A stretch of DNA of 57,084 nucleotides from a virus. The notes under the pieces are model-generated. The model was not told the origin of the DNA. It saw only the letters and a program-made list of their open reading frames with translations, and made no database searches. Below are positions 1 through 57,084 of this stretch, piece after piece. Location of the stretch: the IMG/VR virus record IMGVR_UViG_3300032240_001400, positions 1 through 57,084 of that record. One strand, written 5' to 3'. Numbering within the stretch: the stretch's first letter is position 1; every line of letters begins with the position of its first letter. Made by a program: the position numbers and the translations under genes.

Positions 1-62
1 TAAACAAAAGCTTTATATAGAAATGCCCTGCAGAATATCTACTTAAACAAAAGCTTTATATA
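1..62 (+). repeat. Pair of 19-bp direct repeats before the first gene
   Basis: The 19-base unit TAAACAAAAGCTTTATATA occurs at 1-19 and again at 44-62, with 24 bases between. The second copy runs into the ATG of the first gene, so it forms that gene's leader. Each copy contains the palindrome AAAGCTTT. A tandem duplication of a leader or promoter is the simplest reading; the first copy may belong to a gene left of the window. Confidence 0.75.
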
Positions 63-274
63 TGAATAAGAAAGAATTAGAAAAACTGGTCAGCATGAGC
101 CAAGACGAATTCATGCAAGAGAATCCTACCTATGAACCAATGTTCCCTAAAGGATGGGATGATGATAAGCATTGGCCTGATCTATCTAAGAATGACTATG
201 ACTCTTTCAGGTCTACACAGATAGCAATCGATGACTTTCAAGAGAGGCTTATGGGTTGTTACGATCAAGAATAA
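62..274 (+). CDS. Hypothetical small acidic protein (70 aa)
   Basis: I do not recognise this protein. It is 70 residues, rich in Asp/Glu, Met and aromatic residues, with no membrane segment or cysteine motif. The ATG lies directly after the second copy of a 19-base repeat, and there is no Shine-Dalgarno. It sits alone in front of the promoter-like sequence for the HTH gene, in a block of small rightward genes typical of early or accessory phage regions. The reading frame is uninterrupted, and its composition fits a real gene. Confidence 0.6.
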   Translation: MNKKELEKLVSMSQDEFMQENPTYEPMFPKGWDDDKHWPDLSKNDYDSFRSTQIAIDDFQERLMGCYDQE

Positions 275-314
275 AGTGGTCTACTATAAAGATAGACTGC
301 AATAGGTTTGAAAG

Positions 315-330
315 ATTGTCTTATATTTAC
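315..330 (+). promoter_or_regulatory. Candidate early promoter (TTGTCTTATATTTAC class)
   Basis: The sequence ATTGTCTTATATTTAC lies 29 bases before the ATG at 360. TATATTTA resembles the Bacteroidota -7 element TAnnTTTG. The same core recurs upstream of 849 (ATTGT then TATATTTAC) and at the primase start (TTGTCTTATATTAGT). The recurrence before unrelated genes is seen directly; the promoter role is inferred. Confidence 0.55.
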
Positions 331-359
331 TGTATATTAATAAACAAAGAAAAACAGTT

Positions 360-602
360 ATGACAAATTCAAACCGCCCAAGTAGCTACACTAAACTCAG
401 CTACATTCAAAAGGTAAGCCGTGTTAACCGTAAGCTCCGTGTAGGTGACGTTACCTCGGTTGCTCAGACTACCGGCTATTCTACTACGCACGTTTCGGAT
501 GTGCTTTCAGGTAAGTACTTCAACGACAAGATCGTTAATGAAGCTTACGATATGACTAGAGGTCGTATCTCCAATGCAGTAAGGTTGAACAGTATCAACT
601 AG
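360..602 (+). CDS. Small HTH DNA-binding protein
   Basis: This 80-residue basic protein has a helix-turn-helix-like segment at about residues 28-62 (VTSVAQTTGYSTTHVSDVLS then GKYFNDKIV). It matches the pattern of Bacteroidota HTH proteins in which a 'TGYS..HVS.VLSG...ND.I' recognition region follows a short basic N-terminus. It is probably a transcriptional regulator of early phage or host genes. It has its own promoter-like motif upstream and a strong terminator 27 bases downstream, so it is a monocistronic unit. Its codons are richer in G+C than most neighbours and resemble the capsid gene, suggesting strong expression. The exact target is unknown. Confidence 0.7.
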   Translation: MTNSNRPSSYTKLSYIQKVSRVNRKLRVGDVTSVAQTTGYSTTHVSDVLSGKYFNDKIVNEAYDMTRGRISNAVRLNSIN

Positions 603-628
603 TATTGTATTAATTATTGATTGTTACC

Positions 629-658
629 GGCCTGGGATCTCTATCCTGGGCCTTTTTT
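629..658 (+). terminator. Intrinsic terminator after the HTH gene
   Basis: GGCCTGGGAT, a CTCT loop, then ATCCTGGGCC form a 10-bp stem (two G-U pairs) followed by six T. It ends the 360-602 unit. The following 190 bases before 849 hold a short TTGATAATCAA palindrome and the next promoter motif, but no gene. Confidence 0.9.
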
Positions 659-810
659 ATAACTGATTGATAATCAATTACTTATACAGGCCATTGAAGA
701 ATCTTTAATCCAGAGTCAGATCCATTGAAGGAACTTCAAAGAAAGGTAGGGTTTACTAAATAAAACAAAAACTTTTAAAATAGTTGTACAAAATGTGCCA
801 AGTATCAGAT

Positions 811-827
811 ATTGTTAGTATATTTAC
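811..827 (+). promoter_or_regulatory. Candidate early promoter before 849
   Basis: ATTGTTAGTATATTTAC lies 21 bases before the ATG at 849. ATTGT and TATATTTAC are spaced one base further apart than in the copy at 315-330. Confidence 0.55.
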
Positions 828-848
828 AATGTAACAAATCAATCAGAT

Positions 849-1148
849 ATGACTACTAACACTAACATCTCAAACATTGCACAGACAGTTGAATGCCCTA
901 ACCGTATGGATCTTTATGCTGTTGCTCGATACTGTATGGATATGAATCTACCATCGACTGCCAATTGGGCAACAGACCTGATTGACGGTCCTGATACCAT
1001 TAATCGCTATTACATTGATACCAAGATCGTTAAAGCAATGTTCTCTGTTGGTGACAGTGACAGATTATTCCGTGAACTAGAGTGTGAGGTAGCTACCTTC
1101 ATAGAAATGAAAGAATGGAGTGACTGTGACTATTTAACAACCCTTTAA
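849..1148 (+). CDS. Hypothetical protein (99 aa)
   Basis: I do not recognise this protein. It is 99 residues, acidic, with five cysteines that do not form a CxxC pair, and a mostly helical, soluble composition. It has its own promoter-like sequence 21 bases upstream, and a second, weaker one follows it. Each gene here seems to be its own short transcript. There is no Shine-Dalgarno; the leader is A/C-rich. It could be an early host-takeover protein judging by position, but nothing in the sequence shows a function. Confidence 0.6.
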   Translation: MTTNTNISNIAQTVECPNRMDLYAVARYCMDMNLPSTANWATDLIDGPDTINRYYIDTKIVKAMFSVGDSDRLFRELECEVATFIEMKEWSDCDYLTTL

Positions 1149-1168
1149 CTCCAAGTATCAGAATAAAG

Positions 1169-1180
1169 TCTTACTTTTAC
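1169..1180 (+). promoter_or_regulatory. Possible early promoter before 1201 (weaker match)
   Basis: GTCTTACTTTTAC lies 20 bases before the ATG at 1201 and differs at two positions from GTCTTATATTTAC at 318-330. Same spacing class and orientation; less certain than the others. Confidence 0.35.
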
Positions 1181-1200
1181 TAAGAATCAAAACAATCAAT

Positions 1201-1398
1201 ATGACATTAGAATTCAACTATGCCGACTACAGTATCCTTGATGCAGCCCTTACTAACAGGATCGAAAGGATCCAGGAGATGATGAAGATTTTCAATGAGA
1301 CAGGTCAGGATAAGATGACCAAACTCTATGACCAAGAACTGCATGACACTAAGACTCTTAAGTTAAAGATCAGTGACATCTTCAACACAGAGTTCTAA
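1201..1398 (+). CDS. Hypothetical helical protein (65 aa)
   Basis: This 65-residue protein of unknown function is predicted mostly helical from its regular Ile/Leu/Met spacing (residues 12-60). It carries mixed charges, as in a short coiled coil. It starts at an ATG preceded by an A-rich leader (AAAACAATCAAT) with no Shine-Dalgarno. A weak promoter-like motif lies upstream, and the DUF932 gene follows 66 bases later behind an AT-rich spacer. Confidence 0.55.
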   Translation: MTLEFNYADYSILDAALTNRIERIQEMMKIFNETGQDKMTKLYDQELHDTKTLKLKISDIFNTEF

Positions 1399-1464
1399 GT
1401 CACTCCAAAGATTTATTTTTCTATATCAACTAAATTAATTAAATTACATTATAAAATAAAGGTT

Positions 1465-2277
1465 ATGTCAAACGCACAAAATTTCAAGAACAACGTTATT
1501 ACATCTATCTCTCTCGACACTGCTAAGGAAATTGCACCAGCTATCTTCGCTACATCTCCGGCTCCAACGATCAAGAGCCCAAAATATCAGTTCACTCCTA
1601 CGTTTGAGGTTATCGATCACATGCAAGATATGGGTTACGTACTCACAGGAGTTAAACAGTCTAAGTCTAACGTGGACCTCCGTAAGAATTGGGGTATCCA
1701 CATCACTAGGTTCCAACACCCTGACCTCTACATCAAGAACCCACAGGGTGAAATAGAAGCCAGGCCTGAGGTTGTACTTATCAACTCACATGATGGTACA
1801 AGGCCAATCCAATTTGAGATGGGACTCTTCCGTCTTGTCTGTGAGAATGGTCTGGTAATTAAGGACCAAGACATGGGATCATTTAGAGAGCGTCACACTA
1901 AGTACACCTTCCAAGAGCTTAAGGATCTTATGGATGAAAAGGTATCTGGTCTCAAAGATGTTGTAGGCAAGATCAGCCAATGGGCTCAAAAAGAAATGAC
2001 TGATAAAGAAAGATATCAGTTCGCTGTAGAAGCCTTGGCCATGAGATTGAACTCAGACCGTCAGCCTGAACAGTATGAGGTAATGGACATCTTGAATGCT
2101 AAGAGAAAGATAGATGAACAACCTACTGTATGGCATACATTCAATACAGTACAAGAGAACCTAATCAAAGGCGGCTTCCAATTGAATAACCGTCAAGCTA
2201 GGGCCATTAAGAACCCTATAGAGGATCTGGTACTCAACCAAGGCCTATGGCAGTTAGCGGACGCTTACTGTAACTAG
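1465..2277 (+). CDS. DUF932 family (phage/plasmid-like) protein
   Basis: This 270-residue protein fits the DUF932 family, proteins of unknown function common on phages and plasmids. The family core is visible at about residues 98-135: a VVLINSHDGT strand-turn, then an MGLFRLVCENGLV segment. A helical C-terminal half follows. The length is typical. The start ATG follows AAATAAAGGTT, the nearest thing to a purine-rich binding site in this block. Codon choice is more G+C-rich than most of the window, suggesting strong expression. The stop codon lies inside the left arm of an 8-bp inverted repeat. I cannot say what it does. Confidence 0.8.
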   Translation: MSNAQNFKNNVITSISLDTAKEIAPAIFATSPAPTIKSPKYQFTPTFEVIDHMQDMGYVLTGVKQSKSNVDLRKNWGIHITRFQHPDLYIKNPQGEIEARPEVVLINSHDGTRPIQFEMGLFRLVCENGLVIKDQDMGSFRERHTKYTFQELKDLMDEKVSGLKDVVGKISQWAQKEMTDKERYQFAVEALAMRLNSDRQPEQYEVMDILNAKRKIDEQPTVWHTFNTVQENLIKGGFQLNNRQARAIKNPIEDLVLNQGLWQLADAYCN

Positions 2278-2324
2278 TAGGCTGCTGGCACCTTGCTACT
2301 AGTCACTAGCATCTAACTAGCATC
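2273..2324 (+). repeat. Inverted repeat plus tandem 9-mer after the DUF932 gene
   Basis: ACTAGTAG at 2273-2280 and CTACTAGT at 2296-2303 are a perfect inverted repeat around a 15-base loop. ACTAGCATC then occurs twice, at 2305-2313 and 2316-2324. There is no T-run, so it is not a standard terminator. The rest of the gap to 2440 holds a G+C-rich patch with GGGGGCCCC (2368-2376 region) and no convincing gene. It could be an mRNA stability element or a protein-binding site. Confidence 0.65.
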
Positions 2325-2440
2325 ATGGCAAAGACCTAGTTATGGTAGATAGCGGCTTGGTGGCAGGGGGCCCCGCGTTGACTAATCACACACACCCGGG
2401 AATTTTTCAAATCCTAATAAAAAATAAATACGTAAATAAA

Positions 2441-2695
2441 ATGGAAAATAATAATAACGAGTCTCCCTTTTTCTCACTGTTTGTTACTTGCCTAAAAACC
2501 TTTGAAGCGTCTACCATAGACCCTCACGACTTTGAAGATGCACTCGATCGTCTTGTCCAGGCAAATAACAAAGGACTACTTAGTGAGTTCTTAGATCATG
2601 CAGAGAATCTATATTATAATCATGATACAGATCCGGTGGTAGCTTTTCATCGTGCATATTTGGATATTGTAGCAGACCAAGGGGAAATTTTTTAA
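2441..2695 (+). CDS. Hypothetical acidic protein (84 aa)
   Basis: I place the start at the ATG at 2441 (MENNNNESPF), not the in-frame ATG at 2342. The 33 extra residues would cross a G+C-rich non-coding-looking patch, while 2441 is preceded by an A-rich leader (AAATAAATACGTAAATAAA) like neighbouring genes. The 84-residue product is acidic and helical (Asp/Glu-rich between residues 22 and 60) with no known domain. It is followed 27 bases later by another hypothetical gene and is probably co-transcribed with it. Confidence 0.6.
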   Translation: MENNNNESPFFSLFVTCLKTFEASTIDPHDFEDALDRLVQANNKGLLSEFLDHAENLYYNHDTDPVVAFHRAYLDIVADQGEIF

Positions 2696-2722
2696 TCTTA
2701 AACAAAATATAAATACAAAAAT

Positions 2723-3205
2723 ATGAAAAAGAATAACAACTATCCATCAGGTTTCGGAGTTACAGCAAAACACTTCTCTCTTTACAAGGCTTTCAAAGAG
2801 GAAGCAGAAAAATTAGGTTGGACTTATAATTATGATTTTACTCCATTCACAGAAGCGAAGTTTGAAAGTCTTCTAGAAGATGAGTCAGATCGTCAATGTC
2901 TATATTTCAGCTATGAGTTTGGTAATTGTGAAGGAAAGCCAGCCTTTGCTTTCAGTAACTCAAATCTTGCTATTTGTTTAGAGAGGAATTTTCAAATCGC
3001 CTTAGATCATCTTAAAGCTTGTACAGTAAAACCAAAACCTAACACTATCTGGGCTTGTTCTAATGGGATTGACCTTGAGATTGATTGGGATGATCAAACC
3101 GTTTCTCCTAAACCAAATTGGTACACCCAAGATGTTGTAGATGCAACTTTCACATTCAGCCAGATTCAGTCACTAGCAGAATTCATTAAACACTCTGGAA
3201 AATGA
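2723..3205 (+). CDS. Hypothetical protein (160 aa)
   Basis: I do not recognise this protein. It is 160 residues, soluble, rich in aromatic residues, with four Cys scattered and no motif. Regular alternation suggests a mixed alpha/beta fold. The ATG is preceded by TATAAATACAAAAAT, which contains the canonical T4 late-promoter octamer TATAAATA at 2708-2715, but also looks like an ordinary A-rich leader. Its stop overlaps the start of the next gene (ATGA at 3202-3205), which indicates translational coupling. Confidence 0.6.
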   Translation: MKKNNNYPSGFGVTAKHFSLYKAFKEEAEKLGWTYNYDFTPFTEAKFESLLEDESDRQCLYFSYEFGNCEGKPAFAFSNSNLAICLERNFQIALDHLKACTVKPKPNTIWACSNGIDLEIDWDDQTVSPKPNWYTQDVVDATFTFSQIQSLAEFIKHSGK

Positions 3206-3402
3206 GGAACCTATTCAATACAGAGACAGAAGATGCTATGCTCAAGTTGATCAATCACCAGTCACAACTGATCCAGACATACAGGGAAAAGGCTAAGACC
3301 CAGGATGAGATTATACATCTACTCAAAAGGATCAACGAGATGAACGAGCTACAGATAAAGCACTTGAAAGAAGATGTTTTAAGATTCGGAATAAAAGATT
3401 AA
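3202..3402 (+). CDS. Small coiled-coil protein (66 aa)
   Basis: The product is 66 residues, almost entirely helical with heptad-like Leu/Ile spacing from residue 12 to 60 (LKLINHQSQLIQ, then IIHLLKRINEMNEL), so a coiled coil is likely. There is no membrane segment and no cysteine. The start overlaps the previous stop by four bases. It may be an assembly partner or a small regulatory oligomer; no family is recognised. Confidence 0.6.
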   Translation: MRNLFNTETEDAMLKLINHQSQLIQTYREKAKTQDEIIHLLKRINEMNELQIKHLKEDVLRFGIKD

Positions 3403-3423
3403 ATTTATATAAATAATATAGCT

Positions 3424-3618
3424 ATGAAGAAAACAACGTTAGACATTTTAAAAGCAATCGGAATTACTCTAGGTGGATTTTTGGTCGGCGCAGCAGTCTG
3501 CGAGGCGCTAAAACTCTTGGCAAAGGCCATGAATACCAATCCGCTATATTTTCTGAGTGGACTCCTATTTGCAATAGTAGTGTACGCCAATTACCAACTT
3601 ATAAAACTCTCTAAATGA
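3424..3618 (+). CDS. Small two-pass membrane protein (64 aa)
   Basis: This 64-residue protein has a basic N-terminus (MKKTTLDILK) followed by two hydrophobic segments at about residues 10-31 and 41-60, separated by a short loop. Two membrane passes and small size are compatible with a holin or a small inner-membrane inhibitor, but nothing specific identifies it. TATAAATA occurs at 3408-3415, eight bases before the ATG. The stop overlaps the start of another small membrane protein at 3615, so the two are probably made together. Confidence 0.6.
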   Translation: MKKTTLDILKAIGITLGGFLVGAAVCEALKLLAKAMNTNPLYFLSGLLFAIVVYANYQLIKLSK

Positions 3619-3791
3619 AAATGATAAACATTCAAAGAGTATTACACACTCTAGGTATCGTAGGAGCTCTAACCTCTATCTATATCAATTTTGGAAATGG
3701 CTATATGGCCTGGTCCTGGCAACTTGCCTGCATCTTGTGGATCTTGAATTCATGGATGAAAACAGAAGAAATTCAATCTAGTAACAAATAA
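3615..3791 (+). CDS. Small two-pass membrane protein (58 aa)
   Basis: A 58-residue frame begins at an ATGA overlapping the previous stop. It has hydrophobic segments at about residues 12-27 and 32-47, with three tryptophans in the second (WSWQLACILWILNSW), and a charged polar C-terminus. The overlap and paired membrane architecture suggest it functions with the 3424-3618 product, for example as a two-component holin-like pair. That is an inference from arrangement only. Confidence 0.55.
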   Translation: MKMINIQRVLHTLGIVGALTSIYINFGNGYMAWSWQLACILWILNSWMKTEEIQSSNK

Positions 3792-3804
3792 AAACAAATA
3801 TAAA

Positions 3805-3957
3805 ATGCAGTATTTTTTAGTATCAGCCACCACAGCCCAAGAATTATCAGACAAAGTAAATGAAAGGCTCGCTAGGAATTGGGAACCAATCGGATCTCCT
3901 TTCACCGAAAAAGGAACTTTTTATCAAGCCCTTATCTACAAACAAAACAAAGCTTAG
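3805..3957 (+). CDS. DUF1737-like small protein (50 aa)
   Basis: A 50-residue frame starts MQYFLVSATTAQELSDKVNE and continues with WEPIGSP and FYQALI. This matches the DUF1737 pattern (Y.LVSA....EL...VN..L..GW..IG.P......YYQA), a small domain of unknown function seen in phages and bacteria. The ATG is preceded by the A-rich leader ACAAATATAAA. It overlaps the upstream part of a longer alternative frame (from 3860), whose true start must lie after this gene. Confidence 0.75.
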   Translation: MQYFLVSATTAQELSDKVNERLARNWEPIGSPFTEKGTFYQALIYKQNKA

Positions 3958-3961
3958 TTTT

Positions 3962-4186
3962 ATGTTGACAAAAAAAGGTTATCGAGTCCACCCATGGACA
4001 TTAATTAGTGGAGGTTATTCTTTAAAAGTAGAACTTTCTAACGGTCGTGTTAATTACACAAGGAATACCAAGAAGCCACTGATCTATATCAAGCAGATCT
4101 TGAAAGAAGAAAATGTTCACATGGTAACTGATAATAAGACCGGTCATGTGTATTACCAAGACGGTATTTTTAGAGAACAAATTTAA
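3962..4186 (+). CDS. Hypothetical basic protein (74 aa)
   Basis: I start this gene at the ATG at 3962 (MLTKKGYRVH), because the earlier in-frame ATG at 3860 lies inside the DUF1737-like gene. The 74-residue product is basic and predicted mainly beta, with two near-repeats of the turn 'NGRVNY / NKTGHVYY'. No known domain is recognised. It lies four bases after the DUF1737-like gene and seven before the next gene, in a tight rightward operon. Confidence 0.55.
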   Translation: MLTKKGYRVHPWTLISGGYSLKVELSNGRVNYTRNTKKPLIYIKQILKEENVHMVTDNKTGHVYYQDGIFREQI

Positions 4187-4193
4187 TCTATAG

Positions 4194-4697
4194 ATGAAAA
4201 GGATTACATTAGAAGAAGCTAAGTATTATATCAAGTTAGAAGGAGAAGATCCTTATAAAATGAGAAAAGCAGTTGCCTTTAATCTTACTCCATCTAATGA
4301 TCCTGGTTGGGAAGGCTGGGAAGAGGTTACCTACTATTCGGAAGGTATCCTCGACCCAACTCTTTCAATCAAAAAACCTGAATGGGTCTATGTTCTTGTT
4401 AACAAATCTATTCCTGGGATTTGTAAGATAGGGATGACTACCACCTCTGTTAATCAAAGGGTCAAGGAGATCAATTCTGCGACAGGCGTGATAACGCCCT
4501 GGTTTTCTGTTTTCAAATACAAGTGTATCAATTCAAGAAGACTAGAAGAAGAGGTTCATCAACATTTAGAAAGGCTTGGCTATAGAGTTAACCCTAAAAG
4601 AGAAGGGTTCGAGATAAGTTCTAAAGTTGCTATTGATGTTATAAATGAACTAGGAGAGAAGTTAACAGTGACTCCAAAGGATTTTGATAGTAAGTAA
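4194..4697 (+). CDS. T5orf172/MUG113-type GIY-YIG nuclease
   Basis: The domain at residues 64-140 fits the T5orf172/MUG113 branch of the GIY-YIG nuclease superfamily. It has a VYVLVN strand (65-70) in place of GIY, CKIG (77-80) in place of YIG, the catalytic-type Arg at 89 in SVNQRVKEI, a TG..TP segment, and a conserved EEEVHQHL helix with the metal-binding Glu. Residues 1-60 are a separate N-terminal region without recognised similarity. Family members cut or nick DNA; in phages they may be homing enzymes or degrade host DNA. It has no obvious partner gene. Catalytic activity is inferred, not shown. Confidence 0.75.
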   Translation: MKRITLEEAKYYIKLEGEDPYKMRKAVAFNLTPSNDPGWEGWEEVTYYSEGILDPTLSIKKPEWVYVLVNKSIPGICKIGMTTTSVNQRVKEINSATGVITPWFSVFKYKCINSRRLEEEVHQHLERLGYRVNPKREGFEISSKVAIDVINELGEKLTVTPKDFDSK

Positions 4698-4755
4698 TAA
4701 ATTTGTAAATATCTGGAATTTTAGGCCCCTTGCGGAAAGATTAAAATTTAAACTC

Positions 4756-5040
4756 ATGAATTATCTTATATTTTTATTTGTCTGTCTTTTTATATCATTC
4801 TTAGTAGTTAAGTTTGCTAAGTACGTTGGAGCTATCTGTTTGATCCTGCTTTCATTATTAGGTATAGGACTAATCATAATTCCATTTGACTTACAAGTAG
4901 GAATTAAGTTAATAACCTGGGCTTTCTGTATTCTTGTTATGACAGGAATTCTATTTGCAATCTCAGGCATTGTTTCCGCTTTAGTTGTTAGCCCTATTAT
5001 ATTATTATGGGGAGCAATTAAGATGTTATTTTCTAAGTAA
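4756..5040 (+). CDS. Small multi-pass membrane protein (94 aa)
   Basis: I use the ATG at 4756 (MNYLIFLFVC); the frame opens earlier at a TTG (4684) that overlaps the preceding gene and would add a non-hydrophobic 24-residue tail. The 94-residue product is nearly all hydrophobic, with four likely membrane helices (about 2-20, 23-44, 48-67, 70-90). No family is recognised. Holin, superinfection-exclusion or membrane-remodelling roles are all possible. It ends just before a late-type motif at 5045. Confidence 0.6.
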   Translation: MNYLIFLFVCLFISFLVVKFAKYVGAICLILLSLLGIGLIIIPFDLQVGIKLITWAFCILVMTGILFAISGIVSALVVSPIILLWGAIKMLFSK

Positions 5041-5044
5041 TTCA

Positions 5045-5053
5045 ATATTTATT
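5045..5053 (+). promoter_or_regulatory. Late-type motif ATATTTATT before 5076
   Basis: The nonamer ATATTTATT lies 22 bases before the ATG at 5076. The same word, on the sense strand, precedes about a dozen gene blocks on both strands in this window and is otherwise intergenic-poor. I interpret it as the promoter used with the gp55-like sigma factor encoded at 22007-22756. Confidence 0.55.
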
Positions 5054-5075
5054 AATAGTTATTAAAATTATTATA

Positions 5076-5762
5076 ATGAACGATTTTAACATTGCAAAGT
5101 ATTTAAAAGAGCACAATCTTGGCGCTCATGGAATTTTAGGTAATTATATAGACCTTCAAGCTCTTAAAGAAGCTTCAGATGATGATCTTTGGAAAGGCGC
5201 TAAAATGGATAATCAAAAAGTTCCTTATGAAGGACCAGATACTAAACTCGATGGTGATAGCCTTGAGTTTGATCAAGTTGATCCTGTTTGCGAATTAGAA
5301 AAACCTGATCAGATCTACACTAATGATTGGATGAATGACAGTATCGATGGTAAAAAAGTTGGTAACTGGACTTGCTACTTTGAAGACTTTCAAAACCTTA
5401 TATACTGGATTAACGACTATATTAATTCTGAGGATGCGGTTGTTTACGCAACTCCAGGTTGGGATAATGTTAATGGTATTGCCTGCGAAACTTCAATTGA
5501 GCATGGAGAAGCATCTATAGATCATGAAACTATAGGAGACAGTTCTTATCCTGATTTTGAATCTTATGCTCAAGATGTTAAACCTTATCTTGATAAAGTA
5601 GAACAAAAGTATCTTGGTGAATCAGAAGTAGCAGAAGGCATAGATGATATTGATGTAAATGAATATGATCAACTTGTTGGAGCTATAGAATCTTTGTTAC
5701 AACAAGGAGAATCAGAAGCAGATATCTTACAAGTAGTAAAAGATACTTTAGGTCTTAGATAA
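5076..5762 (+). CDS. Hypothetical acidic protein with virion-type leader (228 aa)
   Basis: The N-terminus MNDFNIAKYLKEHNLG matches a leader pattern (FN..KYL.E.NL) also seen at 5780 and 34548, which in related marine phages is common among structural or internal proteins. The rest is acidic and soluble, with an aromatic-rich centre (residues 85-125) and a helical C-terminus after an 'SEVAEGID' segment at about 188-196. It has a late-type motif upstream and is followed 17 bases later by another gene with the same leader type. No domain is recognised; a virion-associated role is an inference. Confidence 0.6.
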   Translation: MNDFNIAKYLKEHNLGAHGILGNYIDLQALKEASDDDLWKGAKMDNQKVPYEGPDTKLDGDSLEFDQVDPVCELEKPDQIYTNDWMNDSIDGKKVGNWTCYFEDFQNLIYWINDYINSEDAVVYATPGWDNVNGIACETSIEHGEASIDHETIGDSSYPDFESYAQDVKPYLDKVEQKYLGESEVAEGIDDIDVNEYDQLVGAIESLLQQGESEADILQVVKDTLGLR

Positions 5763-5779
5763 TAAAAAAAATAATAATA

Positions 5780-6211
5780 ATGTCATTTAATTATAAACAA
5801 TATACTGCAAACAATCCTCTTCTACAAGAAGTGGATGAAGAAGTAACAGTAAGTTCTTCTGGTGTAGAAATGGAAGAAGGGTCTAATTATCCTAGAGTTG
5901 CTCTTGAACAGGCCGCATTAGAGGCTAAAGAAGCAGGTGTAGATAGAGAGGAAGCTGTTACCATTGTCAACCAAGCTTATGGCGCTGGTATGTCTTCAGA
6001 TAGCTTGAATGAAGAGGTAGATATATGGCAAATGGCAGGAGATCATCTTGAAAACTTTAGAGACGAATTGTCAAGTGCTTATGCTATAGCAAGTCAGAAT
6101 GGCCTTAAAGATTGGATGATGGCTCTAAATAAAATAGTAATACATCTAGATGCACTTGAAGGTGCCATCGCAGAAGCTAATGCTAAATTAGGAGTACTTC
6201 CTACAAATTAA
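5780..6211 (+). CDS. Hypothetical acidic helical protein (143 aa)
   Basis: This 143-residue acidic protein starts MSFNYKQYTANNPLLQEVDE, a variant of the leader seen in 5076-5762 (FN..KY...N.L). LQE near residue 16 resembles a prohead-protease site (L-x-E). The remainder is helical, with QAALEAKEAG and DALEGAIAEANAKLG segments. It is the last gene before a strong terminator at 6237, so 5076 and 5780 form a two-gene late unit. Function unknown; probably a head-internal or structural protein. Confidence 0.55.
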   Translation: MSFNYKQYTANNPLLQEVDEEVTVSSSGVEMEEGSNYPRVALEQAALEAKEAGVDREEAVTIVNQAYGAGMSSDSLNEEVDIWQMAGDHLENFRDELSSAYAIASQNGLKDWMMALNKIVIHLDALEGAIAEANAKLGVLPTN

Positions 6212-6236
6212 CCTTGCAGCCCATACATATATAAAG

Positions 6237-6262
6237 GCCCTAACTTCGGTTGGGGCTTTTTT
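6237..6262. terminator. UUCG-loop terminator between convergent units
   Basis: GCCCTAAC, loop TTCG, then GTTGGGGC and six T end the rightward unit. The T-run overlaps the TAA stop of the leftward GIY-YIG gene. In the other direction the hairpin is followed by CTTTATATAT, so it may also weakly stop leftward transcription. Confidence 0.9.
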
Positions 6263-6713
6263 ATTCTAGATCCTTTCTAAAGAACCTTCCTTGTATATTA
6301 TCATTATATGAGTCTATATGAAGTACATCTAACTTCATTTGCCAACAAACTTCCCAGTAACTTAGTTGTTTTTTAGAAAAGCAAATTTGCAAAACCTCTC
6401 TAGTGAATATTTGAGGGCCAAGCTCTTTGACCTCTGCCTTTATCTGTTTATTACTTCCAAAGTAATCCAACCAATCAGATTCTGTAGTAACTTTCTTCTT
6501 CTTTGGGACGCGCCCAGGTTTGCTCCATTCCGAGATCTCCTTCTTGGTTAATACTTTATTATTGTTATTGTAAAGGACCTTTCTACCAATATAGAAACGA
6601 TTGGTGACTATGTTGGTCACCCTATAAATAAACCCGTATGCATTCTCTGGAAAATCTTCTACTTTAAGGAATTCTCTATATCCTCCTAGTGTATCTTTAT
6701 AAAACCATTTCAT
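6261..6713 (-). CDS. GIY-YIG endonuclease, probable free-standing homing enzyme
   Basis: Residues 26-45 carry both signature strands, YGFIYRVTN and RFYIGRK, i.e. GIY (as GFIY) and YIG followed by Arg-Lys. There is a long insert (46-78) with a basic patch PGRVPKKKKV. A later YWEVCWQMKLDVL helix may hold the catalytic Glu. At 150 residues it is a minimal nuclease with little extra DNA-binding domain. It is the last gene of the leftward tail cluster, next to a convergent terminator, a typical location for a free-standing phage homing endonuclease. Target site unknown. Confidence 0.75.
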   Translation of the reverse strand: MKWFYKDTLGGYREFLKVEDFPENAYGFIYRVTNIVTNRFYIGRKVLYNNNNKVLTKKEISEWSKPGRVPKKKKVTTESDWLDYFGSNKQIKAEVKELGPQIFTREVLQICFSKKQLSYWEVCWQMKLDVLHIDSYNDNIQGRFFRKDLE

Positions 6714-6727
6714 AATTTACTTTATTT

Positions 6728-7030
6728 TTAACTATCCCATCTTATAATAAAAGTCATGTCTGTATTTTGTGGGACAGGATATGGCCTAGATAATTTTCCT
6801 ACTACTAATAATTGATCTTGATCATTATATAATCCTACTGTTGTAGTATAAGGATGGAAATCTGAACCTGTTACTGCATCTATATAAGATCCTGATGTAC
6901 CTTGTATATTTGCGCTTTGATTTAATGTATAGTTAAAATCATTCTCATTTACATGGCATCTTACCTCATTTTGATAAATGGTGCTTTCAGCTTGAAAAGA
7001 CATTGTAAATGGAGAATATAGTAGTGCCAT
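6728..7030 (-). CDS. Small tail-associated protein with TTVGxYND C-terminal domain
   Basis: Residues 50-100 (HPYTTTVGLYNDQDQLLVVG then KLSRPYPV) closely match the C-terminus of the 343-residue protein at 8203-9234 (YPTTVGMYNDNNELLAVAKL then SKP). The two genes share a beta-rich terminal domain. At 100 residues it may be a stand-alone copy of that domain. It is the penultimate gene of the leftward tail operon, three bases after the PA14-like protein gene. A structural role at the baseplate or fibre base is inferred from context. Confidence 0.6.
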   Translation of the reverse strand: MALLYSPFTMSFQAESTIYQNEVRCHVNENDFNYTLNQSANIQGTSGSYIDAVTGSDFHPYTTTVGLYNDQDQLLVVGKLSRPYPVPQNTDMTFIIRWDS

Positions 7031-7033
7031 ATA

Positions 7034-8176
7034 TTATGGAATTAAAGCTCCTTGATAGTTAGAGTCTTTTATTATAATTATTCCTTGAGAATATAATATG
7101 TTTCCTACTAAAGCTCTAGCATATCCAAAAACACCACTAGTTAAATAATCTTTACTGGAATATAGTATACTAATTCCTGCAGGGGTTGATGAACCTGTTG
7201 GAGCAGCTGTTATACTAGCCGATACTTCCGAATACGTGTTATTATAAATTTCTATTCCCATTGATCCTGGATTATTCGGTCCTGATGTTCCTTCATTATT
7301 TCCTATGATAGATATTGTATGATTACCTGCTGTTAAATCTACCGGATAGATATGCCAATACTTAAAGTTATTATTATTTGTAGCATCATTAGCTTGAGTT
7401 ATTATTAATCTTCCATCAACATATAAATAAAGATCATTATCACAGCCTATTCCAAAATAATATGTTTTAGTAGATACAGCAGTTACTGTAAATGTTAGTG
7501 TTCCTGATCCAAGGTATGTTAATGAATAACTTGACCAAAGACCAGCGTAATTAAGCCTACCTGTTTTATTTGCGCTTGTAGAATTTGCCCAAAATGTACC
7601 TGCATAAGAACCTCCAGCATATCCTGTTTTCCAACTTATATAATTACCAACTCCGTAAGTATCATACCCAGGAGAATATAGTCTAACTCCATAAGTTGCG
7701 TATTCTTCATTAGAAGCCTGTTGAGAACCAGTATTTTGTGTACCTATTAAATTACCATTCCCATCGTCAGAAATACTATATCCAGATGAAATTATACTAA
7801 AAGAATTTCTGGATATTTGTTCTCCAAATTCTGTTCTTGGTATTGCTATAACTGTAATTTGAGAATTAGGCGCTATAGGGAAAGATCTGTCATCATTATC
7901 AAATGTACCAGATGCTGCAGTAGATTGAAGACTGTCGTTCCAATAACTTGCAGAATGAAAGTATGATCCTGTAATATACTCGTTATAATACAACTGCTTA
8001 ATTAGTTTATAATTAAGAGCTGTAGACCCACTTATTGCGTATGTAGTGTTGACCCCTCTATTTATAGTTATTCCATTAGAATAGAGAGAAGAACTTGGAT
8101 AAGATACAGAATACTTCGTCTTTATTGGAGTCGTAGATATATCTGATCTCTTAAGTGTATTTTTAGATCTTCCCAT
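7034..8176 (-). CDS. Tail protein with PA14/GLEYA-like sugar-binding domain
   Basis: This 380-residue Ser/Gly/Tyr-rich beta protein has a region at about 165-320 that looks like a PA14/GLEYA-type lectin domain: a conserved 'YYFGIGCDNDLYLYVDGRLI' strand pair followed by 'VDLTAGNHTISIIGNNEG'. Such domains bind carbohydrate. The N-terminal 110 residues are probably an attachment region. It sits downstream of baseplate genes, so an accessory receptor-binding or decoration role is reasonable. No catalytic motif is seen. Confidence 0.6.
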   Translation of the reverse strand: MGRSKNTLKRSDISTTPIKTKYSVSYPSSSLYSNGITINRGVNTTYAISGSTALNYKLIKQLYYNEYITGSYFHSASYWNDSLQSTAASGTFDNDDRSFPIAPNSQITVIAIPRTEFGEQISRNSFSIISSGYSISDDGNGNLIGTQNTGSQQASNEEYATYGVRLYSPGYDTYGVGNYISWKTGYAGGSYAGTFWANSTSANKTGRLNYAGLWSSYSLTYLGSGTLTFTVTAVSTKTYYFGIGCDNDLYLYVDGRLIITQANDATNNNNFKYWHIYPVDLTAGNHTISIIGNNEGTSGPNNPGSMGIEIYNNTYSEVSASITAAPTGSSTPAGISILYSSKDYLTSGVFGYARALVGNILYSQGIIIIKDSNYQGALIP

Positions 8177-8202
8177 TTATAGAACAGTATTTTGGTATTT
8201 TA

Positions 8203-9234
8203 TTACCAATCTAGTTTTACTCTAATAAGAGCTTCTTTTGTAAAGTCTTTTACAAGAGGTTTAGAAAGTTTAGCAACTGCTAAAAGTTCGTTATTATCAT
8301 TATACATACCAACGGTTGTAGGATATGTTTGAGGACTATTAATAAAGTTAGAATATATCAATGTACCAGATCCTGAGATAAATGAAGGATTTGTTGTATA
8401 ATTATATTCACCATTTTTAATCCTAACAAACACATAATCTGATGATATGGTTTCTTGAGAATTTAATTGAAATGATGCTCCAAGATTAATTGCTTGAAAC
8501 ATTACTTCTCTATTATAATATGAATTATTAGTAGAAATACTAGAAGTAAATGTTAATCCAATTCCTCCACCTGCTGTATTTAATCCCAAAGCTCTTGGAT
8601 TTAAAAGAATTAATCCAATATCTGGAAGCATTAAACCGTAACTACCTGAAGCAGTATATCCTTTTGCAGAAGCTCCTGAAAGTAATGGACTATTTACTGC
8701 TGTTCCATTAGATCCAGATATTATATCAAAAACTCTTCCTCCGTCTAAATAAGTTATAGTAGATACATCATTAGAATTATCTGTAAGTTTTAAAATTGCA
8801 CCACTACCAGATAAAGATATATTAAATGTACCAGGAAAAATAGCCTCTTTATATCTATTTCTATCTATAGCAATAGCAACTAAATCCACAGAAGATGTAT
8901 TTCCAGTTCCAAAATTTACAGCACTTTCTGCATCTCCGTATATTAAGTTTCTATACTGCCCAAATGTAATTCTAGATGGTGTATTTGTTGGGATTAATGA
9001 ATTTAAAGGAACTGATCCATAGCCTAAAGAATGCCCATAAGCTATAGAAAATTGAATAGAGGAAGTTGTAGTTGTTACAGGTGCATTATAAACATCAAGA
9101 TAATAGCTTCCTGTTGTAGATGCTGATGCGGTAAAAAATGAAGACAATATAGTTACTCCTCCGCTCCATGCAGGTGCAGTTACTGAATCTGAAGATACTA
9201 CAAAATCTGTTGGATCTAATTTTGTGAATGACAT
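8203..9234 (-). CDS. Conserved tail/baseplate structural protein (343 aa)
   Basis: This beta-rich protein has a central motif set that I associate with conserved structural proteins of marine T4-like phages: a 'YGHSLGYGS' turn, then 'FGQYRNLIYGD' at about 90-100, and 'DRNRYKEAIFPG' at about 125-136. The C-terminal 50 residues are homologous to the 100-residue protein at 6728-7030. It lies between the 219-residue conserved protein and the PA14-like gene in the tail operon. Probably a baseplate-peripheral protein; the exact position in the virion is unknown. Confidence 0.6.
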   Translation of the reverse strand: MSFTKLDPTDFVVSSDSVTAPAWSGGVTILSSFFTASASTTGSYYLDVYNAPVTTTTSSIQFSIAYGHSLGYGSVPLNSLIPTNTPSRITFGQYRNLIYGDAESAVNFGTGNTSSVDLVAIAIDRNRYKEAIFPGTFNISLSGSGAILKLTDNSNDVSTITYLDGGRVFDIISGSNGTAVNSPLLSGASAKGYTASGSYGLMLPDIGLILLNPRALGLNTAGGGIGLTFTSSISTNNSYYNREVMFQAINLGASFQLNSQETISSDYVFVRIKNGEYNYTTNPSFISGSGTLIYSNFINSPQTYPTTVGMYNDNNELLAVAKLSKPLVKDFTKEALIRVKLDW

Positions 9235-9244
9235 ATTCTATTTA

Positions 9245-9904
9245 TTATGATGATACTTTTACAATTGTTACAGGAATACTAATTCTTGCTCCAGAGTCAC
9301 GACCAACAACCACAAGTGTTGTATATAGAGAGGTATTAGATCCGAATAATGTGTTTACGGTAGTTGCTGTAATATTAATGGTAGTTCCTATAACAGTCTT
9401 ACTAACATTTGTACCTATTGTAGTTGTTGAATTTAAAGTGGTTGCCTCAGCAGTATTTATACCTACACCATTAAATGTAGACATAGTCCTTACATCACCT
9501 ATAGTAGCTATATAACCAGATTGCTCAAACGTAGATGTAGCCCCAAGATAATTTAAAGTTTGAGGAGTAATTGAAAGTGACGCTCCTTGCTTTATTGTAA
9601 TATTAGTATATCCAAGATCAAGAACTGGGATTTTAGCTGTTCCTCTAGGAAGAGTTATCAACTTGTATTTCATAATCTCCTGATCATTAGGATAAGCTTG
9701 AAGTATTGGCATTGCTTCAATAGCCTCTCCATAAAAAGCAGATCCTGAGGGGTGGTAAGGATTATATAAAGTATAATCTACTTCATCATCTGATAGTGAA
9801 AATTGCGTAATTTTAAAAGAGCCATCATTGCGAGCAAGAAGCTCTCTTCCTTTTTTTGTAAGGATGGCGTCAACTATTACAGATGTATTACTTAAATATG
9901 ACAT
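9245..9904 (-). CDS. Conserved baseplate/tail structural protein (219 aa)
   Basis: The N-terminal half is distinctive: 'DAILTKKGRELLARNDGSF' at 12-30, 'FSLSDDEVDYTLYNP' at 36-50, then 'LPRGTAKIPVLDLGY'. I recognise this as a conserved tail-region protein of T4-like phages from aquatic bacteria, without a T4 number or known function. The C-terminal half is Thr/Ser-rich beta sequence. A late-type motif (AATAAATAT on the plus strand, 9921-9929) lies 16 bases before the start, so the last four structural genes plus the GIY-YIG gene could form a separate late transcript. Confidence 0.65.
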   Translation of the reverse strand: MSYLSNTSVIVDAILTKKGRELLARNDGSFKITQFSLSDDEVDYTLYNPYHPSGSAFYGEAIEAMPILQAYPNDQEIMKYKLITLPRGTAKIPVLDLGYTNITIKQGASLSITPQTLNYLGATSTFEQSGYIATIGDVRTMSTFNGVGINTAEATTLNSTTTIGTNVSKTVIGTTINITATTVNTLFGSNTSLYTTLVVVGRDSGARISIPVTIVKVSS

Positions 9905-9920
9905 ATAATTTGCGCTTTTA

Positions 9921-9929
9921 AATAAATAT
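9921..9929 (-). promoter_or_regulatory. Late-type motif before the 219-aa tail gene
   Basis: Minus-strand ATATTTATT, 16 bases upstream of the start codon at 9904, in the 49-base gap after the 1436-residue gene. Confidence 0.5.
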
Positions 9930-9953
9930 TATGAATTCGAGTTTTAATTTAAT

Positions 9954-12900
9954 CTAACTAAAAACCACAGTATTTTTATCTGGATTAATAAGATTTTGTT
10001 GTTTAAGTGCTTTTACAGTATTACCTGAATTTTGTTTTACATTGGGATCTATATATTGAGGGAATAGAAGTCCATTTTCAACTATGCTAGAATCTTTAGG
10101 ATTATATCTAAGCATTACGTTAGTTTCATCTGGGACATGTTTCCATAAAATATATCTACATGCTCTGTAAAAAGATTTTGTTGTGGCATCAGGAGTAACA
10201 CTCTGAGTTACAAATAAAGCTAAGTTAGCTGATCTATCAAGCTCTACTAAAAGTCTAGATCCAGTGGTTCCTAAAGATCCAGTAGTTGTTACACTTTTTA
10301 CTACGTATTCAAATCTTTCATCCCAAGCAAGTCTTGAAGACGAATCGTACAAAGATATTCTATCTCCTACTGTAGGACTAAACGGAAGAATAACTGTTTC
10401 TAAACTAGAACCAGCCCAATAAGGATCTGATGTTGAATCAAAAGTAAATCCTGGATCTACATAATTGTTTGCAATAACATTATTAAACACTAATTGATTA
10501 GATCCTGTTAAATAATATAAACAAGCTTGAGAACTAGTTATATTTGTAGTATAAAACGTGTATGTAGTAGTAACATCGCCACCACCTCCGCCGCCTCCGC
10601 TTCCAGCGTCAATTGAAGTTATAGATACAAAACAATTTGGAACTGAGAACGGAGGATATGGAGGCCAATGTGAAGGGGTTGATGTAAAAGAACTCCATCC
10701 TGATCCATTTCCAGTAGGTGTATATCCAGTCATAGTTGGGAAACCAGCTGGTTGTAAAATACCATTCGGATCAGCAACTATACTGTATCCTCCTTTATTA
10801 CCAGTAGCAATTGAAACGTCAATTAAATTTGGAGAGGCAGCTGTACACCCACTAAAACTAAAAATGTTTAAATAATTACTAGTATGTATAGTTACAGGAT
10901 AAGGAGGATTACTACCACCGCCAATGTAAGAAGCAGAAACATATAATTGATATCCGGACGTATTAGATCCTCCATCATAATTTTCATATGACCATAATGA
11001 AACAGACCAGTTTTCTTCTTGAAGCCATGGATCTTCAGGTTGTGGAGTAGTTCCACCACCGCCGCCACCGCTGCCTCCTGTAGTTACTGTTATGTTTTGA
11101 GGTATAGGAGAAGTTAATAAATAATTTTGATATGGTGCTGATCCACTTACATTATGAAGTACGGGTAAGTATCTAAATCCTCCTTCAAATATAGGAAGAG
11201 TTGGATTATCCGCTAGTTGCTGAGTGTACCAGTTCTTTTCATCATATTCAAATAGAGATATATCTGTAGTTTCTCCTGACTTAAATATGTTTTGAACTGA
11301 AAATATATTAAAGTTTGCCTTTGTTAGGTCTAATACATTTTGATTATCATCTATGACGTATTTTATCTGCGCATTAGATCTACCAGGTAAAAACATAGAA
11401 GAAGAATAGATATCAATAAGATATGCGTATTGATATTTTATTTTATCTATTGCAGCTGTTTTACCATAAGAAGAATCTCCTAAAGACCATGACGTATAGT
11501 ATTGACTTATTGTTTTTGATCCTTCATATCTAGGTATTGTAGACCTCTTTAATTCGTAATTATAGTCTTGAACCATTGCATAAGGACTCATAGGATCAAT
11601 ATAATCAGCATAATTATTTATCTGTGAATCATTAATAGACTTTGTAATTATACCAAAATTTATAGGCTTTAATTGGTTTGTGCTATAATCAAGATCCCAA
11701 AGATATATAGATCTTACAGAGTCTGTTACATTTTGATATAAAGGACTAAGTGAATATGTTACATAAAGACCAGCAGCTGGTTTACTAGATATTTCTTTTT
11801 GGCTAAATACAGGCGAATGTTTAACAACTATATTTGAACCACTAAATTGACCAGTATATTTTTCTACATTTTGTGAACTAGAATAAGGAACTCCACCTAA
11901 AGAAGTGACAAGTAATCCAGACCAGTTAGTATTCGAGGATGGAGAAATCATTCCTCCATCAGATGCAGATACATTGAGTAGATCTATAGATTGTGAATAG
12001 TTTTGGAAAGTAGCACTAGGTTCATGTCTAGCGTATTTATTCCTCTCTAGCATATGAGATTTTACAATAATACCTGTGGAAACATTTGCTCTAGCAGGTA
12101 CATAGTCTTTGATCATTTTGAACAAAGAGTTATTATAAAATTTAATAAGCCTTATATATTCCCAAACACTATTTGGTTGAGTATAAGTTAAAAAATATGC
12201 GTTACTAGAACTAACTAAACTAGAATACGAAGAAGAATATTGATCCTTAGGATTTCCTATTAATTGATTTATATCAAATGTTCCTAATGATGAAGATATA
12301 TTATTGTTTATAGTATTTGCAGGAGAAAATCCAACTTCAACAGCTGTACTATTTATTCTATTATTTTTATCATAATGTTGAATAGTAGTATATGGAGATA
12401 ATACAGAAGCAGATAATGCAACACTTCCTGTAACATTTCCAAAACTTCCTGTATCAATAGATACTTTATACTGAGTTGTATCTAGATCAAAAACTCCATC
12501 AAAAGAATTTGCTGGCTGGCCTCCAAATTCATAAATTCCTAATATATCTGAAGGTACACCAAAAGAACTTATTAGAGCTTTAACTCCTCTTTGAGTACCT
12601 TTTGTTTTTAATAGATACGGTAAATTATGATAAAGTCTTTTATATATTTCATCTTGTATTGTTGCTGAAGGAAGGGTTGTTAAACTAGAAGTAACGTAGT
12701 TAGTAATTAGTTCAGATCCAGTTGGAGGAAGTAAACTTCCATCATCATTAATACCAAATAAAGTATAATATAAATTATCAGATACGTTTGAATTAGTGTA
12801 TAATTGAATACCTAGACCTCTAAGCGCGTCTGAAACTATATCTAATGAAATACCTGTATTAGGATTATTTGTTGCATTATACCTATTAGAAAGATCTTTA

Positions 12901-14264
12901 TAATATACCCAGATATTATCAAAATGTTGTCCAATCATGTCAATAAATGTTACATACGGATCATTATTTGGATCGTCTAAAAGATATTGAGGTATTGAAC
13001 TATGAAGAAGATCTTTATTAGTAGCATCATAATAAGAAGCAGAAAATAATAAAGATTGTGTAGTTGCATTAGGACTGGTTGTGGAAGATCCTAAAAAACT
13101 TAATGCTCTAGATGAAGTTACTGAATATAAAGAATAGGGTTGTGTGCTTGTTGATTTTGGCCAAGCCCAACTAGATGAATTAAAATATAAAAAGTATTCA
13201 TATATATCGAACTTTTCTATTATATTATTAATAGAAGATTGTATAGTATTAATAGATCCTGAAGCAATGGAAGAATTAGCTGTACTACCAGCTACAATTT
13301 GTTGCTGAGATATTTGAGAGTTGTAGGATTCTATAAGTCCTAACTTATAAACAAAATTATTTACCCTTTCAGTAGCACTTGAGAAATGTATAAAGTTAGA
13401 AAAATCACTATAGTCTAAATTAAGTTCTATTGATTTATCTTGGTAATAGCTCATCAATTTTTGATAAGATGAACTTATTGGACTTGAAAATAAAGAATTA
13501 TAACTATAGTATGGAGTAGTTTGGCCATTTTTACTATTTATAGCTACATTAAAATTTGGTCCTCTAAGACTATTTAAATTTTGAGCTATAGAAGTTTCTA
13601 CAGTTATGCTAACATTAAAACTAACTGACTCTGCTATTTTATCAACTATCCAAAGTTGAGTTTTAATATCATATTGTGTAGGTAGAGCTTCATATAATTT
13701 TATTAACAAATACCCTCCTAAATCATCCTCATAGTATACAACATTTTCAGCTATTACTGTTTGATTATTTCCAAAATTCAAATAGAATATAGGATAATAA
13801 TTTTTAGTAGCAATATAAGCTTGATAAACTGAAAGTCCAGATTTTATATCTTGAGAACTTATAGTTTGAGAAGATAATTTTAATTCTGTTCTAGAGGTAG
13901 AAATTTCTTTAATCCAGTAGAACTTACCGAATGAAGAATTAAATAAGTTTCTATAAAAATTATATTGAGCATTTAAATTTCCTCTATTATATCCTTTATT
14001 TCTAAGATCAGTTTCAGGATCTAAAGTTATACTAGAGTAAGTACTATTTTTAGGATTTGCAGTAAGATAAGGATAATAATTTCTAGCATCATAATCTGAT
14101 TCTAAAAGATTACCAACTTCATCGTAAACATATAATTCTACATAATCGTTTACATCTCCAAATTGAGCATTTATATAATTTGAAGTAACTAATTGTTTAT
14201 CTAAAACAGATAAATCTTGACTTGATATCCCTTGCCCGTTATATGTTATATTTACTAACTCCAT
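9954..14264 (-). CDS. Large baseplate/tail protein (1436 aa) with Gly-linked insert domain
   Basis: This is the largest gene of the tail operon, positioned after gp6-like, DNRLRE-like and coiled-coil genes, roughly where T4 has gene 7, so it may be the functional counterpart of a wedge protein. I cannot show homology. It is Ser/Tyr/Asn-rich, mixed alpha/beta; residues 480-600 include a helical 'IYKRLYHNLPYLLKTKGTQR' segment typical of tail proteins of this group. Two polyglycine linkers, at about residues 1062-1071 and 1223-1230, bracket a ~150-residue Gly/Pro/Trp-rich block that looks like an inserted surface domain. The start ATG abuts the stop of the upstream 112-residue gene (1-base overlap). 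Confidence 0.65.
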   Translation of the reverse strand: MELVNITYNGQGISSQDLSVLDKQLVTSNYINAQFGDVNDYVELYVYDEVGNLLESDYDARNYYPYLTANPKNSTYSSITLDPETDLRNKGYNRGNLNAQYNFYRNLFNSSFGKFYWIKEISTSRTELKLSSQTISSQDIKSGLSVYQAYIATKNYYPIFYLNFGNNQTVIAENVVYYEDDLGGYLLIKLYEALPTQYDIKTQLWIVDKIAESVSFNVSITVETSIAQNLNSLRGPNFNVAINSKNGQTTPYYSYNSLFSSPISSSYQKLMSYYQDKSIELNLDYSDFSNFIHFSSATERVNNFVYKLGLIESYNSQISQQQIVAGSTANSSIASGSINTIQSSINNIIEKFDIYEYFLYFNSSSWAWPKSTSTQPYSLYSVTSSRALSFLGSSTTSPNATTQSLLFSASYYDATNKDLLHSSIPQYLLDDPNNDPYVTFIDMIGQHFDNIWVYYKDLSNRYNATNNPNTGISLDIVSDALRGLGIQLYTNSNVSDNLYYTLFGINDDGSLLPPTGSELITNYVTSSLTTLPSATIQDEIYKRLYHNLPYLLKTKGTQRGVKALISSFGVPSDILGIYEFGGQPANSFDGVFDLDTTQYKVSIDTGSFGNVTGSVALSASVLSPYTTIQHYDKNNRINSTAVEVGFSPANTINNNISSSLGTFDINQLIGNPKDQYSSSYSSLVSSSNAYFLTYTQPNSVWEYIRLIKFYNNSLFKMIKDYVPARANVSTGIIVKSHMLERNKYARHEPSATFQNYSQSIDLLNVSASDGGMISPSSNTNWSGLLVTSLGGVPYSSSQNVEKYTGQFSGSNIVVKHSPVFSQKEISSKPAAGLYVTYSLSPLYQNVTDSVRSIYLWDLDYSTNQLKPINFGIITKSINDSQINNYADYIDPMSPYAMVQDYNYELKRSTIPRYEGSKTISQYYTSWSLGDSSYGKTAAIDKIKYQYAYLIDIYSSSMFLPGRSNAQIKYVIDDNQNVLDLTKANFNIFSVQNIFKSGETTDISLFEYDEKNWYTQQLADNPTLPIFEGGFRYLPVLHNVSGSAPYQNYLLTSPIPQNITVTTGGSGGGGGGTTPQPEDPWLQEENWSVSLWSYENYDGGSNTSGYQLYVSASYIGGGSNPPYPVTIHTSNYLNIFSFSGCTAASPNLIDVSIATGNKGGYSIVADPNGILQPAGFPTMTGYTPTGNGSGWSSFTSTPSHWPPYPPFSVPNCFVSITSIDAGSGGGGGGGDVTTTYTFYTTNITSSQACLYYLTGSNQLVFNNVIANNYVDPGFTFDSTSDPYWAGSSLETVILPFSPTVGDRISLYDSSSRLAWDERFEYVVKSVTTTGSLGTTGSRLLVELDRSANLALFVTQSVTPDATTKSFYRACRYILWKHVPDETNVMLRYNPKDSSIVENGLLFPQYIDPNVKQNSGNTVKALKQQNLINPDKNTVVFS

Positions 14265-14602
14265 TATAGTATGTTGTTAATATTTGTGAAATTTTGATTT
14301 AGATCTAATAATTGTTGCCTCAATGAGTTTATCTCTTCAATCAATGCTTGTTTCTCAGCATCAATTACAGATCCTCCTATATATTGTTGACTTCTTTGTA
14401 CTAAATAAACATGTGAATTTATTGTTCCATCAACAGGTATATTAAAAAAAAGTTGGTCGTAGTAATTAAAAAAATCATCAACAGTAACTGAACTTGTTGT
14501 ATCATTTACAGCTGGAGATAATAACTCACTAAAACTTGTATCAATAGCTTTAGTATACGTGTTTATTCCATATACTTGTTTAGTCAAATCCACATTTGCC
14601 AT
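14264..14602 (-). CDS. Small tail protein with C-terminal coiled coil (112 aa)
   Basis: The N-terminal 70 residues are soluble and Tyr/Phe-rich. Residues 82-112 (AEKQALIEEINSLRQQLLDL and onwards) form a clear trimer- or dimer-type coiled coil. The gene overlaps both its neighbours by one base, so it is translationally coupled inside the baseplate operon between the DNRLRE-like and the 1436-residue genes. It may act as a connector or chaperone for the large protein. No family name is recognised. Confidence 0.55.
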   Translation of the reverse strand: MANVDLTKQVYGINTYTKAIDTSFSELLSPAVNDTTSSVTVDDFFNYYDQLFFNIPVDGTINSHVYLVQRSQQYIGGSVIDAEKQALIEEINSLRQQLLDLNQNFTNINNIL

Positions 14603-15708
14603 TATCTAGCTATTTTAAATATTAAGTTGTTATCTATATCAATTGACTCTCCATCATCTAATTGTGTCCTAATAAGAATTTTATAATAACGATCTGGCTC
14701 AAGTCCATTCATGTACATATAAAAATAACTATTAGTTCCATCACAACTTATTTTTGTATAGCTAGTATCAAAATCAACAACAAATTCTTCTGTTTTTGCA
14801 TCTTGTAATGCCCAATAAGATGTTTGAGGAAGTGCCTTATTTGATGTATATAATGAAGCTGTTGTAAATACCCTAACTGGATATTTGTCTCTTGCGTTAA
14901 TTAAAAACTTATATTTGCCAGTGGTTAATTTAAAAGACTCTTGATTATTTCCTAAAGTGATTACTGAATTATTGCTGTTTATAACTGATAAACTTCCTGT
15001 TGTATACGAACTATCATCCCATTTTATTTCTAATGTTGGAGGATATATTGTGTGAGTATCAACTGAAAAGAAACTCAATGCTATATAACTACCTGAACTT
15101 TGTTCTACGTAATCTTTATGTTTTACTAAGAATCCATAATTTCCTTTGGATCCACTAAACCAAGTATCAACCATAGAAGTTACGTCAACATTTATATCCT
15201 TATTATCAGAATATCCAAATGATTGAGTAGTGTAGTTTGCTGTCCACGAACCTCCACCAGGGGTTAAATAGTAAGTTCCAGAACCCCAGCTATTGGTACT
15301 AGTAGTATATTGATTAGGACTATACCAACATGCACCATTCCTTGTTTCAGGAGAATCGGAAGCTTTACCAGTTCCCATTTGCCATGCTTGATAAGCTTGC
15401 CTAATTTCTAAACTATATGAAGTATTAAGATTCTCCGCATTAGCTAAATATAATCTTAAATTACTTTTCCATGAACCTGTTGTATATTTTTTTAAAGTAG
15501 CTAAATCACTATCAGAAAATGTTACTATTGATCTTCTTAAATCATCTTGAAGAAGTGGAGAAGACGGTACTGGATCTACAAAATAGTTAAGTGGTGTCTC
15601 ATAATTTTTTACTGCCACCTCTAATATTTCATCTAGCCCAGCATTTTTTGCAGGAGCATTAGAATATAGTGTTGTATCAGCTGAAGCGAATATTTTATAT
15701 ACTGCCAT
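14602..15708 (-). CDS. DNRLRE-like beta-sandwich tail protein (368 aa)
   Basis: Residues 1-235 resemble the DNRLRE/carbohydrate-binding domain: an early 'DTTLYSNAPAKNAGLDEILE' segment, 'SNLRLYLANAENLNTSYSLE', a 'TNSWGSGTYY' stretch, then 'DVTSMVDTWFSGSKGNYGFL' and 'PPTLEIKW'. This is the order typical of that fold. The remaining ~130 residues form a second beta domain. In cell-surface proteins such domains bind polysaccharide; here, between gp6-like and the 1436-residue gene, the protein may be a baseplate component that also contacts the cell surface. Domain call by pattern only. Confidence 0.6.
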   Translation of the reverse strand: MAVYKIFASADTTLYSNAPAKNAGLDEILEVAVKNYETPLNYFVDPVPSSPLLQDDLRRSIVTFSDSDLATLKKYTTGSWKSNLRLYLANAENLNTSYSLEIRQAYQAWQMGTGKASDSPETRNGACWYSPNQYTTSTNSWGSGTYYLTPGGGSWTANYTTQSFGYSDNKDINVDVTSMVDTWFSGSKGNYGFLVKHKDYVEQSSGSYIALSFFSVDTHTIYPPTLEIKWDDSSYTTGSLSVINSNNSVITLGNNQESFKLTTGKYKFLINARDKYPVRVFTTASLYTSNKALPQTSYWALQDAKTEEFVVDFDTSYTKISCDGTNSYFYMYMNGLEPDRYYKILIRTQLDDGESIDIDNNLIFKIAR

Positions 15709-15718
15709 TTTTTATCTT

Positions 15719-17575
15719 TTACATTGTTACTACACGACCTTGTATATCAGTGTTAGGATATTTTAATTCAAAAATAGATGGATCTAGTGAAGGATAAACA
15801 ACTCCATTTAAAGTACCAGCTTGAATATCATAAGCATATTTTGAATAACCTGATGATTCTCCTGTTTTATTTACAATATCTATTTTTTTAACAGTTTGAA
15901 CTCCTTCAACTTGATCTAATAAAGAATATACTTCACCTAATATTATAGGTTCATTCATTTGCCAATTACCTGTATTAAAATAATCTTGAAGTTGAGTTAT
16001 ACATCTTGCTATAACATCTTGACTTGTATAGTTTGGTCTTATAATGATATCAAAATTACATCCAATATTAATAATGTATCCAGGCTTTATATTAATAGAG
16101 TCTGTCATCATTCTATAATCAGAGATGTATGTCTGTACATTTTTAAGAAGTGCAGGTGATGGATAAGCTAAATTTCCTACTGAATCTAATCCTAATAAGT
16201 ACATGCTTACTAAAACTTGATCTTTTTGACTAGGATCAGCATTCATATAGTTTGCAAAAGTAGCATCATCTTTTGTCATGAATACTTTTGACACTGTTCC
16301 ATATTGAGATGGCATACTCATAACCCTAGCTAAATAATCTTGCTGAGTTACTGCTCTTAATTGGCTTGGAAATTCAGATGCTATATTTAATCTTAATTCT
16401 TCAACAGAATCTCCGTCTCCTCCACCAACAGCAGCATTTACATTATTTGTGGCTATTGTATTTTGGTATGTTGTATTTCCTGTTACGCTATAAGAAAATA
16501 TCTGAGTTAATTGATTTGACAATACATTTGCTGCAGCACCACCTCCAACAAGATACTGGAATGTTATAGTTGTATTCTTAGGAGCAAGTCCATAAGTTTG
16601 TGTAGTTACAAAGTTAGTAGGATCAAAAGAACTAGATAAAGTACTAAGACCTCCTCCTGTTAAACCAACACTTACATTATTAGGATTTGGTAAAACTGCT
16701 GTATCTGCAACTGAATTTATACCAGATCCAAATTCTATTTCTAATATGCCTGAACTTCTGAATCTAGATACAAACCTTCTATGGACTTGTACTTTTTGAA
16801 TCATATAAGGAACCTGGTTAGCATATTGATATAAGCTAGGATAGTTTGTAGCAGTATTTTGTACAGGTTGTAATATATAATCTTGTGCTAAATAAGGTAC
16901 TTCATACCATGTATTACCATTAGAATCTTTGGCATCTAAAATAGAGATTATAGAACTGTCTTGTATTGTTATTGTAGAAAATCTTTGAGCAGCACTAAAA
17001 GTGAATGCCTGAGTTTTAACTTGACCAGAAATAGCTTGGGCTGTTTTCTTTAATAAATACCTTGTAGGATTATTTGATCCATCTACAGTATATACGCTAA
17101 TGTCTGTTGGATCATATGAAGATGAAGTAGAAAAATCTACTTTTTGAGGAATATAAAATAATATTGATGGATTAACATTTGACTTTATTTGCATTCCTTG
17201 ATTAACAGTCATACAATATGAGAAGTCAGGTATTATAGCGCTTCCAGAGATTACTGATGGTATTTGTTGATAAACATCCACATCTACAATTGCAGCAGAA
17301 GTTACTTTAGGTCTATAGCCTAACATATAAGCCATAGTATAAAGATTATTTTTCTGTTTAGCGTATTGTAAAAACGTCTCTTGTAATTGATTGTCAAGAT
17401 AGAAAGACAATACATCTCCAACATAAGAAGCCATTTCAATAAACATACTTCCAGGAGAAGGCTGGCTAAAATCATTATACACAGTAGGATAATACGATTT
17501 AGCATACTCTATCAAATCTGATTTAAAAGAGTTAAAATCCTTATTTAGATATTTTATGTCTACTTGATTAGGCAT
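15719..17575 (-). CDS. gp6: Baseplate wedge protein, gp6/J-like
   Basis: This 618-residue protein has the conserved N-terminus of T4 gp6-type wedge proteins: 'DIKYLNKDFNSFKSDLIEYA', then 'SPGSMFIEMASYVGDVLSFY' and 'AYMLGYRPK'. A long beta-rich middle follows, and a C-terminal part with 'SLLDQVEGVQTVKKIDIVN' characteristic of the J/gp6 baseplate fold. gp6 forms the ring that joins wedges around the hub. It lies two bases downstream of the gp25-like gene, the usual partner in contractile injection systems. Length is similar to T4 gp6 (660). Confidence 0.88.
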   Translation of the reverse strand: MPNQVDIKYLNKDFNSFKSDLIEYAKSYYPTVYNDFSQPSPGSMFIEMASYVGDVLSFYLDNQLQETFLQYAKQKNNLYTMAYMLGYRPKVTSAAIVDVDVYQQIPSVISGSAIIPDFSYCMTVNQGMQIKSNVNPSILFYIPQKVDFSTSSSYDPTDISVYTVDGSNNPTRYLLKKTAQAISGQVKTQAFTFSAAQRFSTITIQDSSIISILDAKDSNGNTWYEVPYLAQDYILQPVQNTATNYPSLYQYANQVPYMIQKVQVHRRFVSRFRSSGILEIEFGSGINSVADTAVLPNPNNVSVGLTGGGLSTLSSSFDPTNFVTTQTYGLAPKNTTITFQYLVGGGAAANVLSNQLTQIFSYSVTGNTTYQNTIATNNVNAAVGGGDGDSVEELRLNIASEFPSQLRAVTQQDYLARVMSMPSQYGTVSKVFMTKDDATFANYMNADPSQKDQVLVSMYLLGLDSVGNLAYPSPALLKNVQTYISDYRMMTDSINIKPGYIINIGCNFDIIIRPNYTSQDVIARCITQLQDYFNTGNWQMNEPIILGEVYSLLDQVEGVQTVKKIDIVNKTGESSGYSKYAYDIQAGTLNGVVYPSLDPSIFELKYPNTDIQGRVVTM

Positions 17576-17577
17576 TT

Positions 17578-17991
17578 TTACATATTTTGTATTGTCAATA
17601 TGACTGAGTCATTTTCATTTGATCTTAATAATCTGTAACTAAATTTTATGTTTATAGAATTATAATCTGGATTGCCTATAATATCTAAGGTAGTAACTTG
17701 TATTTGAGGAAAATAATTTTCCATCTGGGTCATTATAGATTGCTTAAGATCATCAAATGACTGTTGGGAAATTTGCTCAAATAACCTAGATCTAAGTCCC
17801 GCTCCAAAAGTAGGATTCATAGGCCTCTCTCTAGGATCAGTTAAAAGATAATTTATTATATTGTATTTAATCTGTTCTTTGGTTGTATATACAGAAGTAA
17901 ATACATTATCTGCCATGAAAGGTAGTTTAACACCTATAGCAGTAGATGGTTTTAAGTCTAACGGTGATATTTGCTTAATTCCGTATGCCAT
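17578..17991 (-). CDS. gp25: Baseplate wedge protein gp25 (GPW/gp25 family)
   Basis: The length (137 residues) and motifs fit GPW/gp25: an N-terminal 'DLKPSTAIGVKLPF', a helical 'YNIINYLLTDPRERPMNP' and the signature 'RPMNPTFGAGLRSRLFE' at 56-72, followed by a beta C-terminus. gp25 contacts the first sheath ring and is essential to start sheath assembly. It overlaps the upstream 147-residue gene by one base and is followed directly by the gp6-like gene, the conserved order in contractile tails. Confidence 0.92.
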   Translation of the reverse strand: MAYGIKQISPLDLKPSTAIGVKLPFMADNVFTSVYTTKEQIKYNIINYLLTDPRERPMNPTFGAGLRSRLFEQISQQSFDDLKQSIMTQMENYFPQIQVTTLDIIGNPDYNSINIKFSYRLLRSNENDSVILTIQNM

Positions 17992-18434
17992 TAAATTTCA
18001 CCTCTTTCTTTAAGTTTACTCATTAATCCTGAAAAGTCTGGAACCTCATTTATTTGAACAGCGTCTAGATTTGAACTAGGTCTTGCTGTACCTAACATCC
18101 CTTGAACAGATCCTACAGAAGCTTCTTTTGGTTGAAAACCTAATCCTGGTAAAACATTATCTGAGGTCATACTAAAATCCTCATTAATCATAGATTTAGC
18201 TGTATCATTAAGAAATGCAGCCATAGGATTATTTGGAGCAAAATTAACCTTAGGTTTTATCGGAGCTGTATTTAAAGTCCCAGGAATCTTAGCTTTTACT
18301 TGTTCTTGAAGATTCTTTTTTTGGTCTACCATAATAGGAGCCTTATGTTCCATAAGAATCTTAGGAAGCTCTTCTTTAAGAACAGTTCGTAACTCTTCTC
18401 TTATAAGTTTTCTTAATTGGTCTACTTGTCCCAT
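17991..18434 (-). CDS. Hypothetical tail-operon protein with helical leader (147 aa)
   Basis: The N-terminus is an amphipathic helix, 'MGQVDQLRKLIREELRTVLK' followed by EELPKI, then a disordered Pro/Lys/Asn region and a short helical C-terminus. The leader resembles the L-x-E-rich leaders of capsid-targeted proteins elsewhere in the window, though it lies among baseplate genes. It starts four bases after a late-type motif and overlaps the gp25 start by one base. Function unknown; possibly an assembly factor. Confidence 0.5.
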   Translation of the reverse strand: MGQVDQLRKLIREELRTVLKEELPKILMEHKAPIMVDQKKNLQEQVKAKIPGTLNTAPIKPKVNFAPNNPMAAFLNDTAKSMINEDFSMTSDNVLPGLGFQPKEASVGSVQGMLGTARPSSNLDAVQINEVPDFSGLMSKLKERGEI

Positions 18435-18438
18435 ATCT

Positions 18439-18447
18439 TATAAATAT
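18439..18447 (-). promoter_or_regulatory. Late-type motif before the 147-aa gene/gp25/gp6 block
   Basis: Minus-strand ATATTTATA four bases from the start codon at 18434, in the 32-base gap behind the 609-residue gene. If it is a -10-type element the transcript would be nearly leaderless. Confidence 0.45.
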
Positions 18448-18466
18448 TGTTTTGATAATTTTTTGT

Positions 18467-20296
18467 CTAGCCTTTTCTCTTCTTTCTTGCTTTTTCAGCA
18501 GGATCTTCGGTATCAGATCCTAATAAATTTGAAAAGTTAGGAGTTACTCCAGAAGAGACTTTTTGATTAGGATCTGTATTTTTAAGATCAGACCCTAATT
18601 GAGCTGATCTTTTTGCCATCATTTCCCTAACTCTTTTCCTTAGCTTTTTACCTCCTTGAAGTTTATTTACAAACGCGCTAAGTCCTATTCCGTCATTTTC
18701 ATTTTCATTATTTGGCGCATCCATTCCAGTGTTTACCTCAGCCCCAATATTTTCTATATCAGTTATAGAAATATCTTGATCAGCCAAATAGTTTAATGAT
18801 TCTGTAATATTTGATATATCTATTGATGACATTGTTTGAAAATCTGAATGTACAAGTCCTTTAGATACTAATAACACTTTTACTTCATTTATTATTATTT
18901 GATCTAAAGAAGCAAATGTAGGAGTAGATTCAACTACTACTATTGCATTTGAATTTAAAGCTATTCCGTATCTTCTTTTTAATCCAATTCCAGAGTCAGT
19001 AACTTCTTCGGTTTTTATTTGAATTGTATATTCTCCAAATGTATTGTTAGGTCTAGACTTATTGTTATTGTAAGTATCAATAAAGTTTTTTAACTGGTTA
19101 CGGCTATCCTGTAATTGATTTACTGTATCTTTAATTTCTTGAACTAGATCAGGATCCATATTTGAACATGCATCTAGATTCAATAGCATCATATTAAGTC
19201 TAGATATAATCTCTTCTATTGCTATTATCAAAGTAGTTATAAACATAACCATTTGAGCTAATATAGAATTAATCTGGCTTATTCTTTTTAGTAGTTTATC
19301 TATAAAATTAGAAATTTCCCTTTCTGTTTTAGATAGTCCAACTATAGGACCTATAGGACTGAACATAGCAGGTATAACAACTAAAATAATAAACTTCTGT
19401 ATAATTTTAAAGATCTTAATTAAATTAACTACAAGCTTAATTATAGCTCTAGCACTATTTACAAATCCTAATATTCTTTTAGCTATAGAATCTATATTCT
19501 TTGCAGTATTTAAAATATTCTTTAAAAATGGTATTATTTTTTTAGGATTTATTAACTTGTTTATTTTATTTAAATCCTGTTGTATTTTAGGACTAGCAGT
19601 TGCAGCTAAACTTAATAATGCTCCTATATCATTTAAATTAACTATAGCAATACAGATAGCTCTAAGTTTATCTACTTTAGAAATTAACTTTTGTAATTCA
19701 GAATTAGGAATCTGTCTTATATCTGTGTATCTATTAAATGTTCCAAGACTATCTTGTATAAAATTTGTAAAAAGACTAAGTTGAGGATATGAATCTAAAA
19801 GTTCAGGATCATTTAATCCGGTGTCTTTATTAGATATAAGATCATTAAATTCATTAGCAATATTCTTAATAACAGAATACAATCCTACTTTACTATTTGC
19901 ATTATTTGAATCTGCATAACTTTTATTATAATCGTCTATACTTTTTTGTACAAAATAAGCAGCTTTTTGAATTTGAAATTTCTTTTTTTGTAAAGGATCT
20001 AATGTAGTTATATCTGTATTAGGATCAAAAGGTTTCCCTTGAGGAGCAATTCCAGAAAGATAGTTTAAAATATTACAAAAGTCAACAGAGACTAATTCAT
20101 CTAAAGCTTTCATTATTCCTTTATCTAAAGCTCTTTGAATATCGGTTCCTTCGTCTGCTTTTAATTTATACTGGCCATATATAATACCATTAGTCTTTTT
20201 TTGTACTTGTGCTATAAATTTACCTATAGCACCAATAGCTTTTTCTAAACCTATTTGGTTTGTGGTATTTTCATTAATTATGTTAGTATCGGCCAT
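18467..20296 (-). CDS. Large helical tail protein, possible hub/tape-measure (609 aa)
   Basis: The protein is helical, with a hydrophobic core region (about residues 235-375) containing long Ile/Leu/Val stretches such as 'IIKLVVNLIKIFKIIQKFII' and 'AQMVMFITTLIIAIEEIISR'. The N-terminal 200 residues are polar and helical, and the C-terminus is basic (KLRKRVREMMAKR, AEKARKKRKG). Tape-measure and hub proteins (T4 gp29 has 590 residues) share size and hydrophobic helices, and it lies between the spike/hub genes and gp25. That makes a hub or tape-measure role plausible, but there is no decisive motif. Confidence 0.5.
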   Translation of the reverse strand: MADTNIINENTTNQIGLEKAIGAIGKFIAQVQKKTNGIIYGQYKLKADEGTDIQRALDKGIMKALDELVSVDFCNILNYLSGIAPQGKPFDPNTDITTLDPLQKKKFQIQKAAYFVQKSIDDYNKSYADSNNANSKVGLYSVIKNIANEFNDLISNKDTGLNDPELLDSYPQLSLFTNFIQDSLGTFNRYTDIRQIPNSELQKLISKVDKLRAICIAIVNLNDIGALLSLAATASPKIQQDLNKINKLINPKKIIPFLKNILNTAKNIDSIAKRILGFVNSARAIIKLVVNLIKIFKIIQKFIILVVIPAMFSPIGPIVGLSKTEREISNFIDKLLKRISQINSILAQMVMFITTLIIAIEEIISRLNMMLLNLDACSNMDPDLVQEIKDTVNQLQDSRNQLKNFIDTYNNNKSRPNNTFGEYTIQIKTEEVTDSGIGLKRRYGIALNSNAIVVVESTPTFASLDQIIINEVKVLLVSKGLVHSDFQTMSSIDISNITESLNYLADQDISITDIENIGAEVNTGMDAPNNENENDGIGLSAFVNKLQGGKKLRKRVREMMAKRSAQLGSDLKNTDPNQKVSSGVTPNFSNLLGSDTEDPAEKARKKRKG

Positions 20297-20298
20297 TT

Positions 20299-20730
20299 CT
20301 ATTTAGTATAGGTATTTTTAGAAAGGATTACTCCAGAATTTAATACGTTTAAAATAGTATCACAAGCCCCTTTCATAATTTGCCCTGCTGTAGCTATTTG
20401 CTGCATACTAGCACCAAGATTACTTTCAGCTGCTTGAGCTAATAAAACAGATGCTTGAGAAACTGTTTCTGCAAAAACTCTTAATTGAGTATTTAAATCT
20501 CTGCCTAATACTACAGGCTGTCCTGATGCTTCTGCTTGATGACCTAATTCTATTTTTGGAGAGTCTATTAAAACCTTTTCAACTGCATCTAAATTTATCG
20601 TCTTTGTAGATGATAAACCTACAGATTGTTTTCCAAATAAAAATATAGAGTCTTGTTTAGAATGTAAAATTACTCTATTTGAAGATATAATTACTTGGTC
20701 ACTTTTATATGGAAATTCTGGTTTGTACAT
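20299..20730 (-). CDS. Putative baseplate central-spike protein (143 aa)
   Basis: Residues 10-75 are regularly alternating beta sequence (QVIISSNRVILHSKQDSIFL, then GLSSTKTINLDAVEKVLIDS), typical of the intertwined beta-helix of T4 gp5-type spikes. A 'QPVVLGRDLN' turn follows, and then a helical, Ala/Gln-rich C-terminus. It is coupled (1-base overlap) to the OB-fold hub-like gene upstream. Together the two look like a split version of the hub/spike, with no lysozyme domain in either. Inference from fold pattern and position. Confidence 0.6.
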   Translation of the reverse strand: MYKPEFPYKSDQVIISSNRVILHSKQDSIFLFGKQSVGLSSTKTINLDAVEKVLIDSPKIELGHQAEASGQPVVLGRDLNTQLRVFAETVSQASVLLAQAAESNLGASMQQIATAGQIMKGACDTILNVLNSGVILSKNTYTK

Positions 20731-21626
20731 TATTTAATACTATTTTCATCTTGGAATTGTGAAGAAATAGTTTCATCAGAAATAGCAGGTCTTTGGATTT
20801 CTATTGCATTTTGAATTATAGCTTTTATAGATGTTCCATAAGAAGCTAAAGGAAAAAGATTTATATCTTCAAGATCTATTTCTTGAGTACTAGTTAAATA
20901 TATACAAGATCCGTCTTTGTTTATGTCTTCTACTAATGGATCCATTTTATCTGATCCAGGTCTAGATCCTTGCCTATTAGTTATTATAGTTATCGGATCT
21001 CCATTATTTCCTGAATTTGACCAGTTGTTTTGACTTTTCATTACAGGAACTGTACTTCCAAATCTTATAGACTGTCCAAATCTAGATTGCAAAACTGAAT
21101 CTCCTTCAAATGGCCTTATATTTCTAACTTCTTCTTTTTCTGTAAAAGTATACCCTAATGGAAGTTTTGGACCTTCTGTAGCCTTACCTGAATATCCGGC
21201 TGGATTATAAGTTTTGTTAAGAAATTGAGAATATTCTGACATATTTGGAAATGCTCCATGATTAACATGGTTCCATAAATCATAAGGAGGGAAATAAAAA
21301 AACTGTTGTTTAGTAAACCTTTCATTTAATTCAGGAGTAGGTCCAGCTAATATTAATACAATTTCATTTACAACTGGATACTGCCTTAGAAAGCTAAACA
21401 TTGGATACGCGGGCTCAGATACTTCTTTTGACTTTGATGTAGATAAACTTGAATAGAGGAGTTCAAATTTTATCTTACCTAGATCAGAAGGGTTATTATA
21501 TTCTTGGTCAGGAAGTTTAGTACTCGCTATATAAGGACCTAATACAATATGCTTTACTCTACCAATGATAAAGTATTGTCCAGATTTATTTCCAAGACTA
21601 GAATCTATTTTATCTCCCCAAGCCAT
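20730..21626 (-). CDS. Baseplate hub/spike OB-domain protein, gp5-like without lysozyme
   Basis: This 298-residue protein has an N-terminal OB-like region ('FIIGRVKHIVLGPYIASTKL', 'DLGKIKFELLY'). It also has a conserved 'PVVNEIVLILAGPTPELNER' strand, 'FFYFPPYDLWNHVNHGAFPN', and later 'SRFGQSIRFGS' with 'GDPITIITNRQG', which I associate with the gp5-type hub of marine T4-like phages. There is no lysozyme motif, unlike T4 gp5. The next gene supplies the beta-helix part. It would sit at the tail tip and connect tube to spike. Confidence 0.65.
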   Translation of the reverse strand: MAWGDKIDSSLGNKSGQYFIIGRVKHIVLGPYIASTKLPDQEYNNPSDLGKIKFELLYSSLSTSKSKEVSEPAYPMFSFLRQYPVVNEIVLILAGPTPELNERFTKQQFFYFPPYDLWNHVNHGAFPNMSEYSQFLNKTYNPAGYSGKATEGPKLPLGYTFTEKEEVRNIRPFEGDSVLQSRFGQSIRFGSTVPVMKSQNNWSNSGNNGDPITIITNRQGSRPGSDKMDPLVEDINKDGSCIYLTSTQEIDLEDINLFPLASYGTSIKAIIQNAIEIQRPAISDETISSQFQDENSIK

Positions 21627-21988
21627 TATGCACTAGGTAATTGTTTTGTATCTTTGATTTTCATAGTTGTAACATCATTAAATAACTGTTGAATGTCATT
21701 CTCTGTTAAAATTCCGGAATCTTCTGAATCACTCTTCTTTTGAGACTCTGCTGCCTTTTGGAATAAAGTTAGAAGTTTCATCAGGACTTCATCATTCTTA
21801 AGACTAGAGTCCATAAATCCTTTCAAAAGAGGAACAATTACAATAGCGTCACCAGGAGTTTCAATCATGTCAGCAAGCCTCATGATCTCCTGTTTTATCG
21901 TAGAGTCCTGATTTTTATGTTTATTATATACCTCCTCTACTAGATCTGAGATTGTTTTCCCTGTAAAGATTTCTTTATCTAAATCCAT
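21626..21988 (-). CDS. Hypothetical acidic helical protein (120 aa)
   Basis: This acidic, all-helical 120-residue protein has Lys/Asp/Glu-rich ends and a short hydrophobic stretch (AIVIVPLLKGFM, about residues 48-60). It is coupled to the hub-like gene (1-base overlap) and starts ten bases after a late-type motif. Its position directly before the hub suggests a tail-assembly chaperone or hub-assembly factor (compare T4 gp26/gp51), but no homology is visible. Confidence 0.5.
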   Translation of the reverse strand: MDLDKEIFTGKTISDLVEEVYNKHKNQDSTIKQEIMRLADMIETPGDAIVIVPLLKGFMDSSLKNDEVLMKLLTLFQKAAESQKKSDSEDSGILTENDIQQLFNDVTTMKIKDTKQLPSA

Positions 21989-21998
21989 GACTTTTTAG

Positions 21999-22007
21999 AA
22001 TAAATAT
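21999..22007 (-). promoter_or_regulatory. Late-type motif at the head of the baseplate operon
   Basis: Minus-strand ATATTTATT ten bases before the start at 21988. It abuts the stop codon of the sigma-factor gene, so baseplate genes may be transcribed separately from the sigma gene that precedes them. Confidence 0.5.
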
Positions 22008-22756
22008 TAATAGTCATTATTTTCTAGATAATTATTAAGTATTGTTTTATATATAGTTTTTAGCTTCTTGATTACTTTTGTAATTGTGTTTGACTGAGTA
22101 TCTGCCATTTCTTTAACATATATAAAAACGGCCTTCTTATTAAAGATGTCTATATTCTCTCTCCTTTTAAAGATTTCTAATATAGCATCAGCTACCTTTG
22201 CTTCATCAGTTTTATCAAAAATCTCCAAAAGATTGTCATCTACATATTTAATAAACAACTCAACCACGTCTAGCTTATCTAGTTCTGGCTCTGGTTCTTT
22301 GACTAGCAAACTATTAAGAAGTGCATTATCGTCATGTTGATCCCCAATCTCAGCCTTAGATACTAATTTCTTATAGTTCTTTTGATTATATATAATAAGA
22401 TATCTTTTGGCAATAGTTCCAAAATAAGAATATGCCTTTCCTTTAGACTGATCATATAGGTCTAATTTTTGTAAAAGAAAAGAGATTACCTCATATTTTA
22501 AATCCTCTATGTTATCAACTTCCGTATAATAGAATTTAAATGTGTGAATGATATTTTCTACCAGTTTGTAAAATCCATAATGTATATACTGATTATATAT
22601 CTTATTCTTTTCTGCAATATTATTAGTATTTCTATACCTAAGAATTGCTTCTTCAGTATCTAAAGTAAAATAATTATTTTTTACCTTTGGCTTTCTTTTT
22701 CTAGGTTCGCCTTTTTTAGTTAATAATACCTCTTCCTCATTAGCTAATACGTCCAT
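22007..22756 (-). CDS. gp55: Late-transcription sigma factor, gp55-like
   Basis: This 249-residue protein has a highly basic N-terminus (KKGEPRKRKPKVKNNYF). It has a region like sigma region 2: 'RNTNNIAEKNKIYNQYIHYG', 'LKYEVISFLLQKLDLYDQSK', then 'GKAYSYFGTIAKRYLIIYNQ', the signature I associate with T4 gp55-type factors. A helical C-terminus follows. gp55 recruits host RNA polymerase to late promoters with the clamp proteins. The gene sits directly upstream of the baseplate operon, and the ATATTTATT motif in front of late blocks is the obvious candidate for its target. Confidence 0.82.
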   Translation of the reverse strand: MDVLANEEEVLLTKKGEPRKRKPKVKNNYFTLDTEEAILRYRNTNNIAEKNKIYNQYIHYGFYKLVENIIHTFKFYYTEVDNIEDLKYEVISFLLQKLDLYDQSKGKAYSYFGTIAKRYLIIYNQKNYKKLVSKAEIGDQHDDNALLNSLLVKEPEPELDKLDVVELFIKYVDDNLLEIFDKTDEAKVADAILEIFKRRENIDIFNKKAVFIYVKEMADTQSNTITKVIKKLKTIYKTILNNYLENNDY

Positions 22757-22757
22757 A

Positions 22758-23030
22758 TTATTCCTCTATAAAATTATTTATTGATGTTTGCATTTGCTTA
22801 ACATTTTCCATAAGAGCTAAAAACTCAGGATCAGATTGTACCCAAATTTGTGAATCAATTTTATTAGCCGTATCATTTATTTCTCTCATGCATCCTTTTA
22901 TTCCGTCTATAAATGTTTGTTGTCTAAAAACCATTTTTTCAAGTTTTCTATTTTTATTAAACAGATTCCAAATGACATAACCAACTATTAAGGCTATCCA
23001 TAAAACTAAACTTATAATTCCTATTACCAT
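22758..23030 (-). CDS. Membrane-anchored coiled-coil protein (90 aa)
   Basis: One hydrophobic helix at residues 2-24 (IGIISLVLWIALIVGYVIWN) is followed by a basic stop-transfer sequence (KNRKLEK) and a helical region with heptad spacing to the end. The topology is a short N-terminal anchor with a cytoplasmic or periplasmic coiled coil. It is one base from the sigma gene and three from the HD hydrolase gene. It may be a lysis-control or membrane-scaffold protein; no family recognised. Confidence 0.55.
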   Translation of the reverse strand: MVIGIISLVLWIALIVGYVIWNLFNKNRKLEKMVFRQQTFIDGIKGCMREINDTANKIDSQIWVQSDPEFLALMENVKQMQTSINNFIEE

Positions 23031-23033
23031 ATA

Positions 23034-23669
23034 TTATTTTTTTGATGATTCGATTTTGCTAGCCATTAAATCAGCTTGATGAAGTATATAAGCTATATTA
23101 GATTTCAATTCTGAATCTTTATTATAAGTTATATAGTATGGCTTATTTGCTTCTTCATATAATCCGTCATGAAGTTTAATACCAAGATATTCATTTTCTG
23201 AAACCTTAATTCCATAAGATTGAAGTACAAATAGACTTCTATCTGCAATCCTCATATGAATTATATTTGGGTTGTAATTAAACATAAGACCTTGATTTTC
23301 CTTATGCCACTGAGATTGATTAGGAATATATACTGGTTCATCATTTGTACCAAGCTTACCTAAATCATGATTGATTGCTGAGAATGCAAGTTCTTCAGTA
23401 GTATATGTTTTTTCCTGTCCAAATTTATCCCAAACTTTTTCAAATACTAATGAAGCTTCAACTACTCTAATAACATGATCAACATACCCTCCAATAAAAG
23501 CATTGTGGTGACTAATTTTAGTTGACGCCGGAGATGTTACTAATGTATCTTCTAAATCTTTATACATTTCCAGTAATTGATCTTTTCTATCTCCAGTGAT
23601 ATACTTATTTATGAGAGAGTAGAACTTATCTAGATTTCCTGCTAGCTGTTCAGCTGTTAAATTATTCAT
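23034..23669 (-). CDS. HD-domain phosphohydrolase
   Basis: Metal-binding residues of the HD superfamily are visible: His54/55 in 'ISHHNAFIGGYVDHVIRVVE', His65, the 'INHDLGKLG' motif with His101-Asp102, and a late Asp in 'LHQADLMASKIE'. HD enzymes hydrolyse phosphoester bonds in nucleotides, cyclic nucleotides or RNA; the arrangement resembles 3'-5' exoribonuclease or nucleotidase types. With the neighbouring thioredoxin-fold gene and sigma gene it forms a leftward regulatory/metabolic block. The substrate cannot be read from the sequence; degradation of a defence signal nucleotide is one speculative possibility. Confidence 0.8.
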   Translation of the reverse strand: MNNLTAEQLAGNLDKFYSLINKYITGDRKDQLLEMYKDLEDTLVTSPASTKISHHNAFIGGYVDHVIRVVEASLVFEKVWDKFGQEKTYTTEELAFSAINHDLGKLGTNDEPVYIPNQSQWHKENQGLMFNYNPNIIHMRIADRSLFVLQSYGIKVSENEYLGIKLHDGLYEEANKPYYITYNKDSELKSNIAYILHQADLMASKIESSKK

Positions 23670-23678
23670 AACTTATTT

Positions 23679-24005
23679 TTATTTAATATAACTATTTATT
23701 GTGTATTCTATCAATTGATCCATAGAGTGCATAGGAATTCCTATAATGTTACTGCCTAAAGTTTCTTTTTTTCCTAGTCTATTATAATCAGTAGTCAAAA
23801 ATACTATATGGTTTATCTTAGTATTTGATTCCATTATAAGAACTATTGGATACAATTCAGTATTGGTAAGATTTTCAATAGCATCGCAAACGCTATTATC
23901 ACCAGAGCAATCCTCAGAAATATAAAATATTCCTTTTTTATTTAAAGATTCTTTAAGATTAATACATCTTTTGCAAGTATCTATGGATAGTATTTTAATC
24001 ATCAT
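23679..24005 (-). CDS. Glutaredoxin/thioredoxin-fold protein (CxxC)
   Basis: The start 'MMIKILSIDTCKRCINLKES' gives a beta strand, then a CKRC redox motif (Cys11, Cys14) and a helix. A 'YPIVLIM' segment at about residues 53-59 provides the cis-proline position expected in thioredoxin folds. Such phage proteins reduce ribonucleotide reductase or other disulphides. A third and fourth Cys (about 33 and 39) are unusual additions. The first two codons are both ATG; they overlap the stop of the upstream 55-residue gene, which suggests coupling. Confidence 0.7.
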   Translation of the reverse strand: MMIKILSIDTCKRCINLKESLNKKGIFYISEDCSGDNSVCDAIENLTNTELYPIVLIMESNTKINHIVFLTTDYNRLGKKETLGSNIIGIPMHSMDQLIEYTINSYIK

Positions 24006-24162
24006 AACTAAATTCAGGATCTATTTTTTCCATTACGTAATTCCAAAATGTTTTTTGATCTTCATCCATTGTATCAAATGTCATTGATAGATACATATAC
24101 AATGATTGTAGTTGTTCTTCTGTTATTTCTATATTATCTATTTGTATTTCTTCTAGATTCAT
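23995..24162 (-). CDS. Small acidic protein (55 aa), first gene of the leftward operon
   Basis: The 55-residue frame begins MNLEEIQIDNIEITEEQLQS and ends EFSYDD with a TAA that overlaps the ATGATG of the thioredoxin-fold gene. It is strongly acidic and helical. A hairpin (TAAAGGT / ACCTTTA, plus strand 24175-24193) lies in its leader 12 bases upstream. It has no recognised domain. Coupling to the next gene and coherent codon use support it as real. Confidence 0.6.
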   Translation of the reverse strand: MNLEEIQIDNIEITEEQLQSLYMYLSMTFDTMDEDQKTFWNYVMEKIDPEFSYDD

Positions 24163-24430
24163 AATAAACTAGTTTAAAGGTATTTAACCTTTATTTAGAG
24201 TGTAATTGACTTTGTTTTTATTTGGTAGCTTATATTTAAAACCCTTTAGCGGACTAAACCGTCGGATACTGCCGATATTACTTTAAAACTTCACTACCAC
24301 TTATATTTATATACCTGAAGCATATTTTTTAGTCTTAGCTCCTGGTAGTCACTTTAAGCATCTATTCTAAAACGCACTCATGGAATTTCACCAAGCTATG
24401 GTATAGAGCATAGATAGAGACATTAACAAA

Positions 24431-24439
24431 GCTAATATA
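24431..24439 (-). promoter_or_regulatory. Candidate leftward early/middle promoter
   Basis: Minus-strand TATATTAGC, preceded by TTTGTTG, matches the TATATTAGT boxes at 24504 and 34252. It would start a transcript with a leader of roughly 260 bases before the gene starting at 24162. Confidence 0.45.
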
Positions 24440-24471
24440 CAACAAATTTTTGAAAGAAAAAAATTTTTTTC

Positions 24472-24480
24472 AATAAATAT
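24472..24480 (-). promoter_or_regulatory. Late-type motif facing the leftward operon
   Basis: Minus-strand ATATTTATT flanked by A/T runs, about 310 bases before the start at 24162. It could give late expression of the sigma-factor operon through the structured region. Confidence 0.4.
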
Positions 24481-24503
24481 TTTTTTATCTCATTTTTTTG
24501 TCT

Positions 24504-24512
24504 TATATTAGT
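24504..24512 (+). promoter_or_regulatory. Candidate rightward promoter at the primase start
   Basis: TTTGTCTTATATTAGT ends three bases before the primase ATG at 24516. TTGTCTTATATT is identical to the motif before the HTH gene. A transcript starting at the usual distance would begin at or near the ATG itself, i.e. be leaderless. Confidence 0.5.
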
Positions 24513-24515
24513 GTA

Positions 24516-25445
24516 ATGGAAAATGAACTACTTATATTAGGACTTTTAGAAAACGTATTAGGCAAAGGAAAAGGATCCAAGTCTAATGCTGACTATGCCT
24601 TTTATTGTCCTGTTTGTAAGCATCATAATCAAAAACTGATTGTTAATATTAAGACTGGACAATATAATTGCTGGACCTGTCAACCACAAACTAAAGGTAA
24701 AACGCCGGTATCATTATTAAAAAAGATTGGAGCTCCTACTGAAAAGATACTGGAAATGAAACAGTACTTTCAAGGAGATACAACTAATATAGAAAAGCCT
24801 AAGCATGACAAAGTAAGACTTCCAGAAGAATTTATTTCATTAGTCAATCCAGATAAATCTCTTGAGTCAAGACATGCATTAGCCTATTTAAAGAAAAGAC
24901 AGATTACAACTCAAGATATACAAAAGTATAATATTGGATATTGTAAGACAGGTAGATATAAAAATAGAATCATAGTACCTTCATACAATTATAATGGAGA
25001 CATAAACTATTTCATAGCTAGATCATTTGAAAAAGATCCTGGACGTAAATACGATGCTCCAACTTGTAATAAAACAGAGATTATAGGATTAGAATACTTT
25101 GTAAATTGGTCTATTCCTATTATATTATGTGAAGGAATATTTGATGCGATTGCTATTAAAAGAAATGCAATACCATTATTTGGTAAAACTATTCCTGAAT
25201 CTTTAATGCTAAAGTTAGTACAATCAGAAGTAAAAACAGTTTATTTGGCTCTAGATAAAGATGCCCTTAAATCGGCACTAGACTACTCACAAAATCTTTT
25301 AAACCTTGGCAAAGAGGTTTATCTAATAGAATTAGAAGGAAAAGATCCTTCTGACCTTGGTTTTGAAAACATGACCAAGTTATTACACAAAGCGAAGCCA
25401 TTCTCATTTGGAGACTTGCTTCTCAAAAAAATGCAGTTATTATGA
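24516..25445 (+). CDS. gp61: DNA primase, gp61-like (zinc ribbon plus TOPRIM)
   Basis: I use the ATG at 24516; the frame opens at a TTG six codons earlier inside the promoter-like box. The 309-residue product has a four-Cys zinc ribbon (Cys31, 34, 52, 55: CPVC and CWTC) for template recognition. A TOPRIM domain follows with Glu206 in 'IILCEGIFDAIAIKR' and the DxD pair Asp247/Asp249 in 'YLALDKDA'. It would make RNA primers for lagging-strand synthesis. It overlaps the next gene by ATGA (25442-25445). No helicase domain is fused. Confidence 0.88.
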   Translation: MENELLILGLLENVLGKGKGSKSNADYAFYCPVCKHHNQKLIVNIKTGQYNCWTCQPQTKGKTPVSLLKKIGAPTEKILEMKQYFQGDTTNIEKPKHDKVRLPEEFISLVNPDKSLESRHALAYLKKRQITTQDIQKYNIGYCKTGRYKNRIIVPSYNYNGDINYFIARSFEKDPGRKYDAPTCNKTEIIGLEYFVNWSIPIILCEGIFDAIAIKRNAIPLFGKTIPESLMLKLVQSEVKTVYLALDKDALKSALDYSQNLLNLGKEVYLIELEGKDPSDLGFENMTKLLHKAKPFSFGDLLLKKMQLL

Positions 25446-26236
25446 TTGAACAAAATAAGAACATCCATAGAGATAAATTCTTAAAGCGAATAGTAGAAAC
25501 AGATCCTGAACTTAGACAAATTACATTACATGATTCTAGATACTATCAAAGATCGCCTGGTATTTTTTACCCATCTGTTACAACAATCCTGGGTTATTTT
25601 CCGAAAGGTTCTTTTTTCGAGACCTGGCTTAAAGATATGGGGCATAATGCTGATATTGTTATGCGTCGTGCTGGTGATGAAGGAACTCAAGTCCACAACG
25701 CCATTGAAAAATTCTTACGAGGAGAGGAGATACGGTGGATCGAATCAGACGGGAAAGTAAACTATCATACACATGTATGGAAAATGATACTTGCTTTTAC
25801 TGACTTCTGGACCACATATAAACCTACCTTGTTATTATCGGAAGAGTTTATGTACTCGGATACTCACAAATATTCTGGTACACTTGACCTCTTAGTAGAA
25901 CTTAATGGAGAGAGGTGGATCTTAGATATTAAAACTTCTAATAATATCCATGAAAGTTATTACCTTCAGATGGCAGCTTACACAAAAGCGTATGAGGAAA
26001 AGTATCTTCAAAAGGTAGATCGTAATGGTATTATCTGGCTAAAGTCTTCTAAAAGAGGCCCAGATAAGTCAAATAAAAAGATGCAAGGCGCTGGCTGGGA
26101 GATCCTTGAAGGCAAAAAAACTCTAGATGAATATTTCCAAATGTTCTTACACACCTACGAAACATATAAAATTATACATCCAGAAACAGATATTGAACTT
26201 TTGACTCTTCCTAACACGGTTAAACTTGATAATTAA
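25442..26236 (+). CDS. RecB/Cas4-like PD-(D/E)XK nuclease
   Basis: All motifs of the RecB-type PD-(D/E)XK fold are present: His85 in 'GTQVHNAIEKF', Glu134/135 in 'LLLSEEFMY', Asp149 in 'SGTLDLLVE', Asp162-Ile-Lys164 in 'RWILDIKTS', and the 'YYLQMAAYTKAYEE' helix with Gln176/Tyr180. In T4-like phages such exonucleases act in recombination, repair or host DNA breakdown. It is translationally coupled to the primase, which supports a replication/recombination role. No iron-sulphur Cys cluster is visible, unlike Cas4/AddB types. Confidence 0.85.
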   Translation: MIEQNKNIHRDKFLKRIVETDPELRQITLHDSRYYQRSPGIFYPSVTTILGYFPKGSFFETWLKDMGHNADIVMRRAGDEGTQVHNAIEKFLRGEEIRWIESDGKVNYHTHVWKMILAFTDFWTTYKPTLLLSEEFMYSDTHKYSGTLDLLVELNGERWILDIKTSNNIHESYYLQMAAYTKAYEEKYLQKVDRNGIIWLKSSKRGPDKSNKKMQGAGWEILEGKKTLDEYFQMFLHTYETYKIIHPETDIELLTLPNTVKLDN

Positions 26237-26244
26237 TATTTATT
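26236..26244 (+). promoter_or_regulatory. Late-type motif before the zeta-like kinase gene
   Basis: ATATTTATT overlaps the nuclease stop region and ends six bases before the ATG at 26251. It separates the replication pair (24516-26236) from the LxE-tagged cluster that follows. Confidence 0.5.
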
Positions 26245-26250
26245 GGTAGT

Positions 26251-27036
26251 ATGATTAAGCTACTAGATTTGTTAAATGAAATAAAGGGCCAACCAAAAGC
26301 CATTATTATGGCTGGTGGAGCTGGTGCAGGTAAGTCAACCTTTGCTAATCAGATAAAGTCTGATATTAAAAAAGCAGGCTGGGAAGAACTTAATGCCGAT
26401 AAATACGTAGAAGACCAAGATAGTCCTATGTATAATAATCTAGGCAAAGCATCTAGCCAGATAGAGAAGGTCGATCTTCCTAATGCTATCAATTCTGGCA
26501 AAAGCTTTATTTATGATACTACAGGAACTAATGTTCAAAGAGTTCAAAATATAGTAGACTCAGGATATGATCCTATGATGGTCATGGTATATACTAATCC
26601 TATTGTTAGCTTTATGCGTAACTTCAAACGTGAAAGAAAAGTACCAACTGTAGGAGTTTTAACAAGTTGGAATAACGTTTATAAGAATATAGAGGCATAC
26701 AAAAGTATGTTTGGAAACAACTTCTATCTTGTTCAGTCAGACATGTCTCCTGAAGAAAATAAGATGGTTAATAAATTTGAAAAGGCTTATAAATCTGGTA
26801 AATTAAAAGAGTTCTTTGAAGATCTTCTTTCATCTGGCCAGTTTAAATCTACATTCAGAAAAGAGCCAGGAAAAGAAAAAACTCCTGAAGAATTAGCCAA
26901 ATCTAAAGCATTAGTAGATAAGCAGATAGATATACTTTCAGATCAGTTTGATAATATAGAAAATCAAGTAGAACAGTTAAAGAGTTCTAATATGAACCAA
27001 GTTGTGACTAAAGCTAAATCATTTATAAAGTCATGA
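26251..27036 (+). CDS. Zeta-toxin/PNK-like P-loop kinase with capsid-targeting-type leader
   Basis: This P-loop kinase has Walker A GGAGAGKS at 22-29, a 'LNADKYVE' Asp as in zeta-type kinases, 'SFIYDTTGTNVQR' and an Arg-rich lid (FMRNFKRERKVP). Zeta-like enzymes phosphorylate UDP-sugars; relatives act on polynucleotides or small molecules. The first 11 residues, MIKLLDLLNE|I, form a short amphipathic helix ending L-N-E, the pattern of T4 capsid-targeting sequences cut by gp21. The C-terminus (195-261) is a helical extension. It overlaps the next gene by ATGA. Substrate unknown. Confidence 0.75.
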   Translation: MIKLLDLLNEIKGQPKAIIMAGGAGAGKSTFANQIKSDIKKAGWEELNADKYVEDQDSPMYNNLGKASSQIEKVDLPNAINSGKSFIYDTTGTNVQRVQNIVDSGYDPMMVMVYTNPIVSFMRNFKRERKVPTVGVLTSWNNVYKNIEAYKSMFGNNFYLVQSDMSPEENKMVNKFEKAYKSGKLKEFFEDLLSSGQFKSTFRKEPGKEKTPEELAKSKALVDKQIDILSDQFDNIENQVEQLKSSNMNQVVTKAKSFIKS

Positions 27037-27623
27037 TTAATATAGAACACATAACAAACGAAATCGTAAGAGATATATTGAATGAAGCATCTCCGGATGT
27101 TGGACCTTGCTTTTATCCTGGTAAATTTAAACCTCCTCATAAAGGACATTTTGCAGCAGCACAATACCTCGCATCTCAAAATTATATAAACAGAGTATAT
27201 GTTATTATTTCTAACGTTACTAAGTATGGGATTACTCCTCAAGACTCTCTATACATTTGGCAACAGTATCTCAATGCAGAACCGAATCCTAAAATTAGTG
27301 TATCAATTTCTCAAGAATCCACTCCTATAAAAGACATTTTTTCTTTCATAGCAGAGAATCCAGATGTTGACCCAATCTATGTTGCAGCAGCTCAAGAAGA
27401 AGTAGAAGGTGAAGGATATTTCAATAATATGCAAAAAAGGTTTCCTGGTAAAATAAGACCGGTTACAATACCAGATCAGTTTGGTAGAATATCTGCAACT
27501 CAAATGAGAGATACAATAAAGACAGGAGACTTTGAAAAGTTTTCAAATTTTATACCTGATGCTGCATATAATAAAGGAGCTGCTAAAGATATATTTGGAA
27601 GGCTATTGAAAATAATGAAATGA
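27033..27623 (+). CDS. NMNAT-like nucleotidyltransferase with LxE leader
   Basis: The catalytic signature of the nucleotidyltransferase (HxGH) superfamily is clear: 'GKFKPPHKGHF' at 30-40, and the second nucleotide-binding motif 'ISATQMR' at 153-159 (ISSTxxR class). Members include NMN adenylyltransferase, pantetheine-phosphate adenylyltransferase and cytidylyltransferases. The 196-residue size fits the NMNAT/archaeal NadM type. Residues 1-18 end in DILNE|AS, a good prohead-protease site. Coupled by ATGA to the kinase before and the fusion gene after. Which nucleotide it makes is not decided by the sequence; NAD synthesis is the leading guess. Confidence 0.78.
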   Translation: MINIEHITNEIVRDILNEASPDVGPCFYPGKFKPPHKGHFAAAQYLASQNYINRVYVIISNVTKYGITPQDSLYIWQQYLNAEPNPKISVSISQESTPIKDIFSFIAENPDVDPIYVAAAQEEVEGEGYFNNMQKRFPGKIRPVTIPDQFGRISATQMRDTIKTGDFEKFSNFIPDAAYNKGAAKDIFGRLLKIMK

Positions 27624-28900
27624 AAGATAAATTAAGAGACGAAATAATTCAAGACTTCATAGAATTCTGTAAAGACAATTTAGGAATAGACACTCTTCCT
27701 GATATAAACTTTATAGAAGATAAAGCTTGGGTACTTGAAAGACACAGTTTTGGAGAGTACGATCCTAATAAAAAGTCTTTAGACGTTTATATTGGGAATA
27801 GAAATCTTGCTGATATATTAAGAACATTAGGTCATGAACTTGTTCATCACAAACAAAATGAGTTAGGTAGACTTAAAGTTAATTCTGGAAAGACAGGATC
27901 TAATATTGAAAATGAAGCTAATGCTAAAGCTGGAATATTAATGAGAGCTTATGGTAATGTAAATGAGTTGATATATGAAGCATTTACGCCAACTCTAACT
28001 CAGATATATGAAGCTGAGAATTCAAATGGACTTCAAATTTATTGTGACATGGATGGAGTTCTTTGTGACTTTGATTCAAGATTTGAACATTTTTATGGAG
28101 TACTTCCAAGAGAGTATTATGGAGAGAAAGGTTCAAAAGCATTTGAAGAGGCTGTAAATAAAGCTGGTATTGACTTCTGGTCCAAAATGAATTGGATGCC
28201 TGGAGGTCAAGAACTCTGGTCTATTATAGGTAAATATAAACCATATATTCTAACCAGTCCTAGCAAGTTTGAATTTGCAAAGGAAGGCAAGAAACAGTGG
28301 ATTCAAAAGCACCTTAATCCTCAGCCTAAAAAGATTTTATTTGCTCAGACTGGAGATAAACATTCTATGATGACTGCTGATCCAAAAAATTCTATGTTAA
28401 TAGATGACTATTGGCCAAACCTCGCTCCATGGAAAGCATTAGGTGGTATAGCGATAATGCATAAAGATATAGATAAAACTAAAGATATATTAAGTAAATT
28501 CAGAATAAATGAGATTAGTTATCCTTCTTCAAAACATGACGTTATTCGTGATGAGGAGGATAATAGTCTGATAACTGTTGAGTATACTTTTAAAACAAAA
28601 GAAAATAAGTATAGAGTTGAAATATCTTCAATGGAAAAGGCTGGAGATTTTGAAGTGTCATTTGGTTTAGATACAAGAGGTTTTCATAAAATAGATACAT
28701 TTCAAATGACTGGTGAAGGAGATGCTAAAAACATTCTTGAGACAGTATCTAATATAATTAATAAGTTTTATTACGATTATAAAAAAGACATAAATAAGAT
28801 TATAATTAAAGGAACATCTGAAAAAAGAAGTAGGGTGTATAAACAACTTCTACCTAAGTATATAGATCCAGAAGTATTAAAAAAGATTGAAATAGAATAA
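27620..28900 (+). CDS. Three-part fusion: HExxH metallopeptidase-like, HAD 5'-nucleotidase, C-terminal domain
   Basis: Residues 1-115: a small metallopeptidase-like domain with 'LGHELVHHKQNELG' (HELVH at 72-76) and a downstream Glu helix (NIENEANAKAG) as possible third ligand. Residues 138-295: a HAD domain of the NT5C/5'-deoxyribonucleotidase type, with 'YCDMDGVLCDFD' (Asp143, Asp145), 'ILTSPSK' and 'MLIDDYWPNLAPW'. Residues 310-426: a domain with 'FQMTGEGDAKNILETVSNII' seen in other phage internal proteins. Between parts one and two lie LIYE|A (120) and QIYE|A (131), two prohead-protease-type sites that could separate the enzymes. Substrates are inferred. Confidence 0.72.
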   Translation: MKDKLRDEIIQDFIEFCKDNLGIDTLPDINFIEDKAWVLERHSFGEYDPNKKSLDVYIGNRNLADILRTLGHELVHHKQNELGRLKVNSGKTGSNIENEANAKAGILMRAYGNVNELIYEAFTPTLTQIYEAENSNGLQIYCDMDGVLCDFDSRFEHFYGVLPREYYGEKGSKAFEEAVNKAGIDFWSKMNWMPGGQELWSIIGKYKPYILTSPSKFEFAKEGKKQWIQKHLNPQPKKILFAQTGDKHSMMTADPKNSMLIDDYWPNLAPWKALGGIAIMHKDIDKTKDILSKFRINEISYPSSKHDVIRDEEDNSLITVEYTFKTKENKYRVEISSMEKAGDFEVSFGLDTRGFHKIDTFQMTGEGDAKNILETVSNIINKFYYDYKKDINKIIIKGTSEKRSRVYKQLLPKYIDPEVLKKIEIE

Positions 28901-28904
28901 TGTT

Positions 28905-29483
28905 ATGATACCTAAAGAGTCTACGTTAAAAAAAGAATTCAAGAAAAGTGATGTACAAAGAATGAGAAACCTTATTACCGGTAAATCTGGTGATAAGACT
29001 CAAGTTTTAGGAGGATACGAAAAAACGCAAGAAGTACATAAAGAAGGAGACACCTGGGAAGAGGATGGAAAAAAATGGACCATTAGAAATGGGATAAAGC
29101 AGTCTATTACAAAGTTAGATAAGTTCAAAAAGATCCTTCATTTTCCTTTATGCTGTCCTAAATGTACAAAGCCTATGAAGGCTAATGAAGTGAATAAGAA
29201 GATCTACTCTATTCATGGAATGTGTCTTGACTGCTCTATAGAAATGGAAAGTAAACTTAAGCTAGAAGGGAAGTATGAGGAATATGAAAGAAATATCATA
29301 AATAATAATAAGAACGCTAGCCTTGAAGAGTTTGAAAGGGCTCTTGAATCTTGGTTGGTTGAAAAAGATACCTTCGTATCTGAAGATGGCGATATAGAAA
29401 ACTGGTCTGGTGGAGACAAGACTAAGATCTATGAAGAATTAAAAAGTAAGATAGAGGAACTAAAGAATACAGATATTTATTAG
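28905..29483 (+). CDS. Conserved zinc-binding phage protein (192 aa)
   Basis: The N-terminus 'MRNLITGKSGDKTQVLGGYE' and 'EGDTWEEDGKKWTIRNGIKQ' match a family widely found in large T4-like phages, of unknown function. Residues 82-112 hold two Cys pairs, 'CCPKC' and 'GMCLDC', likely a zinc ribbon. The C-terminal 70 residues are acidic and helical. It sits in the LxE-tagged cluster but lacks a clear leader itself. DNA- or RNA-binding is possible from the zinc site. Confidence 0.65.
   Translation: MIPKESTLKKEFKKSDVQRMRNLITGKSGDKTQVLGGYEKTQEVHKEGDTWEEDGKKWTIRNGIKQSITKLDKFKKILHFPLCCPKCTKPMKANEVNKKIYSIHGMCLDCSIEMESKLKLEGKYEEYERNIINNNKNASLEEFERALESWLVEKDTFVSEDGDIENWSGGDKTKIYEELKSKIEELKNTDIY
29473..29481 (+). 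promoter_or_regulatory. Late-type motif before 29498
   Basis: ATATTTATT overlaps the 3' end of the zinc-protein gene and ends 16 bases before the ATG at 29498, followed by AGTAAATTTATATAGT. Confidence 0.5.
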
Positions 29484-29497
29484 TAAATTTATATAGT

Positions 29498-30367
29498 ATG
29501 CCAGCAAAATCAGAAAAAGAAGCAGTTGCCGCCAGAATTGCAGGAGCCATAAAAAAAGGACTCCAAAAACCAAAACCTGGTACTGCATCAGCTCAAATGG
29601 CAAAAATGCCTATGAAAACCTTAAAAAAATTCCAACACGTAAAAGGAGAAAAGAAGGTAAAAAAAGAAGCTATCGATGGAGCAATTGATACTCTATATAT
29701 GGTTAAAAAGCCGTATGCAGGATGTACTCTTACTTCATTAGTTGAACCAATTGATCCTTTGGTAGGTTTAGAAGGAAGTAAAATAGTTCCAGATCAAGTA
29801 CATGGAGTATTCCCAGATCAAGATATGGCAACTCAAGTAGCTGCTGGACTTTATGAAGAATATTGTGCTAAAGAAGAAATGTTAGAAGAGAAGAAAGGAA
29901 AGGTTGGAGATAGGATTAAAAAGACTATCGACCATCTAGAAAAGAAGAGAAAGGAGCATATTGATATGGCTAAAGAGGATCCTAAAAACGCTTATCAACA
30001 TAAAGAACGTATTGTTAAAATAGCCCATCAGATTGATGATCTTATGTCTAAATTAGAAAAGATAGAAAAGTCTAAGAAAGAAATTAAGAAAGACGAAAAA
30101 AAGAATCTTAAAGAAGCTTTCGAAGTTCACTTTTCAGATGGAGTGAGACAAGCTAAAAAGTTTAAAGATCCAAAATCAGCGCTTAATTTTGCTAAGCAAT
30201 TAATAAGCACAAATAAAAATCTACAAAATGTAGATGTTTTTAAAGCTGGACCAAATTTTCATTCAACTGCAGATACTGATTCAGTAATTGCTTGGTGGGG
30301 AGACGGTTCATACATGGATAATAAATCAAAAAAAGATGCTAAATTAGCAGCTAAAAAAATAAAATAA
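29498..30367 (+). CDS. Lys-rich internal-type protein (289 aa)
   Basis: A basic N-terminus (residues 1-56, many Lys, e.g. FQHVKGEKKVKKEA) is followed by a compact segment (58-125, 'MVKKPYAGCTLTSLVEPIDP'), a long charged helical rod (130-200), and a C-terminal domain (207-289) with 'VHFSDGVRQAKKFKDPKSAL'. The junction reads NLKE206|AF, a prohead-protease-type site that would release the last 83 residues. Composition and site suggest a capsid-internal protein. No enzymatic motif is seen. It ends with ATAATGG, overlapping the next start. Confidence 0.6.
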   Translation: MPAKSEKEAVAARIAGAIKKGLQKPKPGTASAQMAKMPMKTLKKFQHVKGEKKVKKEAIDGAIDTLYMVKKPYAGCTLTSLVEPIDPLVGLEGSKIVPDQVHGVFPDQDMATQVAAGLYEEYCAKEEMLEEKKGKVGDRIKKTIDHLEKKRKEHIDMAKEDPKNAYQHKERIVKIAHQIDDLMSKLEKIEKSKKEIKKDEKKNLKEAFEVHFSDGVRQAKKFKDPKSALNFAKQLISTNKNLQNVDVFKAGPNFHSTADTDSVIAWWGDGSYMDNKSKKDAKLAAKKIK

Positions 30368-30729
30368 TGGAACCATACGCACTATTTATTGGAACTTTAT
30401 TTCAATCTAGAAATCAAGCTCATATTTATCACTTGCAAACTAATTCTTTCGCAGTTCATAAAGCTCTACAAGAGTATTATGAAGAGATCGTTGAATTAGT
30501 TGATGGTCTAGTTGAATCATATCAAGGCAGGTATGGCATTCTTCGTGGATATAAAATGGAAAATGCTATTAAAGAAGACGATAATCCTGTAATGTACTTT
30601 GATGCGCTATCTAAATTTGTAGAGGTAATAAGAACAAAAGTTCCTCAAGATTCATATATCCAGAATGAGATTGACAATGTAGTTGGTCTTATTGAATCAA
30701 CAAAATATAAGCTTAAATTTTTACATTAA
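30367..30729 (+). CDS. Dps/ferritin-like helical protein (120 aa)
   Basis: The product is all-helical with 'LFIGTLFQSRNQAHIYHLQT' and 'FAVHKALQEYYEEIVELVDG'. The conserved His and Glu positions resemble the ferritin/Dps-like four-helix family found in large phages. I cannot confirm a complete di-iron site from sequence alone: His27, His31/32 and several Glu are candidates. Dps-like proteins bind DNA or scavenge iron. Its place among tagged internal proteins fits packaging with DNA, but it has no leader of its own. One-base overlaps couple it to both neighbours. Confidence 0.6.
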   Translation: MEPYALFIGTLFQSRNQAHIYHLQTNSFAVHKALQEYYEEIVELVDGLVESYQGRYGILRGYKMENAIKEDDNPVMYFDALSKFVEVIRTKVPQDSYIQNEIDNVVGLIESTKYKLKFLH

Positions 30730-31058
30730 TGTACGAATTAAACGAAGGTGAATTTTGTCCTCAATGCCTAGCAGACTATATAAAAGAATGCTGGGACAAA
30801 CCTTTAGAGGAAGCTGAATATCACGGAAGAAAAGTAACTCTAGGTAAACCTTTCTTAACTCCAGATGGTCCTAAAAAGAGATCTGTATATGTTAAGAACG
30901 CTAAAGGAAACGTGGTTAAAGTAAACTTTGGACAAAAAGGAGTAGCAATAAAAAAACGTTTTCCTAATCATAGAAAGAGTTACAGGGCTAGACATCATTG
31001 TGACACTAATCCTGGACCTAAATGGAAAGCAAACTATTGGAGTTGTAGAGCATGGTAA
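30729..31058 (+). CDS. Conserved phage protein of the RARHxCD/PGPKWKA family (109 aa)
   Basis: Residues 29-109 form a compact conserved module: 'GKPFLTPDGPKKRSVYVKN' then 'NVVKVNFGQKG', 'KSYRARHHCD' and 'PGPKWKANYWSCRAW'. This is a family common in large marine phages, with conserved His/Cys that may bind metal. Residues 1-28 contain CPQC and end PLEE|A, a probable prohead-protease cut that would release the module. The biochemical function is unknown. The start overlaps the previous stop by one base. Confidence 0.65.
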   Translation: MYELNEGEFCPQCLADYIKECWDKPLEEAEYHGRKVTLGKPFLTPDGPKKRSVYVKNAKGNVVKVNFGQKGVAIKKRFPNHRKSYRARHHCDTNPGPKWKANYWSCRAW

Positions 31059-31687
31059 AAGATAAAGAAATAGTGTGTAAGAATTGTGGATGGCATTGGA
31101 AGTTATCTGATGGAGGAAAAGATCCATATACTTGTCATAAATGCGGATATAATAATAAAGAAATGATAAAGCTTAAAGACATATTAAAAGAATTGGCTAA
31201 ATCTGATATTCATTACCAGAATATACTTCAATCTTTTAATGACGGAGATGCTAATACTAGAGATGAAATATCTAAACTAGTTTCTGGAAAGCCATATACT
31301 TTAGAAGATGATTTAGAAAGTATGGGTTATGAAGATGCCAAAGAAATAGAAATGGAGTTAGATCTTAATCCTTTAGAAGAATCATGCTGGGATGGATATC
31401 AACAGAAAGGTATGAAAAAGAAAGGGAATAAGATGGTTCCTAATTGTGTTAGAGTAAGTGAAGCAAAAAAGAAAAGTAAAATAAATCCTGCTTATCTTAC
31501 AAAAGATGCAGCGGCAATGAAGAAAGAGATCAATAGAGTTAAAAAGTTAAAATCTGATGATCCTTCTGCATACGGTAAATGGGAAGCGGATTATGCTGAC
31601 AAAGATAAGACTAAGAAATATAAGACAAAGAAAAGCGCAGCAACATCAGCATACGAAAAAAGATTCGGAAAGAAAGATGATAAATAA
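31052..31687 (+). CDS. Zinc-ribbon protein with internal capsid-targeting-like segment (211 aa)
   Basis: Residues 1-36 are a zinc ribbon (CKNCGW ... CHKCGY). Residues 38-48, MIKLKDILKE|L, look exactly like the N-terminal leaders of neighbouring tagged proteins, so the ribbon may be fused in front of a targeting peptide. Next come a helical region, 'PLEESCWDGYQQKGMKKKGN' with 'VPNCVRV', a widespread phage motif, and a Lys-rich C-terminal module (160-211). Several L-x-E sites would allow processing. A DNA-binding or internal role is inferred. Confidence 0.62.
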   Translation: MVKDKEIVCKNCGWHWKLSDGGKDPYTCHKCGYNNKEMIKLKDILKELAKSDIHYQNILQSFNDGDANTRDEISKLVSGKPYTLEDDLESMGYEDAKEIEMELDLNPLEESCWDGYQQKGMKKKGNKMVPNCVRVSEAKKKSKINPAYLTKDAAAMKKEINRVKKLKSDDPSAYGKWEADYADKDKTKKYKTKKSAATSAYEKRFGKKDDK

Positions 31688-31964
31688 ATTAGACATATTA
31701 AAAAAAATACTTATTCTTGAGTACGATGCTGAAGTAGAAAAAGCGTTAGCAAATAAAGCTAAGTCTACTGGAATATCTAAGTCAATACTCAAAAGTGTTT
31801 ATGCTAAAGGATTAGCTGCTTGGAAAACAGGTCACCGTCCTGGAGTTGGTCAACACCAATGGGGAATGGGTAGAGTTAATTCATTTGTTACTGGTAAAGG
31901 TGGAGCTAGAAAAGTAGATAAAAAGTTGTGGAAGAGAGCAAGTAAATCTAAAAAGAAAAAATAA
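31677..31964 (+). CDS. Basic DUF5824-like protein with LxE leader (95 aa)
   Basis: The start is placed at the ATG at 31677, overlapping the previous gene by 11 bases. The frame opens further upstream at 31557, but that part lies in another gene. The leader MINKLDILKKILILE|Y is a short helix ending I-L-E. The rest, 'ISKSILKSVYAKGLAAWKTG', 'HRPGVGQHQWGMGRVNSFV' and a Lys-rich tail, matches a small conserved phage/virus domain I know as DUF5824-like. The basic tail suggests nucleic-acid binding. Function unknown. Confidence 0.65.
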   Translation: MINKLDILKKILILEYDAEVEKALANKAKSTGISKSILKSVYAKGLAAWKTGHRPGVGQHQWGMGRVNSFVTGKGGARKVDKKLWKRASKSKKKK

Positions 31965-31965
31965 A

Positions 31966-32613
31966 ATGAATAAATTATCGTTCTTTAAAGCGCTTCTTGA
32001 AATGGATGAAGCTTCATTTACTAAGAAGTATAATGATAATCCTAAATTAAAAGGTGGACAAAAAAATCTTCCTGACGAACTTCAAGCGCAAATAGTTAAA
32101 GAAGAAGGTCAAGATCACGAAGTTTCTATGGCACAAAGTAGTCTTAAATCTATTGTAAGTGCTGCTAGTAAATTAATGGCTTTGATAGGTCAAGATGAAA
32201 AAGATATTCCAGCCTGGATTCAAGATCATATTACAAATGCTGCTAACTATATAAACCAAGCTGCTGATAACTATCACGAATATAATGAAGGTCAAGGTGA
32301 ACATGATATGGATGAACTTCCTAATGGAACAATTGAACAACCAGCAGGTGATGAAGAAGATGTAGTAATGTCTCTTAGATCAATGATGGAAGATCTTTTT
32401 GAAGCTAAAAAGAAAAAGCCTTCTGCTGGACTTACTAAAAAACAAAAATCTGCTATAGTTAAAAAAGCTAAAGCTGGTAAAGATGTTGGTAAGAAAGGAA
32501 AAGGATTCGAGAAAGTAGCCGCTAAAGCTGCAAAAGAATACGGTTCAAAAGAAAGAGGTCAAAAAGTAGCGGCAGCAGCAATGTGGAAAGCCGCAGCAAA
32601 AAAAGCAAAATAA
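31966..32613 (+). CDS. Internal-type protein: acidic helical part plus histone-like Lys/Ala tail (215 aa)
   Basis: The leader MNKLSFFKALLEMDE|A is followed by a helical segment with 'DHEVSMAQSSLKSIVSAASK' and 'PAWIQDHITNAANYINQAAD', a pattern common in internal proteins of marine T4-like phages. An acidic stretch follows, then DLFE146|A and a C-terminal 69 residues rich in Lys and Ala (KKAKAGKDVGKKGKGFEKVA onward) that look histone-like. Cleavage after 146 would free the basic DNA-binding tail inside the capsid. It lies one base after the DUF5824-like gene. Confidence 0.62.
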   Translation: MNKLSFFKALLEMDEASFTKKYNDNPKLKGGQKNLPDELQAQIVKEEGQDHEVSMAQSSLKSIVSAASKLMALIGQDEKDIPAWIQDHITNAANYINQAADNYHEYNEGQGEHDMDELPNGTIEQPAGDEEDVVMSLRSMMEDLFEAKKKKPSAGLTKKQKSAIVKKAKAGKDVGKKGKGFEKVAAKAAKEYGSKERGQKVAAAAMWKAAAKKAK

Positions 32614-32616
32614 ATA

Positions 32617-34221
32617 ATGCCAGTGAGTAATCATGACATATTAAAGAATATACTCTTACAAGAGTTAGATAGGATGGAGCCTGAAACTTCTACTTTTGAA
32701 GATGATCCTATGCAATTTATATTGACAAAGTATGAGGGTCTTAGAAGTACTCTTGAGTATCTAATGACTCCATCATTTATTGAATATACAACTGGAATAT
32801 ATGTAGTAGCACCTAAACCAACTACATTTAAAGTTGTACTTCATAATGGACAATTCTTTTTCTTGCAATTCATGGGCAAAGCTTATGAAGCAACTGTTCA
32901 AGGAAAGAAATACTATTTGATGTCAATAGGTGAAAAAGAAAGGTGCATGGTTGCTATATCTAGGCTTCTTAGGTTTGGTAATCCTTTAAAAACCCAAGGT
33001 CCTGAAGGAGCTGAACAAGGAACAAGAGATCAAGAAGGTCCAGCAGAAGAAGCCGGACCAACACCAGAATCTGAAGGAGGTGCTGGAGGAACAGAGGAGT
33101 TAAAAGAGTCTAAGATATTAGAAAGTATTTTAAAAGCTAGTTTGTATGAAGCTCCTTTATCAAAATCAGCAATTCATAAAGAATTGGTTAGTAGATTAAT
33201 TTATTTACACCCTGATAAATTTGAAGCTCAAAGTGATCCTGGAAGGATAGCTAATAAAACTAAAATGGATGCTAAAGAATTTGAATCTATATTAAAAAAA
33301 GATTTAAAAGCAAAAAATATAAAGGTCATACCTCCAAAAACTCTTCCAAATCTGAGTTCTAAATTTAATATGTTCCAATTTGATAGCACAATGGGACCTG
33401 CATCTATAGTATTAAGTGGAGGAGCAGGAGCAAATCAAGGAAGCAAATTTGAAAAAGATTTAGTTGGCAGAATAAAAGCAGTCGCTGGATTAGATAAGAG
33501 TGAAATTAAAGATAAAGTTGTATTGAAAATATTAGATGCTTTAAATATAGATCCTAAAGATTTAAAGGAAGAAGATGTAATTGCAGCTGGTGAAACTGAT
33601 ACAAAAAGACCATTAAGTTTTAAAGGCCCACAAAATAGAGGAGAAAAAATATCTGATATAATTATAAATTATAATGGAAAACCTTATTATTTATCAATAA
33701 AAAATGTCAGTGGATCTGGTATATATAATGGTGGGATTGTTCCAGGAATAACGTATAATAAAGATAAAACAAAAATAGTATTTAACGAAGATCTTTTTAT
33801 TTCAAATGAAACTATTAAAAAAATATTTGAAATATTTGGAGCAGATCCTAAAAAAGTAGTTCGAGGATTAAATAACTATATTAATCAAACAGGAAGCGAC
33901 ACTAAATTTGAAGCAACAGACGGAAATTTATCTAAAATAAGTAAGTTACTAGGATCTGCTATAGATTATGGATATTATTATATAAGAGAAACTACTGGAG
34001 GAGACGTAAAAATATATAATATAGATTCTCCTGAAAAAGTTATGGAACTTTTAGGTACTCCAACTGGAACTTTCGTTAAATACCCAAGTAAATCTACAAA
34101 AATTACTACTTTTAGAGTTCCATTAGAAAATTCTCAACTAGGCTTAAAAAGAACGGATGTTAGTGTAAGAAATGCAACTGGAGGAATAGATAAACCTGTA
34201 TTAAAAATTAATTTGTTTTAA
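32617..34221 (+). CDS. Multi-domain internal-type protein with PD-(D/E)XK-like C-terminal half (534 aa)
   Basis: The leader MPVSNHDILKNILLQE|L ends L-Q-E. Residues 30-125 are a small alpha/beta domain ('FKVVLHNGQFFFLQFMGKAY'). A low-complexity Gly/Glu/Pro linker (126-160) follows, then 'ILKASLYE178|AP', another cleavage-type site. The C-terminal half includes 'GSKFEKDLVGRIKAV' and 'ISDIIINYNGKPYYLSIKNV': an acidic residue, a strand, then S-I-K, compatible with a divergent PD-(D/E)XK nuclease core in which the usual Glu is replaced by Ser. Nuclease activity is a hypothesis. This is the last gene of the tagged cluster. Confidence 0.55.
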   Translation: MPVSNHDILKNILLQELDRMEPETSTFEDDPMQFILTKYEGLRSTLEYLMTPSFIEYTTGIYVVAPKPTTFKVVLHNGQFFFLQFMGKAYEATVQGKKYYLMSIGEKERCMVAISRLLRFGNPLKTQGPEGAEQGTRDQEGPAEEAGPTPESEGGAGGTEELKESKILESILKASLYEAPLSKSAIHKELVSRLIYLHPDKFEAQSDPGRIANKTKMDAKEFESILKKDLKAKNIKVIPPKTLPNLSSKFNMFQFDSTMGPASIVLSGGAGANQGSKFEKDLVGRIKAVAGLDKSEIKDKVVLKILDALNIDPKDLKEEDVIAAGETDTKRPLSFKGPQNRGEKISDIIINYNGKPYYLSIKNVSGSGIYNGGIVPGITYNKDKTKIVFNEDLFISNETIKKIFEIFGADPKKVVRGLNNYINQTGSDTKFEATDGNLSKISKLLGSAIDYGYYYIRETTGGDVKIYNIDSPEKVMELLGTPTGTFVKYPSKSTKITTFRVPLENSQLGLKRTDVSVRNATGGIDKPVLKINLF

Positions 34222-34251
34222 AATAAATTTTTTTATATCAATTATTTTTTT

Positions 34252-34260
34252 TATATTAGT
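34252..34260 (+). promoter_or_regulatory. Candidate early-type promoter before 34275
   Basis: TATATTAGT after a T-rich stretch, identical over nine bases to the box at the primase start; it ends 14 bases before the ATG at 34275. It suggests the small gene is not part of the late cluster around it. Confidence 0.45.
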
Positions 34261-34274
34261 ACCAAATTAAGTTT

Positions 34275-34523
34275 ATGCCTAAAAAAGATACAGTGTATAG
34301 AACTGTCAAAACAATAGAAGGAATTACTATCCACCTATATGAATATGACAATGGGATATCAAAACCACATTCAGTTACAGGTCCTGCAATCCTATATTCA
34401 AAAGCCCAATCAAAACAAGATGAGTACTACCTTTATGGTGTAAAGTACGAATATGCAAAGTGGCTAGAATTATCAAGACCTTTAAGGAAACCTGAGCCAA
34501 AAGAAGATTTACAAGACGAGTAA
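34275..34523 (+). CDS. Small hypothetical protein with GPA-Y turn motif (82 aa)
   Basis: The product is 82 residues, beta-rich, with 'SVTGPAILY' and 'EYYLYGVKYEYAKWLE'. This pattern (GPA.IY......YYL.G..Y) is frequent in small phage proteins and resembles a single MORN-like or toxin-repeat hairpin. The C-terminus is charged. It has its own early-type promoter box and no Shine-Dalgarno. Function unknown. Confidence 0.6.
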   Translation: MPKKDTVYRTVKTIEGITIHLYEYDNGISKPHSVTGPAILYSKAQSKQDEYYLYGVKYEYAKWLELSRPLRKPEPKEDLQDE

Positions 34524-34532
34524 ATATTTATA
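34524..34532 (+). promoter_or_regulatory. Late-type motif variant before 34548
   Basis: ATATTTATA directly after the stop of the 82-residue gene, 15 bases before the ATG at 34548; likely opens the transcript that includes the spanin-like and terminase genes. Confidence 0.45.
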
Positions 34533-34547
34533 AGTAAATGGACCAAT

Positions 34548-34901
34548 ATGTCATTTAACTTACAAAAGTATTTAACCGAGAATAATCTCACTATAATCTC
34601 TAAGATTAGAGAGGATATTAGTGAAGAAGATCAAGAGCCTACAAAAGATGATCTCAAATCTGATGAAAAAAGCTTTAGAGGAATAGATAAAAAGAAAAAA
34701 GAATACGCTTCTCTACAAGCTCAAATGAAAGCAATTTTATCAAAGCATGCAGTAAGAAAACCAGACGGCACCTTAACAGTAAAAGATGTAGCTGGATATA
34801 AATCAGAAGTTGGAAATATTCCAGATAGATTAAAGCTCCTTAAAAAACAAATTGATCAAGTAGAAAACCCAAAATTAGATTCAGATGAAGAAGGTAATTA
34901 G
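34548..34901 (+). CDS. Charged helical protein with virion-type leader (117 aa)
   Basis: The start MSFNLQKYLTENNLTIISKI has the same leader pattern (FN..KYL.E.NL) as 5076 and 5780. The rest is highly charged and helical, probably a coiled coil between residues 48 and 112. Its 3' end overlaps the spanin-like gene by 17 bases in another frame. It is located just before the lysis/packaging genes. A head-internal role is possible, based on the leader only. Confidence 0.5.
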   Translation: MSFNLQKYLTENNLTIISKIREDISEEDQEPTKDDLKSDEKSFRGIDKKKKEYASLQAQMKAILSKHAVRKPDGTLTVKDVAGYKSEVGNIPDRLKLLKKQIDQVENPKLDSDEEGN

Positions 34902-35571
34902 TATTATTATTGTCGTATTCGCACTATTAAGTATTTGGTATATGTTTGGTTACAAACCAGCAAAATTTGATACTAAACCTTATGAACAAAAGATTGATTC
35001 TCTTGAGCATAATATAGATTCTATAAAGCTTGTAAATGATACTTTGGAGAGCGATATTCAAGTTTTAGACCAGGATAATGAACATCTTTCTGATAAAGTT
35101 TTTACTTTAAATAATAAAGTTGCTGATCTTAAAGGAGATTTAAAAGATGCTCAAGCTGCTCTTAAATATAAACCTACTCAAGTAGACAGTTTCTTTAAAG
35201 CTAACTATGTAAAAGAGTATCAAATACATTCAAAAGATACAACTCATTTACCTCTAGAAGTTAGTAAAGCCGCTGTTGTAGATATTCAAGAAGGTAAAAT
35301 AAATAAGAATATCGTATTAGCACAAGACTCAGTTATAGCTTATATGGACTCTTCTTTAGTAAATAGAAATGGTGTAATTGCTAAATTGAGAGAGAAAGAA
35401 CATAACTATATCAATATAGATAAGGATAGAGTAAATCAGCTAGATAATTATAAGATTCAAGTTGATGGACTTAAGACTGAAATTAATAAACAAAACCGCA
35501 AACTCAAGTTTGGTCGTATACAAAAAGTAGTTTTGGGAGGTCTAGTATTAGGCCTATTAATAGCCAAGTAA
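34885..35571 (+). CDS. Membrane-anchored coiled-coil protein, possible spanin (228 aa)
   Basis: An N-terminal hydrophobic helix (residues 3-21, VISIIIVVFALLSIWYMFGY) is followed by a long periplasmic-type coiled coil (35-105 and 170-205) with regular heptads, and a short C-terminal hydrophobic stretch (212-226, VVLGGLVLGLLIA). The overall plan resembles inner-membrane spanins or unimolecular spanins that bridge envelope layers at lysis. No lipobox is present, so it is not a classic o-spanin/u-spanin. Its stop overlaps the terminase start. Lysis role is an inference. Confidence 0.5.
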   Translation: MKKVISIIIVVFALLSIWYMFGYKPAKFDTKPYEQKIDSLEHNIDSIKLVNDTLESDIQVLDQDNEHLSDKVFTLNNKVADLKGDLKDAQAALKYKPTQVDSFFKANYVKEYQIHSKDTTHLPLEVSKAAVVDIQEGKINKNIVLAQDSVIAYMDSSLVNRNGVIAKLREKEHNYINIDKDRVNQLDNYKIQVDGLKTEINKQNRKLKFGRIQKVVLGGLVLGLLIAK

Positions 35572-37163
35572 TGAGTGAAAATGTAAATATAAAAGAAAGG
35601 ATAAAAGAAGAGTTTATAAAGTGTGCCACCGATCCAGTATACTTTATGAAGAAATACTATATGATTCAGCATCCTCAAAGAGGAAGGCAGTTCTTCAATC
35701 TCTATCCATTTCAGGAAAAGGTTTTAAAACTATTTCAAAAGCATGATTATTCAATCATAAATAAGTCAAGGCAGCTTGGAATATCAACATTAGTATCTGC
35801 TTATTCTTTATGGCTAATGCTTTTTAACAAGGATAAAAACGTTCTTGTTATTGCAACAAAACAAGATACTGCCAAGAACATGGTAACTAAAGTTAGGTTT
35901 GCATATCAAAACTTACCTACTTGGTTAAAGATTGGAACATCTGAAGATAACAGACTAAGTCTTAGATTATCAAACGGATCTCAAATAAAAGCAGTTTCTG
36001 CGGCTGGTGATGCTGGTCGTTCTGAAGCCGTATCGCTACTAGTAATAGATGAAGCTGCATTCATTGATCGTATTGAAGAAATATTTACTGCGGCTCAACA
36101 AACATTGGCCACAGGTGGTGGTTGTATATCTTTATCTACTCCTAATGGTGTAGGTAACTGGTTTCATAAAACTTATTTAGCCGCCCAGAATCAAGAAAAT
36201 AGATTCTTACCAATATCACTTCCATGGACGGTTCATCCGGAACGAAATCAAACCTGGCGAGATGAGCAGGATAGGACACTAGGTAAAAGAAATGCAGCTC
36301 AAGAGTGCGATTGTGACTTTGCCACCTCAGGAAATACGGTTATAGATCCTGAAATACTAAATTGGTATGAACAGAATATGGTCTGTGAGCCAATAGAAAG
36401 GCGTGGTTTGGACAAATCATTGTGGATATGGGAATATGCGGATCCTACAAAATACTATGCCATAATTGGCGACGTAGCGCGTGGTGATGGTAATGACTAC
36501 TCTGCATTTCATGTTATTGATATAGAATCATTAACCCAAGTAGCAGAATATAAATCACAAGTAGATACTAGAGATTATGCTAACATTCTTTTAAGTGTGG
36601 CATCTGAATATAATAACGGACTTCTTGTAGTTGAAAATGCAAATATAGGTTGGGATGTTATTCAGACCATTATTGAGAGAGGGTACACAAACATACATTA
36701 TAGTTATAAACAAGATCAAGGAGCTGATTTTTCTAGATATATAGATAAGTTTAATACACAATCAGGATTAGTTCCTGGTTTTAGTATGACTGAAAAGACA
36801 AGACCTTCTGCACTAGAAAAAATGAGAGATTTTATTGAGAATAAAATTGTAAATTTCAAATCAGTTAGACTTCTTGAAGAATTGAGGGTATTTATATGGA
36901 AGAATGGTAGGGCTCAAGCAATGCAAAGTTATAATGATGATCTTGTTATGTCTTTTGCTATAGGCATGTATCTTAGAGAGACTAGCCTTAGATTTAGAAA
37001 GACAGCAGAGAGTCTTACTTATGCAGCATTAAATAGCTTTACTAGAACTCAAGATGATAGTCCGGCTTATAATAGTAATAGTAATTATAATCAAAATCCA
37101 TGGGCAATGAATATACAAACTCCTAATGGAGAAGATATTCAAGACATAACATGGTTAATATAA
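35571..37163 (+). CDS. terL: Terminase large subunit, gp17-like
   Basis: This 530-residue packaging motor has a Walker A-like SRQLGIST (66-73), Walker B LLVIDE (156-161), coupling motif 'SLSTPNGVGNWF' (187-198), and an RNase H-type nuclease domain with Asp301 (GDVARGDGNDY), Glu355 (LLVVENANIGWD) and Asp456/457 (YNDDLVMSFAIG). It cuts concatemeric DNA and pumps it through the portal using ATP. It is shorter than T4 gp17 (610) mainly at the N-terminus. No recognisable small terminase gene lies immediately upstream. Portal gene follows after seven bases. Confidence 0.97.
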   Translation: MSENVNIKERIKEEFIKCATDPVYFMKKYYMIQHPQRGRQFFNLYPFQEKVLKLFQKHDYSIINKSRQLGISTLVSAYSLWLMLFNKDKNVLVIATKQDTAKNMVTKVRFAYQNLPTWLKIGTSEDNRLSLRLSNGSQIKAVSAAGDAGRSEAVSLLVIDEAAFIDRIEEIFTAAQQTLATGGGCISLSTPNGVGNWFHKTYLAAQNQENRFLPISLPWTVHPERNQTWRDEQDRTLGKRNAAQECDCDFATSGNTVIDPEILNWYEQNMVCEPIERRGLDKSLWIWEYADPTKYYAIIGDVARGDGNDYSAFHVIDIESLTQVAEYKSQVDTRDYANILLSVASEYNNGLLVVENANIGWDVIQTIIERGYTNIHYSYKQDQGADFSRYIDKFNTQSGLVPGFSMTEKTRPSALEKMRDFIENKIVNFKSVRLLEELRVFIWKNGRAQAMQSYNDDLVMSFAIGMYLRETSLRFRKTAESLTYAALNSFTRTQDDSPAYNSNSNYNQNPWAMNIQTPNGEDIQDITWLI

Positions 37164-37170
37164 AATAAAA

Positions 37171-39084
37171 ATGGCAGAACAACAACCACAAAAGCAAAAT
37201 AATTTATTCTCAACCTTGAGAAGATTATTCTCTACCGATGTTATTATTCGTAACGAAGGTGGAGACATGATTAAAGTTATTGACACAGATACTATTCAAA
37301 GGTCTGGTGTTATTCAAACTAACTCTCTTGTTGATAGATTCAACAAAGTATATACAACTTCAACTGCGTATGGAGTTAATCTTAACTTAGCACAAAACTA
37401 CCAATCAGCAAGGGTTCAAATTTATGCAGACTATGACGCAATGGATACAGATGCTATCTGTTGCTCAGCTTTGGATATTGTAGCTGATGAATGCACACTT
37501 AAAAATGAACAAGGTGAAGTTTTACAAATTAGATCTTCTGATGAAAACATCCAGAAATTACTCTACAATCTTTTTTATTCTGTACTTAATATTGAATTTA
37601 ATCTTTGGTCTTGGGTTCGTAATATGTGTAAGTATGGGGACTTCTATCTTAAATTGGAGATAGCAGAAAAGTACGGTGTATATAATGTAATACCATTTTC
37701 AGCATATAATATTATTCGTGAAGAAGGATTTAATCATGAAAACCCTCAAGAGGTTAGATTTAAATATGATCCTAATGCTACTTTAGCTTCGTCTACTGGA
37801 TATAGCGCTCAAAAAAATACGGATACAGGTATCTGGTTTGATAATTTTGAAATGGCTCACTTTAGGCTTACTGGTGATGTTAACTACTTACCTTATGGTA
37901 GATCTTATCTTGAACCTGCTCGTAAGTTATTTAAGCAATATACATTGATTGAAGATGCGATGTTAATTCATCGTATTGTTAGGGCTCCTGAAAGAAGGAT
38001 ATTCTATGTAAACGTAGGAGCAATTCCTCCTGGTGAAGTAGATAACTACATGCAAAAGATGATCAATAAGATGAAAAAGACTCCTCTTATAGATCCAAAT
38101 ACAGGAAATTATAACCTCAAATACAATCAGCAAAACCTTTTAGAAGACTTTTTTATTCCTATTAGAGGAAATGATACTTCTACAAAGATAGATACAGCCA
38201 AAGGTCTTGATTATAATGGTATTGAAGACGTTGCTTATTTTAGAGAGAAGCTTTTCGCAGCTCTTAAGATACCTAAGGCTTTCATGGGATATGAAAAAGA
38301 CTTGACAGGTAAAGCAACGCTTGCCGCAGAAGATATACGTTTTGCAAGAACTATTGAAAGACTTCAAAGGATCATTATCAGTGAACTTACTAAAATAGGA
38401 TTAGTACATTTATATGCACACGGATACACAAATGAATCTGCTGCAAACTTTACTTTGTCTCTTACTAATCCTTCAATCATCTACGACCAAGAAAGGATAG
38501 CTTTATTCAAAGAGAAAATTGATCTTGCTAAACAAGCAATGGAAGGATCTCTACTTCCAAGAGACTTCATCTATGATAAAGTATTCCACTTCTCAGAAGA
38601 TCAATATGCTGAGTTAGAAGACATGATTGTTGAAGATAAAAAGAGAGACTTTAGATACCGTCAAATACAAGAAGAAGGAAACGATCCAGCAGAATCAGGA
38701 CAAGCATACGGAACACCTCACCAGATAGCTAGTCTTTATGGTGGAAAAGAAGATTCTTTATTAAATGTTCCTTATGGATATGATGAGAATAAGCCAGGAC
38801 GCCCTAAAACAGTAACTTCTATAATTGGTACTGACAATTCTAGGTTTGGTAGAGATAGACTTGGAAATAAAGAGTTGACAGATACTAATAGAGAAGAAGA
38901 AGATTCTTTAAGACCTAATTATAAAGGAGGATCTCCATTGGCTTTAGAAAATACAATGGGAGAGTTTTTGAAAAATCAAAAGTCTTTGAGTAAGATGAAA
39001 ACTAAATTTAGTTCTAGAAAGGTAAATCTATTTGAAGAATCAGATCTTTTAAGTGAAGATAATATAATAGATGGTTTAGACTAA
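37171..39084 (+). CDS. gp20: Portal protein, gp20-like
   Basis: This 637-residue protein has hallmark gp20 segments: 'RVQIYADYDAMDTDAICCSA' with 'LDIVADECTL', then 'WVRNMCKYGDFYLKLEI', 'RIVRAPERRIFYVNVGAIPP', 'FFIPIRGNDTSTKIDTAKGL' and 'KIPKAFMGYEKDLTGKATLA'. It forms the dodecameric ring at the head vertex that nucleates the prohead and conducts DNA. The C-terminal 130 residues are polar and partly disordered, longer than in T4 (524 residues in total). It lies directly after terL, as is usual. Confidence 0.95.
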   Translation: MAEQQPQKQNNLFSTLRRLFSTDVIIRNEGGDMIKVIDTDTIQRSGVIQTNSLVDRFNKVYTTSTAYGVNLNLAQNYQSARVQIYADYDAMDTDAICCSALDIVADECTLKNEQGEVLQIRSSDENIQKLLYNLFYSVLNIEFNLWSWVRNMCKYGDFYLKLEIAEKYGVYNVIPFSAYNIIREEGFNHENPQEVRFKYDPNATLASSTGYSAQKNTDTGIWFDNFEMAHFRLTGDVNYLPYGRSYLEPARKLFKQYTLIEDAMLIHRIVRAPERRIFYVNVGAIPPGEVDNYMQKMINKMKKTPLIDPNTGNYNLKYNQQNLLEDFFIPIRGNDTSTKIDTAKGLDYNGIEDVAYFREKLFAALKIPKAFMGYEKDLTGKATLAAEDIRFARTIERLQRIIISELTKIGLVHLYAHGYTNESAANFTLSLTNPSIIYDQERIALFKEKIDLAKQAMEGSLLPRDFIYDKVFHFSEDQYAELEDMIVEDKKRDFRYRQIQEEGNDPAESGQAYGTPHQIASLYGGKEDSLLNVPYGYDENKPGRPKTVTSIIGTDNSRFGRDRLGNKELTDTNREEEDSLRPNYKGGSPLALENTMGEFLKNQKSLSKMKTKFSSRKVNLFEESDLLSEDNIIDGLD

Positions 39085-39091
39085 TATATAG

Positions 39092-39100
39092 ATATTTATT
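39092..39100 (+). promoter_or_regulatory. Late-type motif before 39124
   Basis: GATATTTATT in the 39-base gap after the portal gene, 23 bases before the ATG at 39124. Confidence 0.5.
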
Positions 39101-39123
39101 ACTAGTGGACTTGTAAATAAACT

Positions 39124-39975
39124 ATGGCAATAAAACATTCAAAATATCGCAATACCGGTATTTTATTCGAACTTTTAGTTAGGCAGACTAGTTCAGACCT
39201 TTTGAATAATCAAGACTCAAAAGCAGTCAAGATATTGAAAAAGTACTTCTTGAATACTGAGCTAGGAAAAGAGTACGGTCTATACAGTACTTTTGTAACT
39301 AGCCCAAAACTGTCTGAATCTAAAGCAGAAATTCTTATTTCTACTATTGTTGAGCAGTATAAAAAGTTAGATTATCAAAAGATAAGCAAGCTTAAATACA
39401 ATTTGATTAAAGAGATCAAATCTAATTATGATATAGATAATTTCTTTAAAGCTAAGATTGATAACTATAAGCCTTTTGCTTCAATATACACTATATTTGA
39501 ATCATACAATAGTAGTTCTTCAGATACAAAACAGTTGATTAGTAATAAAATTAATTTACTTGAGCATATAACTAAGATGTCTTTGGATGATGTAAAAGCT
39601 CCAAAGTCTTTAGTTGAAGAGTTCATGAAAGAAGATAAAGAGATTAGACTTTTAGCCTATAATTTATTGGTAGAGAAGTTTAATGAAAAGTACCAAGACA
39701 TGTCTGAGAAACAAAAGAATGTATTAAAAGAGTACATAACTAATGTTTCTGATACTAAAAATCTAAAAGAGTATCTTAATAATCAATTAGATGAAATCAG
39801 ACTAGAGCTAACCAAATTAAAAGAATCGCATAAAGATCAGGTTGTTAAAATTAAATTAGAAGAGGTTCTTAAGTTTGTTACTCCTATAAAGGAAAACCAA
39901 ACTATAAAGGATGAAACCGTTACAGGAATTCTTCAGTATCTAGATTTAATTGATGAGCTTAAAAAGTCAAATTAA
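39124..39975 (+). CDS. Conserved head-cluster protein of unknown function (283 aa)
   Basis: The N-terminus 'KHSKYRNTGILFELLVRQTS' is a well-conserved feature of a protein found next to the portal gene in T4-like phages of aquatic bacteria. The rest is almost entirely helical and Lys/Glu-rich. It has no enzymatic motif. Its position between portal and core genes suggests a role in prohead initiation or core assembly. It overlaps the next gene by one base (TAATG). Confidence 0.65.
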   Translation: MAIKHSKYRNTGILFELLVRQTSSDLLNNQDSKAVKILKKYFLNTELGKEYGLYSTFVTSPKLSESKAEILISTIVEQYKKLDYQKISKLKYNLIKEIKSNYDIDNFFKAKIDNYKPFASIYTIFESYNSSSSDTKQLISNKINLLEHITKMSLDDVKAPKSLVEEFMKEDKEIRLLAYNLLVEKFNEKYQDMSEKQKNVLKEYITNVSDTKNLKEYLNNQLDEIRLELTKLKESHKDQVVKIKLEEVLKFVTPIKENQTIKDETVTGILQYLDLIDELKKSN

Positions 39976-40547
39976 TGTCTAAATTTAATAATCAATTCTC
40001 TACTCAGAAACTCCGTCAAGAAACAACTATGACTAGTGGAGGAGCTACTTTTACTTCTGGAACTGGTGAACAAACAGGGCCTATAGCAACAAAGAAAGTT
40101 GTAAAAAAGTCACTTAAACCAGAAGTTAAAGATAAAGAACCTAAATACGCAGCAGGCAAAGCTAAAAATTATCTTAAAGATAAGTGGGGTTGGAAAGATG
40201 CACCATCAATACCTAATCGTCCATCAAAAGGTGGTTTTATTTATAAGCAATTATTCGAAGAGCTAAGTGAGTTTGTAAAAGAAATGGATGAATTAAATGA
40301 AAACTACTCTAAGTTTAAAAATCAAACTAAAACTAGAGGTAAATCTGATCAATTCCATCAAGCAGTTCGTGAAGTAAGAAAGAAAGTACAAGAAATTAAT
40401 CGCCTATTTGAATATGTAAGCCGACTTAAAGAAGAGTTATCTGAAGGTGAAGGTGGACTTAAATATAAAACTCATACAGAAAAAGCCCTTGGTAAAATCA
40501 AGGAAATGGTTATGCAACTAAATCAAAACATTAAAAGGTTTAAATAG
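39975..40547 (+). CDS. Prohead-core-type protein sharing a motif with the capsid protein (190 aa)
   Basis: Residues 21-33 read SGGATFTSGTGEQ, nearly identical to residues 72-84 of the major capsid protein (SGGATFTPGTGEQ). A basic disordered region (38-75) is followed by a 'DKWGWKDAPSIPNRPSKGGF' segment, then a long charged coiled coil (85-190). Coiled-coil content and context fit a prohead core protein. The shared motif suggests it contacts the same partner as the capsid protein, or mimics its N-terminal arm. No T4 equivalent is obvious. Confidence 0.6.
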   Translation: MSKFNNQFSTQKLRQETTMTSGGATFTSGTGEQTGPIATKKVVKKSLKPEVKDKEPKYAAGKAKNYLKDKWGWKDAPSIPNRPSKGGFIYKQLFEELSEFVKEMDELNENYSKFKNQTKTRGKSDQFHQAVREVRKKVQEINRLFEYVSRLKEELSEGEGGLKYKTHTEKALGKIKEMVMQLNQNIKRFK

Positions 40548-40549
40548 TC

Positions 40550-40678
40550 ATGGCAAAAACTAAAGGTGCAGGTTTAACTACAAAAGTTACTTTCGGTAAA
40601 AAGAAAAAAGGAGTTGCGAAAAAATCATTTAACAAACACGATAGATCAGAAAAAAACTATCGTGGACAAGGAAGATAA
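40550..40678 (+). CDS. Very small basic head-cluster protein (42 aa)
   Basis: The 42-residue frame is MAKTKGAGLTTKVTFGKKKK followed by GVAKKSFNKHDRSEKNYRGQ and GR; about a third is Lys/Arg. It starts two bases after the preceding stop, and its own stop merges with a late-type motif. Small strongly basic proteins at this position recur in related phages, and may be core components or DNA-binding internal peptides. Too short for homology to be decisive; supported by tight spacing and conserved character. Confidence 0.65.
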   Translation: MAKTKGAGLTTKVTFGKKKKGVAKKSFNKHDRSEKNYRGQGR

Positions 40679-40687
40679 ATATTTATT
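40679..40687 (+). promoter_or_regulatory. Late-type motif before 40691
   Basis: ATATTTATT begins right at the end of the previous stop codon and ends three bases before the ATG at 40691. A transcript from here would be leaderless or the motif serves another role. Confidence 0.45.
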
Positions 40688-40690
40688 GGT

Positions 40691-41875
40691 ATGACAACAG
40701 CTAAACTATATCAGAAACACAAGGCAGGAGAAGTAAGCCGTGACCGCTTTTTATACGAAGTTAGACGTGATTCTAATCTTCCTTGGGTAACCAACATTAC
40801 ATCTTATACAGATGCTGTAAAGATACTTAAGAACAAAGGAATAATCAGCGAAGCAGATAATAATATTAAAGCTATTCCAGAAGTAGATAGGGTAAATCCA
40901 TACTTCTTAAAAAGAGGAGTAAATAAGCTTCTTGACAAAGAAGAAGAATTAGACAATCAATCTTATATTAAAGCTTTGAATAAAGCAGCTAAACAACTAT
41001 CTAAAAATCCTAAAGCATTTGACAAAGATATGTTTGCTGATGCTGAAGATGTAGAAAAAGAAGATAAAAAACTTGATCGTCAAGAAGTTAAAAAGAACAA
41101 CTTTGTCGATAAGAATAACGGGATGAAGAAAGTTAAAGTTAAATCTTTAAAAGAGGCGGTTTTAAAAGAACTTACTGATTCTTTAAAAAAAAAAGAGTCA
41201 ATTAACGAAGACTCACACTGGAACTATAATCTAGGTTCAGAAGTACACACTCCACAAGGCCCAGGTAAAGTAAAAGAAATTATAGGAAGTACTCTTACAG
41301 TAGAAATGCCAGATGGTAGTTTAGCAGACTATCAAATTAACACTATTGATCATCATACAGAAAAGGCTAATTCAAATACAGTTGATGAAGTGGATATGCC
41401 GTTTGCAAATGCTGCTTTGAAGCCTGAATATAAAATGAATAAAGACGGTCAAAGAGCAATTAGTCCTTCTGGTATAGAATTTAAAGTCGGTGATAAAGCC
41501 ATTGCTACAGATACAGGTGAAGAAATTCAAATCAAGAATTTTAAAATACAACAAGGAATAATTAGGGCAGGTTATTTTGATGGCATGGGTTATAACTATG
41601 TTGATATTGATGCTCTTGAAAAACCTAAATCTACTAATCCATGGGATAGTTTTAAAGGTAAAATGATTCCTGAAACTATTAAAAAGTTTATGGAAAAATA
41701 TAAGGATGATGACAAAAAGATGAGAGGGTTAAAAGAGGTTGTAAAAAGATTAAAAGAAGCAACTAAGTTTCATGCAGGAGGAGAAGTTATTTTTACAAAA
41801 GATTCTGATGCTATGGGATATGAAGCAGATTTAAAAAGAGCAGGTGTAAAATATACAAAAGAAAAAGTACAATAA
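40691..41875 (+). CDS. Large prohead-internal protein (394 aa)
   Basis: The N-terminus 'LYQKHKAGEVSRDRFLYEVR' is a conserved feature in this neighbourhood in related phages. The middle has L-x-E|A type sites (IISE54|A; SLKE|AV near 155; RLKE|AT near 358) and a small beta domain, 'LGSEVHTPQGPGKVKEIIG' (about 182-215), that looks SH3/KOW-like. The overall Lys/Glu/Asp-rich composition fits an internal core protein processed by the protease encoded next. Coupled to gp21 by a one-base overlap. Confidence 0.6.
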   Translation: MTTAKLYQKHKAGEVSRDRFLYEVRRDSNLPWVTNITSYTDAVKILKNKGIISEADNNIKAIPEVDRVNPYFLKRGVNKLLDKEEELDNQSYIKALNKAAKQLSKNPKAFDKDMFADAEDVEKEDKKLDRQEVKKNNFVDKNNGMKKVKVKSLKEAVLKELTDSLKKKESINEDSHWNYNLGSEVHTPQGPGKVKEIIGSTLTVEMPDGSLADYQINTIDHHTEKANSNTVDEVDMPFANAALKPEYKMNKDGQRAISPSGIEFKVGDKAIATDTGEEIQIKNFKIQQGIIRAGYFDGMGYNYVDIDALEKPKSTNPWDSFKGKMIPETIKKFMEKYKDDDKKMRGLKEVVKRLKEATKFHAGGEVIFTKDSDAMGYEADLKRAGVKYTKEKVQ

Positions 41876-42501
41876 TGTCTAAACAACTCTTAATAGAATA
41901 TCAGGCTTTCCAACCTCTTCCTCAATCTTTAAAAGAAGGAAGAAGACTTCCAAATGGAAATATGGTAGTGTCAGGTTTAGTGCAAGCTACTGATAAACCT
42001 AATGCTAATAAAAGAATCTATCCATATGTTACTTTATTTGCACAAGTACAAAATTATATAGCTGGACCTATTTCTGAAAATAGAGCGTTAGGAGAATTAG
42101 ATCATCCTGAATCTTCTGTTATTAATCTTAAGAACGTTAGTCATAATATAGTTAAGCTTTGGTGGGAAGGAAAAGATCTTTATGGAGATGTTGAAATACT
42201 ACCAACTCCATCAGGAAATATATTAAGGCAGTTATTTGAAAATAAAATCACTGTTGGTATTTCATCTAGAGCAATGGGTTCTGTTAGTCCTATAGGTGAA
42301 GGTCTTGTTCAAGTTGAAGATGATCTAGAACTTATTTGTTGGGACTTTGTTTCTACTCCATCTACTTATGGTGCGTATATGAGGCCTATAGGAGGATTGA
42401 ATGAGTCAATTGATTATAGTGTACCAAAAAATGTTAGTAAAGTTAACCAACTCATATCTGAGATCATATGCTCCCAGTCAGGAGTTTGTTGCATAAACTA
42501 A
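41875..42501 (+). CDS. gp21: Prohead protease, gp21-like
   Basis: This 208-residue serine-type prohead protease has 'NANKRIYPY', the catalytic-His region 'GELDHPESSVINLKNVSHNI' (His77, His90) and the catalytic-Ser region 'VGISSRAMGSV' (Ser130/131). T4 gp21 cuts after Glu in L/I-x-E during head maturation, destroying the core and trimming the capsid protein. It is followed by scaffold and capsid genes, as in T4. The C-terminus (CSQSGVCCIN) has three Cys, an unusual tail. Confidence 0.95.
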   Translation: MSKQLLIEYQAFQPLPQSLKEGRRLPNGNMVVSGLVQATDKPNANKRIYPYVTLFAQVQNYIAGPISENRALGELDHPESSVINLKNVSHNIVKLWWEGKDLYGDVEILPTPSGNILRQLFENKITVGISSRAMGSVSPIGEGLVQVEDDLELICWDFVSTPSTYGAYMRPIGGLNESIDYSVPKNVSKVNQLISEIICSQSGVCCIN

Positions 42502-42507
42502 ATAAAA

Positions 42508-42834
42508 ATGAAACAAAAGATAGAAGAAATAAAAAGATTTAAAGAATTGGCTGGAATTGTATCAGAAGATGAACATAATTTCCTACCAGATCCTGATTCA
42601 ATTGACGATATTCCTTCTGTTAAATTAGATATTGACGATCAAGGATTAATGAAGATACAATTAAGTGCTTTTTATCATGGTCCTGAAAATGGTAAAATAC
42701 CTCTATTAAAAGACAATCCAGTTTTACAAGAGTTAGTTATGAAAGCGATTCAAGAAGAATCACAAAAAGCATTTAGAAGAGCTGTTCATGGAGTTTTAGG
42801 AATTCCATACGGTCTTCCTGAAAGTAGTAAATAA
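42508..42834 (+). CDS. Hypothetical head-cluster protein with LAGI motif (108 aa)
   Basis: The N-terminal helix 'MKQKIEEIKRFKELAGIVSE' shares R-(F/W)-x-(E/K)-L-A-G-I with the scaffold C-terminus (MSRWQKLAGIKK). The rest is acidic with a beta centre ('VKLDIDDQGLMKIQLSAFYH') and a helical C-terminus. It lies between protease and scaffold genes and is probably a core component that uses the same LAGI contact as the scaffold. Not recognised as a T4 gene. Confidence 0.55.
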   Translation: MKQKIEEIKRFKELAGIVSEDEHNFLPDPDSIDDIPSVKLDIDDQGLMKIQLSAFYHGPENGKIPLLKDNPVLQELVMKAIQEESQKAFRRAVHGVLGIPYGLPESSK

Positions 42835-42875
42835 AAATAAGTCTAAGTTTATATATTTTTTTACTATAAAGTTAG

Positions 42876-42958
42876 ATATTTATTGCAGAATGTGCTACTT
42901 CTAATATAGCACTATATACACAAAATATTATATTGCTTCAACTACTTTAATAAGCAAT
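42876..42958 (+). promoter_or_regulatory. Late-type motif and two-hairpin leader of the scaffold gene
   Basis: ATATTTATT (42876-42884) is followed by a 97-base leader, the longest behind any such motif here. The leader contains two stems: GTGCTA/TAGCAC (42892-42912) and ATTGCTT/AAGCAAT (42932-42958). A structured leader could tune scaffold translation or protect the mRNA shared with the capsid gene. Confidence 0.5.
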
Positions 42959-42981
42959 CCCAGAAAAAACTTTATTGAAAA

Positions 42982-44172
42982 ATGAGTAATCTTTATCAAG
43001 ATGCGCTCATCGATGCTAAAGCTTTAAGATCAACTGCCCTAGCTAATGCAAAAGCTGCATTACAAGAAGCTTTCGAACCAAAGATCCAAGAGATGCTAAG
43101 GTTGAAACTTTCTGAAAACCTAGAAGAAGATTCACTTGAAGAAGAAGTAACAGATGATGCAATCACACAAGGACAAGATGCTGTAGATAATGCAGACATC
43201 AATGAAGCTGAGTTGGAAGAAATTCTAGCTGAACTTGAAGAACTTTCTAGCCAAGAAGAAGGCTATGAATTTGAAGAAGACGTGGATCAAACTTTATCTG
43301 AAGCTAAAGAAGATGAAGAAGAAGCTGATGAAGAATCAGAAGAAGAAGTAGATGACGATGTTGAAGACTATGAAGATGCAGAAGAACACAATGTTGATGA
43401 TGACACAAAAGTAATTGATATTACTATTGGTGATCTGAAAGAAGTACTTCGCTCTGTAATGGGAGGTCAACAAGACATGGAAATGTCTTCTGATGAAGAA
43501 CCAACTGATTCTGACATTACTTTAGATGAAATTCTAGCTGAACTTGAAGAAGAATATGACATGGAAGAAGGAGCAGAAGAATTAGGACGCTATAATGCTG
43601 CACTAGTTCAGTCTTCTGATACCCAAGCTGATGCTCAAGGATTTCGTGGAAGAAAAATCTTTGAAAAAAGTAAAGGCGCGTATAGTCAAAAAGTTAGTGC
43701 TAAAGGAGAAAAAGTTGATGCTAGAAATGGCGGAGACGAAAATGATACTCCGTACACTAAAAAAGGTCTTAAGGCAACAGCTGACCAAGTAGACGATGCA
43801 TACTCTAAAAAAGTAGGCAAAGTTCACGAAGAGTTAAATGAAGCTAAAGATACTATCGAAAGTCTTCGTCAAGATCTTCAAGAAGTAAACTTACTTAATG
43901 CTAAGTATCTTTACATGAATAAGTTATTTAAGTCTAAGAATTTGAATGAGTCTCAAAAAGTTAAAGTTGTTAAAGCTCTTGATCGTGCTACTAACGTAGT
44001 TGAGGTTAAGAATACCTACGAAACTTTAAAAGAATCATTTGAAGCTAAGACGCAACTCAAAGAATCATATGGTTTCGCTTCACAAGCAGCCGGTATAGCT
44101 CCTAAACAACCTATTATCGAGTCGGATAATATTATGTCAAGGTGGCAAAAACTTGCTGGTATAAAAAAATAA
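42982..44172 (+). CDS. gp22: Prohead core scaffold protein, gp22-like
   Basis: This 396-residue protein is very acidic in the middle (residues 55-190 have many Glu/Asp runs), helical at both ends, and has a C-terminal 'IMSRWQKLAGIKK' peptide typical of gp22-type scaffolds that contact the capsid protein. The long coiled-coil segment (275-345) fits a core rod. The scaffold builds the prohead core and is degraded by gp21 before packaging. It is larger than T4 gp22 (269). The capsid gene follows after an A-rich 22-base gap. Confidence 0.85.
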   Translation: MSNLYQDALIDAKALRSTALANAKAALQEAFEPKIQEMLRLKLSENLEEDSLEEEVTDDAITQGQDAVDNADINEAELEEILAELEELSSQEEGYEFEEDVDQTLSEAKEDEEEADEESEEEVDDDVEDYEDAEEHNVDDDTKVIDITIGDLKEVLRSVMGGQQDMEMSSDEEPTDSDITLDEILAELEEEYDMEEGAEELGRYNAALVQSSDTQADAQGFRGRKIFEKSKGAYSQKVSAKGEKVDARNGGDENDTPYTKKGLKATADQVDDAYSKKVGKVHEELNEAKDTIESLRQDLQEVNLLNAKYLYMNKLFKSKNLNESQKVKVVKALDRATNVVEVKNTYETLKESFEAKTQLKESYGFASQAAGIAPKQPIIESDNIMSRWQKLAGIKK

Positions 44173-44194
44173 AAAAAATTAAAAAATAAAAAAA

Positions 44195-45865
44195 ATGGCA
44201 AATTTAGTACAATCTTTATTGACTGAATCCGCTAAAACGGCTTTCTCTGATCAACATGGTGTTGCTCAGCGTCTTGCTAATAAGTGGGGTAAGTCTGGCC
44301 TTTTGGAAGGCCTTCAAGATTACGACGCAAATAACATGTCGGTAATTCTTGAGAACCAAGCTAAACAGCTTGTAGTTGAATCTTCTTCTACTAATGGTAA
44401 TGCTAACTCTGGTGGTGCAACCTTTACTCCTGGTACTGGTGAGCAGTGGGCTGGTGTAGCTCTTCCATTGGTTCGTAAGATCTTTGGTCAAATCGCATCT
44501 AAAGAGTTTGTTAGTGTACAGCCGATGAATCTTCCTGCTGGTTTGGTGTTCTATTTGGATTTCCAATATGGTAATACAAAAGCTCCATTCACTTCTGGTG
44601 ATTCTATCTATGGTACTCCAACAGCTAACTTTGGTAATGCCGCGGCTGGTGGTCTTTATGGAGCTGGTCGTTTTGGTTTCTCTTTGAACCAATTCTCAGC
44701 TTCTATCTTAGGTAATGCAACAGGATTTCTTTCATCTTCTGCAACATGGTATGATTTAGATTATGATGCAAACTATTCTGCTTCTGTAATTGCTAACCAA
44801 ATTGGTAAATTGCAAATCCCAACTTCATCATTGCCTTCTTACAATCCTGATGGTGTTCGTGCATTTACAATTGCTACAGGTTCTACATTTGTAGCTTCTG
44901 ATAACTTGCAACAATTTACTAACGTATCTTCAAGTGTAGCTGGTGTTTTTGTTAACTTCTTTGTTAATAAAGGATTCTCAGGTAGTGCATCATCACTATA
45001 TGTAATCAACTATAATAAGCTTACAGACTTTAACACACGTGGTGATTTTGAAGATCGCACAGGTAACCCTTCAGTTCCAAACAGTCTTTCTAATACTTCT
45101 ATCGTTATCCCTGAGATCAACGTACAAATGAAGAGCCAAACCATTTCTGCTAAAACTCGTAAGTTGAAAGCACAATGGACTCCAGAATTTGCACAAGATC
45201 TTAACGCCTACCACTCTCTTGACGCTGAAGCTGAATTGACAGGTCTACTTTCTGAGCACATCTCTTTGGAGATTGATTTGGAAGTTCTTGACATGTTGAT
45301 CAGCAACGCTCCAACTATTGAGTACTGGTCAGCTAAAGTTGGTCAGCAAATCGGCGTAACTCCTACTTCTGGATTTACTTCTAACACTGCTGGTGTTTAT
45401 TACACTCAAATGAGTTGGTTCCAAACTTTGGGTATCAAACTTCAAAAAGTATCTAACATCATTCATCAAAGAACTCTCCGTGGTGGTGCAAACTTCATGG
45501 TAGTTTCTCCAACTGTAGCTACTATCTTGGAATCAATCCCAGGATTTGCTGCTGATACTGATGGTGCAGCTGATACAATGAAGTATGCTTTTGGTGTACA
45601 AAAAATTGGCCAATTGAATAGCCGTTATAAAGTTTATAAGAATCCTTACATGACTGAGAACGCAATACTTCTTGGTTTCCGTGGTAATCAGTTCTTAGAG
45701 TGCGGTGCGGTTTATTCTCCATACGTTCCATTGATCATGACTCCACTTGTGTACGATCCAAATACCTTCACTCCAAGAAAAGGTATCATGACTCGTTACG
45801 CAATGACTATGGTACGTCCTGAATTTTATGGTTTGGTATTGGTAGCTGATACTAACGTTATCTAA
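44195..45865 (+). CDS. gp23: Major capsid protein, gp23-like
   Basis: This 556-residue protein has a gp23-type N-terminal propeptide (MANLVQSLLTESAKTAFSDQ, about 62 residues) ending LVVE62|SSS, a good prohead-protease site close to the T4 cut at residue 65. The HK97-like fold follows, with 'PLVRKIFGQIASKEFVSVQP', 'KSQTISAKTRKLKAQWTPEF', 'LSEHISLEIDLEVL', 'GGANFMVVSPTVATILES' and 'TPRKGIMTRYAM'. It forms the hexamers of the shell. Codon use is more G+C-rich than neighbours, as expected for the most abundant protein. Two hairpins follow the stop. Confidence 0.97.
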   Translation: MANLVQSLLTESAKTAFSDQHGVAQRLANKWGKSGLLEGLQDYDANNMSVILENQAKQLVVESSSTNGNANSGGATFTPGTGEQWAGVALPLVRKIFGQIASKEFVSVQPMNLPAGLVFYLDFQYGNTKAPFTSGDSIYGTPTANFGNAAAGGLYGAGRFGFSLNQFSASILGNATGFLSSSATWYDLDYDANYSASVIANQIGKLQIPTSSLPSYNPDGVRAFTIATGSTFVASDNLQQFTNVSSSVAGVFVNFFVNKGFSGSASSLYVINYNKLTDFNTRGDFEDRTGNPSVPNSLSNTSIVIPEINVQMKSQTISAKTRKLKAQWTPEFAQDLNAYHSLDAEAELTGLLSEHISLEIDLEVLDMLISNAPTIEYWSAKVGQQIGVTPTSGFTSNTAGVYYTQMSWFQTLGIKLQKVSNIIHQRTLRGGANFMVVSPTVATILESIPGFAADTDGAADTMKYAFGVQKIGQLNSRYKVYKNPYMTENAILLGFRGNQFLECGAVYSPYVPLIMTPLVYDPNTFTPRKGIMTRYAMTMVRPEFYGLVLVADTNVI

Positions 45866-45881
45866 TCTAATAAATTAGATT
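45864..45881 (+). repeat. Inverted repeat right after the capsid stop codon
   Basis: AATCTAA, loop TAAA, TTAGATT: a 7-bp hairpin that begins within the stop codon. It lies ten bases before the terminator stem and could protect the 3' end of the capsid mRNA from exonucleases. Confidence 0.6.
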
Positions 45882-45891
45882 CATAATAAAG

Positions 45892-45917
45892 CCCAACCCC
45901 GTAAGGTTGGGTTTTTT
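45892..45917 (+). terminator. Intrinsic terminator after the capsid gene
   Basis: CCCAACC, loop CCGTAA, GGTTGGG followed by six T. It separates the capsid transcript from the PhoH/neck operon, which restarts at its own late-type motif 15 bases later. Confidence 0.93.
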
Positions 45918-45932
45918 ATTTATAGTTAATCG

Positions 45933-45941
45933 ATATTTATT
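45933..45941 (+). promoter_or_regulatory. Late-type motif opening the PhoH/neck operon
   Basis: GATATTTATT, directly behind the capsid terminator and 13 bases before the ATG at 45955. Its position between a terminator and a gene start is the strongest single argument that this motif is a promoter. Confidence 0.6.
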
Positions 45942-45954
45942 TGAAAAGAGTTTC

Positions 45955-46626
45955 ATGACGAATACTAGTTCAAGCGCTAAGAGACAACCTAAAAACCCAA
46001 TAAAGTTTCAAGTACAATTAAACGAAGAACAGAAAGAAGCAAAACAAGTTATATTAAATAATAAAATAACTGTTTTAAAAGGACAAGCTGGCTCAGGTAA
46101 GTCATTGATAGCAGCTCAGGTAGCATTAGATCTTTTGTTTCGCCGAGAAGTAGAAAAGATAATACTAACAAGACCTGCAGTTACTTCTGGAGAAGAGATT
46201 GGATATTTACCTGGTGATAAAGATGCTAAATTAGCTCCTTATACTGCAGCTATATATGATAACATGTATAGATTGTATAGTAAAGAAAAGATAGATAAAG
46301 AAATATCTGAAGGTAATATTGAAGTTATACCTTTAGCTTTTATGAGAGGTCGCAACTTAACTAATTGTTGTGTTGTAGTAGATGAAGGGCAAAATATAAC
46401 TCATAGACAAATGGAGTTGGTATTAGGTAGAATGTGCCAAGGAAGCAAGATGATTATCTGCGGAGATATTGCCCAGATTGATTTAAAAGATAAAAAAGCA
46501 AGCGGTTTTAATTTCATATGCACTAACTTTAAAGAGGTGCCAGGTTTTTCAGTTGTCACTTTGAAAACAAATCATCGTGATCCAATAGTAGAATACATTT
46601 TAGAAATATATAAACAGCACGATTAA
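45955..46626 (+). CDS. phoH: PhoH-like ATPase
   Basis: I use the ATG at 45955; the frame opens at a TTG at 45907 inside the terminator. The 223-residue product has Walker A GQAGSGKS (43-50), Walker B VVVDEGQN (140-147), and PhoH segments 'LTRPAVTSGEEIGYLPGD', 'IEVIPLAFMRGRNL' and 'MIICGDIAQIDL'. PhoH proteins are RNA helicase/ATPase-like and very common in marine phages; their role there is unsettled (RNA metabolism or phosphate response). It overlaps the neck-protein gene by one base. Confidence 0.92.
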   Translation: MTNTSSSAKRQPKNPIKFQVQLNEEQKEAKQVILNNKITVLKGQAGSGKSLIAAQVALDLLFRREVEKIILTRPAVTSGEEIGYLPGDKDAKLAPYTAAIYDNMYRLYSKEKIDKEISEGNIEVIPLAFMRGRNLTNCCVVVDEGQNITHRQMELVLGRMCQGSKMIICGDIAQIDLKDKKASGFNFICTNFKEVPGFSVVTLKTNHRDPIVEYILEIYKQHD

Positions 46627-47801
46627 TGTCAGCAACATCAACTACTCCAATATATGATGGTACTCCTATAGCAATATCAGGATCAACTCCTTTTGGTTGG
46701 TACGATCTTGATTCACAATTTCAGTCAGATGGACCTAAAGTAGCAAACTTTGTTGCTAGAAAGTTAGGTTACCCTATAATGGAAGTTGAACTTCAGGACA
46801 TAAATATCTATGCGTGTTTTGAAGAAGCTGTTTCTGTATATGCAGAAGAACTTTATCAATCTAAAATAAAAGAAAATTATCTTTCTTTAGAAGGTTCAAG
46901 TACTACTACTCCATTAAATAATACTGTTGTAGTACCTTCATTAAATTCTATTATTGTTTTAGCTGAGAATTATGGAACTCCTATTCAAGTAGGAGGATAC
47001 GTAAATCAATATAAAGCTCCTTTATATCTAACATCTAGTATACAAACCTACGATCTTCAAGCTTGGGCATTGTCTGGAAGTTTAATAGCTGCTGGAGATA
47101 GAGTAGTCATCAATAGAATATATTATGAATCCCAGCCTGCGATAAACCAATACTATGATCCATATATTGGAGGTAGTATTAACTATCAAGGTGCTACTGA
47201 AAACTTTGGTTGGGCATCATATTCACCTGGTTTAAACTTTGTTTTGTTCCCTATTTATTGGGATATATCTAGGATTCAAGAGATTGAAATGTCTAATACT
47301 GTAAGAAGATCTGCTTACTCATTCTCTATAACAAATAATAAACTAACTATATTCCCATGGCCAGATAAAGATGGTATCGTTGTATGGATAGATTATGCAA
47401 AACAAAGTGAATTAACTAGTGCTGGGGGTAATAGTCCTTATTCAAGTGGTTCATCAATAGTATCAAATCCAGGATTAGTTCCTTACTCAACTATAACATA
47501 CAATCAAGTAAATCAACCAGGTAAACAATGGATCTATGAGTATACATTAGCTTTAGCTTCTGAACTTCTAGGTCTTATTAGAGGAAAATATACACAAATT
47601 CCTGCTCCTGGCGCAGAAGTTACATTAAATGGTGCAGACTTAATAGCTAAAGGTAAAGATCAACAAAATGCTTTGAGAGAAAAGCTTAGAGGTGATTTTG
47701 CTGACATGAGTCGTCAAGCACAATTAGAACGTAAACAATCTGAAAATCAATCGATATCGAGTACCTTAAATGAGGTGCCGATGTTTATATATCTGGGATA
47801 A
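46626..47801 (+). CDS. gp13: Neck protein, gp13-like
   Basis: This 391-residue protein has 'QFQSDGPKVANFVARKLGYP' and 'VELQDINIYACFEEAVSVYA' at the N-terminus, and 'KQWIYEYTLALASELLGLIR', 'GKYTQIPAPGAEVTLNGADL' at the C-terminus. This plan matches gp13-type head-completion proteins of T4-like marine phages, which join the portal to the tail. It is larger than T4 gp13 (309) because of a central beta insertion (about 90-200). The next gene fits gp14, which keeps the T4 gene order. Confidence 0.75.
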   Translation: MSATSTTPIYDGTPIAISGSTPFGWYDLDSQFQSDGPKVANFVARKLGYPIMEVELQDINIYACFEEAVSVYAEELYQSKIKENYLSLEGSSTTTPLNNTVVVPSLNSIIVLAENYGTPIQVGGYVNQYKAPLYLTSSIQTYDLQAWALSGSLIAAGDRVVINRIYYESQPAINQYYDPYIGGSINYQGATENFGWASYSPGLNFVLFPIYWDISRIQEIEMSNTVRRSAYSFSITNNKLTIFPWPDKDGIVVWIDYAKQSELTSAGGNSPYSSGSSIVSNPGLVPYSTITYNQVNQPGKQWIYEYTLALASELLGLIRGKYTQIPAPGAEVTLNGADLIAKGKDQQNALREKLRGDFADMSRQAQLERKQSENQSISSTLNEVPMFIYLG

Positions 47802-47802
47802 C

Positions 47803-48294
47803 ATGGCAATGTTTGGTTCATATAAGGATATATCCACATTCAAGATCTTCACAAAAGAACTTGTTGAGGCTATTATTTCTCAAGAAGTAGGATACTATAA
47901 AGTAAAATTAGGAGACACACAAGCAAATGTTTACGGTGAATCTTTAAAAAAATATTGGATAGGTCCTGTTTTAATTCCATGTCTTATAGATAGAGGAGAC
48001 TTCAATGTAGACTCTACTGATTTTGGTTATGATACAACTCGAGATGTTAAATTCAGATTCTTTAAAGATCATTTAATTGAAGCTCAAGTTGTTAGTGAAG
48101 TAGGAGACATAATTATGTATAACGAAGCTTATTATGAAGTTCATAATGTAAATGAAAATCAATTTATATTAGGTAAAAATAATGACTATATATATTCAAC
48201 AGGAACAGAAGGATTCGGTGAATCATACTCTGTAATATTAGAATGTCATTACACTAGTCCTGATAAACTTGGAATAACTAAAGAAAGATTATAA
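47803..48294 (+). CDS. gp14: Neck protein, gp14-like
   Basis: I start at the ATG at 47803 (MAMFGSYKDI), one base after the gp13-like stop; the earlier in-frame ATG at 47770 is inside gp13. The 163 residues include 'GDTQANVYGESLKKYWIGPV', 'IEAQVVSEVGDIIMYNEAYY' and 'HNVNENQFILGKNNDY', consistent with gp14-type head-completion proteins, though shorter than T4 gp14 (256). Identification relies on gene order plus these motifs. One-base overlap with the next gene. Confidence 0.62.
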   Translation: MAMFGSYKDISTFKIFTKELVEAIISQEVGYYKVKLGDTQANVYGESLKKYWIGPVLIPCLIDRGDFNVDSTDFGYDTTRDVKFRFFKDHLIEAQVVSEVGDIIMYNEAYYEVHNVNENQFILGKNNDYIYSTGTEGFGESYSVILECHYTSPDKLGITKERL

Positions 48295-49550
48295 TGGCAA
48301 ATCAAGTAGTTAGACCTAAAAATAGACGCGAGTTCATGAATGAACTTGTAGATCCTTATGATAAAAAGTCAGGAAATCCTAATCAAATATTTACTGAACC
48401 ACAAAAATTAGGGCAACCTAGTATTAACAGGGCTTTAGAAGTAAGTAATAGAAATGATAGTGATAAAGATTTTACAATCGGTATCAAAGATATTGATGAA
48501 GCGATCATGTATTATTTTACTAACGTTCTTAGATTAGCTGTTATTCAAAATAATACTAGAATCCCTATTCCTATTCTATACGGAACTCCTGAAAACTGGA
48601 AAAGTATTCAGCAAGATGGTTTTTACAGAGATGAAAATAATAAATTGATTGCACCTCTTATTATGTTTAAGAGAAAGTCAGTTACACAAAATAGAGATCT
48701 TGGATATAAATTAGATGGCAATGCTGTTCATAATGTTCAACTATTTGAAAAAAAGTATAGCAAGAGGAATTTCTACAGCAACTTTAATGTACTTAATAGT
48801 AGATCTCCTGAAAAAAAATATGTCGTATCTGCTACTCCTGACTATGTAACTATAGAATACGAGTGCATCATCTGGACTTCTTATATAGAACAGATGGACA
48901 AGATAGTTGAGCAGATTAATTTTGCTTCCAGAAGCTATTGGGGAGACCCAAATCGGTTTCAATTTTTTAGTTCAATAGAATCTTTTGAAGATCAATTAAC
49001 TTATGCAGTAGGAGAAAATAGAACAGCAAAATCTAATTTCAATATTACTTTAAACGGGTATCTAATTCCTGATAGCTTGAATAGAAAACTAGCTACGCCA
49101 GCAAATAGATATGGTGTAGCAGAAGTTAAATTTGGTCTTGAACTTGCTAGTGGAACTGAAGAATTTGCAGTTAAAGTTAGTAAAGGAAAATCATCTAATG
49201 TTAAAAACGTACTACTTACAGATTCAGTGAATATAAATAATACAATCGTTCAAGGAGGTGCTTCAGACGCTGTAGTTTCATACTTGAATATAAATAAAAC
49301 TGTTACAGGTACTTATGTATCTAGTACTACAGTATCATTTACTAGTGGCTGGGCATCTGCTCCAAGCCCACTACCTGCAACAAGTACATCTAACTTTAAC
49401 TTTTTTGTCAATGGTATGTATGTTGAACCTACAAGTATAGTTAGTTTTACCAATGGAGGTACATCATCAGTTTTAGTTATAGATGTAAGTCTACTTGGAT
49501 ATAGTTTTGAATCTACTGATGTTATAATAGGAATAGGCAAATTTAACTAA
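48294..49550 (+). CDS. gp15: Tail sheath stabiliser/tail completion protein, gp15-like (418 aa)
   Basis: The middle of the protein has the gp15 pattern: 'RIPIPILYGTPENWKSIQQD', 'APLIMFKRKSVTQNRDLGY', a 'RSPEKKYVVSATPDYVTIEY' strand, then 'CIIWTSYIEQMDKIVEQINF' and 'FNITLNGYLIPDSLN'. T4 gp15 caps the tail and stabilises the sheath. This one is longer (T4: 272) owing to a C-terminal beta extension (about 300-418). Its position after gp13/gp14-like genes agrees with T4 order. Sheath and tube genes are not in the window. Confidence 0.65.
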   Translation: MANQVVRPKNRREFMNELVDPYDKKSGNPNQIFTEPQKLGQPSINRALEVSNRNDSDKDFTIGIKDIDEAIMYYFTNVLRLAVIQNNTRIPIPILYGTPENWKSIQQDGFYRDENNKLIAPLIMFKRKSVTQNRDLGYKLDGNAVHNVQLFEKKYSKRNFYSNFNVLNSRSPEKKYVVSATPDYVTIEYECIIWTSYIEQMDKIVEQINFASRSYWGDPNRFQFFSSIESFEDQLTYAVGENRTAKSNFNITLNGYLIPDSLNRKLATPANRYGVAEVKFGLELASGTEEFAVKVSKGKSSNVKNVLLTDSVNINNTIVQGGASDAVVSYLNINKTVTGTYVSSTTVSFTSGWASAPSPLPATSTSNFNFFVNGMYVEPTSIVSFTNGGTSSVLVIDVSLLGYSFESTDVIIGIGKFN

Positions 49551-49551
49551 A

Positions 49552-49773
49552 ATGGCAAGAGTAAAACTTAAACAGATATTATCAAATTTGCAATATAATG
49601 CTACAACTTCTCAACTTACATTGAGTGGTTCTAGTACAGGAACTGACTTTGTTATCTCAGGATCTACTAATATAGCCTCTACACAAACTAAGACTGGTTC
49701 TTTAACTATCCAAAATATTGATTCTTTTGGAGATTCTGGCAGTTTCTATACTGTAGATTTAGGTGACTTCTGA
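49552..49773 (+). CDS. Small Ser/Thr-rich protein before the fibre gene (73 aa)
   Basis: The N-terminus is 'MARVKLKQILSNLQYNATTS', followed by beta-rich Ser/Thr/Gly sequence ('LTLSGSSTGTDFVISGSTNI') resembling the repeats of the fibre proteins. It starts one base after the gp15-like stop and ends before a late-type motif. It may be an adaptor or a reduced fibre-like subunit. Unrecognised otherwise. Confidence 0.55.
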   Translation: MARVKLKQILSNLQYNATTSQLTLSGSSTGTDFVISGSTNIASTQTKTGSLTIQNIDSFGDSGSFYTVDLGDF

Positions 49774-49829
49774 TATTTATGCTTGAGACTATATAGTCTT
49801 TTATCAAGTATATACCAAAAAGTCCGGAC
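49773..49829 (+). promoter_or_regulatory. Late-type motif and palindromes before the first fibre gene
   Basis: ATATTTATG (49773-49781) overlaps the preceding stop. It is followed by the 14-base palindrome AGACTATATAGTCT (49786-49799), nested in CTTGA/TCAAG and followed by TTTTATC, which could be a weak terminator or an mRNA leader hairpin. GTCCGGAC (49822-49829) lies two bases before the ATG at 49832. Confidence 0.45.
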
Positions 49830-49831
49830 AT

Positions 49832-52699
49832 ATGTCTAATCAATTTCTTAAGCTCCGTCGTTCAGCGATCCCTGGTAGAGTTCCAACAACGTCTTCTTTA
49901 GACTTTGGTGAGATTGCACTTAATACCTATGATGGATTAGCATTTATTAAGAAGTCCGGATCTAGTGGTGAACAAGTTATTGCTATCGGTGCAGGGACAT
50001 CAGGAAATATTTCAGGCACTGATTATTTTATTCCTATATTTTCTGGGTCAAACGCATTAGTTACTAGCTCATTTTACCAATCAGGTTCATTTACAGGACT
50101 TAGAACTACTACTCCTTCTTCTACTTCTAGTCTTGATGTATTTTTAGCAGATGGTACTGGAGTTAATACGTATAACATAATTGGAGGCCATGGTAATTTA
50201 AATGGATTTATTCAATTAAATATTCAAAACTTTAGTAATGGATCTAATGCATCATCAGATATAGTAGCTACAAATGATGCTGGAGATAATCAATTTAATT
50301 ATATTGATATGGGTATTAACTCATCTCAATTTACTTCTAATGTTATTGGCGGTCCTAATGATGCTTATCTATATTCTACAGGTAACGATTTATATATAGG
50401 TAATGCAAGAGGAAATCAAAAAGTAGTTATCTTTAATGGTGGATATGATACAAATGCTTATGCTAAAATATATATACACCCAGAAGGTGTAACTAGCTTT
50501 AATACTAGTACTTTTAATGTTACTAACCCAGCTGCAATAACTGTAAGACCTACAAATAACACAACTAACAACTTAATACAAGCAGTTTCTAACGTTGATA
50601 ATTATACTCAAATTTCAGTAGCAAATGAAAGTACAGGTGCAACCGCCTCTGCTGATATAGTAGCGTATAACAATATAGACCCCTCAGGCCAGCAATCAGG
50701 TTATATTGATATGGGTATTGCTTCAACTAATTATATAAGAAGTAACATTTACCCTAGTGCAGCAGGTGATGCTTATGTATTCACTGATTCTAGCCATTTA
50801 ATTTTAGGTGCAATATCAGCAAGTGGAAATACTAAAATAACTTTATTTGCAGGTGGTATTAATGAAATAGATAATGCTAAGTTAGTTTTATATTCAAATA
50901 ACCAGCATAAAATGTCTGGTTCTTTAAATGTTAGTGGAAGTGTAACTGCTAAATCTTTTACAGGTTCTTTATTTGGTACTGCTAGTTGGGCTACAAACGC
51001 TTTAACAGCATCATATTTTAGCGGAATACCCACTAGCGCATCATACGCTTCTAGTTCAACATCAGCATCATATGCTAGTACAGCTTCTTGGGCACTAAAC
51101 TTTATAACAAGCTCAGTAACATCTGCTAGTTATGCAGCAACAGCAAGTTTGGCTTTAAATTTTATTACTTCATCAGTAACTAGTGCCTCATTTGCTTCAA
51201 CCGCAAGTTATGGTGGTAACTTCACAGCATCTTATCTATTAGTTAATAATACTATAACTGCACAGACACTCGTAGTCCAAACTATAACTTCATCAGTAGA
51301 ATATAGTTCAGGATCAAACATCTTTGGTAATCAGTTAACTAATACTCAACAATTTACAGGTAGTGTAAGTATTACTGGTAGTTTGAATCTAAACGGATTC
51401 AGTGCTATAACAGCTAATCAAACAGGCTCAATGTCTGTTAGTTCATCTATTTATGCTGCAACAGCTTCATATTTTATAACAAGCTCTGTAACTTCTGCTA
51501 GTTATGCTGCTACTGCCTCGTATATATCGGCATCAGGAATAGCTGGATTAAATATATCTCAGATATCATTAGGAGTAGTAACAGCTAGTGTCAATCTTGG
51601 TAATAATTTATTTAATATAGTTAGTGGGTCTAATACATTAGTTGTAGTTGATAGTACTGGAAGTATCGGTTTAGGAACTACATCTCCAGGATATAAATTA
51701 GATGTGCAAGGAAGCGGTCGATTTACAACAAATTTAACTGCTGCAGCAGGTAAGATAACATTAGGTGATGGACAATTTAGTGATCCTGTAATTAATTTTA
51801 CAGCTGCATCTAAAACTACATATATTGGTGTAGTACAAAGCGCAGGAGCATTTATAAACGCAGGTGGAATTGGAGATAATTTTATTAGAAGTCAAGATAA
51901 TACAAGATATTTTTATTTTGGATCAGGTACAGGTGGAGCATCGTTTTTTAGATTTTCTTATTCTGATGCGTCAATAATAATTGATGGAAATGGCACAGGA
52001 AATTCTTTTACTACAATATCATCATCTCAATTAACAGTTAATTCTACAACTAAAGGTTTCCTTCCAACTCGTACAGATCTAACCTCAAACATATCTTCAC
52101 CTGCTCAAGGTTTAATAACTTATGTTACAGCATCTGCTACAGAAGGTCTTTGGTATTATTCAAGTGGTTCTATTATTGGGTGGACTAGAGTATTAAACAG
52201 TACAGGAAGTCAAGTTATATCTGGTTCATTAACAGCTACTTCATTTACTGGCTCTTTATTAGGAACATCTTCTTATGCCTTAACAGCTTCTTATGTAGCT
52301 AATGCATCATCATTCCCTTACACAGGAAGTGCAGTAATTACAGGAAGCTTAATAGTGACAGGGTCTACGAGTGTTCAAACACTAAATGTAGGAGCTAGCC
52401 AATTTAACAACACTTCTTCTATAACTGTAGCAGGAACTACAACTATATCTCAATTAGCAACTGGTTCTTATATCTCAGCATTCTATAACTACGCAATACT
52501 ATCTGCATCAAATGCAAGATCAGGTCAGATTATGAGTATATGGAGTGGTTCTAGTGTAAAATATACAGAAGTAACAACAACAGATCTTGGTAATACAGCA
52601 ACTGCATCATTTGCAGTAGCTTTATCAGGAAATAACGTCCAATTAAACTTTACTGCTCCAGGCTCATGGACAGTAAGATCAATTGCAAACCTCTTATAA
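49832..52699 (+). CDS. Tail fibre protein with Ala-Ser-Tyr repeats (955 aa)
   Basis: The N-terminal anchor 'FLKLRRSAIPGRVPTTSSLD' followed by 'FGEIALNTYDGLAFIKKSG' is typical of phage fibre or neck-whisker attachment domains. Beta-helical regions follow (30-370), then a stalk of 'SASYASTASWA / SSVTSASYAATASL' repeats (about 380-480 and 540-565), more beta domains, and a C-terminal head (from about 840) ending 'FTAPGSWTVRSIANLL'. It is likely a trimeric fibre that carries receptor contact at its tip. No self-cleaving chaperone motif is recognised. Confidence 0.8.
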   Translation: MSNQFLKLRRSAIPGRVPTTSSLDFGEIALNTYDGLAFIKKSGSSGEQVIAIGAGTSGNISGTDYFIPIFSGSNALVTSSFYQSGSFTGLRTTTPSSTSSLDVFLADGTGVNTYNIIGGHGNLNGFIQLNIQNFSNGSNASSDIVATNDAGDNQFNYIDMGINSSQFTSNVIGGPNDAYLYSTGNDLYIGNARGNQKVVIFNGGYDTNAYAKIYIHPEGVTSFNTSTFNVTNPAAITVRPTNNTTNNLIQAVSNVDNYTQISVANESTGATASADIVAYNNIDPSGQQSGYIDMGIASTNYIRSNIYPSAAGDAYVFTDSSHLILGAISASGNTKITLFAGGINEIDNAKLVLYSNNQHKMSGSLNVSGSVTAKSFTGSLFGTASWATNALTASYFSGIPTSASYASSSTSASYASTASWALNFITSSVTSASYAATASLALNFITSSVTSASFASTASYGGNFTASYLLVNNTITAQTLVVQTITSSVEYSSGSNIFGNQLTNTQQFTGSVSITGSLNLNGFSAITANQTGSMSVSSSIYAATASYFITSSVTSASYAATASYISASGIAGLNISQISLGVVTASVNLGNNLFNIVSGSNTLVVVDSTGSIGLGTTSPGYKLDVQGSGRFTTNLTAAAGKITLGDGQFSDPVINFTAASKTTYIGVVQSAGAFINAGGIGDNFIRSQDNTRYFYFGSGTGGASFFRFSYSDASIIIDGNGTGNSFTTISSSQLTVNSTTKGFLPTRTDLTSNISSPAQGLITYVTASATEGLWYYSSGSIIGWTRVLNSTGSQVISGSLTATSFTGSLLGTSSYALTASYVANASSFPYTGSAVITGSLIVTGSTSVQTLNVGASQFNNTSSITVAGTTTISQLATGSYISAFYNYAILSASNARSGQIMSIWSGSSVKYTEVTTTDLGNTATASFAVALSGNNVQLNFTAPGSWTVRSIANLL

Positions 52700-52710
52700 A
52701 ATAAAAATAT

Positions 52711-52887
52711 ATGATATATCAAGTACAAATGCAGTTTATACCAGGTTCAGATCAAATATGGGTTGCAAGACTAAACACATACGATCCTACTTACGAGTAC
52801 GATAACTTCGCAGAAGCATCAGCAAAAGCGACGGAACTTCAAGATAGTGATTCAACAGGAAGACAATATAGAGTAGCACAATTCTAA
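52711..52887 (+). CDS. Small protein between fibre genes (58 aa)
   Basis: The 58-residue frame begins MIYQVQMQFIPGSDQIWVAR and ends GRQYRVAQF: a short beta-alpha-beta unit with a helical centre (NFAEASAKATELQ). It has an A-rich leader and is four bases before the first lectin-like gene. Small genes here often encode fibre-assembly chaperones or tip subunits, but no homologue is recognised. Supported by tight spacing, good start and coherent composition. Confidence 0.6.
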   Translation: MIYQVQMQFIPGSDQIWVARLNTYDPTYEYDNFAEASAKATELQDSDSTGRQYRVAQF

Positions 52888-52891
52888 TAAG

Positions 52892-53587
52892 ATGGCTTTT
52901 GGAAATGGACCTAGAATAGTTACTAATGGGTTAGTAGTATCTTTAGATGCTGCTGACAGAAACAGTTATGTTTCTGGATCTACTACTTGGTATGATGTTA
53001 GTGGAAATGGATATAGTGGATCCTTAGTAAATGGACCTACATATAGTTCTCCTAATGGAGGTAGTATTGTTTTTGATGGGGGTGATGATTATTCTAATCA
53101 TGGATATATAAGTCAACTATATAATACAACAACTATCTCGTATAATATATGGTTAAAATGGAATTCACTAGGAGGAAACAGGATTATTATAGGAAATGAA
53201 AATCAAGCAGGATCTACAGGACTTGGTATAAGACAAAGAAGTGATAACAGTTACTGGATGAGCCCTGGAATCGGAGTTACTAACATAATTAGAGTAGTAC
53301 CTAATGTAGATACTACCAAAGTACATATGATTACAGCACTAACAGATGGTACTAATGGAAGCTTTTATATAAATGGCTCTTTTATAAGTAGTTCCCTATA
53401 TTCAACCACTTTTACATCCCAAACTAATTTTTATATAGGAATTGGGTATAGTTTTGGACTTCCTAGTCCTTCTTTTGTTGAACCATTTACTGGAAATATA
53501 TACAATGTTCAAATTTATAACCGAGCATTATCATCCCAAGAAGTACAACAAAACTATAACGCTCAAAAATCACGCTTCGGCTTATAA
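52892..53587 (+). CDS. Lectin-like (LamG/concanavalin fold) tail protein, paralogue 1
   Basis: This 231-residue protein has the pattern of LamG/concanavalin A-like domains: 'GLVVSLDAADRNSYVSGSTT', 'WYDVSGNGYSGSLVNGPTY', 'GGSIVFDGGDDYSNHG', later 'NFYIGIGYSF' and the terminal 'VQIYNRALSSQEVQQNYNAQ'. Such domains bind glycans and are common in tail proteins of Bacteroidota phages. It is the first of three tandem paralogues and shares near-identical 5' and 3' ends with them. Its leading 12 residues differ, so each copy may attach differently. Confidence 0.8.
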   Translation: MAFGNGPRIVTNGLVVSLDAADRNSYVSGSTTWYDVSGNGYSGSLVNGPTYSSPNGGSIVFDGGDDYSNHGYISQLYNTTTISYNIWLKWNSLGGNRIIIGNENQAGSTGLGIRQRSDNSYWMSPGIGVTNIIRVVPNVDTTKVHMITALTDGTNGSFYINGSFISSSLYSTTFTSQTNFYIGIGYSFGLPSPSFVEPFTGNIYNVQIYNRALSSQEVQQNYNAQKSRFGL

Positions 53588-53589
53588 CT

Positions 53590-54285
53590 ATGGGAGTATC
53601 AGCAGGACCAAATATAATAAGAGATAATAGCTTAGTATTAGAGCTCGATGCTGCTGATAGGAATAGCTATATGAGTGGGTCTACAATTTGGAGAGATTTA
53701 ACTATAAATAACTTTACTGGTAATTTAATTAATGGTCCAACTTTTAGTTCTAATAATTTAGGAAGTATTTTGTTTGATGGAGTTGATGATTATGTTGAAG
53801 TATCAAATAATTCGATTTTAAACTCAACATCTGGTACTATTAGTATTTGGTTTAAATATACTTCAATTGTAGGTGCATCTGGAGTAGCATCAATAATTGG
53901 AAAACATGATATAACTCAATCTAGAAATGGTTGGATTATTTTTATAGACAGTAGTGGAGTTGTAGGATCACAAATTAAAAATAATAGTCAAACTACTAAT
54001 CTAACCCCTATTCCCGCCTATAGTCCTAATACTTGGAATAATATTACTTTAACATACACTTCCGGTGTTTCTAGTGAATTATATGGAAATGCAATTCAAT
54101 ATTCTTCTGGATCATGTGTATCCTTTGCTATAACAAGTCAACCATTAAGAATGGTAGATTCAGTAGACTCTTTTTGGGGAATTATGCTAGGAAATATATC
54201 TGCTGTTCAAATATATAACAGAGTCCTCTCAGCGCAAGAAATCCAACAAAACTACAACGCATTAAAATCAAGATTTAATTATTAA
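53590..54285 (+). CDS. Lectin-like (LamG/concanavalin fold) tail protein, paralogue 2
   Basis: This 231-residue paralogue has 'LVLELDAADRNSYMSGSTIW', 'GSILFDGVDDYVEVSN', 'GTISIWFKYTS', 'NTWNNITLTYTSGVSSELYG' and the end 'IYNRVLSAQEIQQNYNALKS'. It diverges most from copies 1 and 3 in the middle strands that form the glycan-facing side in this fold. Two bases separate it from copy 1. A separate fibre tip or a hetero-oligomer with the other copies is possible. Confidence 0.8.
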   Translation: MGVSAGPNIIRDNSLVLELDAADRNSYMSGSTIWRDLTINNFTGNLINGPTFSSNNLGSILFDGVDDYVEVSNNSILNSTSGTISIWFKYTSIVGASGVASIIGKHDITQSRNGWIIFIDSSGVVGSQIKNNSQTTNLTPIPAYSPNTWNNITLTYTSGVSSELYGNAIQYSSGSCVSFAITSQPLRMVDSVDSFWGIMLGNISAVQIYNRVLSAQEIQQNYNALKSRFNY

Positions 54286-54289
54286 AGTT

Positions 54290-54958
54290 ATGGCAACTCA
54301 ATATGCAAATGGTAAAATAGTAACTTCAGGATTAGTATTAGCATTAGATGCTGCTGATAGAAATAGTTATCCTGGTAGTGGTACTACTTGGACTGATATG
54401 AGTGGAAATGGGTATAATGGAACTTTAGTTAATGGGCCTACTTTTTCAAATAATAGTATTGTGTTTGACGGAACTAATGATTATCTCAATATTCCAAACA
54501 TACCACTAACAAACTATACAACGATAACCATAGAGATGTTTATTAGTTCTTCTTTTCCAAATGAAAGTATGTTGTGGTCGATAGACGGAGGTAGTGGACC
54601 TGATTGGTACACAAAGGATAATACTATGGGATATAATTCGTATGGTGGAGATGTTTATGGATTCTCAGCCTCTGTTATGAGAGGTGGATGGAGGAATATA
54701 GCAATGACATATACAAAAAATCAAAGTGTTTCTTTAAATGTAGTATATGTAAATGGTAATCAAGTAACTACATCGCAACAATTGGGCAGTACATCGGCAA
54801 GATCATTTTCTACTGGTTTAAAAATATGTAGTAGTATAGGAGGAGATTTTTATTTTTTACAAGCAATTATTCCTGTGATAAAAGTATATAACAGAGCCCT
54901 ATCATCAACAGAAGTCCTACAAAACTATAACGCACAAAAATCACGCTTTAATTTATAA
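54290..54958 (+). CDS. Lectin-like (LamG/concanavalin fold) tail protein, paralogue 3
   Basis: This 222-residue paralogue has 'GLVLALDAADRNSYPGSGTT', 'WTDMSGNGYNGTLVNGPTF', 'NSIVFDGTNDYLNIPN', 'TTITIEMFISSSF' and 'IKVYNRALSSTEVLQNYNAQ'. It shares the opening motif and the terminal helix with copies 1 and 2. It has an extra Trp/Tyr-rich loop around 100-112 (GSGPDWYTKDN). It is followed by a small conserved gene, and then the next fibre. Confidence 0.8.
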   Translation: MATQYANGKIVTSGLVLALDAADRNSYPGSGTTWTDMSGNGYNGTLVNGPTFSNNSIVFDGTNDYLNIPNIPLTNYTTITIEMFISSSFPNESMLWSIDGGSGPDWYTKDNTMGYNSYGGDVYGFSASVMRGGWRNIAMTYTKNQSVSLNVVYVNGNQVTTSQQLGSTSARSFSTGLKICSSIGGDFYFLQAIIPVIKVYNRALSSTEVLQNYNAQKSRFNL

Positions 54959-54961
54959 ACT

Positions 54962-55219
54962 ATGGCATACGCAACTAGAGAATTTATGATCTTCAACGTA
55001 TTAGAACTACCAAACGTTGACTTTACTCAAGTATTAGAAACATCTCAAGAAACAGTAAGAAAATCTGTAGACCAAACAAAAACTTTTGTAAAATGGGATG
55101 GAGAAACAATTCCTGTTTCTGTAGATTCTCTAGAAACAAAAGAAGGGCCTTACACTTATGAAGAGATACTAAATATTTTAACAACCACAGAATGGACAGA
55201 TCCTAATCCGATTCCTTAA
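54962..55219 (+). CDS. Small conserved protein between fibre genes (85 aa)
   Basis: The product is 85 residues, acidic: 'MAYATREFMIFNVLELPNVD', 'VLETSQETVRKSVDQTKTFV', 'PVSVDSLETKEGPYTYEEIL'. I recognise the pattern as frequent in marine phages near fibre genes, without a known role. The fold is probably beta-alpha with a C-terminal helix. A tail-fibre assembly helper is a reasonable guess by position only. Confidence 0.6.
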   Translation: MAYATREFMIFNVLELPNVDFTQVLETSQETVRKSVDQTKTFVKWDGETIPVSVDSLETKEGPYTYEEILNILTTTEWTDPNPIP

Positions 55220-55220
55220 T

Positions 55221-55229
55221 ATATTTATC
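55221..55229 (+). promoter_or_regulatory. Late-type motif variant before the last fibre gene
   Basis: ATATTTATC two bases behind the previous stop and 34 bases before the ATG at 55264. The leader then contains CAGTGAAAACAGTG, a short direct repeat. Confidence 0.4.
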
Positions 55230-55263
55230 AATAACTGTTGGACAGTGAAAACAGTGAATACAC

Positions 55264-57084
55264 ATGGCAAACGAATTTAAAGTCAAAAATGGTCTCATAG
55301 TAGACCAAGGCGGAGCAAACGTAACAGGGTCATCCGCGATCTCAGGATCTTTAGCTATTTTAGCTTCAGGATCTAGTGTATTCACTGTAGACGGAACATC
55401 TGGCCGTCTTTTCTCAGTAGATGATTCTTTATCCGGATCCTTATTCTCAGTAAATACTGTAGCTGGTCTTCCGATCATCGAAGCATTTTCTGACAATACA
55501 GTTCGTATTGGGCAGTTTGGTAGGCAGGTATTATTTATCTCTCAATCTAAAGTTGGAGTAGGAAAAGAGTCTAATTTAAATGGTATTTTAGATGTATCTG
55601 GTAGTGTCACTATAACTGGATCATTAAACGTATCTTCTGGCATCACAGGATCATTATTTGGAACATCAAGTTGGGCAGCTAGTTCTTCTTATAATTTAAC
55701 ATCTTCATTAGCCCAAACAGCATCTTATGCGGCCACAGCTTCATATTTTATAACATCATCAGTAACTAGTGCAAGTTTTGCAACCACATCATCACTTCCA
55801 CTTCAAGGTGTTGTTAGTGCAACAGTAAACTCTTCTACTATTACTTTTACAAAAGGTGATGGTACAACGTTTCCTATAACAGTAGCTCAAGGAGTCGCAA
55901 CTTCTACAGCCGCGGTAACAATGAACAATACCCAAACTGGTGTTTGGTATCCTACATTTGTTATCTCAGGTTCTAGTAGTCAATCACTATATGTAAATAG
56001 TTCTAGCTTTTCATATAATGCTAATACAAATACATTAAGTGCTACTGCTTCTTATGTGGCCACAGCTTCATTTGTAACTGGCTCTATTTACACAGCAGGT
56101 AACTTAGCTCTAAGTGCATCATATGCACTAACAGCTTCTTATGTAGCAAATGCTTCATCATTTCCATATACTGGGTCTGCTAGAATTACAGGAAGTTTAG
56201 ATGTTGTAGGGACTGTTACTGTAACTGGTAGTTTAAATGTAACTGGATCACAAACGTTTATTGGTAATTCAACAAATGTTGGTTCAGTTACTCAAACAGG
56301 ATCATTATTAGTTTCAGGATCAACTATTCAAATAGGTAATAATACTTTAACTGGAAATACTCAATTAACAGGTAGTTTCAAAGTATCAGGAAGTGAAACA
56401 ATAACAGGATATCTTCAATTTAATCCTGTATCAACAAATTTAGATACCACAGTATCAGCCTCTTACATTTATGTAAGTGGATCTACAAACGATTTATACT
56501 TTGCGCAAAATGGATCAGGATATACTAACAACGTCCGTCTTCGTTGGATAGAAGGTAATTTATATACAGGTCTATTATCAGGAGGTGTTTTAAGCTCAAC
56601 CCCAGGTTCAACAACATTTAACTTATCTTCAGGTTCAGGCATTATAGTAACATTAAATGCTAGTACAGGAAGTGCTAATCCTTTTCCAACAGTACAATAT
56701 ATCAATTGGGATAATTTCACAAACCAACCAATTATAAATTCAGGATCAGCTAAAATTACTTATATTAGTGTAACTTCTGCTGGAGCTATTAATCAACAAA
56801 TAGTTCCAATTGGTAGTACTGATGTTAATCAATGGGATACTCAAATTGAAATAGGAGTTGTATTACACTTATCAGGTAGTGTGTCTACTGGGGTTTATAA
56901 TGCTCCTCAATTAGGATATGGAATTTCTCAACGTAATGATGATTTTGTAAGAGCTTTTGGACCATTAAAAATATCAGGCCATACATTACAAGCTAGTGGT
57001 AGTTCACCAACATTAAGTATTAAAAAATCAAGCGGTACTGCTTACAATAATGGATCTAACTATGTTAATAATCCAAATCATCCA
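55264..57084 (+). CDS. Tail fibre protein with Ala-Ser-Tyr repeats, cut by the window edge
   Basis: The open frame from the ATG at 55264 continues without a stop to the end (607 codons seen). The N-terminus is 'MANEFKVKNGLIVDQGGANV', a common fibre anchor. Repeats 'SYAATASYFITSSVTSASFA' and 'SASYALTASYVANASSFPYT' follow, the latter nearly the same as in the fibre at 49832-52699. Further 'TGSLxVxGS' beta repeats come after. The C-terminal tip is outside the window. It is a second long fibre or a fibre segment joined to the first. Confidence 0.82.
   Translation, partial: MANEFKVKNGLIVDQGGANVTGSSAISGSLAILASGSSVFTVDGTSGRLFSVDDSLSGSLFSVNTVAGLPIIEAFSDNTVRIGQFGRQVLFISQSKVGVGKESNLNGILDVSGSVTITGSLNVSSGITGSLFGTSSWAASSSYNLTSSLAQTASYAATASYFITSSVTSASFATTSSLPLQGVVSATVNSSTITFTKGDGTTFPITVAQGVATSTAAVTMNNTQTGVWYPTFVISGSSSQSLYVNSSSFSYNANTNTLSATASYVATASFVTGSIYTAGNLALSASYALTASYVANASSFPYTGSARITGSLDVVGTVTVTGSLNVTGSQTFIGNSTNVGSVTQTGSLLVSGSTIQIGNNTLTGNTQLTGSFKVSGSETITGYLQFNPVSTNLDTTVSASYIYVSGSTNDLYFAQNGSGYTNNVRLRWIEGNLYTGLLSGGVLSSTPGSTTFNLSSGSGIIVTLNASTGSANPFPTVQYINWDNFTNQPIINSGSAKITYISVTSAGAINQQIVPIGSTDVNQWDTQIEIGVVLHLSGSVSTGVYNAPQLGYGISQRNDDFVRAFGPLKISGHTLQASGSSPTLSIKKSSGTAYNNGSNYVNNPNHP

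Follow-up and report, generated by a model that had tools for sequence, protein, structure and literature searches.

A cluster of enzyme genes at 26251-34901 of the window, by which we mean the whole 57,084-nt stretch of viral DNA analysed, very probably encodes the set of internal (cargo) proteins of a T4-superfamily phage, which would be targeted, cut after [LI]xE and ejected with the DNA. In five cluster proteins the N-terminus is a short hydrophobic leader in which [LI]xE occurs; further members carry such sites between domains. This leader pattern is real and far above chance. Because tags of the head-packaging type are found on enzymes, the phage probably delivers a set of finished enzymes into the host cell together with its DNA. 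What is new compared with the T4 internal-protein system is that the cargo is enzymatic and modular. The cluster is flanked by primase/exonuclease and terminase genes, and the phage is probably T4-like with a host in Bacteroidota. The window genome is AT-rich (33% GC).

Leaders and cleavage-type sites of the cluster proteins

The gene at 26251..27036 (+) codes for a P-loop kinase resembling zeta toxin and bacterial polynucleotide kinase, and its leader MIKLLDLLNE/I (slashes denote predicted cuts) would be cut after Glu10 (nt 26280). The protein matched PF06414 (1.3e-10), and Foldseek returned zeta toxin and bacterial PNK with partial TM scores of 0.4-0.6, in agreement with a Walker A kinase fold. 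Leader residues M1, I2, K3, L4, L7 and E10 were invariant across 14 kinase orthologs, down to 35% identity, a conservation equal to that of the catalytic core; the junction was variable. The distant HTVC008M kinase has the leader MIPFILKE/G. The gene at 27033..27623 (+) codes for an NMNAT/cytidylyltransferase-like protein with the motif GKFKPPHKGH and matches to phrog_395/3041/3462. Both its domain and its leader, MINIEHITNEIVRDILNE/A, ending DILNE18/A (nt 27086), were conserved, and a comparison with PDB sequences gave no match. Relatives of this nucleotidyltransferase are encoded in more than 550 phage records.

A fusion protein (27620..28900, +; phrog_2643 match, 7e-27; PF22028 match) combines a HExxH peptidase-like module (residues 1-120), an NT5C nucleotidase-like HAD module (about 139-300) and a DUF6934 domain. 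Two cleavage-type sites, LIYE120/A (nt 27979) and QIYE131/A (nt 28012), lie between the peptidase-like and NT5C-like parts, and the tblastn matches of many peptidase relatives end at residues 120-131, where these sites lie. In relatives, the NT5C, DUF5824 and peptidase modules exist either as single proteins headed by a leader or within fusions that contain a site; DUF5824 is fused in HTVC008M and standalone in C48C1, with the leader MITFKKYLEE/. Leaderless relatives of the cargo domains also exist (NT5C in L104/L105, NMNAT in L028/L030).

Homology breaks coincide with sites in the two-module 534-aa protein (32617..34221, +) as well as in the peptidase relatives. This protein has the leader MPVSNHDILKNILLQE/L, ending ILLQE16/L, an N module at residues 31-119 and a variable C-terminal domain, and its disordered linker contains a second leader-like helix (LKE164, ILE169, SLYE178). 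N-module homology ends mostly at 173-207 (sites 164-178), beyond which the C-terminal domains are swapped and the linker is kept. In predicted models the leader is a separate helix of low confidence, and the linker of the 534-aa protein is disordered. The original prediction had called this protein nuclease-like, a label that we withdraw: there was no Pfam match and, with a low-confidence model, no fold match below E 0.001. PD-(D/E)XK or another nuclease was dropped as a candidate, being without family or fold support.

A Lys-rich protein (29498..30367, +), syntenic with G005:26567, has an internal LKE/A site and no N-terminal leader. In the phrog_7595 protein (30729..31058, +), the site PLEE28/A (nt 30812) stands directly before the conserved domain. 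The product of 31052..31687 (+) consists of a zinc ribbon, the internal leader MIKLKDILKE47/L (31163-31192) and a C-terminal module; the N-terminus of a standalone protein, G005:23107, is exactly this internal leader. An internal-type protein (31966..32613, +) with a Lys/Ala-rich C-terminus starts with MNKLSFFKALLE12/MDE/A (MNKLSFFKALLE/MDE/A). The DUF5824 protein (31677..31964, +; PF19141, 8.5e-17) bears the leader MINKLDILKKILILE15/Y (nt 31721; MINKLDILKKILILE/Y); the listed ORF at 31557 was overlong, and its start was moved to 31677 because the 95-aa G005 ortholog, MINNLDILKQLLLLE, supports it. With this correction, all leaders and internal sites named in the original prediction were found in the sequence. 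The window leaders other than that of the kinase are longer, at 12-18 residues, and have the same end motif. The cluster proteins at 28905, 30367 (DUF5856) and 34275 have no leader.

A small protein (34548..34901, +) has a second leader type, MSFNLQKYLTE/NNL, resembling the leaders of gp076 and gp077 of phage immuto. Two distant genes with the related leaders MNDFNIAKYLKE and MSFNYKQYTANNPLLQE (5076..6211, +) may be further cargo. Genes similar to this leader-bearing pair are present in G005 at 64-65 kb. A similar amphipathic N-terminus was seen in the baseplate-region protein at 17991.

Small size and a Lys-rich composition, as in T4 internal proteins, mark several of the cluster proteins (29498, 31966), and the enzyme activities of the cluster are predictions from sequence. 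Both points would suit structural core or DNA-condensing proteins that keep catalytic folds as scaffolds and are not working enzymes. We consider this unlikely, since the P-loop, HExxH, PPHxGH and CDMDGV motifs are kept in diverged relatives, a conservation that proteins serving only as structure would not need.

Leader frequencies and virion-detected relatives

Leaders were counted with a strict rule, R10, which is the published mutational rule for T4 capsid-targeting geometry (hydrophobic residues at positions 4, 7 and 8 and Glu at position 10), and with a broader motif, [LIVMFY][LI]xE within the first 25 residues, for which shuffled sequences served as control. Some leaders had already been seen when motif rules B and P2 were picked. 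Pooled counts cover six related T4-like genomes; G009, of a different clade, was left out.

By the strict geometry, leaders were present on 15/104 cluster proteins of the pooled genomes (the window kinase and 14 cluster proteins of relatives) versus 6/996 proteins outside cluster and head (p=5.5e-12). The motif search over the first 25 residues, suggested in the original prediction, also placed the cluster well above chance: in the window, 6/13 cluster proteins had the broader motif versus 0.9 expected by shuffling, a count reached in 0/2000 shuffles, and it was found in 4/13 head and 2/26 tail proteins. In the genome of immuto, a cultured relative, it occurred in 7/14 cluster proteins (1.16 expected) and 5/9 head proteins, and the early genes were at chance level (14/147, with 14.25 expected). 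The pooled values were 41/104 for the cluster, 22/54 for the head and 109/996 for the rest (p=2.7e-12 and 6e-8). Leaders are therefore not equally common in early genes, as the immuto count indicates, and few lie outside the cluster in the pooled set. The M(I)KLxD(I/L)LxE leader stands on many unrelated proteins per genome (five in G008, five in G006, several in L029).

By published mass spectrometry, the virions of four cyanophages contain a related cytidylyl/NMN-adenylyltransferase (PMC3037559, PMC9146016, PMC9602691, PMC10665884). Every one of the four enzymes has a leader: MKKFSAFLNE/A in S-SM1, MRFRQFIIE/A in S-SZBM1, MKSFLQFLKE/A in S-SCSM1 and MKNFSSFLTE/A in S-CREM2. Homology to the detected proteins is distant (5.9e-6 for G008 NMNAT against S-SM1), and the window NMNAT gave no direct match to them. 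The 31052 protein resembles S-SZBM1_139, an MS-detected virion protein (1e-8). G005:26567 is homologous to S-SCSM1_93 (3.2e-18), which is annotated as a virion protein; the 29498 protein of the window itself did not match S-SCSM1_93.

In S-CREM2, the strict leader was found on 4/49 MS-detected and 0/134 undetected proteins (p=0.005, an optimistic value because R10 was run after several S-CREM2 leaders had been seen). Looser rules did not separate the two sets significantly (p=0.10 for loose, 0.16 for broad); a lone LxE close to the N-terminus therefore has little predictive value. The excerpts of the cyanophage virion reports contained no peptide starting after the predicted Glu.

These data bear on whether the cluster simply encodes ordinary late or auxiliary metabolic enzymes, with N-termini that match by chance or through start-codon or AT bias and with relatives that contaminate virion preparations. 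The genome has 33% GC and MIK/MKK starts are common, and the S-CREM2 and S-SCSM1 authors left co-purification possible. However, early genes of the same genomes are at chance level, the M(I)KLxD(I/L)LxE leader has near zero occurrences at internal positions, the enzyme was detected in four separately purified cyanophages, and strict leaders are confined to detected proteins in S-CREM2. Chance or start-site bias as the source of the leaders was rejected on the early-gene and shuffle controls. This explanation, already disfavoured by the early-gene control, is in our judgement very improbable.

In cyanophage virion studies, NMNAT-like and kinase-like enzymes turned up repeatedly, and those studies were unable to distinguish packaging from contamination. 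A sequence criterion that holds for detected enzymes, fails for undetected proteins and reappears in phages with a different group of hosts offers a mechanism and a direct test. With it, injected proteins can also be predicted for the more than 550 phage records with a relative of the nucleotidyltransferase.

Prohead protease, head genes and the proposed route

The gp21-like protease predicted at 41875 (41875..42501, +) was confirmed as an S77 prohead protease (PF03420, 6.6e-23) with conserved His/Ser catalytic motifs GELDHPES and GISSR; its own candidate sites are LLIE8 and LNE near the C-terminus. Between this gene and that of the major capsid protein (44195..45865, +; gp23 family, PF07068, 2e-75) lies the gene of an acidic scaffold/core protein with many LxE sites and the C-terminus RWQKLAGIKK (42982..44172, +). 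The MCP prosequence sites LLTE/S, GLLE/G, VILE/N and LVVE/S are conserved in an alignment of relatives.

A putative late promoter, ATATTTATT, common to head and tail genes, is located at 26236..26244 (+), 15 nt upstream of the kinase start, and a second cluster copy lies at 29473..29481 (+), upstream of 29498. The element occurs within 60 nt upstream of 7 window genes and exceeds expectation in four relatives (17 vs 1.1, 9 vs 0.6, 18 vs 0.7 and 8 vs 0.5). T4-style TATAAATA promoters were not informative in the window, in contrast to ATATTTATT.

The leaders might instead be helices that remain uncut and dock the enzymes onto the scaffold or some other structure during assembly, with the enzymes acting in the producing cell or staying in the particle. 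The helix is conserved and amphipathic, and RxQKLAGI is common to the scaffold C-terminus and some leaders. In the T4 leader, Asp at position 10 is reported to stop processing but not packaging (PMC9026906), so the two are separable. Docking alone, however, needs no xE at the domain boundaries and linkers where sites are found, Glu10 is invariant among kinase orthologs, an S77 protease is encoded, and the MCP prosequence has the same sites. We regard uncut docking as improbable.

The original prediction of a packaged enzyme set directed into the prohead core and processed there by the gp21-like protease is supported by the early-gene control and by virion-found relatives bearing leaders; for the window phage, we infer packaging and cleavage. 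Cargo proteins would be made late, together with head genes, and the amphipathic capsid-targeting peptide on each protein or domain would dock onto the prohead scaffold core. The S77 protease would then cut after [LI]xE and free folded domains inside the head: the P-loop kinase, the NMNAT-like nucleotidyltransferase, the peptidase-like module, the NT5C-like phosphatase and small basic proteins. Sites at N-termini, at domain junctions and in some cases at C-termini would make the products of fused genes polyproteins that come apart on maturation. By analogy with T4, the freed domains would be ejected with the DNA and be active in the next host; action before phage gene expression would follow from this predicted ejection.

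Comparison with known systems

T4 IPI, IPII, IPIII and Alt have a comparable N-terminal leader of 10-19 residues with key positions 4/7/8/10, and the T4 internal proteins likewise share the S77 protease gp21, [LI]xE sites and a similar leader on different proteins (PMC9026906). The window differs from them in that enzyme folds are common among the cargo proteins (kinase, nucleotidyltransferase, phosphatase, peptidase-like), some sites separate fused domains, the leader reads MIKLxDLLxE and the phage probably infects Bacteroidota. For T4-type heads, the cluster supplies naturally occurring cases of cargo with several domains that a protease would separate. Tentatively, a single transferable peptide code (hydrophobic 4/7/8, Glu 10; N-terminal, interdomain or C-terminal) might build modular, protease-separated enzyme cargoes in T4-superfamily phages of probable Bacteroidota, SAR11, methylotrophs and cyanobacteria, as nucleotide/NAD/RNA-processing kits injected with the genome and perhaps counteracting NAD depletion or host defences from the very start of infection.

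The virion cytidylyltransferase/NMNAT of S-SM1, S-SZBM1, S-SCSM1 and S-CREM2 belongs to a homologous family with CTS-type leaders and was virion-detected there; in S-SM1, S-SZBM1 and S-SCSM1 its gene also has the same type of surroundings, next to primase/helicase genes. In contrast to our proposal, the excerpted cyanophage reports name no targeting mechanism and report no cargo polyproteins.

Phage phiKZ/SPN3US ejection proteins are similar in that a gp21-related prohead protease cuts packaged, ejected proteins after Glu (PMC9026906), but the motif and protein families are different and there is a large inner body. In a megablast of the window DNA against phages, the MCP gene alone matched Flavobacterium phage immuto (NC_055915). 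Immuto gp076-gp089 share the order primase-exonuclease-cargo-TerL-portal-protease-scaffold-MCP, the same domains and leaders with the window, and differ in fusions: NMNAT and peptidase are joined in one 907-aa protein, and NT5C is standalone.

Gene content of the phage and its enzyme cluster

The 57-kb IMG/VR virus fragment codes for TerL, portal, an S77 (gp21-type) prohead protease, scaffold, a gp23-type capsid protein and tail genes; the phage belongs to the T4 superfamily. The closest cultured relative found was Flavobacterium phage immuto (NC_055915), which aligned with the window at the DNA level only at the capsid gene. The order primase, exonuclease, odd-gene block, TerL, portal, protease, scaffold and capsid was common to both. 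Because immuto is the nearest cultured relative with the same gene order, a Bacteroidota host was inferred.

The odd-gene block (about 26251-34901) is best read as an internal-protein system of the T4 type, whose modular, enzymatic cargo would be targeted to the head, cut and ejected. Identities were assigned by family only: the kinase (26251) by PF06414 and Foldseek matches to zeta toxin and bacterial PNK, the NMNAT-like protein by weak profile matches, and the NT5C-like protein by phrog_2643. A putative nucleotide/NAD/RNA-end theme is visible among them; the nuclease label of the original prediction was unsupported.

Leaders at N-termini and domain boundaries

All previously quoted leaders and internal sites were found in the window sequence, including the leader of the DUF5824 gene, whose start was corrected to 31677. 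The broad motif, [LIVMFY][LI]xE inside the first 25 residues, was expected in 0.9 of the 13 cluster proteins and was present in 6; tail genes were at chance. In immuto it occurred in 7/14 cluster and 5/9 head proteins; early proteins, where equally common leaders were to count against packaging, were at chance (14 of 147 vs 14.25 expected). When window, immuto and four more long relatives (162-181 kb) were pooled, the counts were 41/104 cluster, 22/54 head and 109/996 other proteins. Mutational analysis of the T4 IPIII leader assigned positions 4 and 7 to targeting and 8 and 10 to processing (PMC9026906). With the strict geometry derived from this rule, counts were 15/104, 0/54 and 6/996, respectively, and the window kinase leader MIKLLDLLNE matched in exact register. 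Several cluster members lack a leader; these may be unpackaged, or may enter by DNA binding.

Near-identical leaders head unrelated proteins of one genome, as in the related phage G008 (↓, predicted cut): MIKLLDILKE↓A on NT5C, MIKLIDLLEE↓Q, MIKLINILKE↓E, MIKLRDILKE↓V, and MIKLGTILYE↓V on the kinase. Among 14 kinase orthologs, M1, I2, K3, L4, L7 and E10 were invariant, positions 11-15 were variable, and conservation resumed at the catalytic core. The leader was modeled as a separate low-confidence helix ahead of the kinase fold. The distant kinase of Pelagibacter phage HTVC008M has MIPFILKE↓G ahead of its P-loop, and in Agrobacterium phage Atu_ph07 the kinase domain lies within a larger protein, after a VTE↓G junction. 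Atu_ph07 also has seven similar-sized genes (~760-800 nt) in a row, followed by two large proteins; one is a fusion of a VYRGMK/IYRGMK-type N-terminal domain with the same kinase domain.

Relatives of the peptidase-NT5C fusion (27620) formed two groups, one matching the whole peptidase-NT5C part and the other only residues 1 to ~120-131; predicted sites lie at residues 120 and 131, where the shorter relatives' matches end. Of 26 non-redundant peptidase modules, 16 were fused to NT5C, and nearly all had a site directly after the module. In other clades the module is found by itself behind an N-terminal leader (MKKFREYLKE↓Q) or has a leader-like element after it (SLKLGNILKE↓IKRK; genomes L108, L112 and L118). 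In immuto, G008 and two further relatives (L029, L047), NT5C stands by itself and carries a leader. In the 534-aa protein (32617), it is the C-terminal domain that changes: several different ones follow a retained N module and linker, ELTE↓SRILEAILKE↓A. The AlphaFold model of this protein, of low overall confidence, has an N-terminal helix set apart from the rest and, at the predicted sites, another helix within a disordered linker. Exceptions were cargo-domain relatives without an N-terminal leader: NT5C in L104 and L105, and NMNAT-like proteins in L028 and L030.

A conserved baseplate-region protein (17991-18434, minus strand), with similar proteins in G005-G008 and immuto, starts with repeated LIREE-type amphipathic helices, which resemble the leaders and are probably distinct from them.

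Virion-detected relatives and possible late expression

In Kyanoviridae, the equivalent cluster adjoins primase/helicase genes and holds cytidylyltransferase, DUF5824, phrog_7595, NT5C and kinase families. A related cytidylyl/NMN-adenylyltransferase is present in purified virions of S-SM1 (PMC3037559), S-SZBM1 (PMC9146016), S-SCSM1 (PMC9602691) and S-CREM2 (PMC10665884). Its N-termini are MKKFSAFLNE↓A, MRFRQFIIE↓A, MKSFLQFLKE↓A and MKNFSSFLTE↓A, respectively. Further virion-detected non-structural S-CREM2 proteins with leaders are a SAM hydrolase (MKDFDSFLE↓E), an APH-like kinase ((M/V)KRFDAFLTE↓E) and ORF13 (MKDLHSFLTE↓Q). The virion-detected Cas9-like nuclease of S-CREM2 (ORF12, L222:7704-10313) has a CTS (capsid-targeting sequence)-type leader, LRFASFMAE↓A, ending at residue 25, and is possibly an injected enzyme. 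Strict leaders were found in 4/49 detected vs 0/134 undetected S-CREM2 proteins (p=0.005); looser definitions gave no significant difference between the two sets. The annotated virion protein S-SCSM1_93 (L226:6627-6836) has the C-terminus RTFKEFLE↓YIE and a homolog in G005 (3.2e-18) that occupies the position syntenic with window 29498. The C-terminal element of S-SCSM1_93 and those behind the L108, L112 and L118 peptidases suggest C-terminal targeting peptides. Virion-associated NMNAT and kinases of cyanophages were already known, and their authors left packaging versus co-purification open (PMC10665884, PMC9602691).

The element ATATTTATT was located ≤60 nt upstream of head, tail and cargo gene starts in four relatives (17 vs 1.1, 9 vs 0.6, 18 vs 0.7 and 8 vs 0.5 expected) and was rare in antisense. 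In the window it occurs at 5045, 26236, 29473, 39092, 40679, 42876 and 45933 on the plus strand and at 9929, 22007 and 24480 on the minus strand. It stands ahead of the kinase gene, first of the cargo genes, ahead of 29498, 39124 and 40691, and ahead of the leader-bearing 5076. In the window's clade this sense-strand element lies upstream of virion and cargo genes; it resembles a late promoter and could be matched to no known one. Its position upstream of cargo, head and tail genes suggests that cargo and head are co-expressed late.

Relation to known systems and further shared motifs

The CTS and gp21 principle is known from T4, and varied cargo was foreseen in reviews (PMC9026906). In the open literature, which was incompletely covered, we found no paper linking this principle to the cyanophage virion NMNAT/kinases, no description of inter-domain or C-terminal leader sites, and no report of such a cargo system in Bacteroidota phages. 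Because of this coverage, these negative results are a lead and not proof of priority.

In the window, as in G005 and G007, GATFT(P/S)GTGEQ follows closely on a predicted protease site in both a small head-region protein (39975-40547) and the major capsid protein (44195-45865). An RxQKLAGI-like motif followed by (T/K/S)E is found both at the C-terminal end of the scaffold and close to the start of small proteins (window 42508 and 42982-44172; immuto gp083 and gp067; G006 64185 and 107176), and is a possible second core-docking peptide.

Follow-up and report, generated by a model that had tools for sequence, protein, structure and literature searches.

A putative fusion of head-cargo enzymes with leader relics at its junctions in a phage encoding a gp21-type protease

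Introduction

In bacteriophage T4, leaders of 10-19 residues direct the internal proteins to the core and are then removed, and for IPIII residues 4 and 7 have been reported as the chief determinants of targeting, and residues 8 and 10 as those of processing (PMC9026906). Another described group, the polyvalent proteins, combines a zincin with effector domains and has been likened to polyproteins (PMC5512222). Head proteins tagged with a leader and multi-domain effectors of the polyvalent type are already known kinds; what we did not find described in the literature covered is a C-terminal or internal position of the leader, the function of which should be taken as a lead from sequence.

We analysed a window of 57,084 nucleotides (the whole stretch of DNA under study, positions 1 to 57,084 of IMG/VR virus record IMGVR_UViG_3300032240_001400), together with relatives from IMG/VR (80 loci, and those of scans for the nucleotidase and DUF6934), given below by handles of the type L008. 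It would be logical to suggest, with a probability of about 0.6, that the gene at 27620-28900 is a head-cargo fusion which carries relics of leaders at its junctions and may be cut by a gp21-type protease. The parts of this reading deserve different trust: the fusion with leader relics is highly probable from the comparison of sequences, and actual cutting of the chain is a tentative proposal, with the balance slightly against it.

Results

An earlier note on this DNA had described one gene with an HELVH domain, a HAD 5'-nucleotidase and a third C-terminal domain, and our analysis confirms it with exact coordinates (Table 1), the third domain being DUF6934, whose profile PF22028 covers residues 322-416 at 39.3 bits, above its cut-off of 27. 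Full-length homologues in L006-L008 share 80-83% identity with the 426-residue protein, and L171 has the three domains as well. Structure prediction of the parts, which the earlier note had proposed as a check, bears out this division: AF2 gives three confident domains with low-confidence junctions (pLDDT blocks of 54 and 67 at residues 121-140, and below 50 at 297-303), and the first linker is predicted to be flexible. A Foldseek search with the whole 426-residue model was set aside, as it returned HAD-type matches only, along with alignments to epoxide hydrolase that span several domains and are misleading.

Table 1. Positions of the fusion gene, its parts and related features (window coordinates unless a locus is named; a slash marks a candidate cut)
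Feature	Position	Strand	Basis
Zeta-toxin-like P-loop kinase, leader MIKLLDLLNE/I	26251..27036	+	PF06414, 1.3e-10
NMN adenylyltransferase-like protein, leader ...IVRDILNE/A (residue 18)	27033..27623	+	phrog_395 cytidyltransferase, 4.4e-7
Fusion protein, 426 aa, peptidase - HAD nucleotidase - DUF6934	27620..28900	+	ORF list; full-length homologues L006-L008
Zincin-like peptidase domain, residues 1-120 (HELVH 72-76, E97)	27620..27979	+	Invariant residues, AF2, Foldseek
Site 1, I118-Y119-E120, possible cut E120/A121	27971..27979	+	Conserved C-terminal end of the peptidase domain
Site 2, PTLTQIYE (124-131), possible cut E131/A132	27989..28012	+	Probable relic of the nucleotidase N-terminal leader
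HAD 5'-nucleotidase domain, residues 138-296	28031..28507	+	phrog_2643 match; D143xD145, T212, D262-D263
Second junction, RINE (295-298)	28502..28513	+	HAD C-terminus and probable last DUF6934 leader residue(s)
DUF6934 domain, residues 299-426	28514..28897	+	PF22028, 8.5e-10
gp21-type head maturation protease	41875..42501	+	phrog_207, 8.1e-47
gp23-type major capsid protein	44195..45865	+	phrog_138, 1.6e-68
Stand-alone peptidases with C-terminal leader	L023-L050, e.g. L044:1655-2062

In the peptidase domain, modelled with a pLDDT of 90.8, residues H72, E73, H76 and E97 are invariant across 25 relatives. Foldseek places this model near abylysin, selecase, IrrE and Wss1 (TM 0.46-0.60, with E only 0.017 to 0.3); a PDB sequence search gave no significant match, and in Pfam no family rose above its cut-off, with weak links only to M78, DUF6782 and DUF6647 and no match to a named polyvalent metallopeptidase family. 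The nucleotidase domain matches phrog_2643 (5'-3' deoxyribonucleotidase) at 7e-27, and Pfam NT5C at 21.8 bits, under the cut-off of 24.8, and all its HAD catalytic motifs are intact. Judged by these residues, both domains look active.

One may ask whether such a protein processes itself, that is, whether it is a polyvalent protein in which, upon injection, the cutting of the chain or of proteins of the host falls to the zincin-like domain and not to gp21. Its fold and the invariant HEXXH and E97 agree with this suggestion, as does the published proposal that polyvalent proteins undergo processing by the zincins they contain (PMC5512222). It is weakened by the fact that stand-alone peptidases, which have nothing to process, are common. 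Nor is any preference of zincins for a [LI]xE motif known, which counts against the suggestion too, and on the whole we consider self-processing quite improbable.

The modules of the fusion are found in many arrangements. In Synechococcus phage B23 the peptidase is a protein of its own and starts with MNYKQFLRE/S; in immuto the peptidase is joined to the adenylyltransferase (gp088) and the nucleotidase (gp087, with a leader ...LLLE/E) stands alone, as it does in HTVC008M and Melnitz. Peptidase-nucleotidase fusions without DUF6934 occur in L009-L020, and many other relatives are stand-alone peptidases. In L084 the order is adenylyltransferase-peptidase-DUF6934-nucleotidase, as opposed to peptidase-nucleotidase-DUF6934 in the window, and the fusion state of the nucleotidase changes at least 7 times on a tree that is weakly supported, with poorly resolved forks. 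Such shuffling of modules and repeated changes of fusion are what one would expect of units that are independent of each other, and not of an enzyme complex with a fixed composition. Two side observations concern the same loci: the fusions L084:3008-5407 and L083:3008-5410, of 800 aa, both have the order just given for L084, with an extra segment between adenylyltransferase and peptidase, and directly downstream of the former lies one more DUF6934 gene, which bears a leader itself. We also noticed that in most relatives (L001, L021, L025, L028, L039) the peptidase/nucleotidase block is followed by a gene with an LKKEF...RMRN N-terminus, located at 28905-29483 in the window, for which we found no family match.

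Most stand-alone nucleotidases carry a leader, for example MIKLLDILKE/AEEQQYKIYCDMDG or MYKLTDLYKQIKE/EA...QYKIYCDMDG; stand-alone DUF6934 proteins start with MIKLLDILKE/ISYSFSEYD and the kinases of relatives with MIKLLDLLLE/A. The kinase of the window has the best leader score in it, and its leader is kept in relatives; the adenylyltransferase-like protein has a 20-residue leader ending in [LI]xE followed by A, G or V in most close relatives. Of 2210 N-terminal Glu, 114 reached a leader score of at least 10; of 28735 internal Glu, 28 did so, and several of these 28 are at likely internal starts. The first figure is partly obtained by construction, as the leader profile was partly trained on the leaders counted. 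According to our analysis the leaders resemble the capsid-targeting sequences of T4, by analogy with which they may direct their proteins to the head.

The genes of the kinase and the adenylyltransferase (26251-27623), both leader-bearing, adjoin the fusion gene on its upstream side; taken with the nucleotidase, they would suggest a nucleotide or NAD-related cargo set. Elsewhere in the window MIKLKDILKE/L, to all appearance a perfect leader with a score of 22.9, was noticed at 31163-31192, which corresponds to residues 38-47 of the ORF 31052-31687 (+), after a zinc-ribbon-like start; translation may in fact begin at Met38, or else we have here one more leader in an internal position.

It might be argued that we deal with an early or metabolic fusion enzyme that has no connection with the head, its apparent leaders being nothing but common N-terminal helices, the more so since the likeness to the T4 sequences is one of sequence resemblance only. 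Such an interpretation appears improbable, given that the same type of leader, strongly N-terminal, stands on unrelated folds (kinase, HAD and DUF6934) and that these genes share a strand with those for terminase, portal and capsid, upstream of which they lie.

Returning to the fusion as head cargo, we note that the chain opens straight into the peptidase domain and has at its N-terminus no leader of the expected kind (about 10-20 residues, with [LI]xE as the last ones). LIYE/A (120) and QIYE/A (131) are present in the first linker exactly as the earlier note had them. In their number there is no excess, as 2 strict [LI]xE[AGS] motifs are found in the whole fusion against 0.98 expected (P 0.26); that both fall inside residues 113-140 has a P of about 0.0014, for a region picked after the motifs were seen. 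A third motif of the broad rule, AFEE/A (177), is within the folded HAD domain, and a third [IL]xE, RINE/I (Glu 298), absent from the earlier note, is located at the second junction.

What these sites correspond to can be suggested from the separate proteins. IYE at 118-120 is at least 90% conserved across the peptidases, including stand-alone ones, whatever follows it: L053 stops at this position as ...NPQIYE and L021 as ...NNEIYQ, and others continue as IYE/EVQY or IYE/DYENT. Since IYE is kept even where the protein stops there, site 120 should be regarded as the end of the peptidase domain. Glu 131, in its turn, ranks first of the 34 Glu of the fusion with a profile built from stand-alone HAD leaders only (and first in 7 of 8 close fusions, second in L017), which identifies site 131 as a probable counterpart of the nucleotidase leader. 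With a profile trained on kinase and DUF6934 leaders, sites 120 and 131 are not above background, 22-23% of background Glu equalling them, which counts against the leader reading, although several genuine HAD leaders score likewise low on it. At the second junction the natural end of the nucleotidase, ...SKFRIK in L009, L011 and L013, appears to be joined as RINE/I to the point where the stand-alone DUF6934 starts after its leader. A separate internal start for the nucleotidase was considered and rejected, the linker having no ATG or GTG and its sole TTG (Leu117) sitting in the peptidase end.

Across nine close fusions pN is 0 for IYE 118-120, and pN/pS is 0.15 for the core 125-131 against 0.71 and 0.66 in its flanks. 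By these values both IYE cores, including the Glu and the P3 Ile, are under purifying selection within a drifting linker of low model confidence. The residues after each cut Glu (P1') fall in drifting parts: in the nine fusions they are A, S, H, I or T at site 1 and A, V or E at site 2, I-x-E being kept at both, and among homologues V, E, M, H or I occur in this position, be it after a single one of the two Glu or after each of them. The aligned sequences thus point to I-x-E cores constrained by something and to a strict gp21 P1' rule which is not. An association of a small P1' with the presence of a part to be cut off (40/50 against 0/15 rows) was discarded, because it comes down to just 1-2 independent pairs on the tree.

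The earlier note had named homologues that keep the fusion and lose both sites as the observation that would speak against its polyprotein, and what was found lies halfway: L008 (MIYE/H, QIYE/V) and L017 (LIYE/I, DIYE/E) keep the fusion and conform to the strict gp21 rule at neither site, and yet retain I-Y-E. In L019 the second site is gone in this form, and the other HAD fusions (L089-L099) have no leader relic. Together with the drift of P1' and the lack of an N-terminal leader on the chain, the broken rule and the leader dropped altogether by other fusions lend themselves to another view, that the motifs at the junctions are no more than what was inherited from leaders and from the ends of domains, in an intact multidomain enzyme that acts uncut, either within the head or in the cell during infection. 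We take this view seriously and still doubt it, because the two IYE cores are far better conserved than the linker around them, and because the permuted order of L084 (peptidase-DUF6934-HAD) speaks against a fixed intramolecular arrangement.

Unexpectedly, a sister group of stand-alone peptidases (17 distinct tails) possesses no N-terminal leader and has one at the C-terminus, directly after IYE/S. The tails read ...IYE/SKSLKLIDILKE/IKK or ...IYE/SESLKLGNILKE/IKRK at the end of the protein, an example of the leader at this end being SKSLKLIDILKEIKK. With a profile trained on unrelated N-terminal leaders these C-terminal ones score 13-23 and rank first in their own proteins; a score of at least 16 is found for none of 17,966 internal Glu without a nearby Met, against four distinct C-terminal Glu, all of the sister-peptidase family. 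The tail has a pN/pS of 0.21, which indicates purifying selection. In L175 the peptidase runs via the leader into the nucleotidase, IYE/SKLHKILNE/VISNTYTIYSDMDG. A separate observation is that in L027:1582-2370 and L046:4001-4777 the peptidase is joined through an intact internal leader (SLKLMDLLME/VKKK) to another domain, which has no Pfam match.

On the tree, weakly supported, the clade of the fusion is sister to the peptidases with the C-terminal leader. From this position and from the tails themselves, the linker of the fusion is best read as a diverged leader element between the peptidase and its follower. The position of the tag may then be flexible, and the linker may be an internal tag cut twice. 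In its strongest form this would mean that, in this group of T4-like phages of Bacteroidota type, the capsid-targeting leader is untied from the N-terminus and cut on both sides by the head protease, so that the tag is excised, the enzymes are freed and the whole is a true head-processed polyprotein, which we regard as rather unlikely. In the literature covered, outside which most subscription papers lie, we found no report of a capsid-targeting leader at a C-terminus or internal to a fusion, nor of head-processed enzyme fusions.

Besides the protease and the capsid protein of Table 1, the window encodes a portal and a large terminase; the fusion gene lies upstream of the terminase, portal and capsid genes and on the same strand. 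The capsid protein is closest to those of Flavobacterium phage immuto (52%), Microcystis phage Mel-JY01 (49%) and Rhodothermus phage RM378 (33%), and from these affinities the host is probably in Bacteroidota. Its residues 56-62, AKQLVVE (44360-44380), are nearly invariant and the next residue is variable, and AKQLVVE/S, with Glu 62, is a likely cut of the capsid protein by the head protease. In the aligned relatives the residue after Glu 62 is S, A, T, Q or N, and V, E, H and I were not seen; this variety suggests that the P1' preference of the clade may extend beyond A/G/S.

Discussion

We propose that the gene has arisen by fusion of three head-cargo proteins which are separate in relatives: the zincin-like peptidase, the HAD 5'-nucleotidase and DUF6934. 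On fusing, the end of the peptidase (IYE, 118-120), the leader of the nucleotidase (PTLTQIYE, 124-131) and the last residue or residues of the DUF6934 leader (E298) would have been left at the junctions. The chain would enter the prohead, where the gp21-type protease may cut it at 131 and, less certainly, at 120 and 298, and cutting would free modules near their stand-alone mature forms. Cuts of the 49.3-kDa chain at 120 and 131 would give computed fragments of 13.8, 1.3 and 34.3 kDa, and an added cut at 298 would split the 34.3-kDa part into 19.3 and 15.0 kDa.

The existence of separate proteins, the leaders they share, the matching of the junctions to leaders and ends, the selection on IYE and the gp21-type protease are all shown by sequence, whereas head targeting by the leaders and the packaging and ejection of the cargo are what we infer. 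The main difficulty for cutting is that the chain is without an N-terminal leader and that the internal one is degenerate; judging by the tails of the sister peptidases, function of an internal leader is possible. Of the polyprotein of the earlier note, separable enzymes, a gp21-type protease, a linker predicted to be flexible and a selected Glu and P3 Ile stand. Its use of site 120 as a feature of the linker does not, this site being the conserved C-terminal IYE of the peptidase, which is also followed by E or D.

A whole set of enzymes (adenylyltransferase, kinase, zincin, nucleotidase and DUF6934) seems to bear tags of T4 type and to have been fused repeatedly, with tags or their remnants at some of the junctions. 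In T4-like phages the head-cargo tag is a short N-terminal leader, and one group of peptidases here has it at the C-terminus. Should the tag be functional in positions other than the N-terminal one, the prediction of head cargo in environmental phages would change, and multi-effector phage proteins could be split by a second route, besides embedded zincins. The analysis also provides, from sequence, a testable list of enzymes which are candidates for injection.

Comparison with known systems

The peptidase domain shares HEXXH and a downstream Glu with minigluzincins (abylysin, selecase), IrrE/ImmA and Wss1 zincins, although Foldseek E stays above 0.001 and no PDB sequence match is significant. 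The nucleotidase has the HAD core with the DxD and DD motifs of phrog_2643/NT5C 5'(3')-deoxyribonucleotidases and differs in being fused at both ends and falling under the Pfam NT5C cut-off.

As in polyvalent proteins (PMC5512222), several effector domains including a zincin-like peptidase are combined, in a block of same-strand genes that also holds the head genes, and with shuffling of modules; since a zincin is already paired there with effector domains, the view of the earlier note that such a protein would be unusual for a tailed phage was overstated. The fusion differs in its small size (426 aa) and in its candidate processor, which is the head protease acting at leader relics and not only a built-in zincin. 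With the T4 internal proteins IPI-III (PMC9026906, PMC12373910) this phage shares leaders of 10-20 residues, ending in hydrophobic-x-Glu, on unrelated, non-homologous cargo, and a gp21-type protease in the genome. The differences from T4 are that the fusion has a degenerate leader inside the chain, that its putative cargo domains are joined together, and that in the sister proteins the leader is C-terminal.
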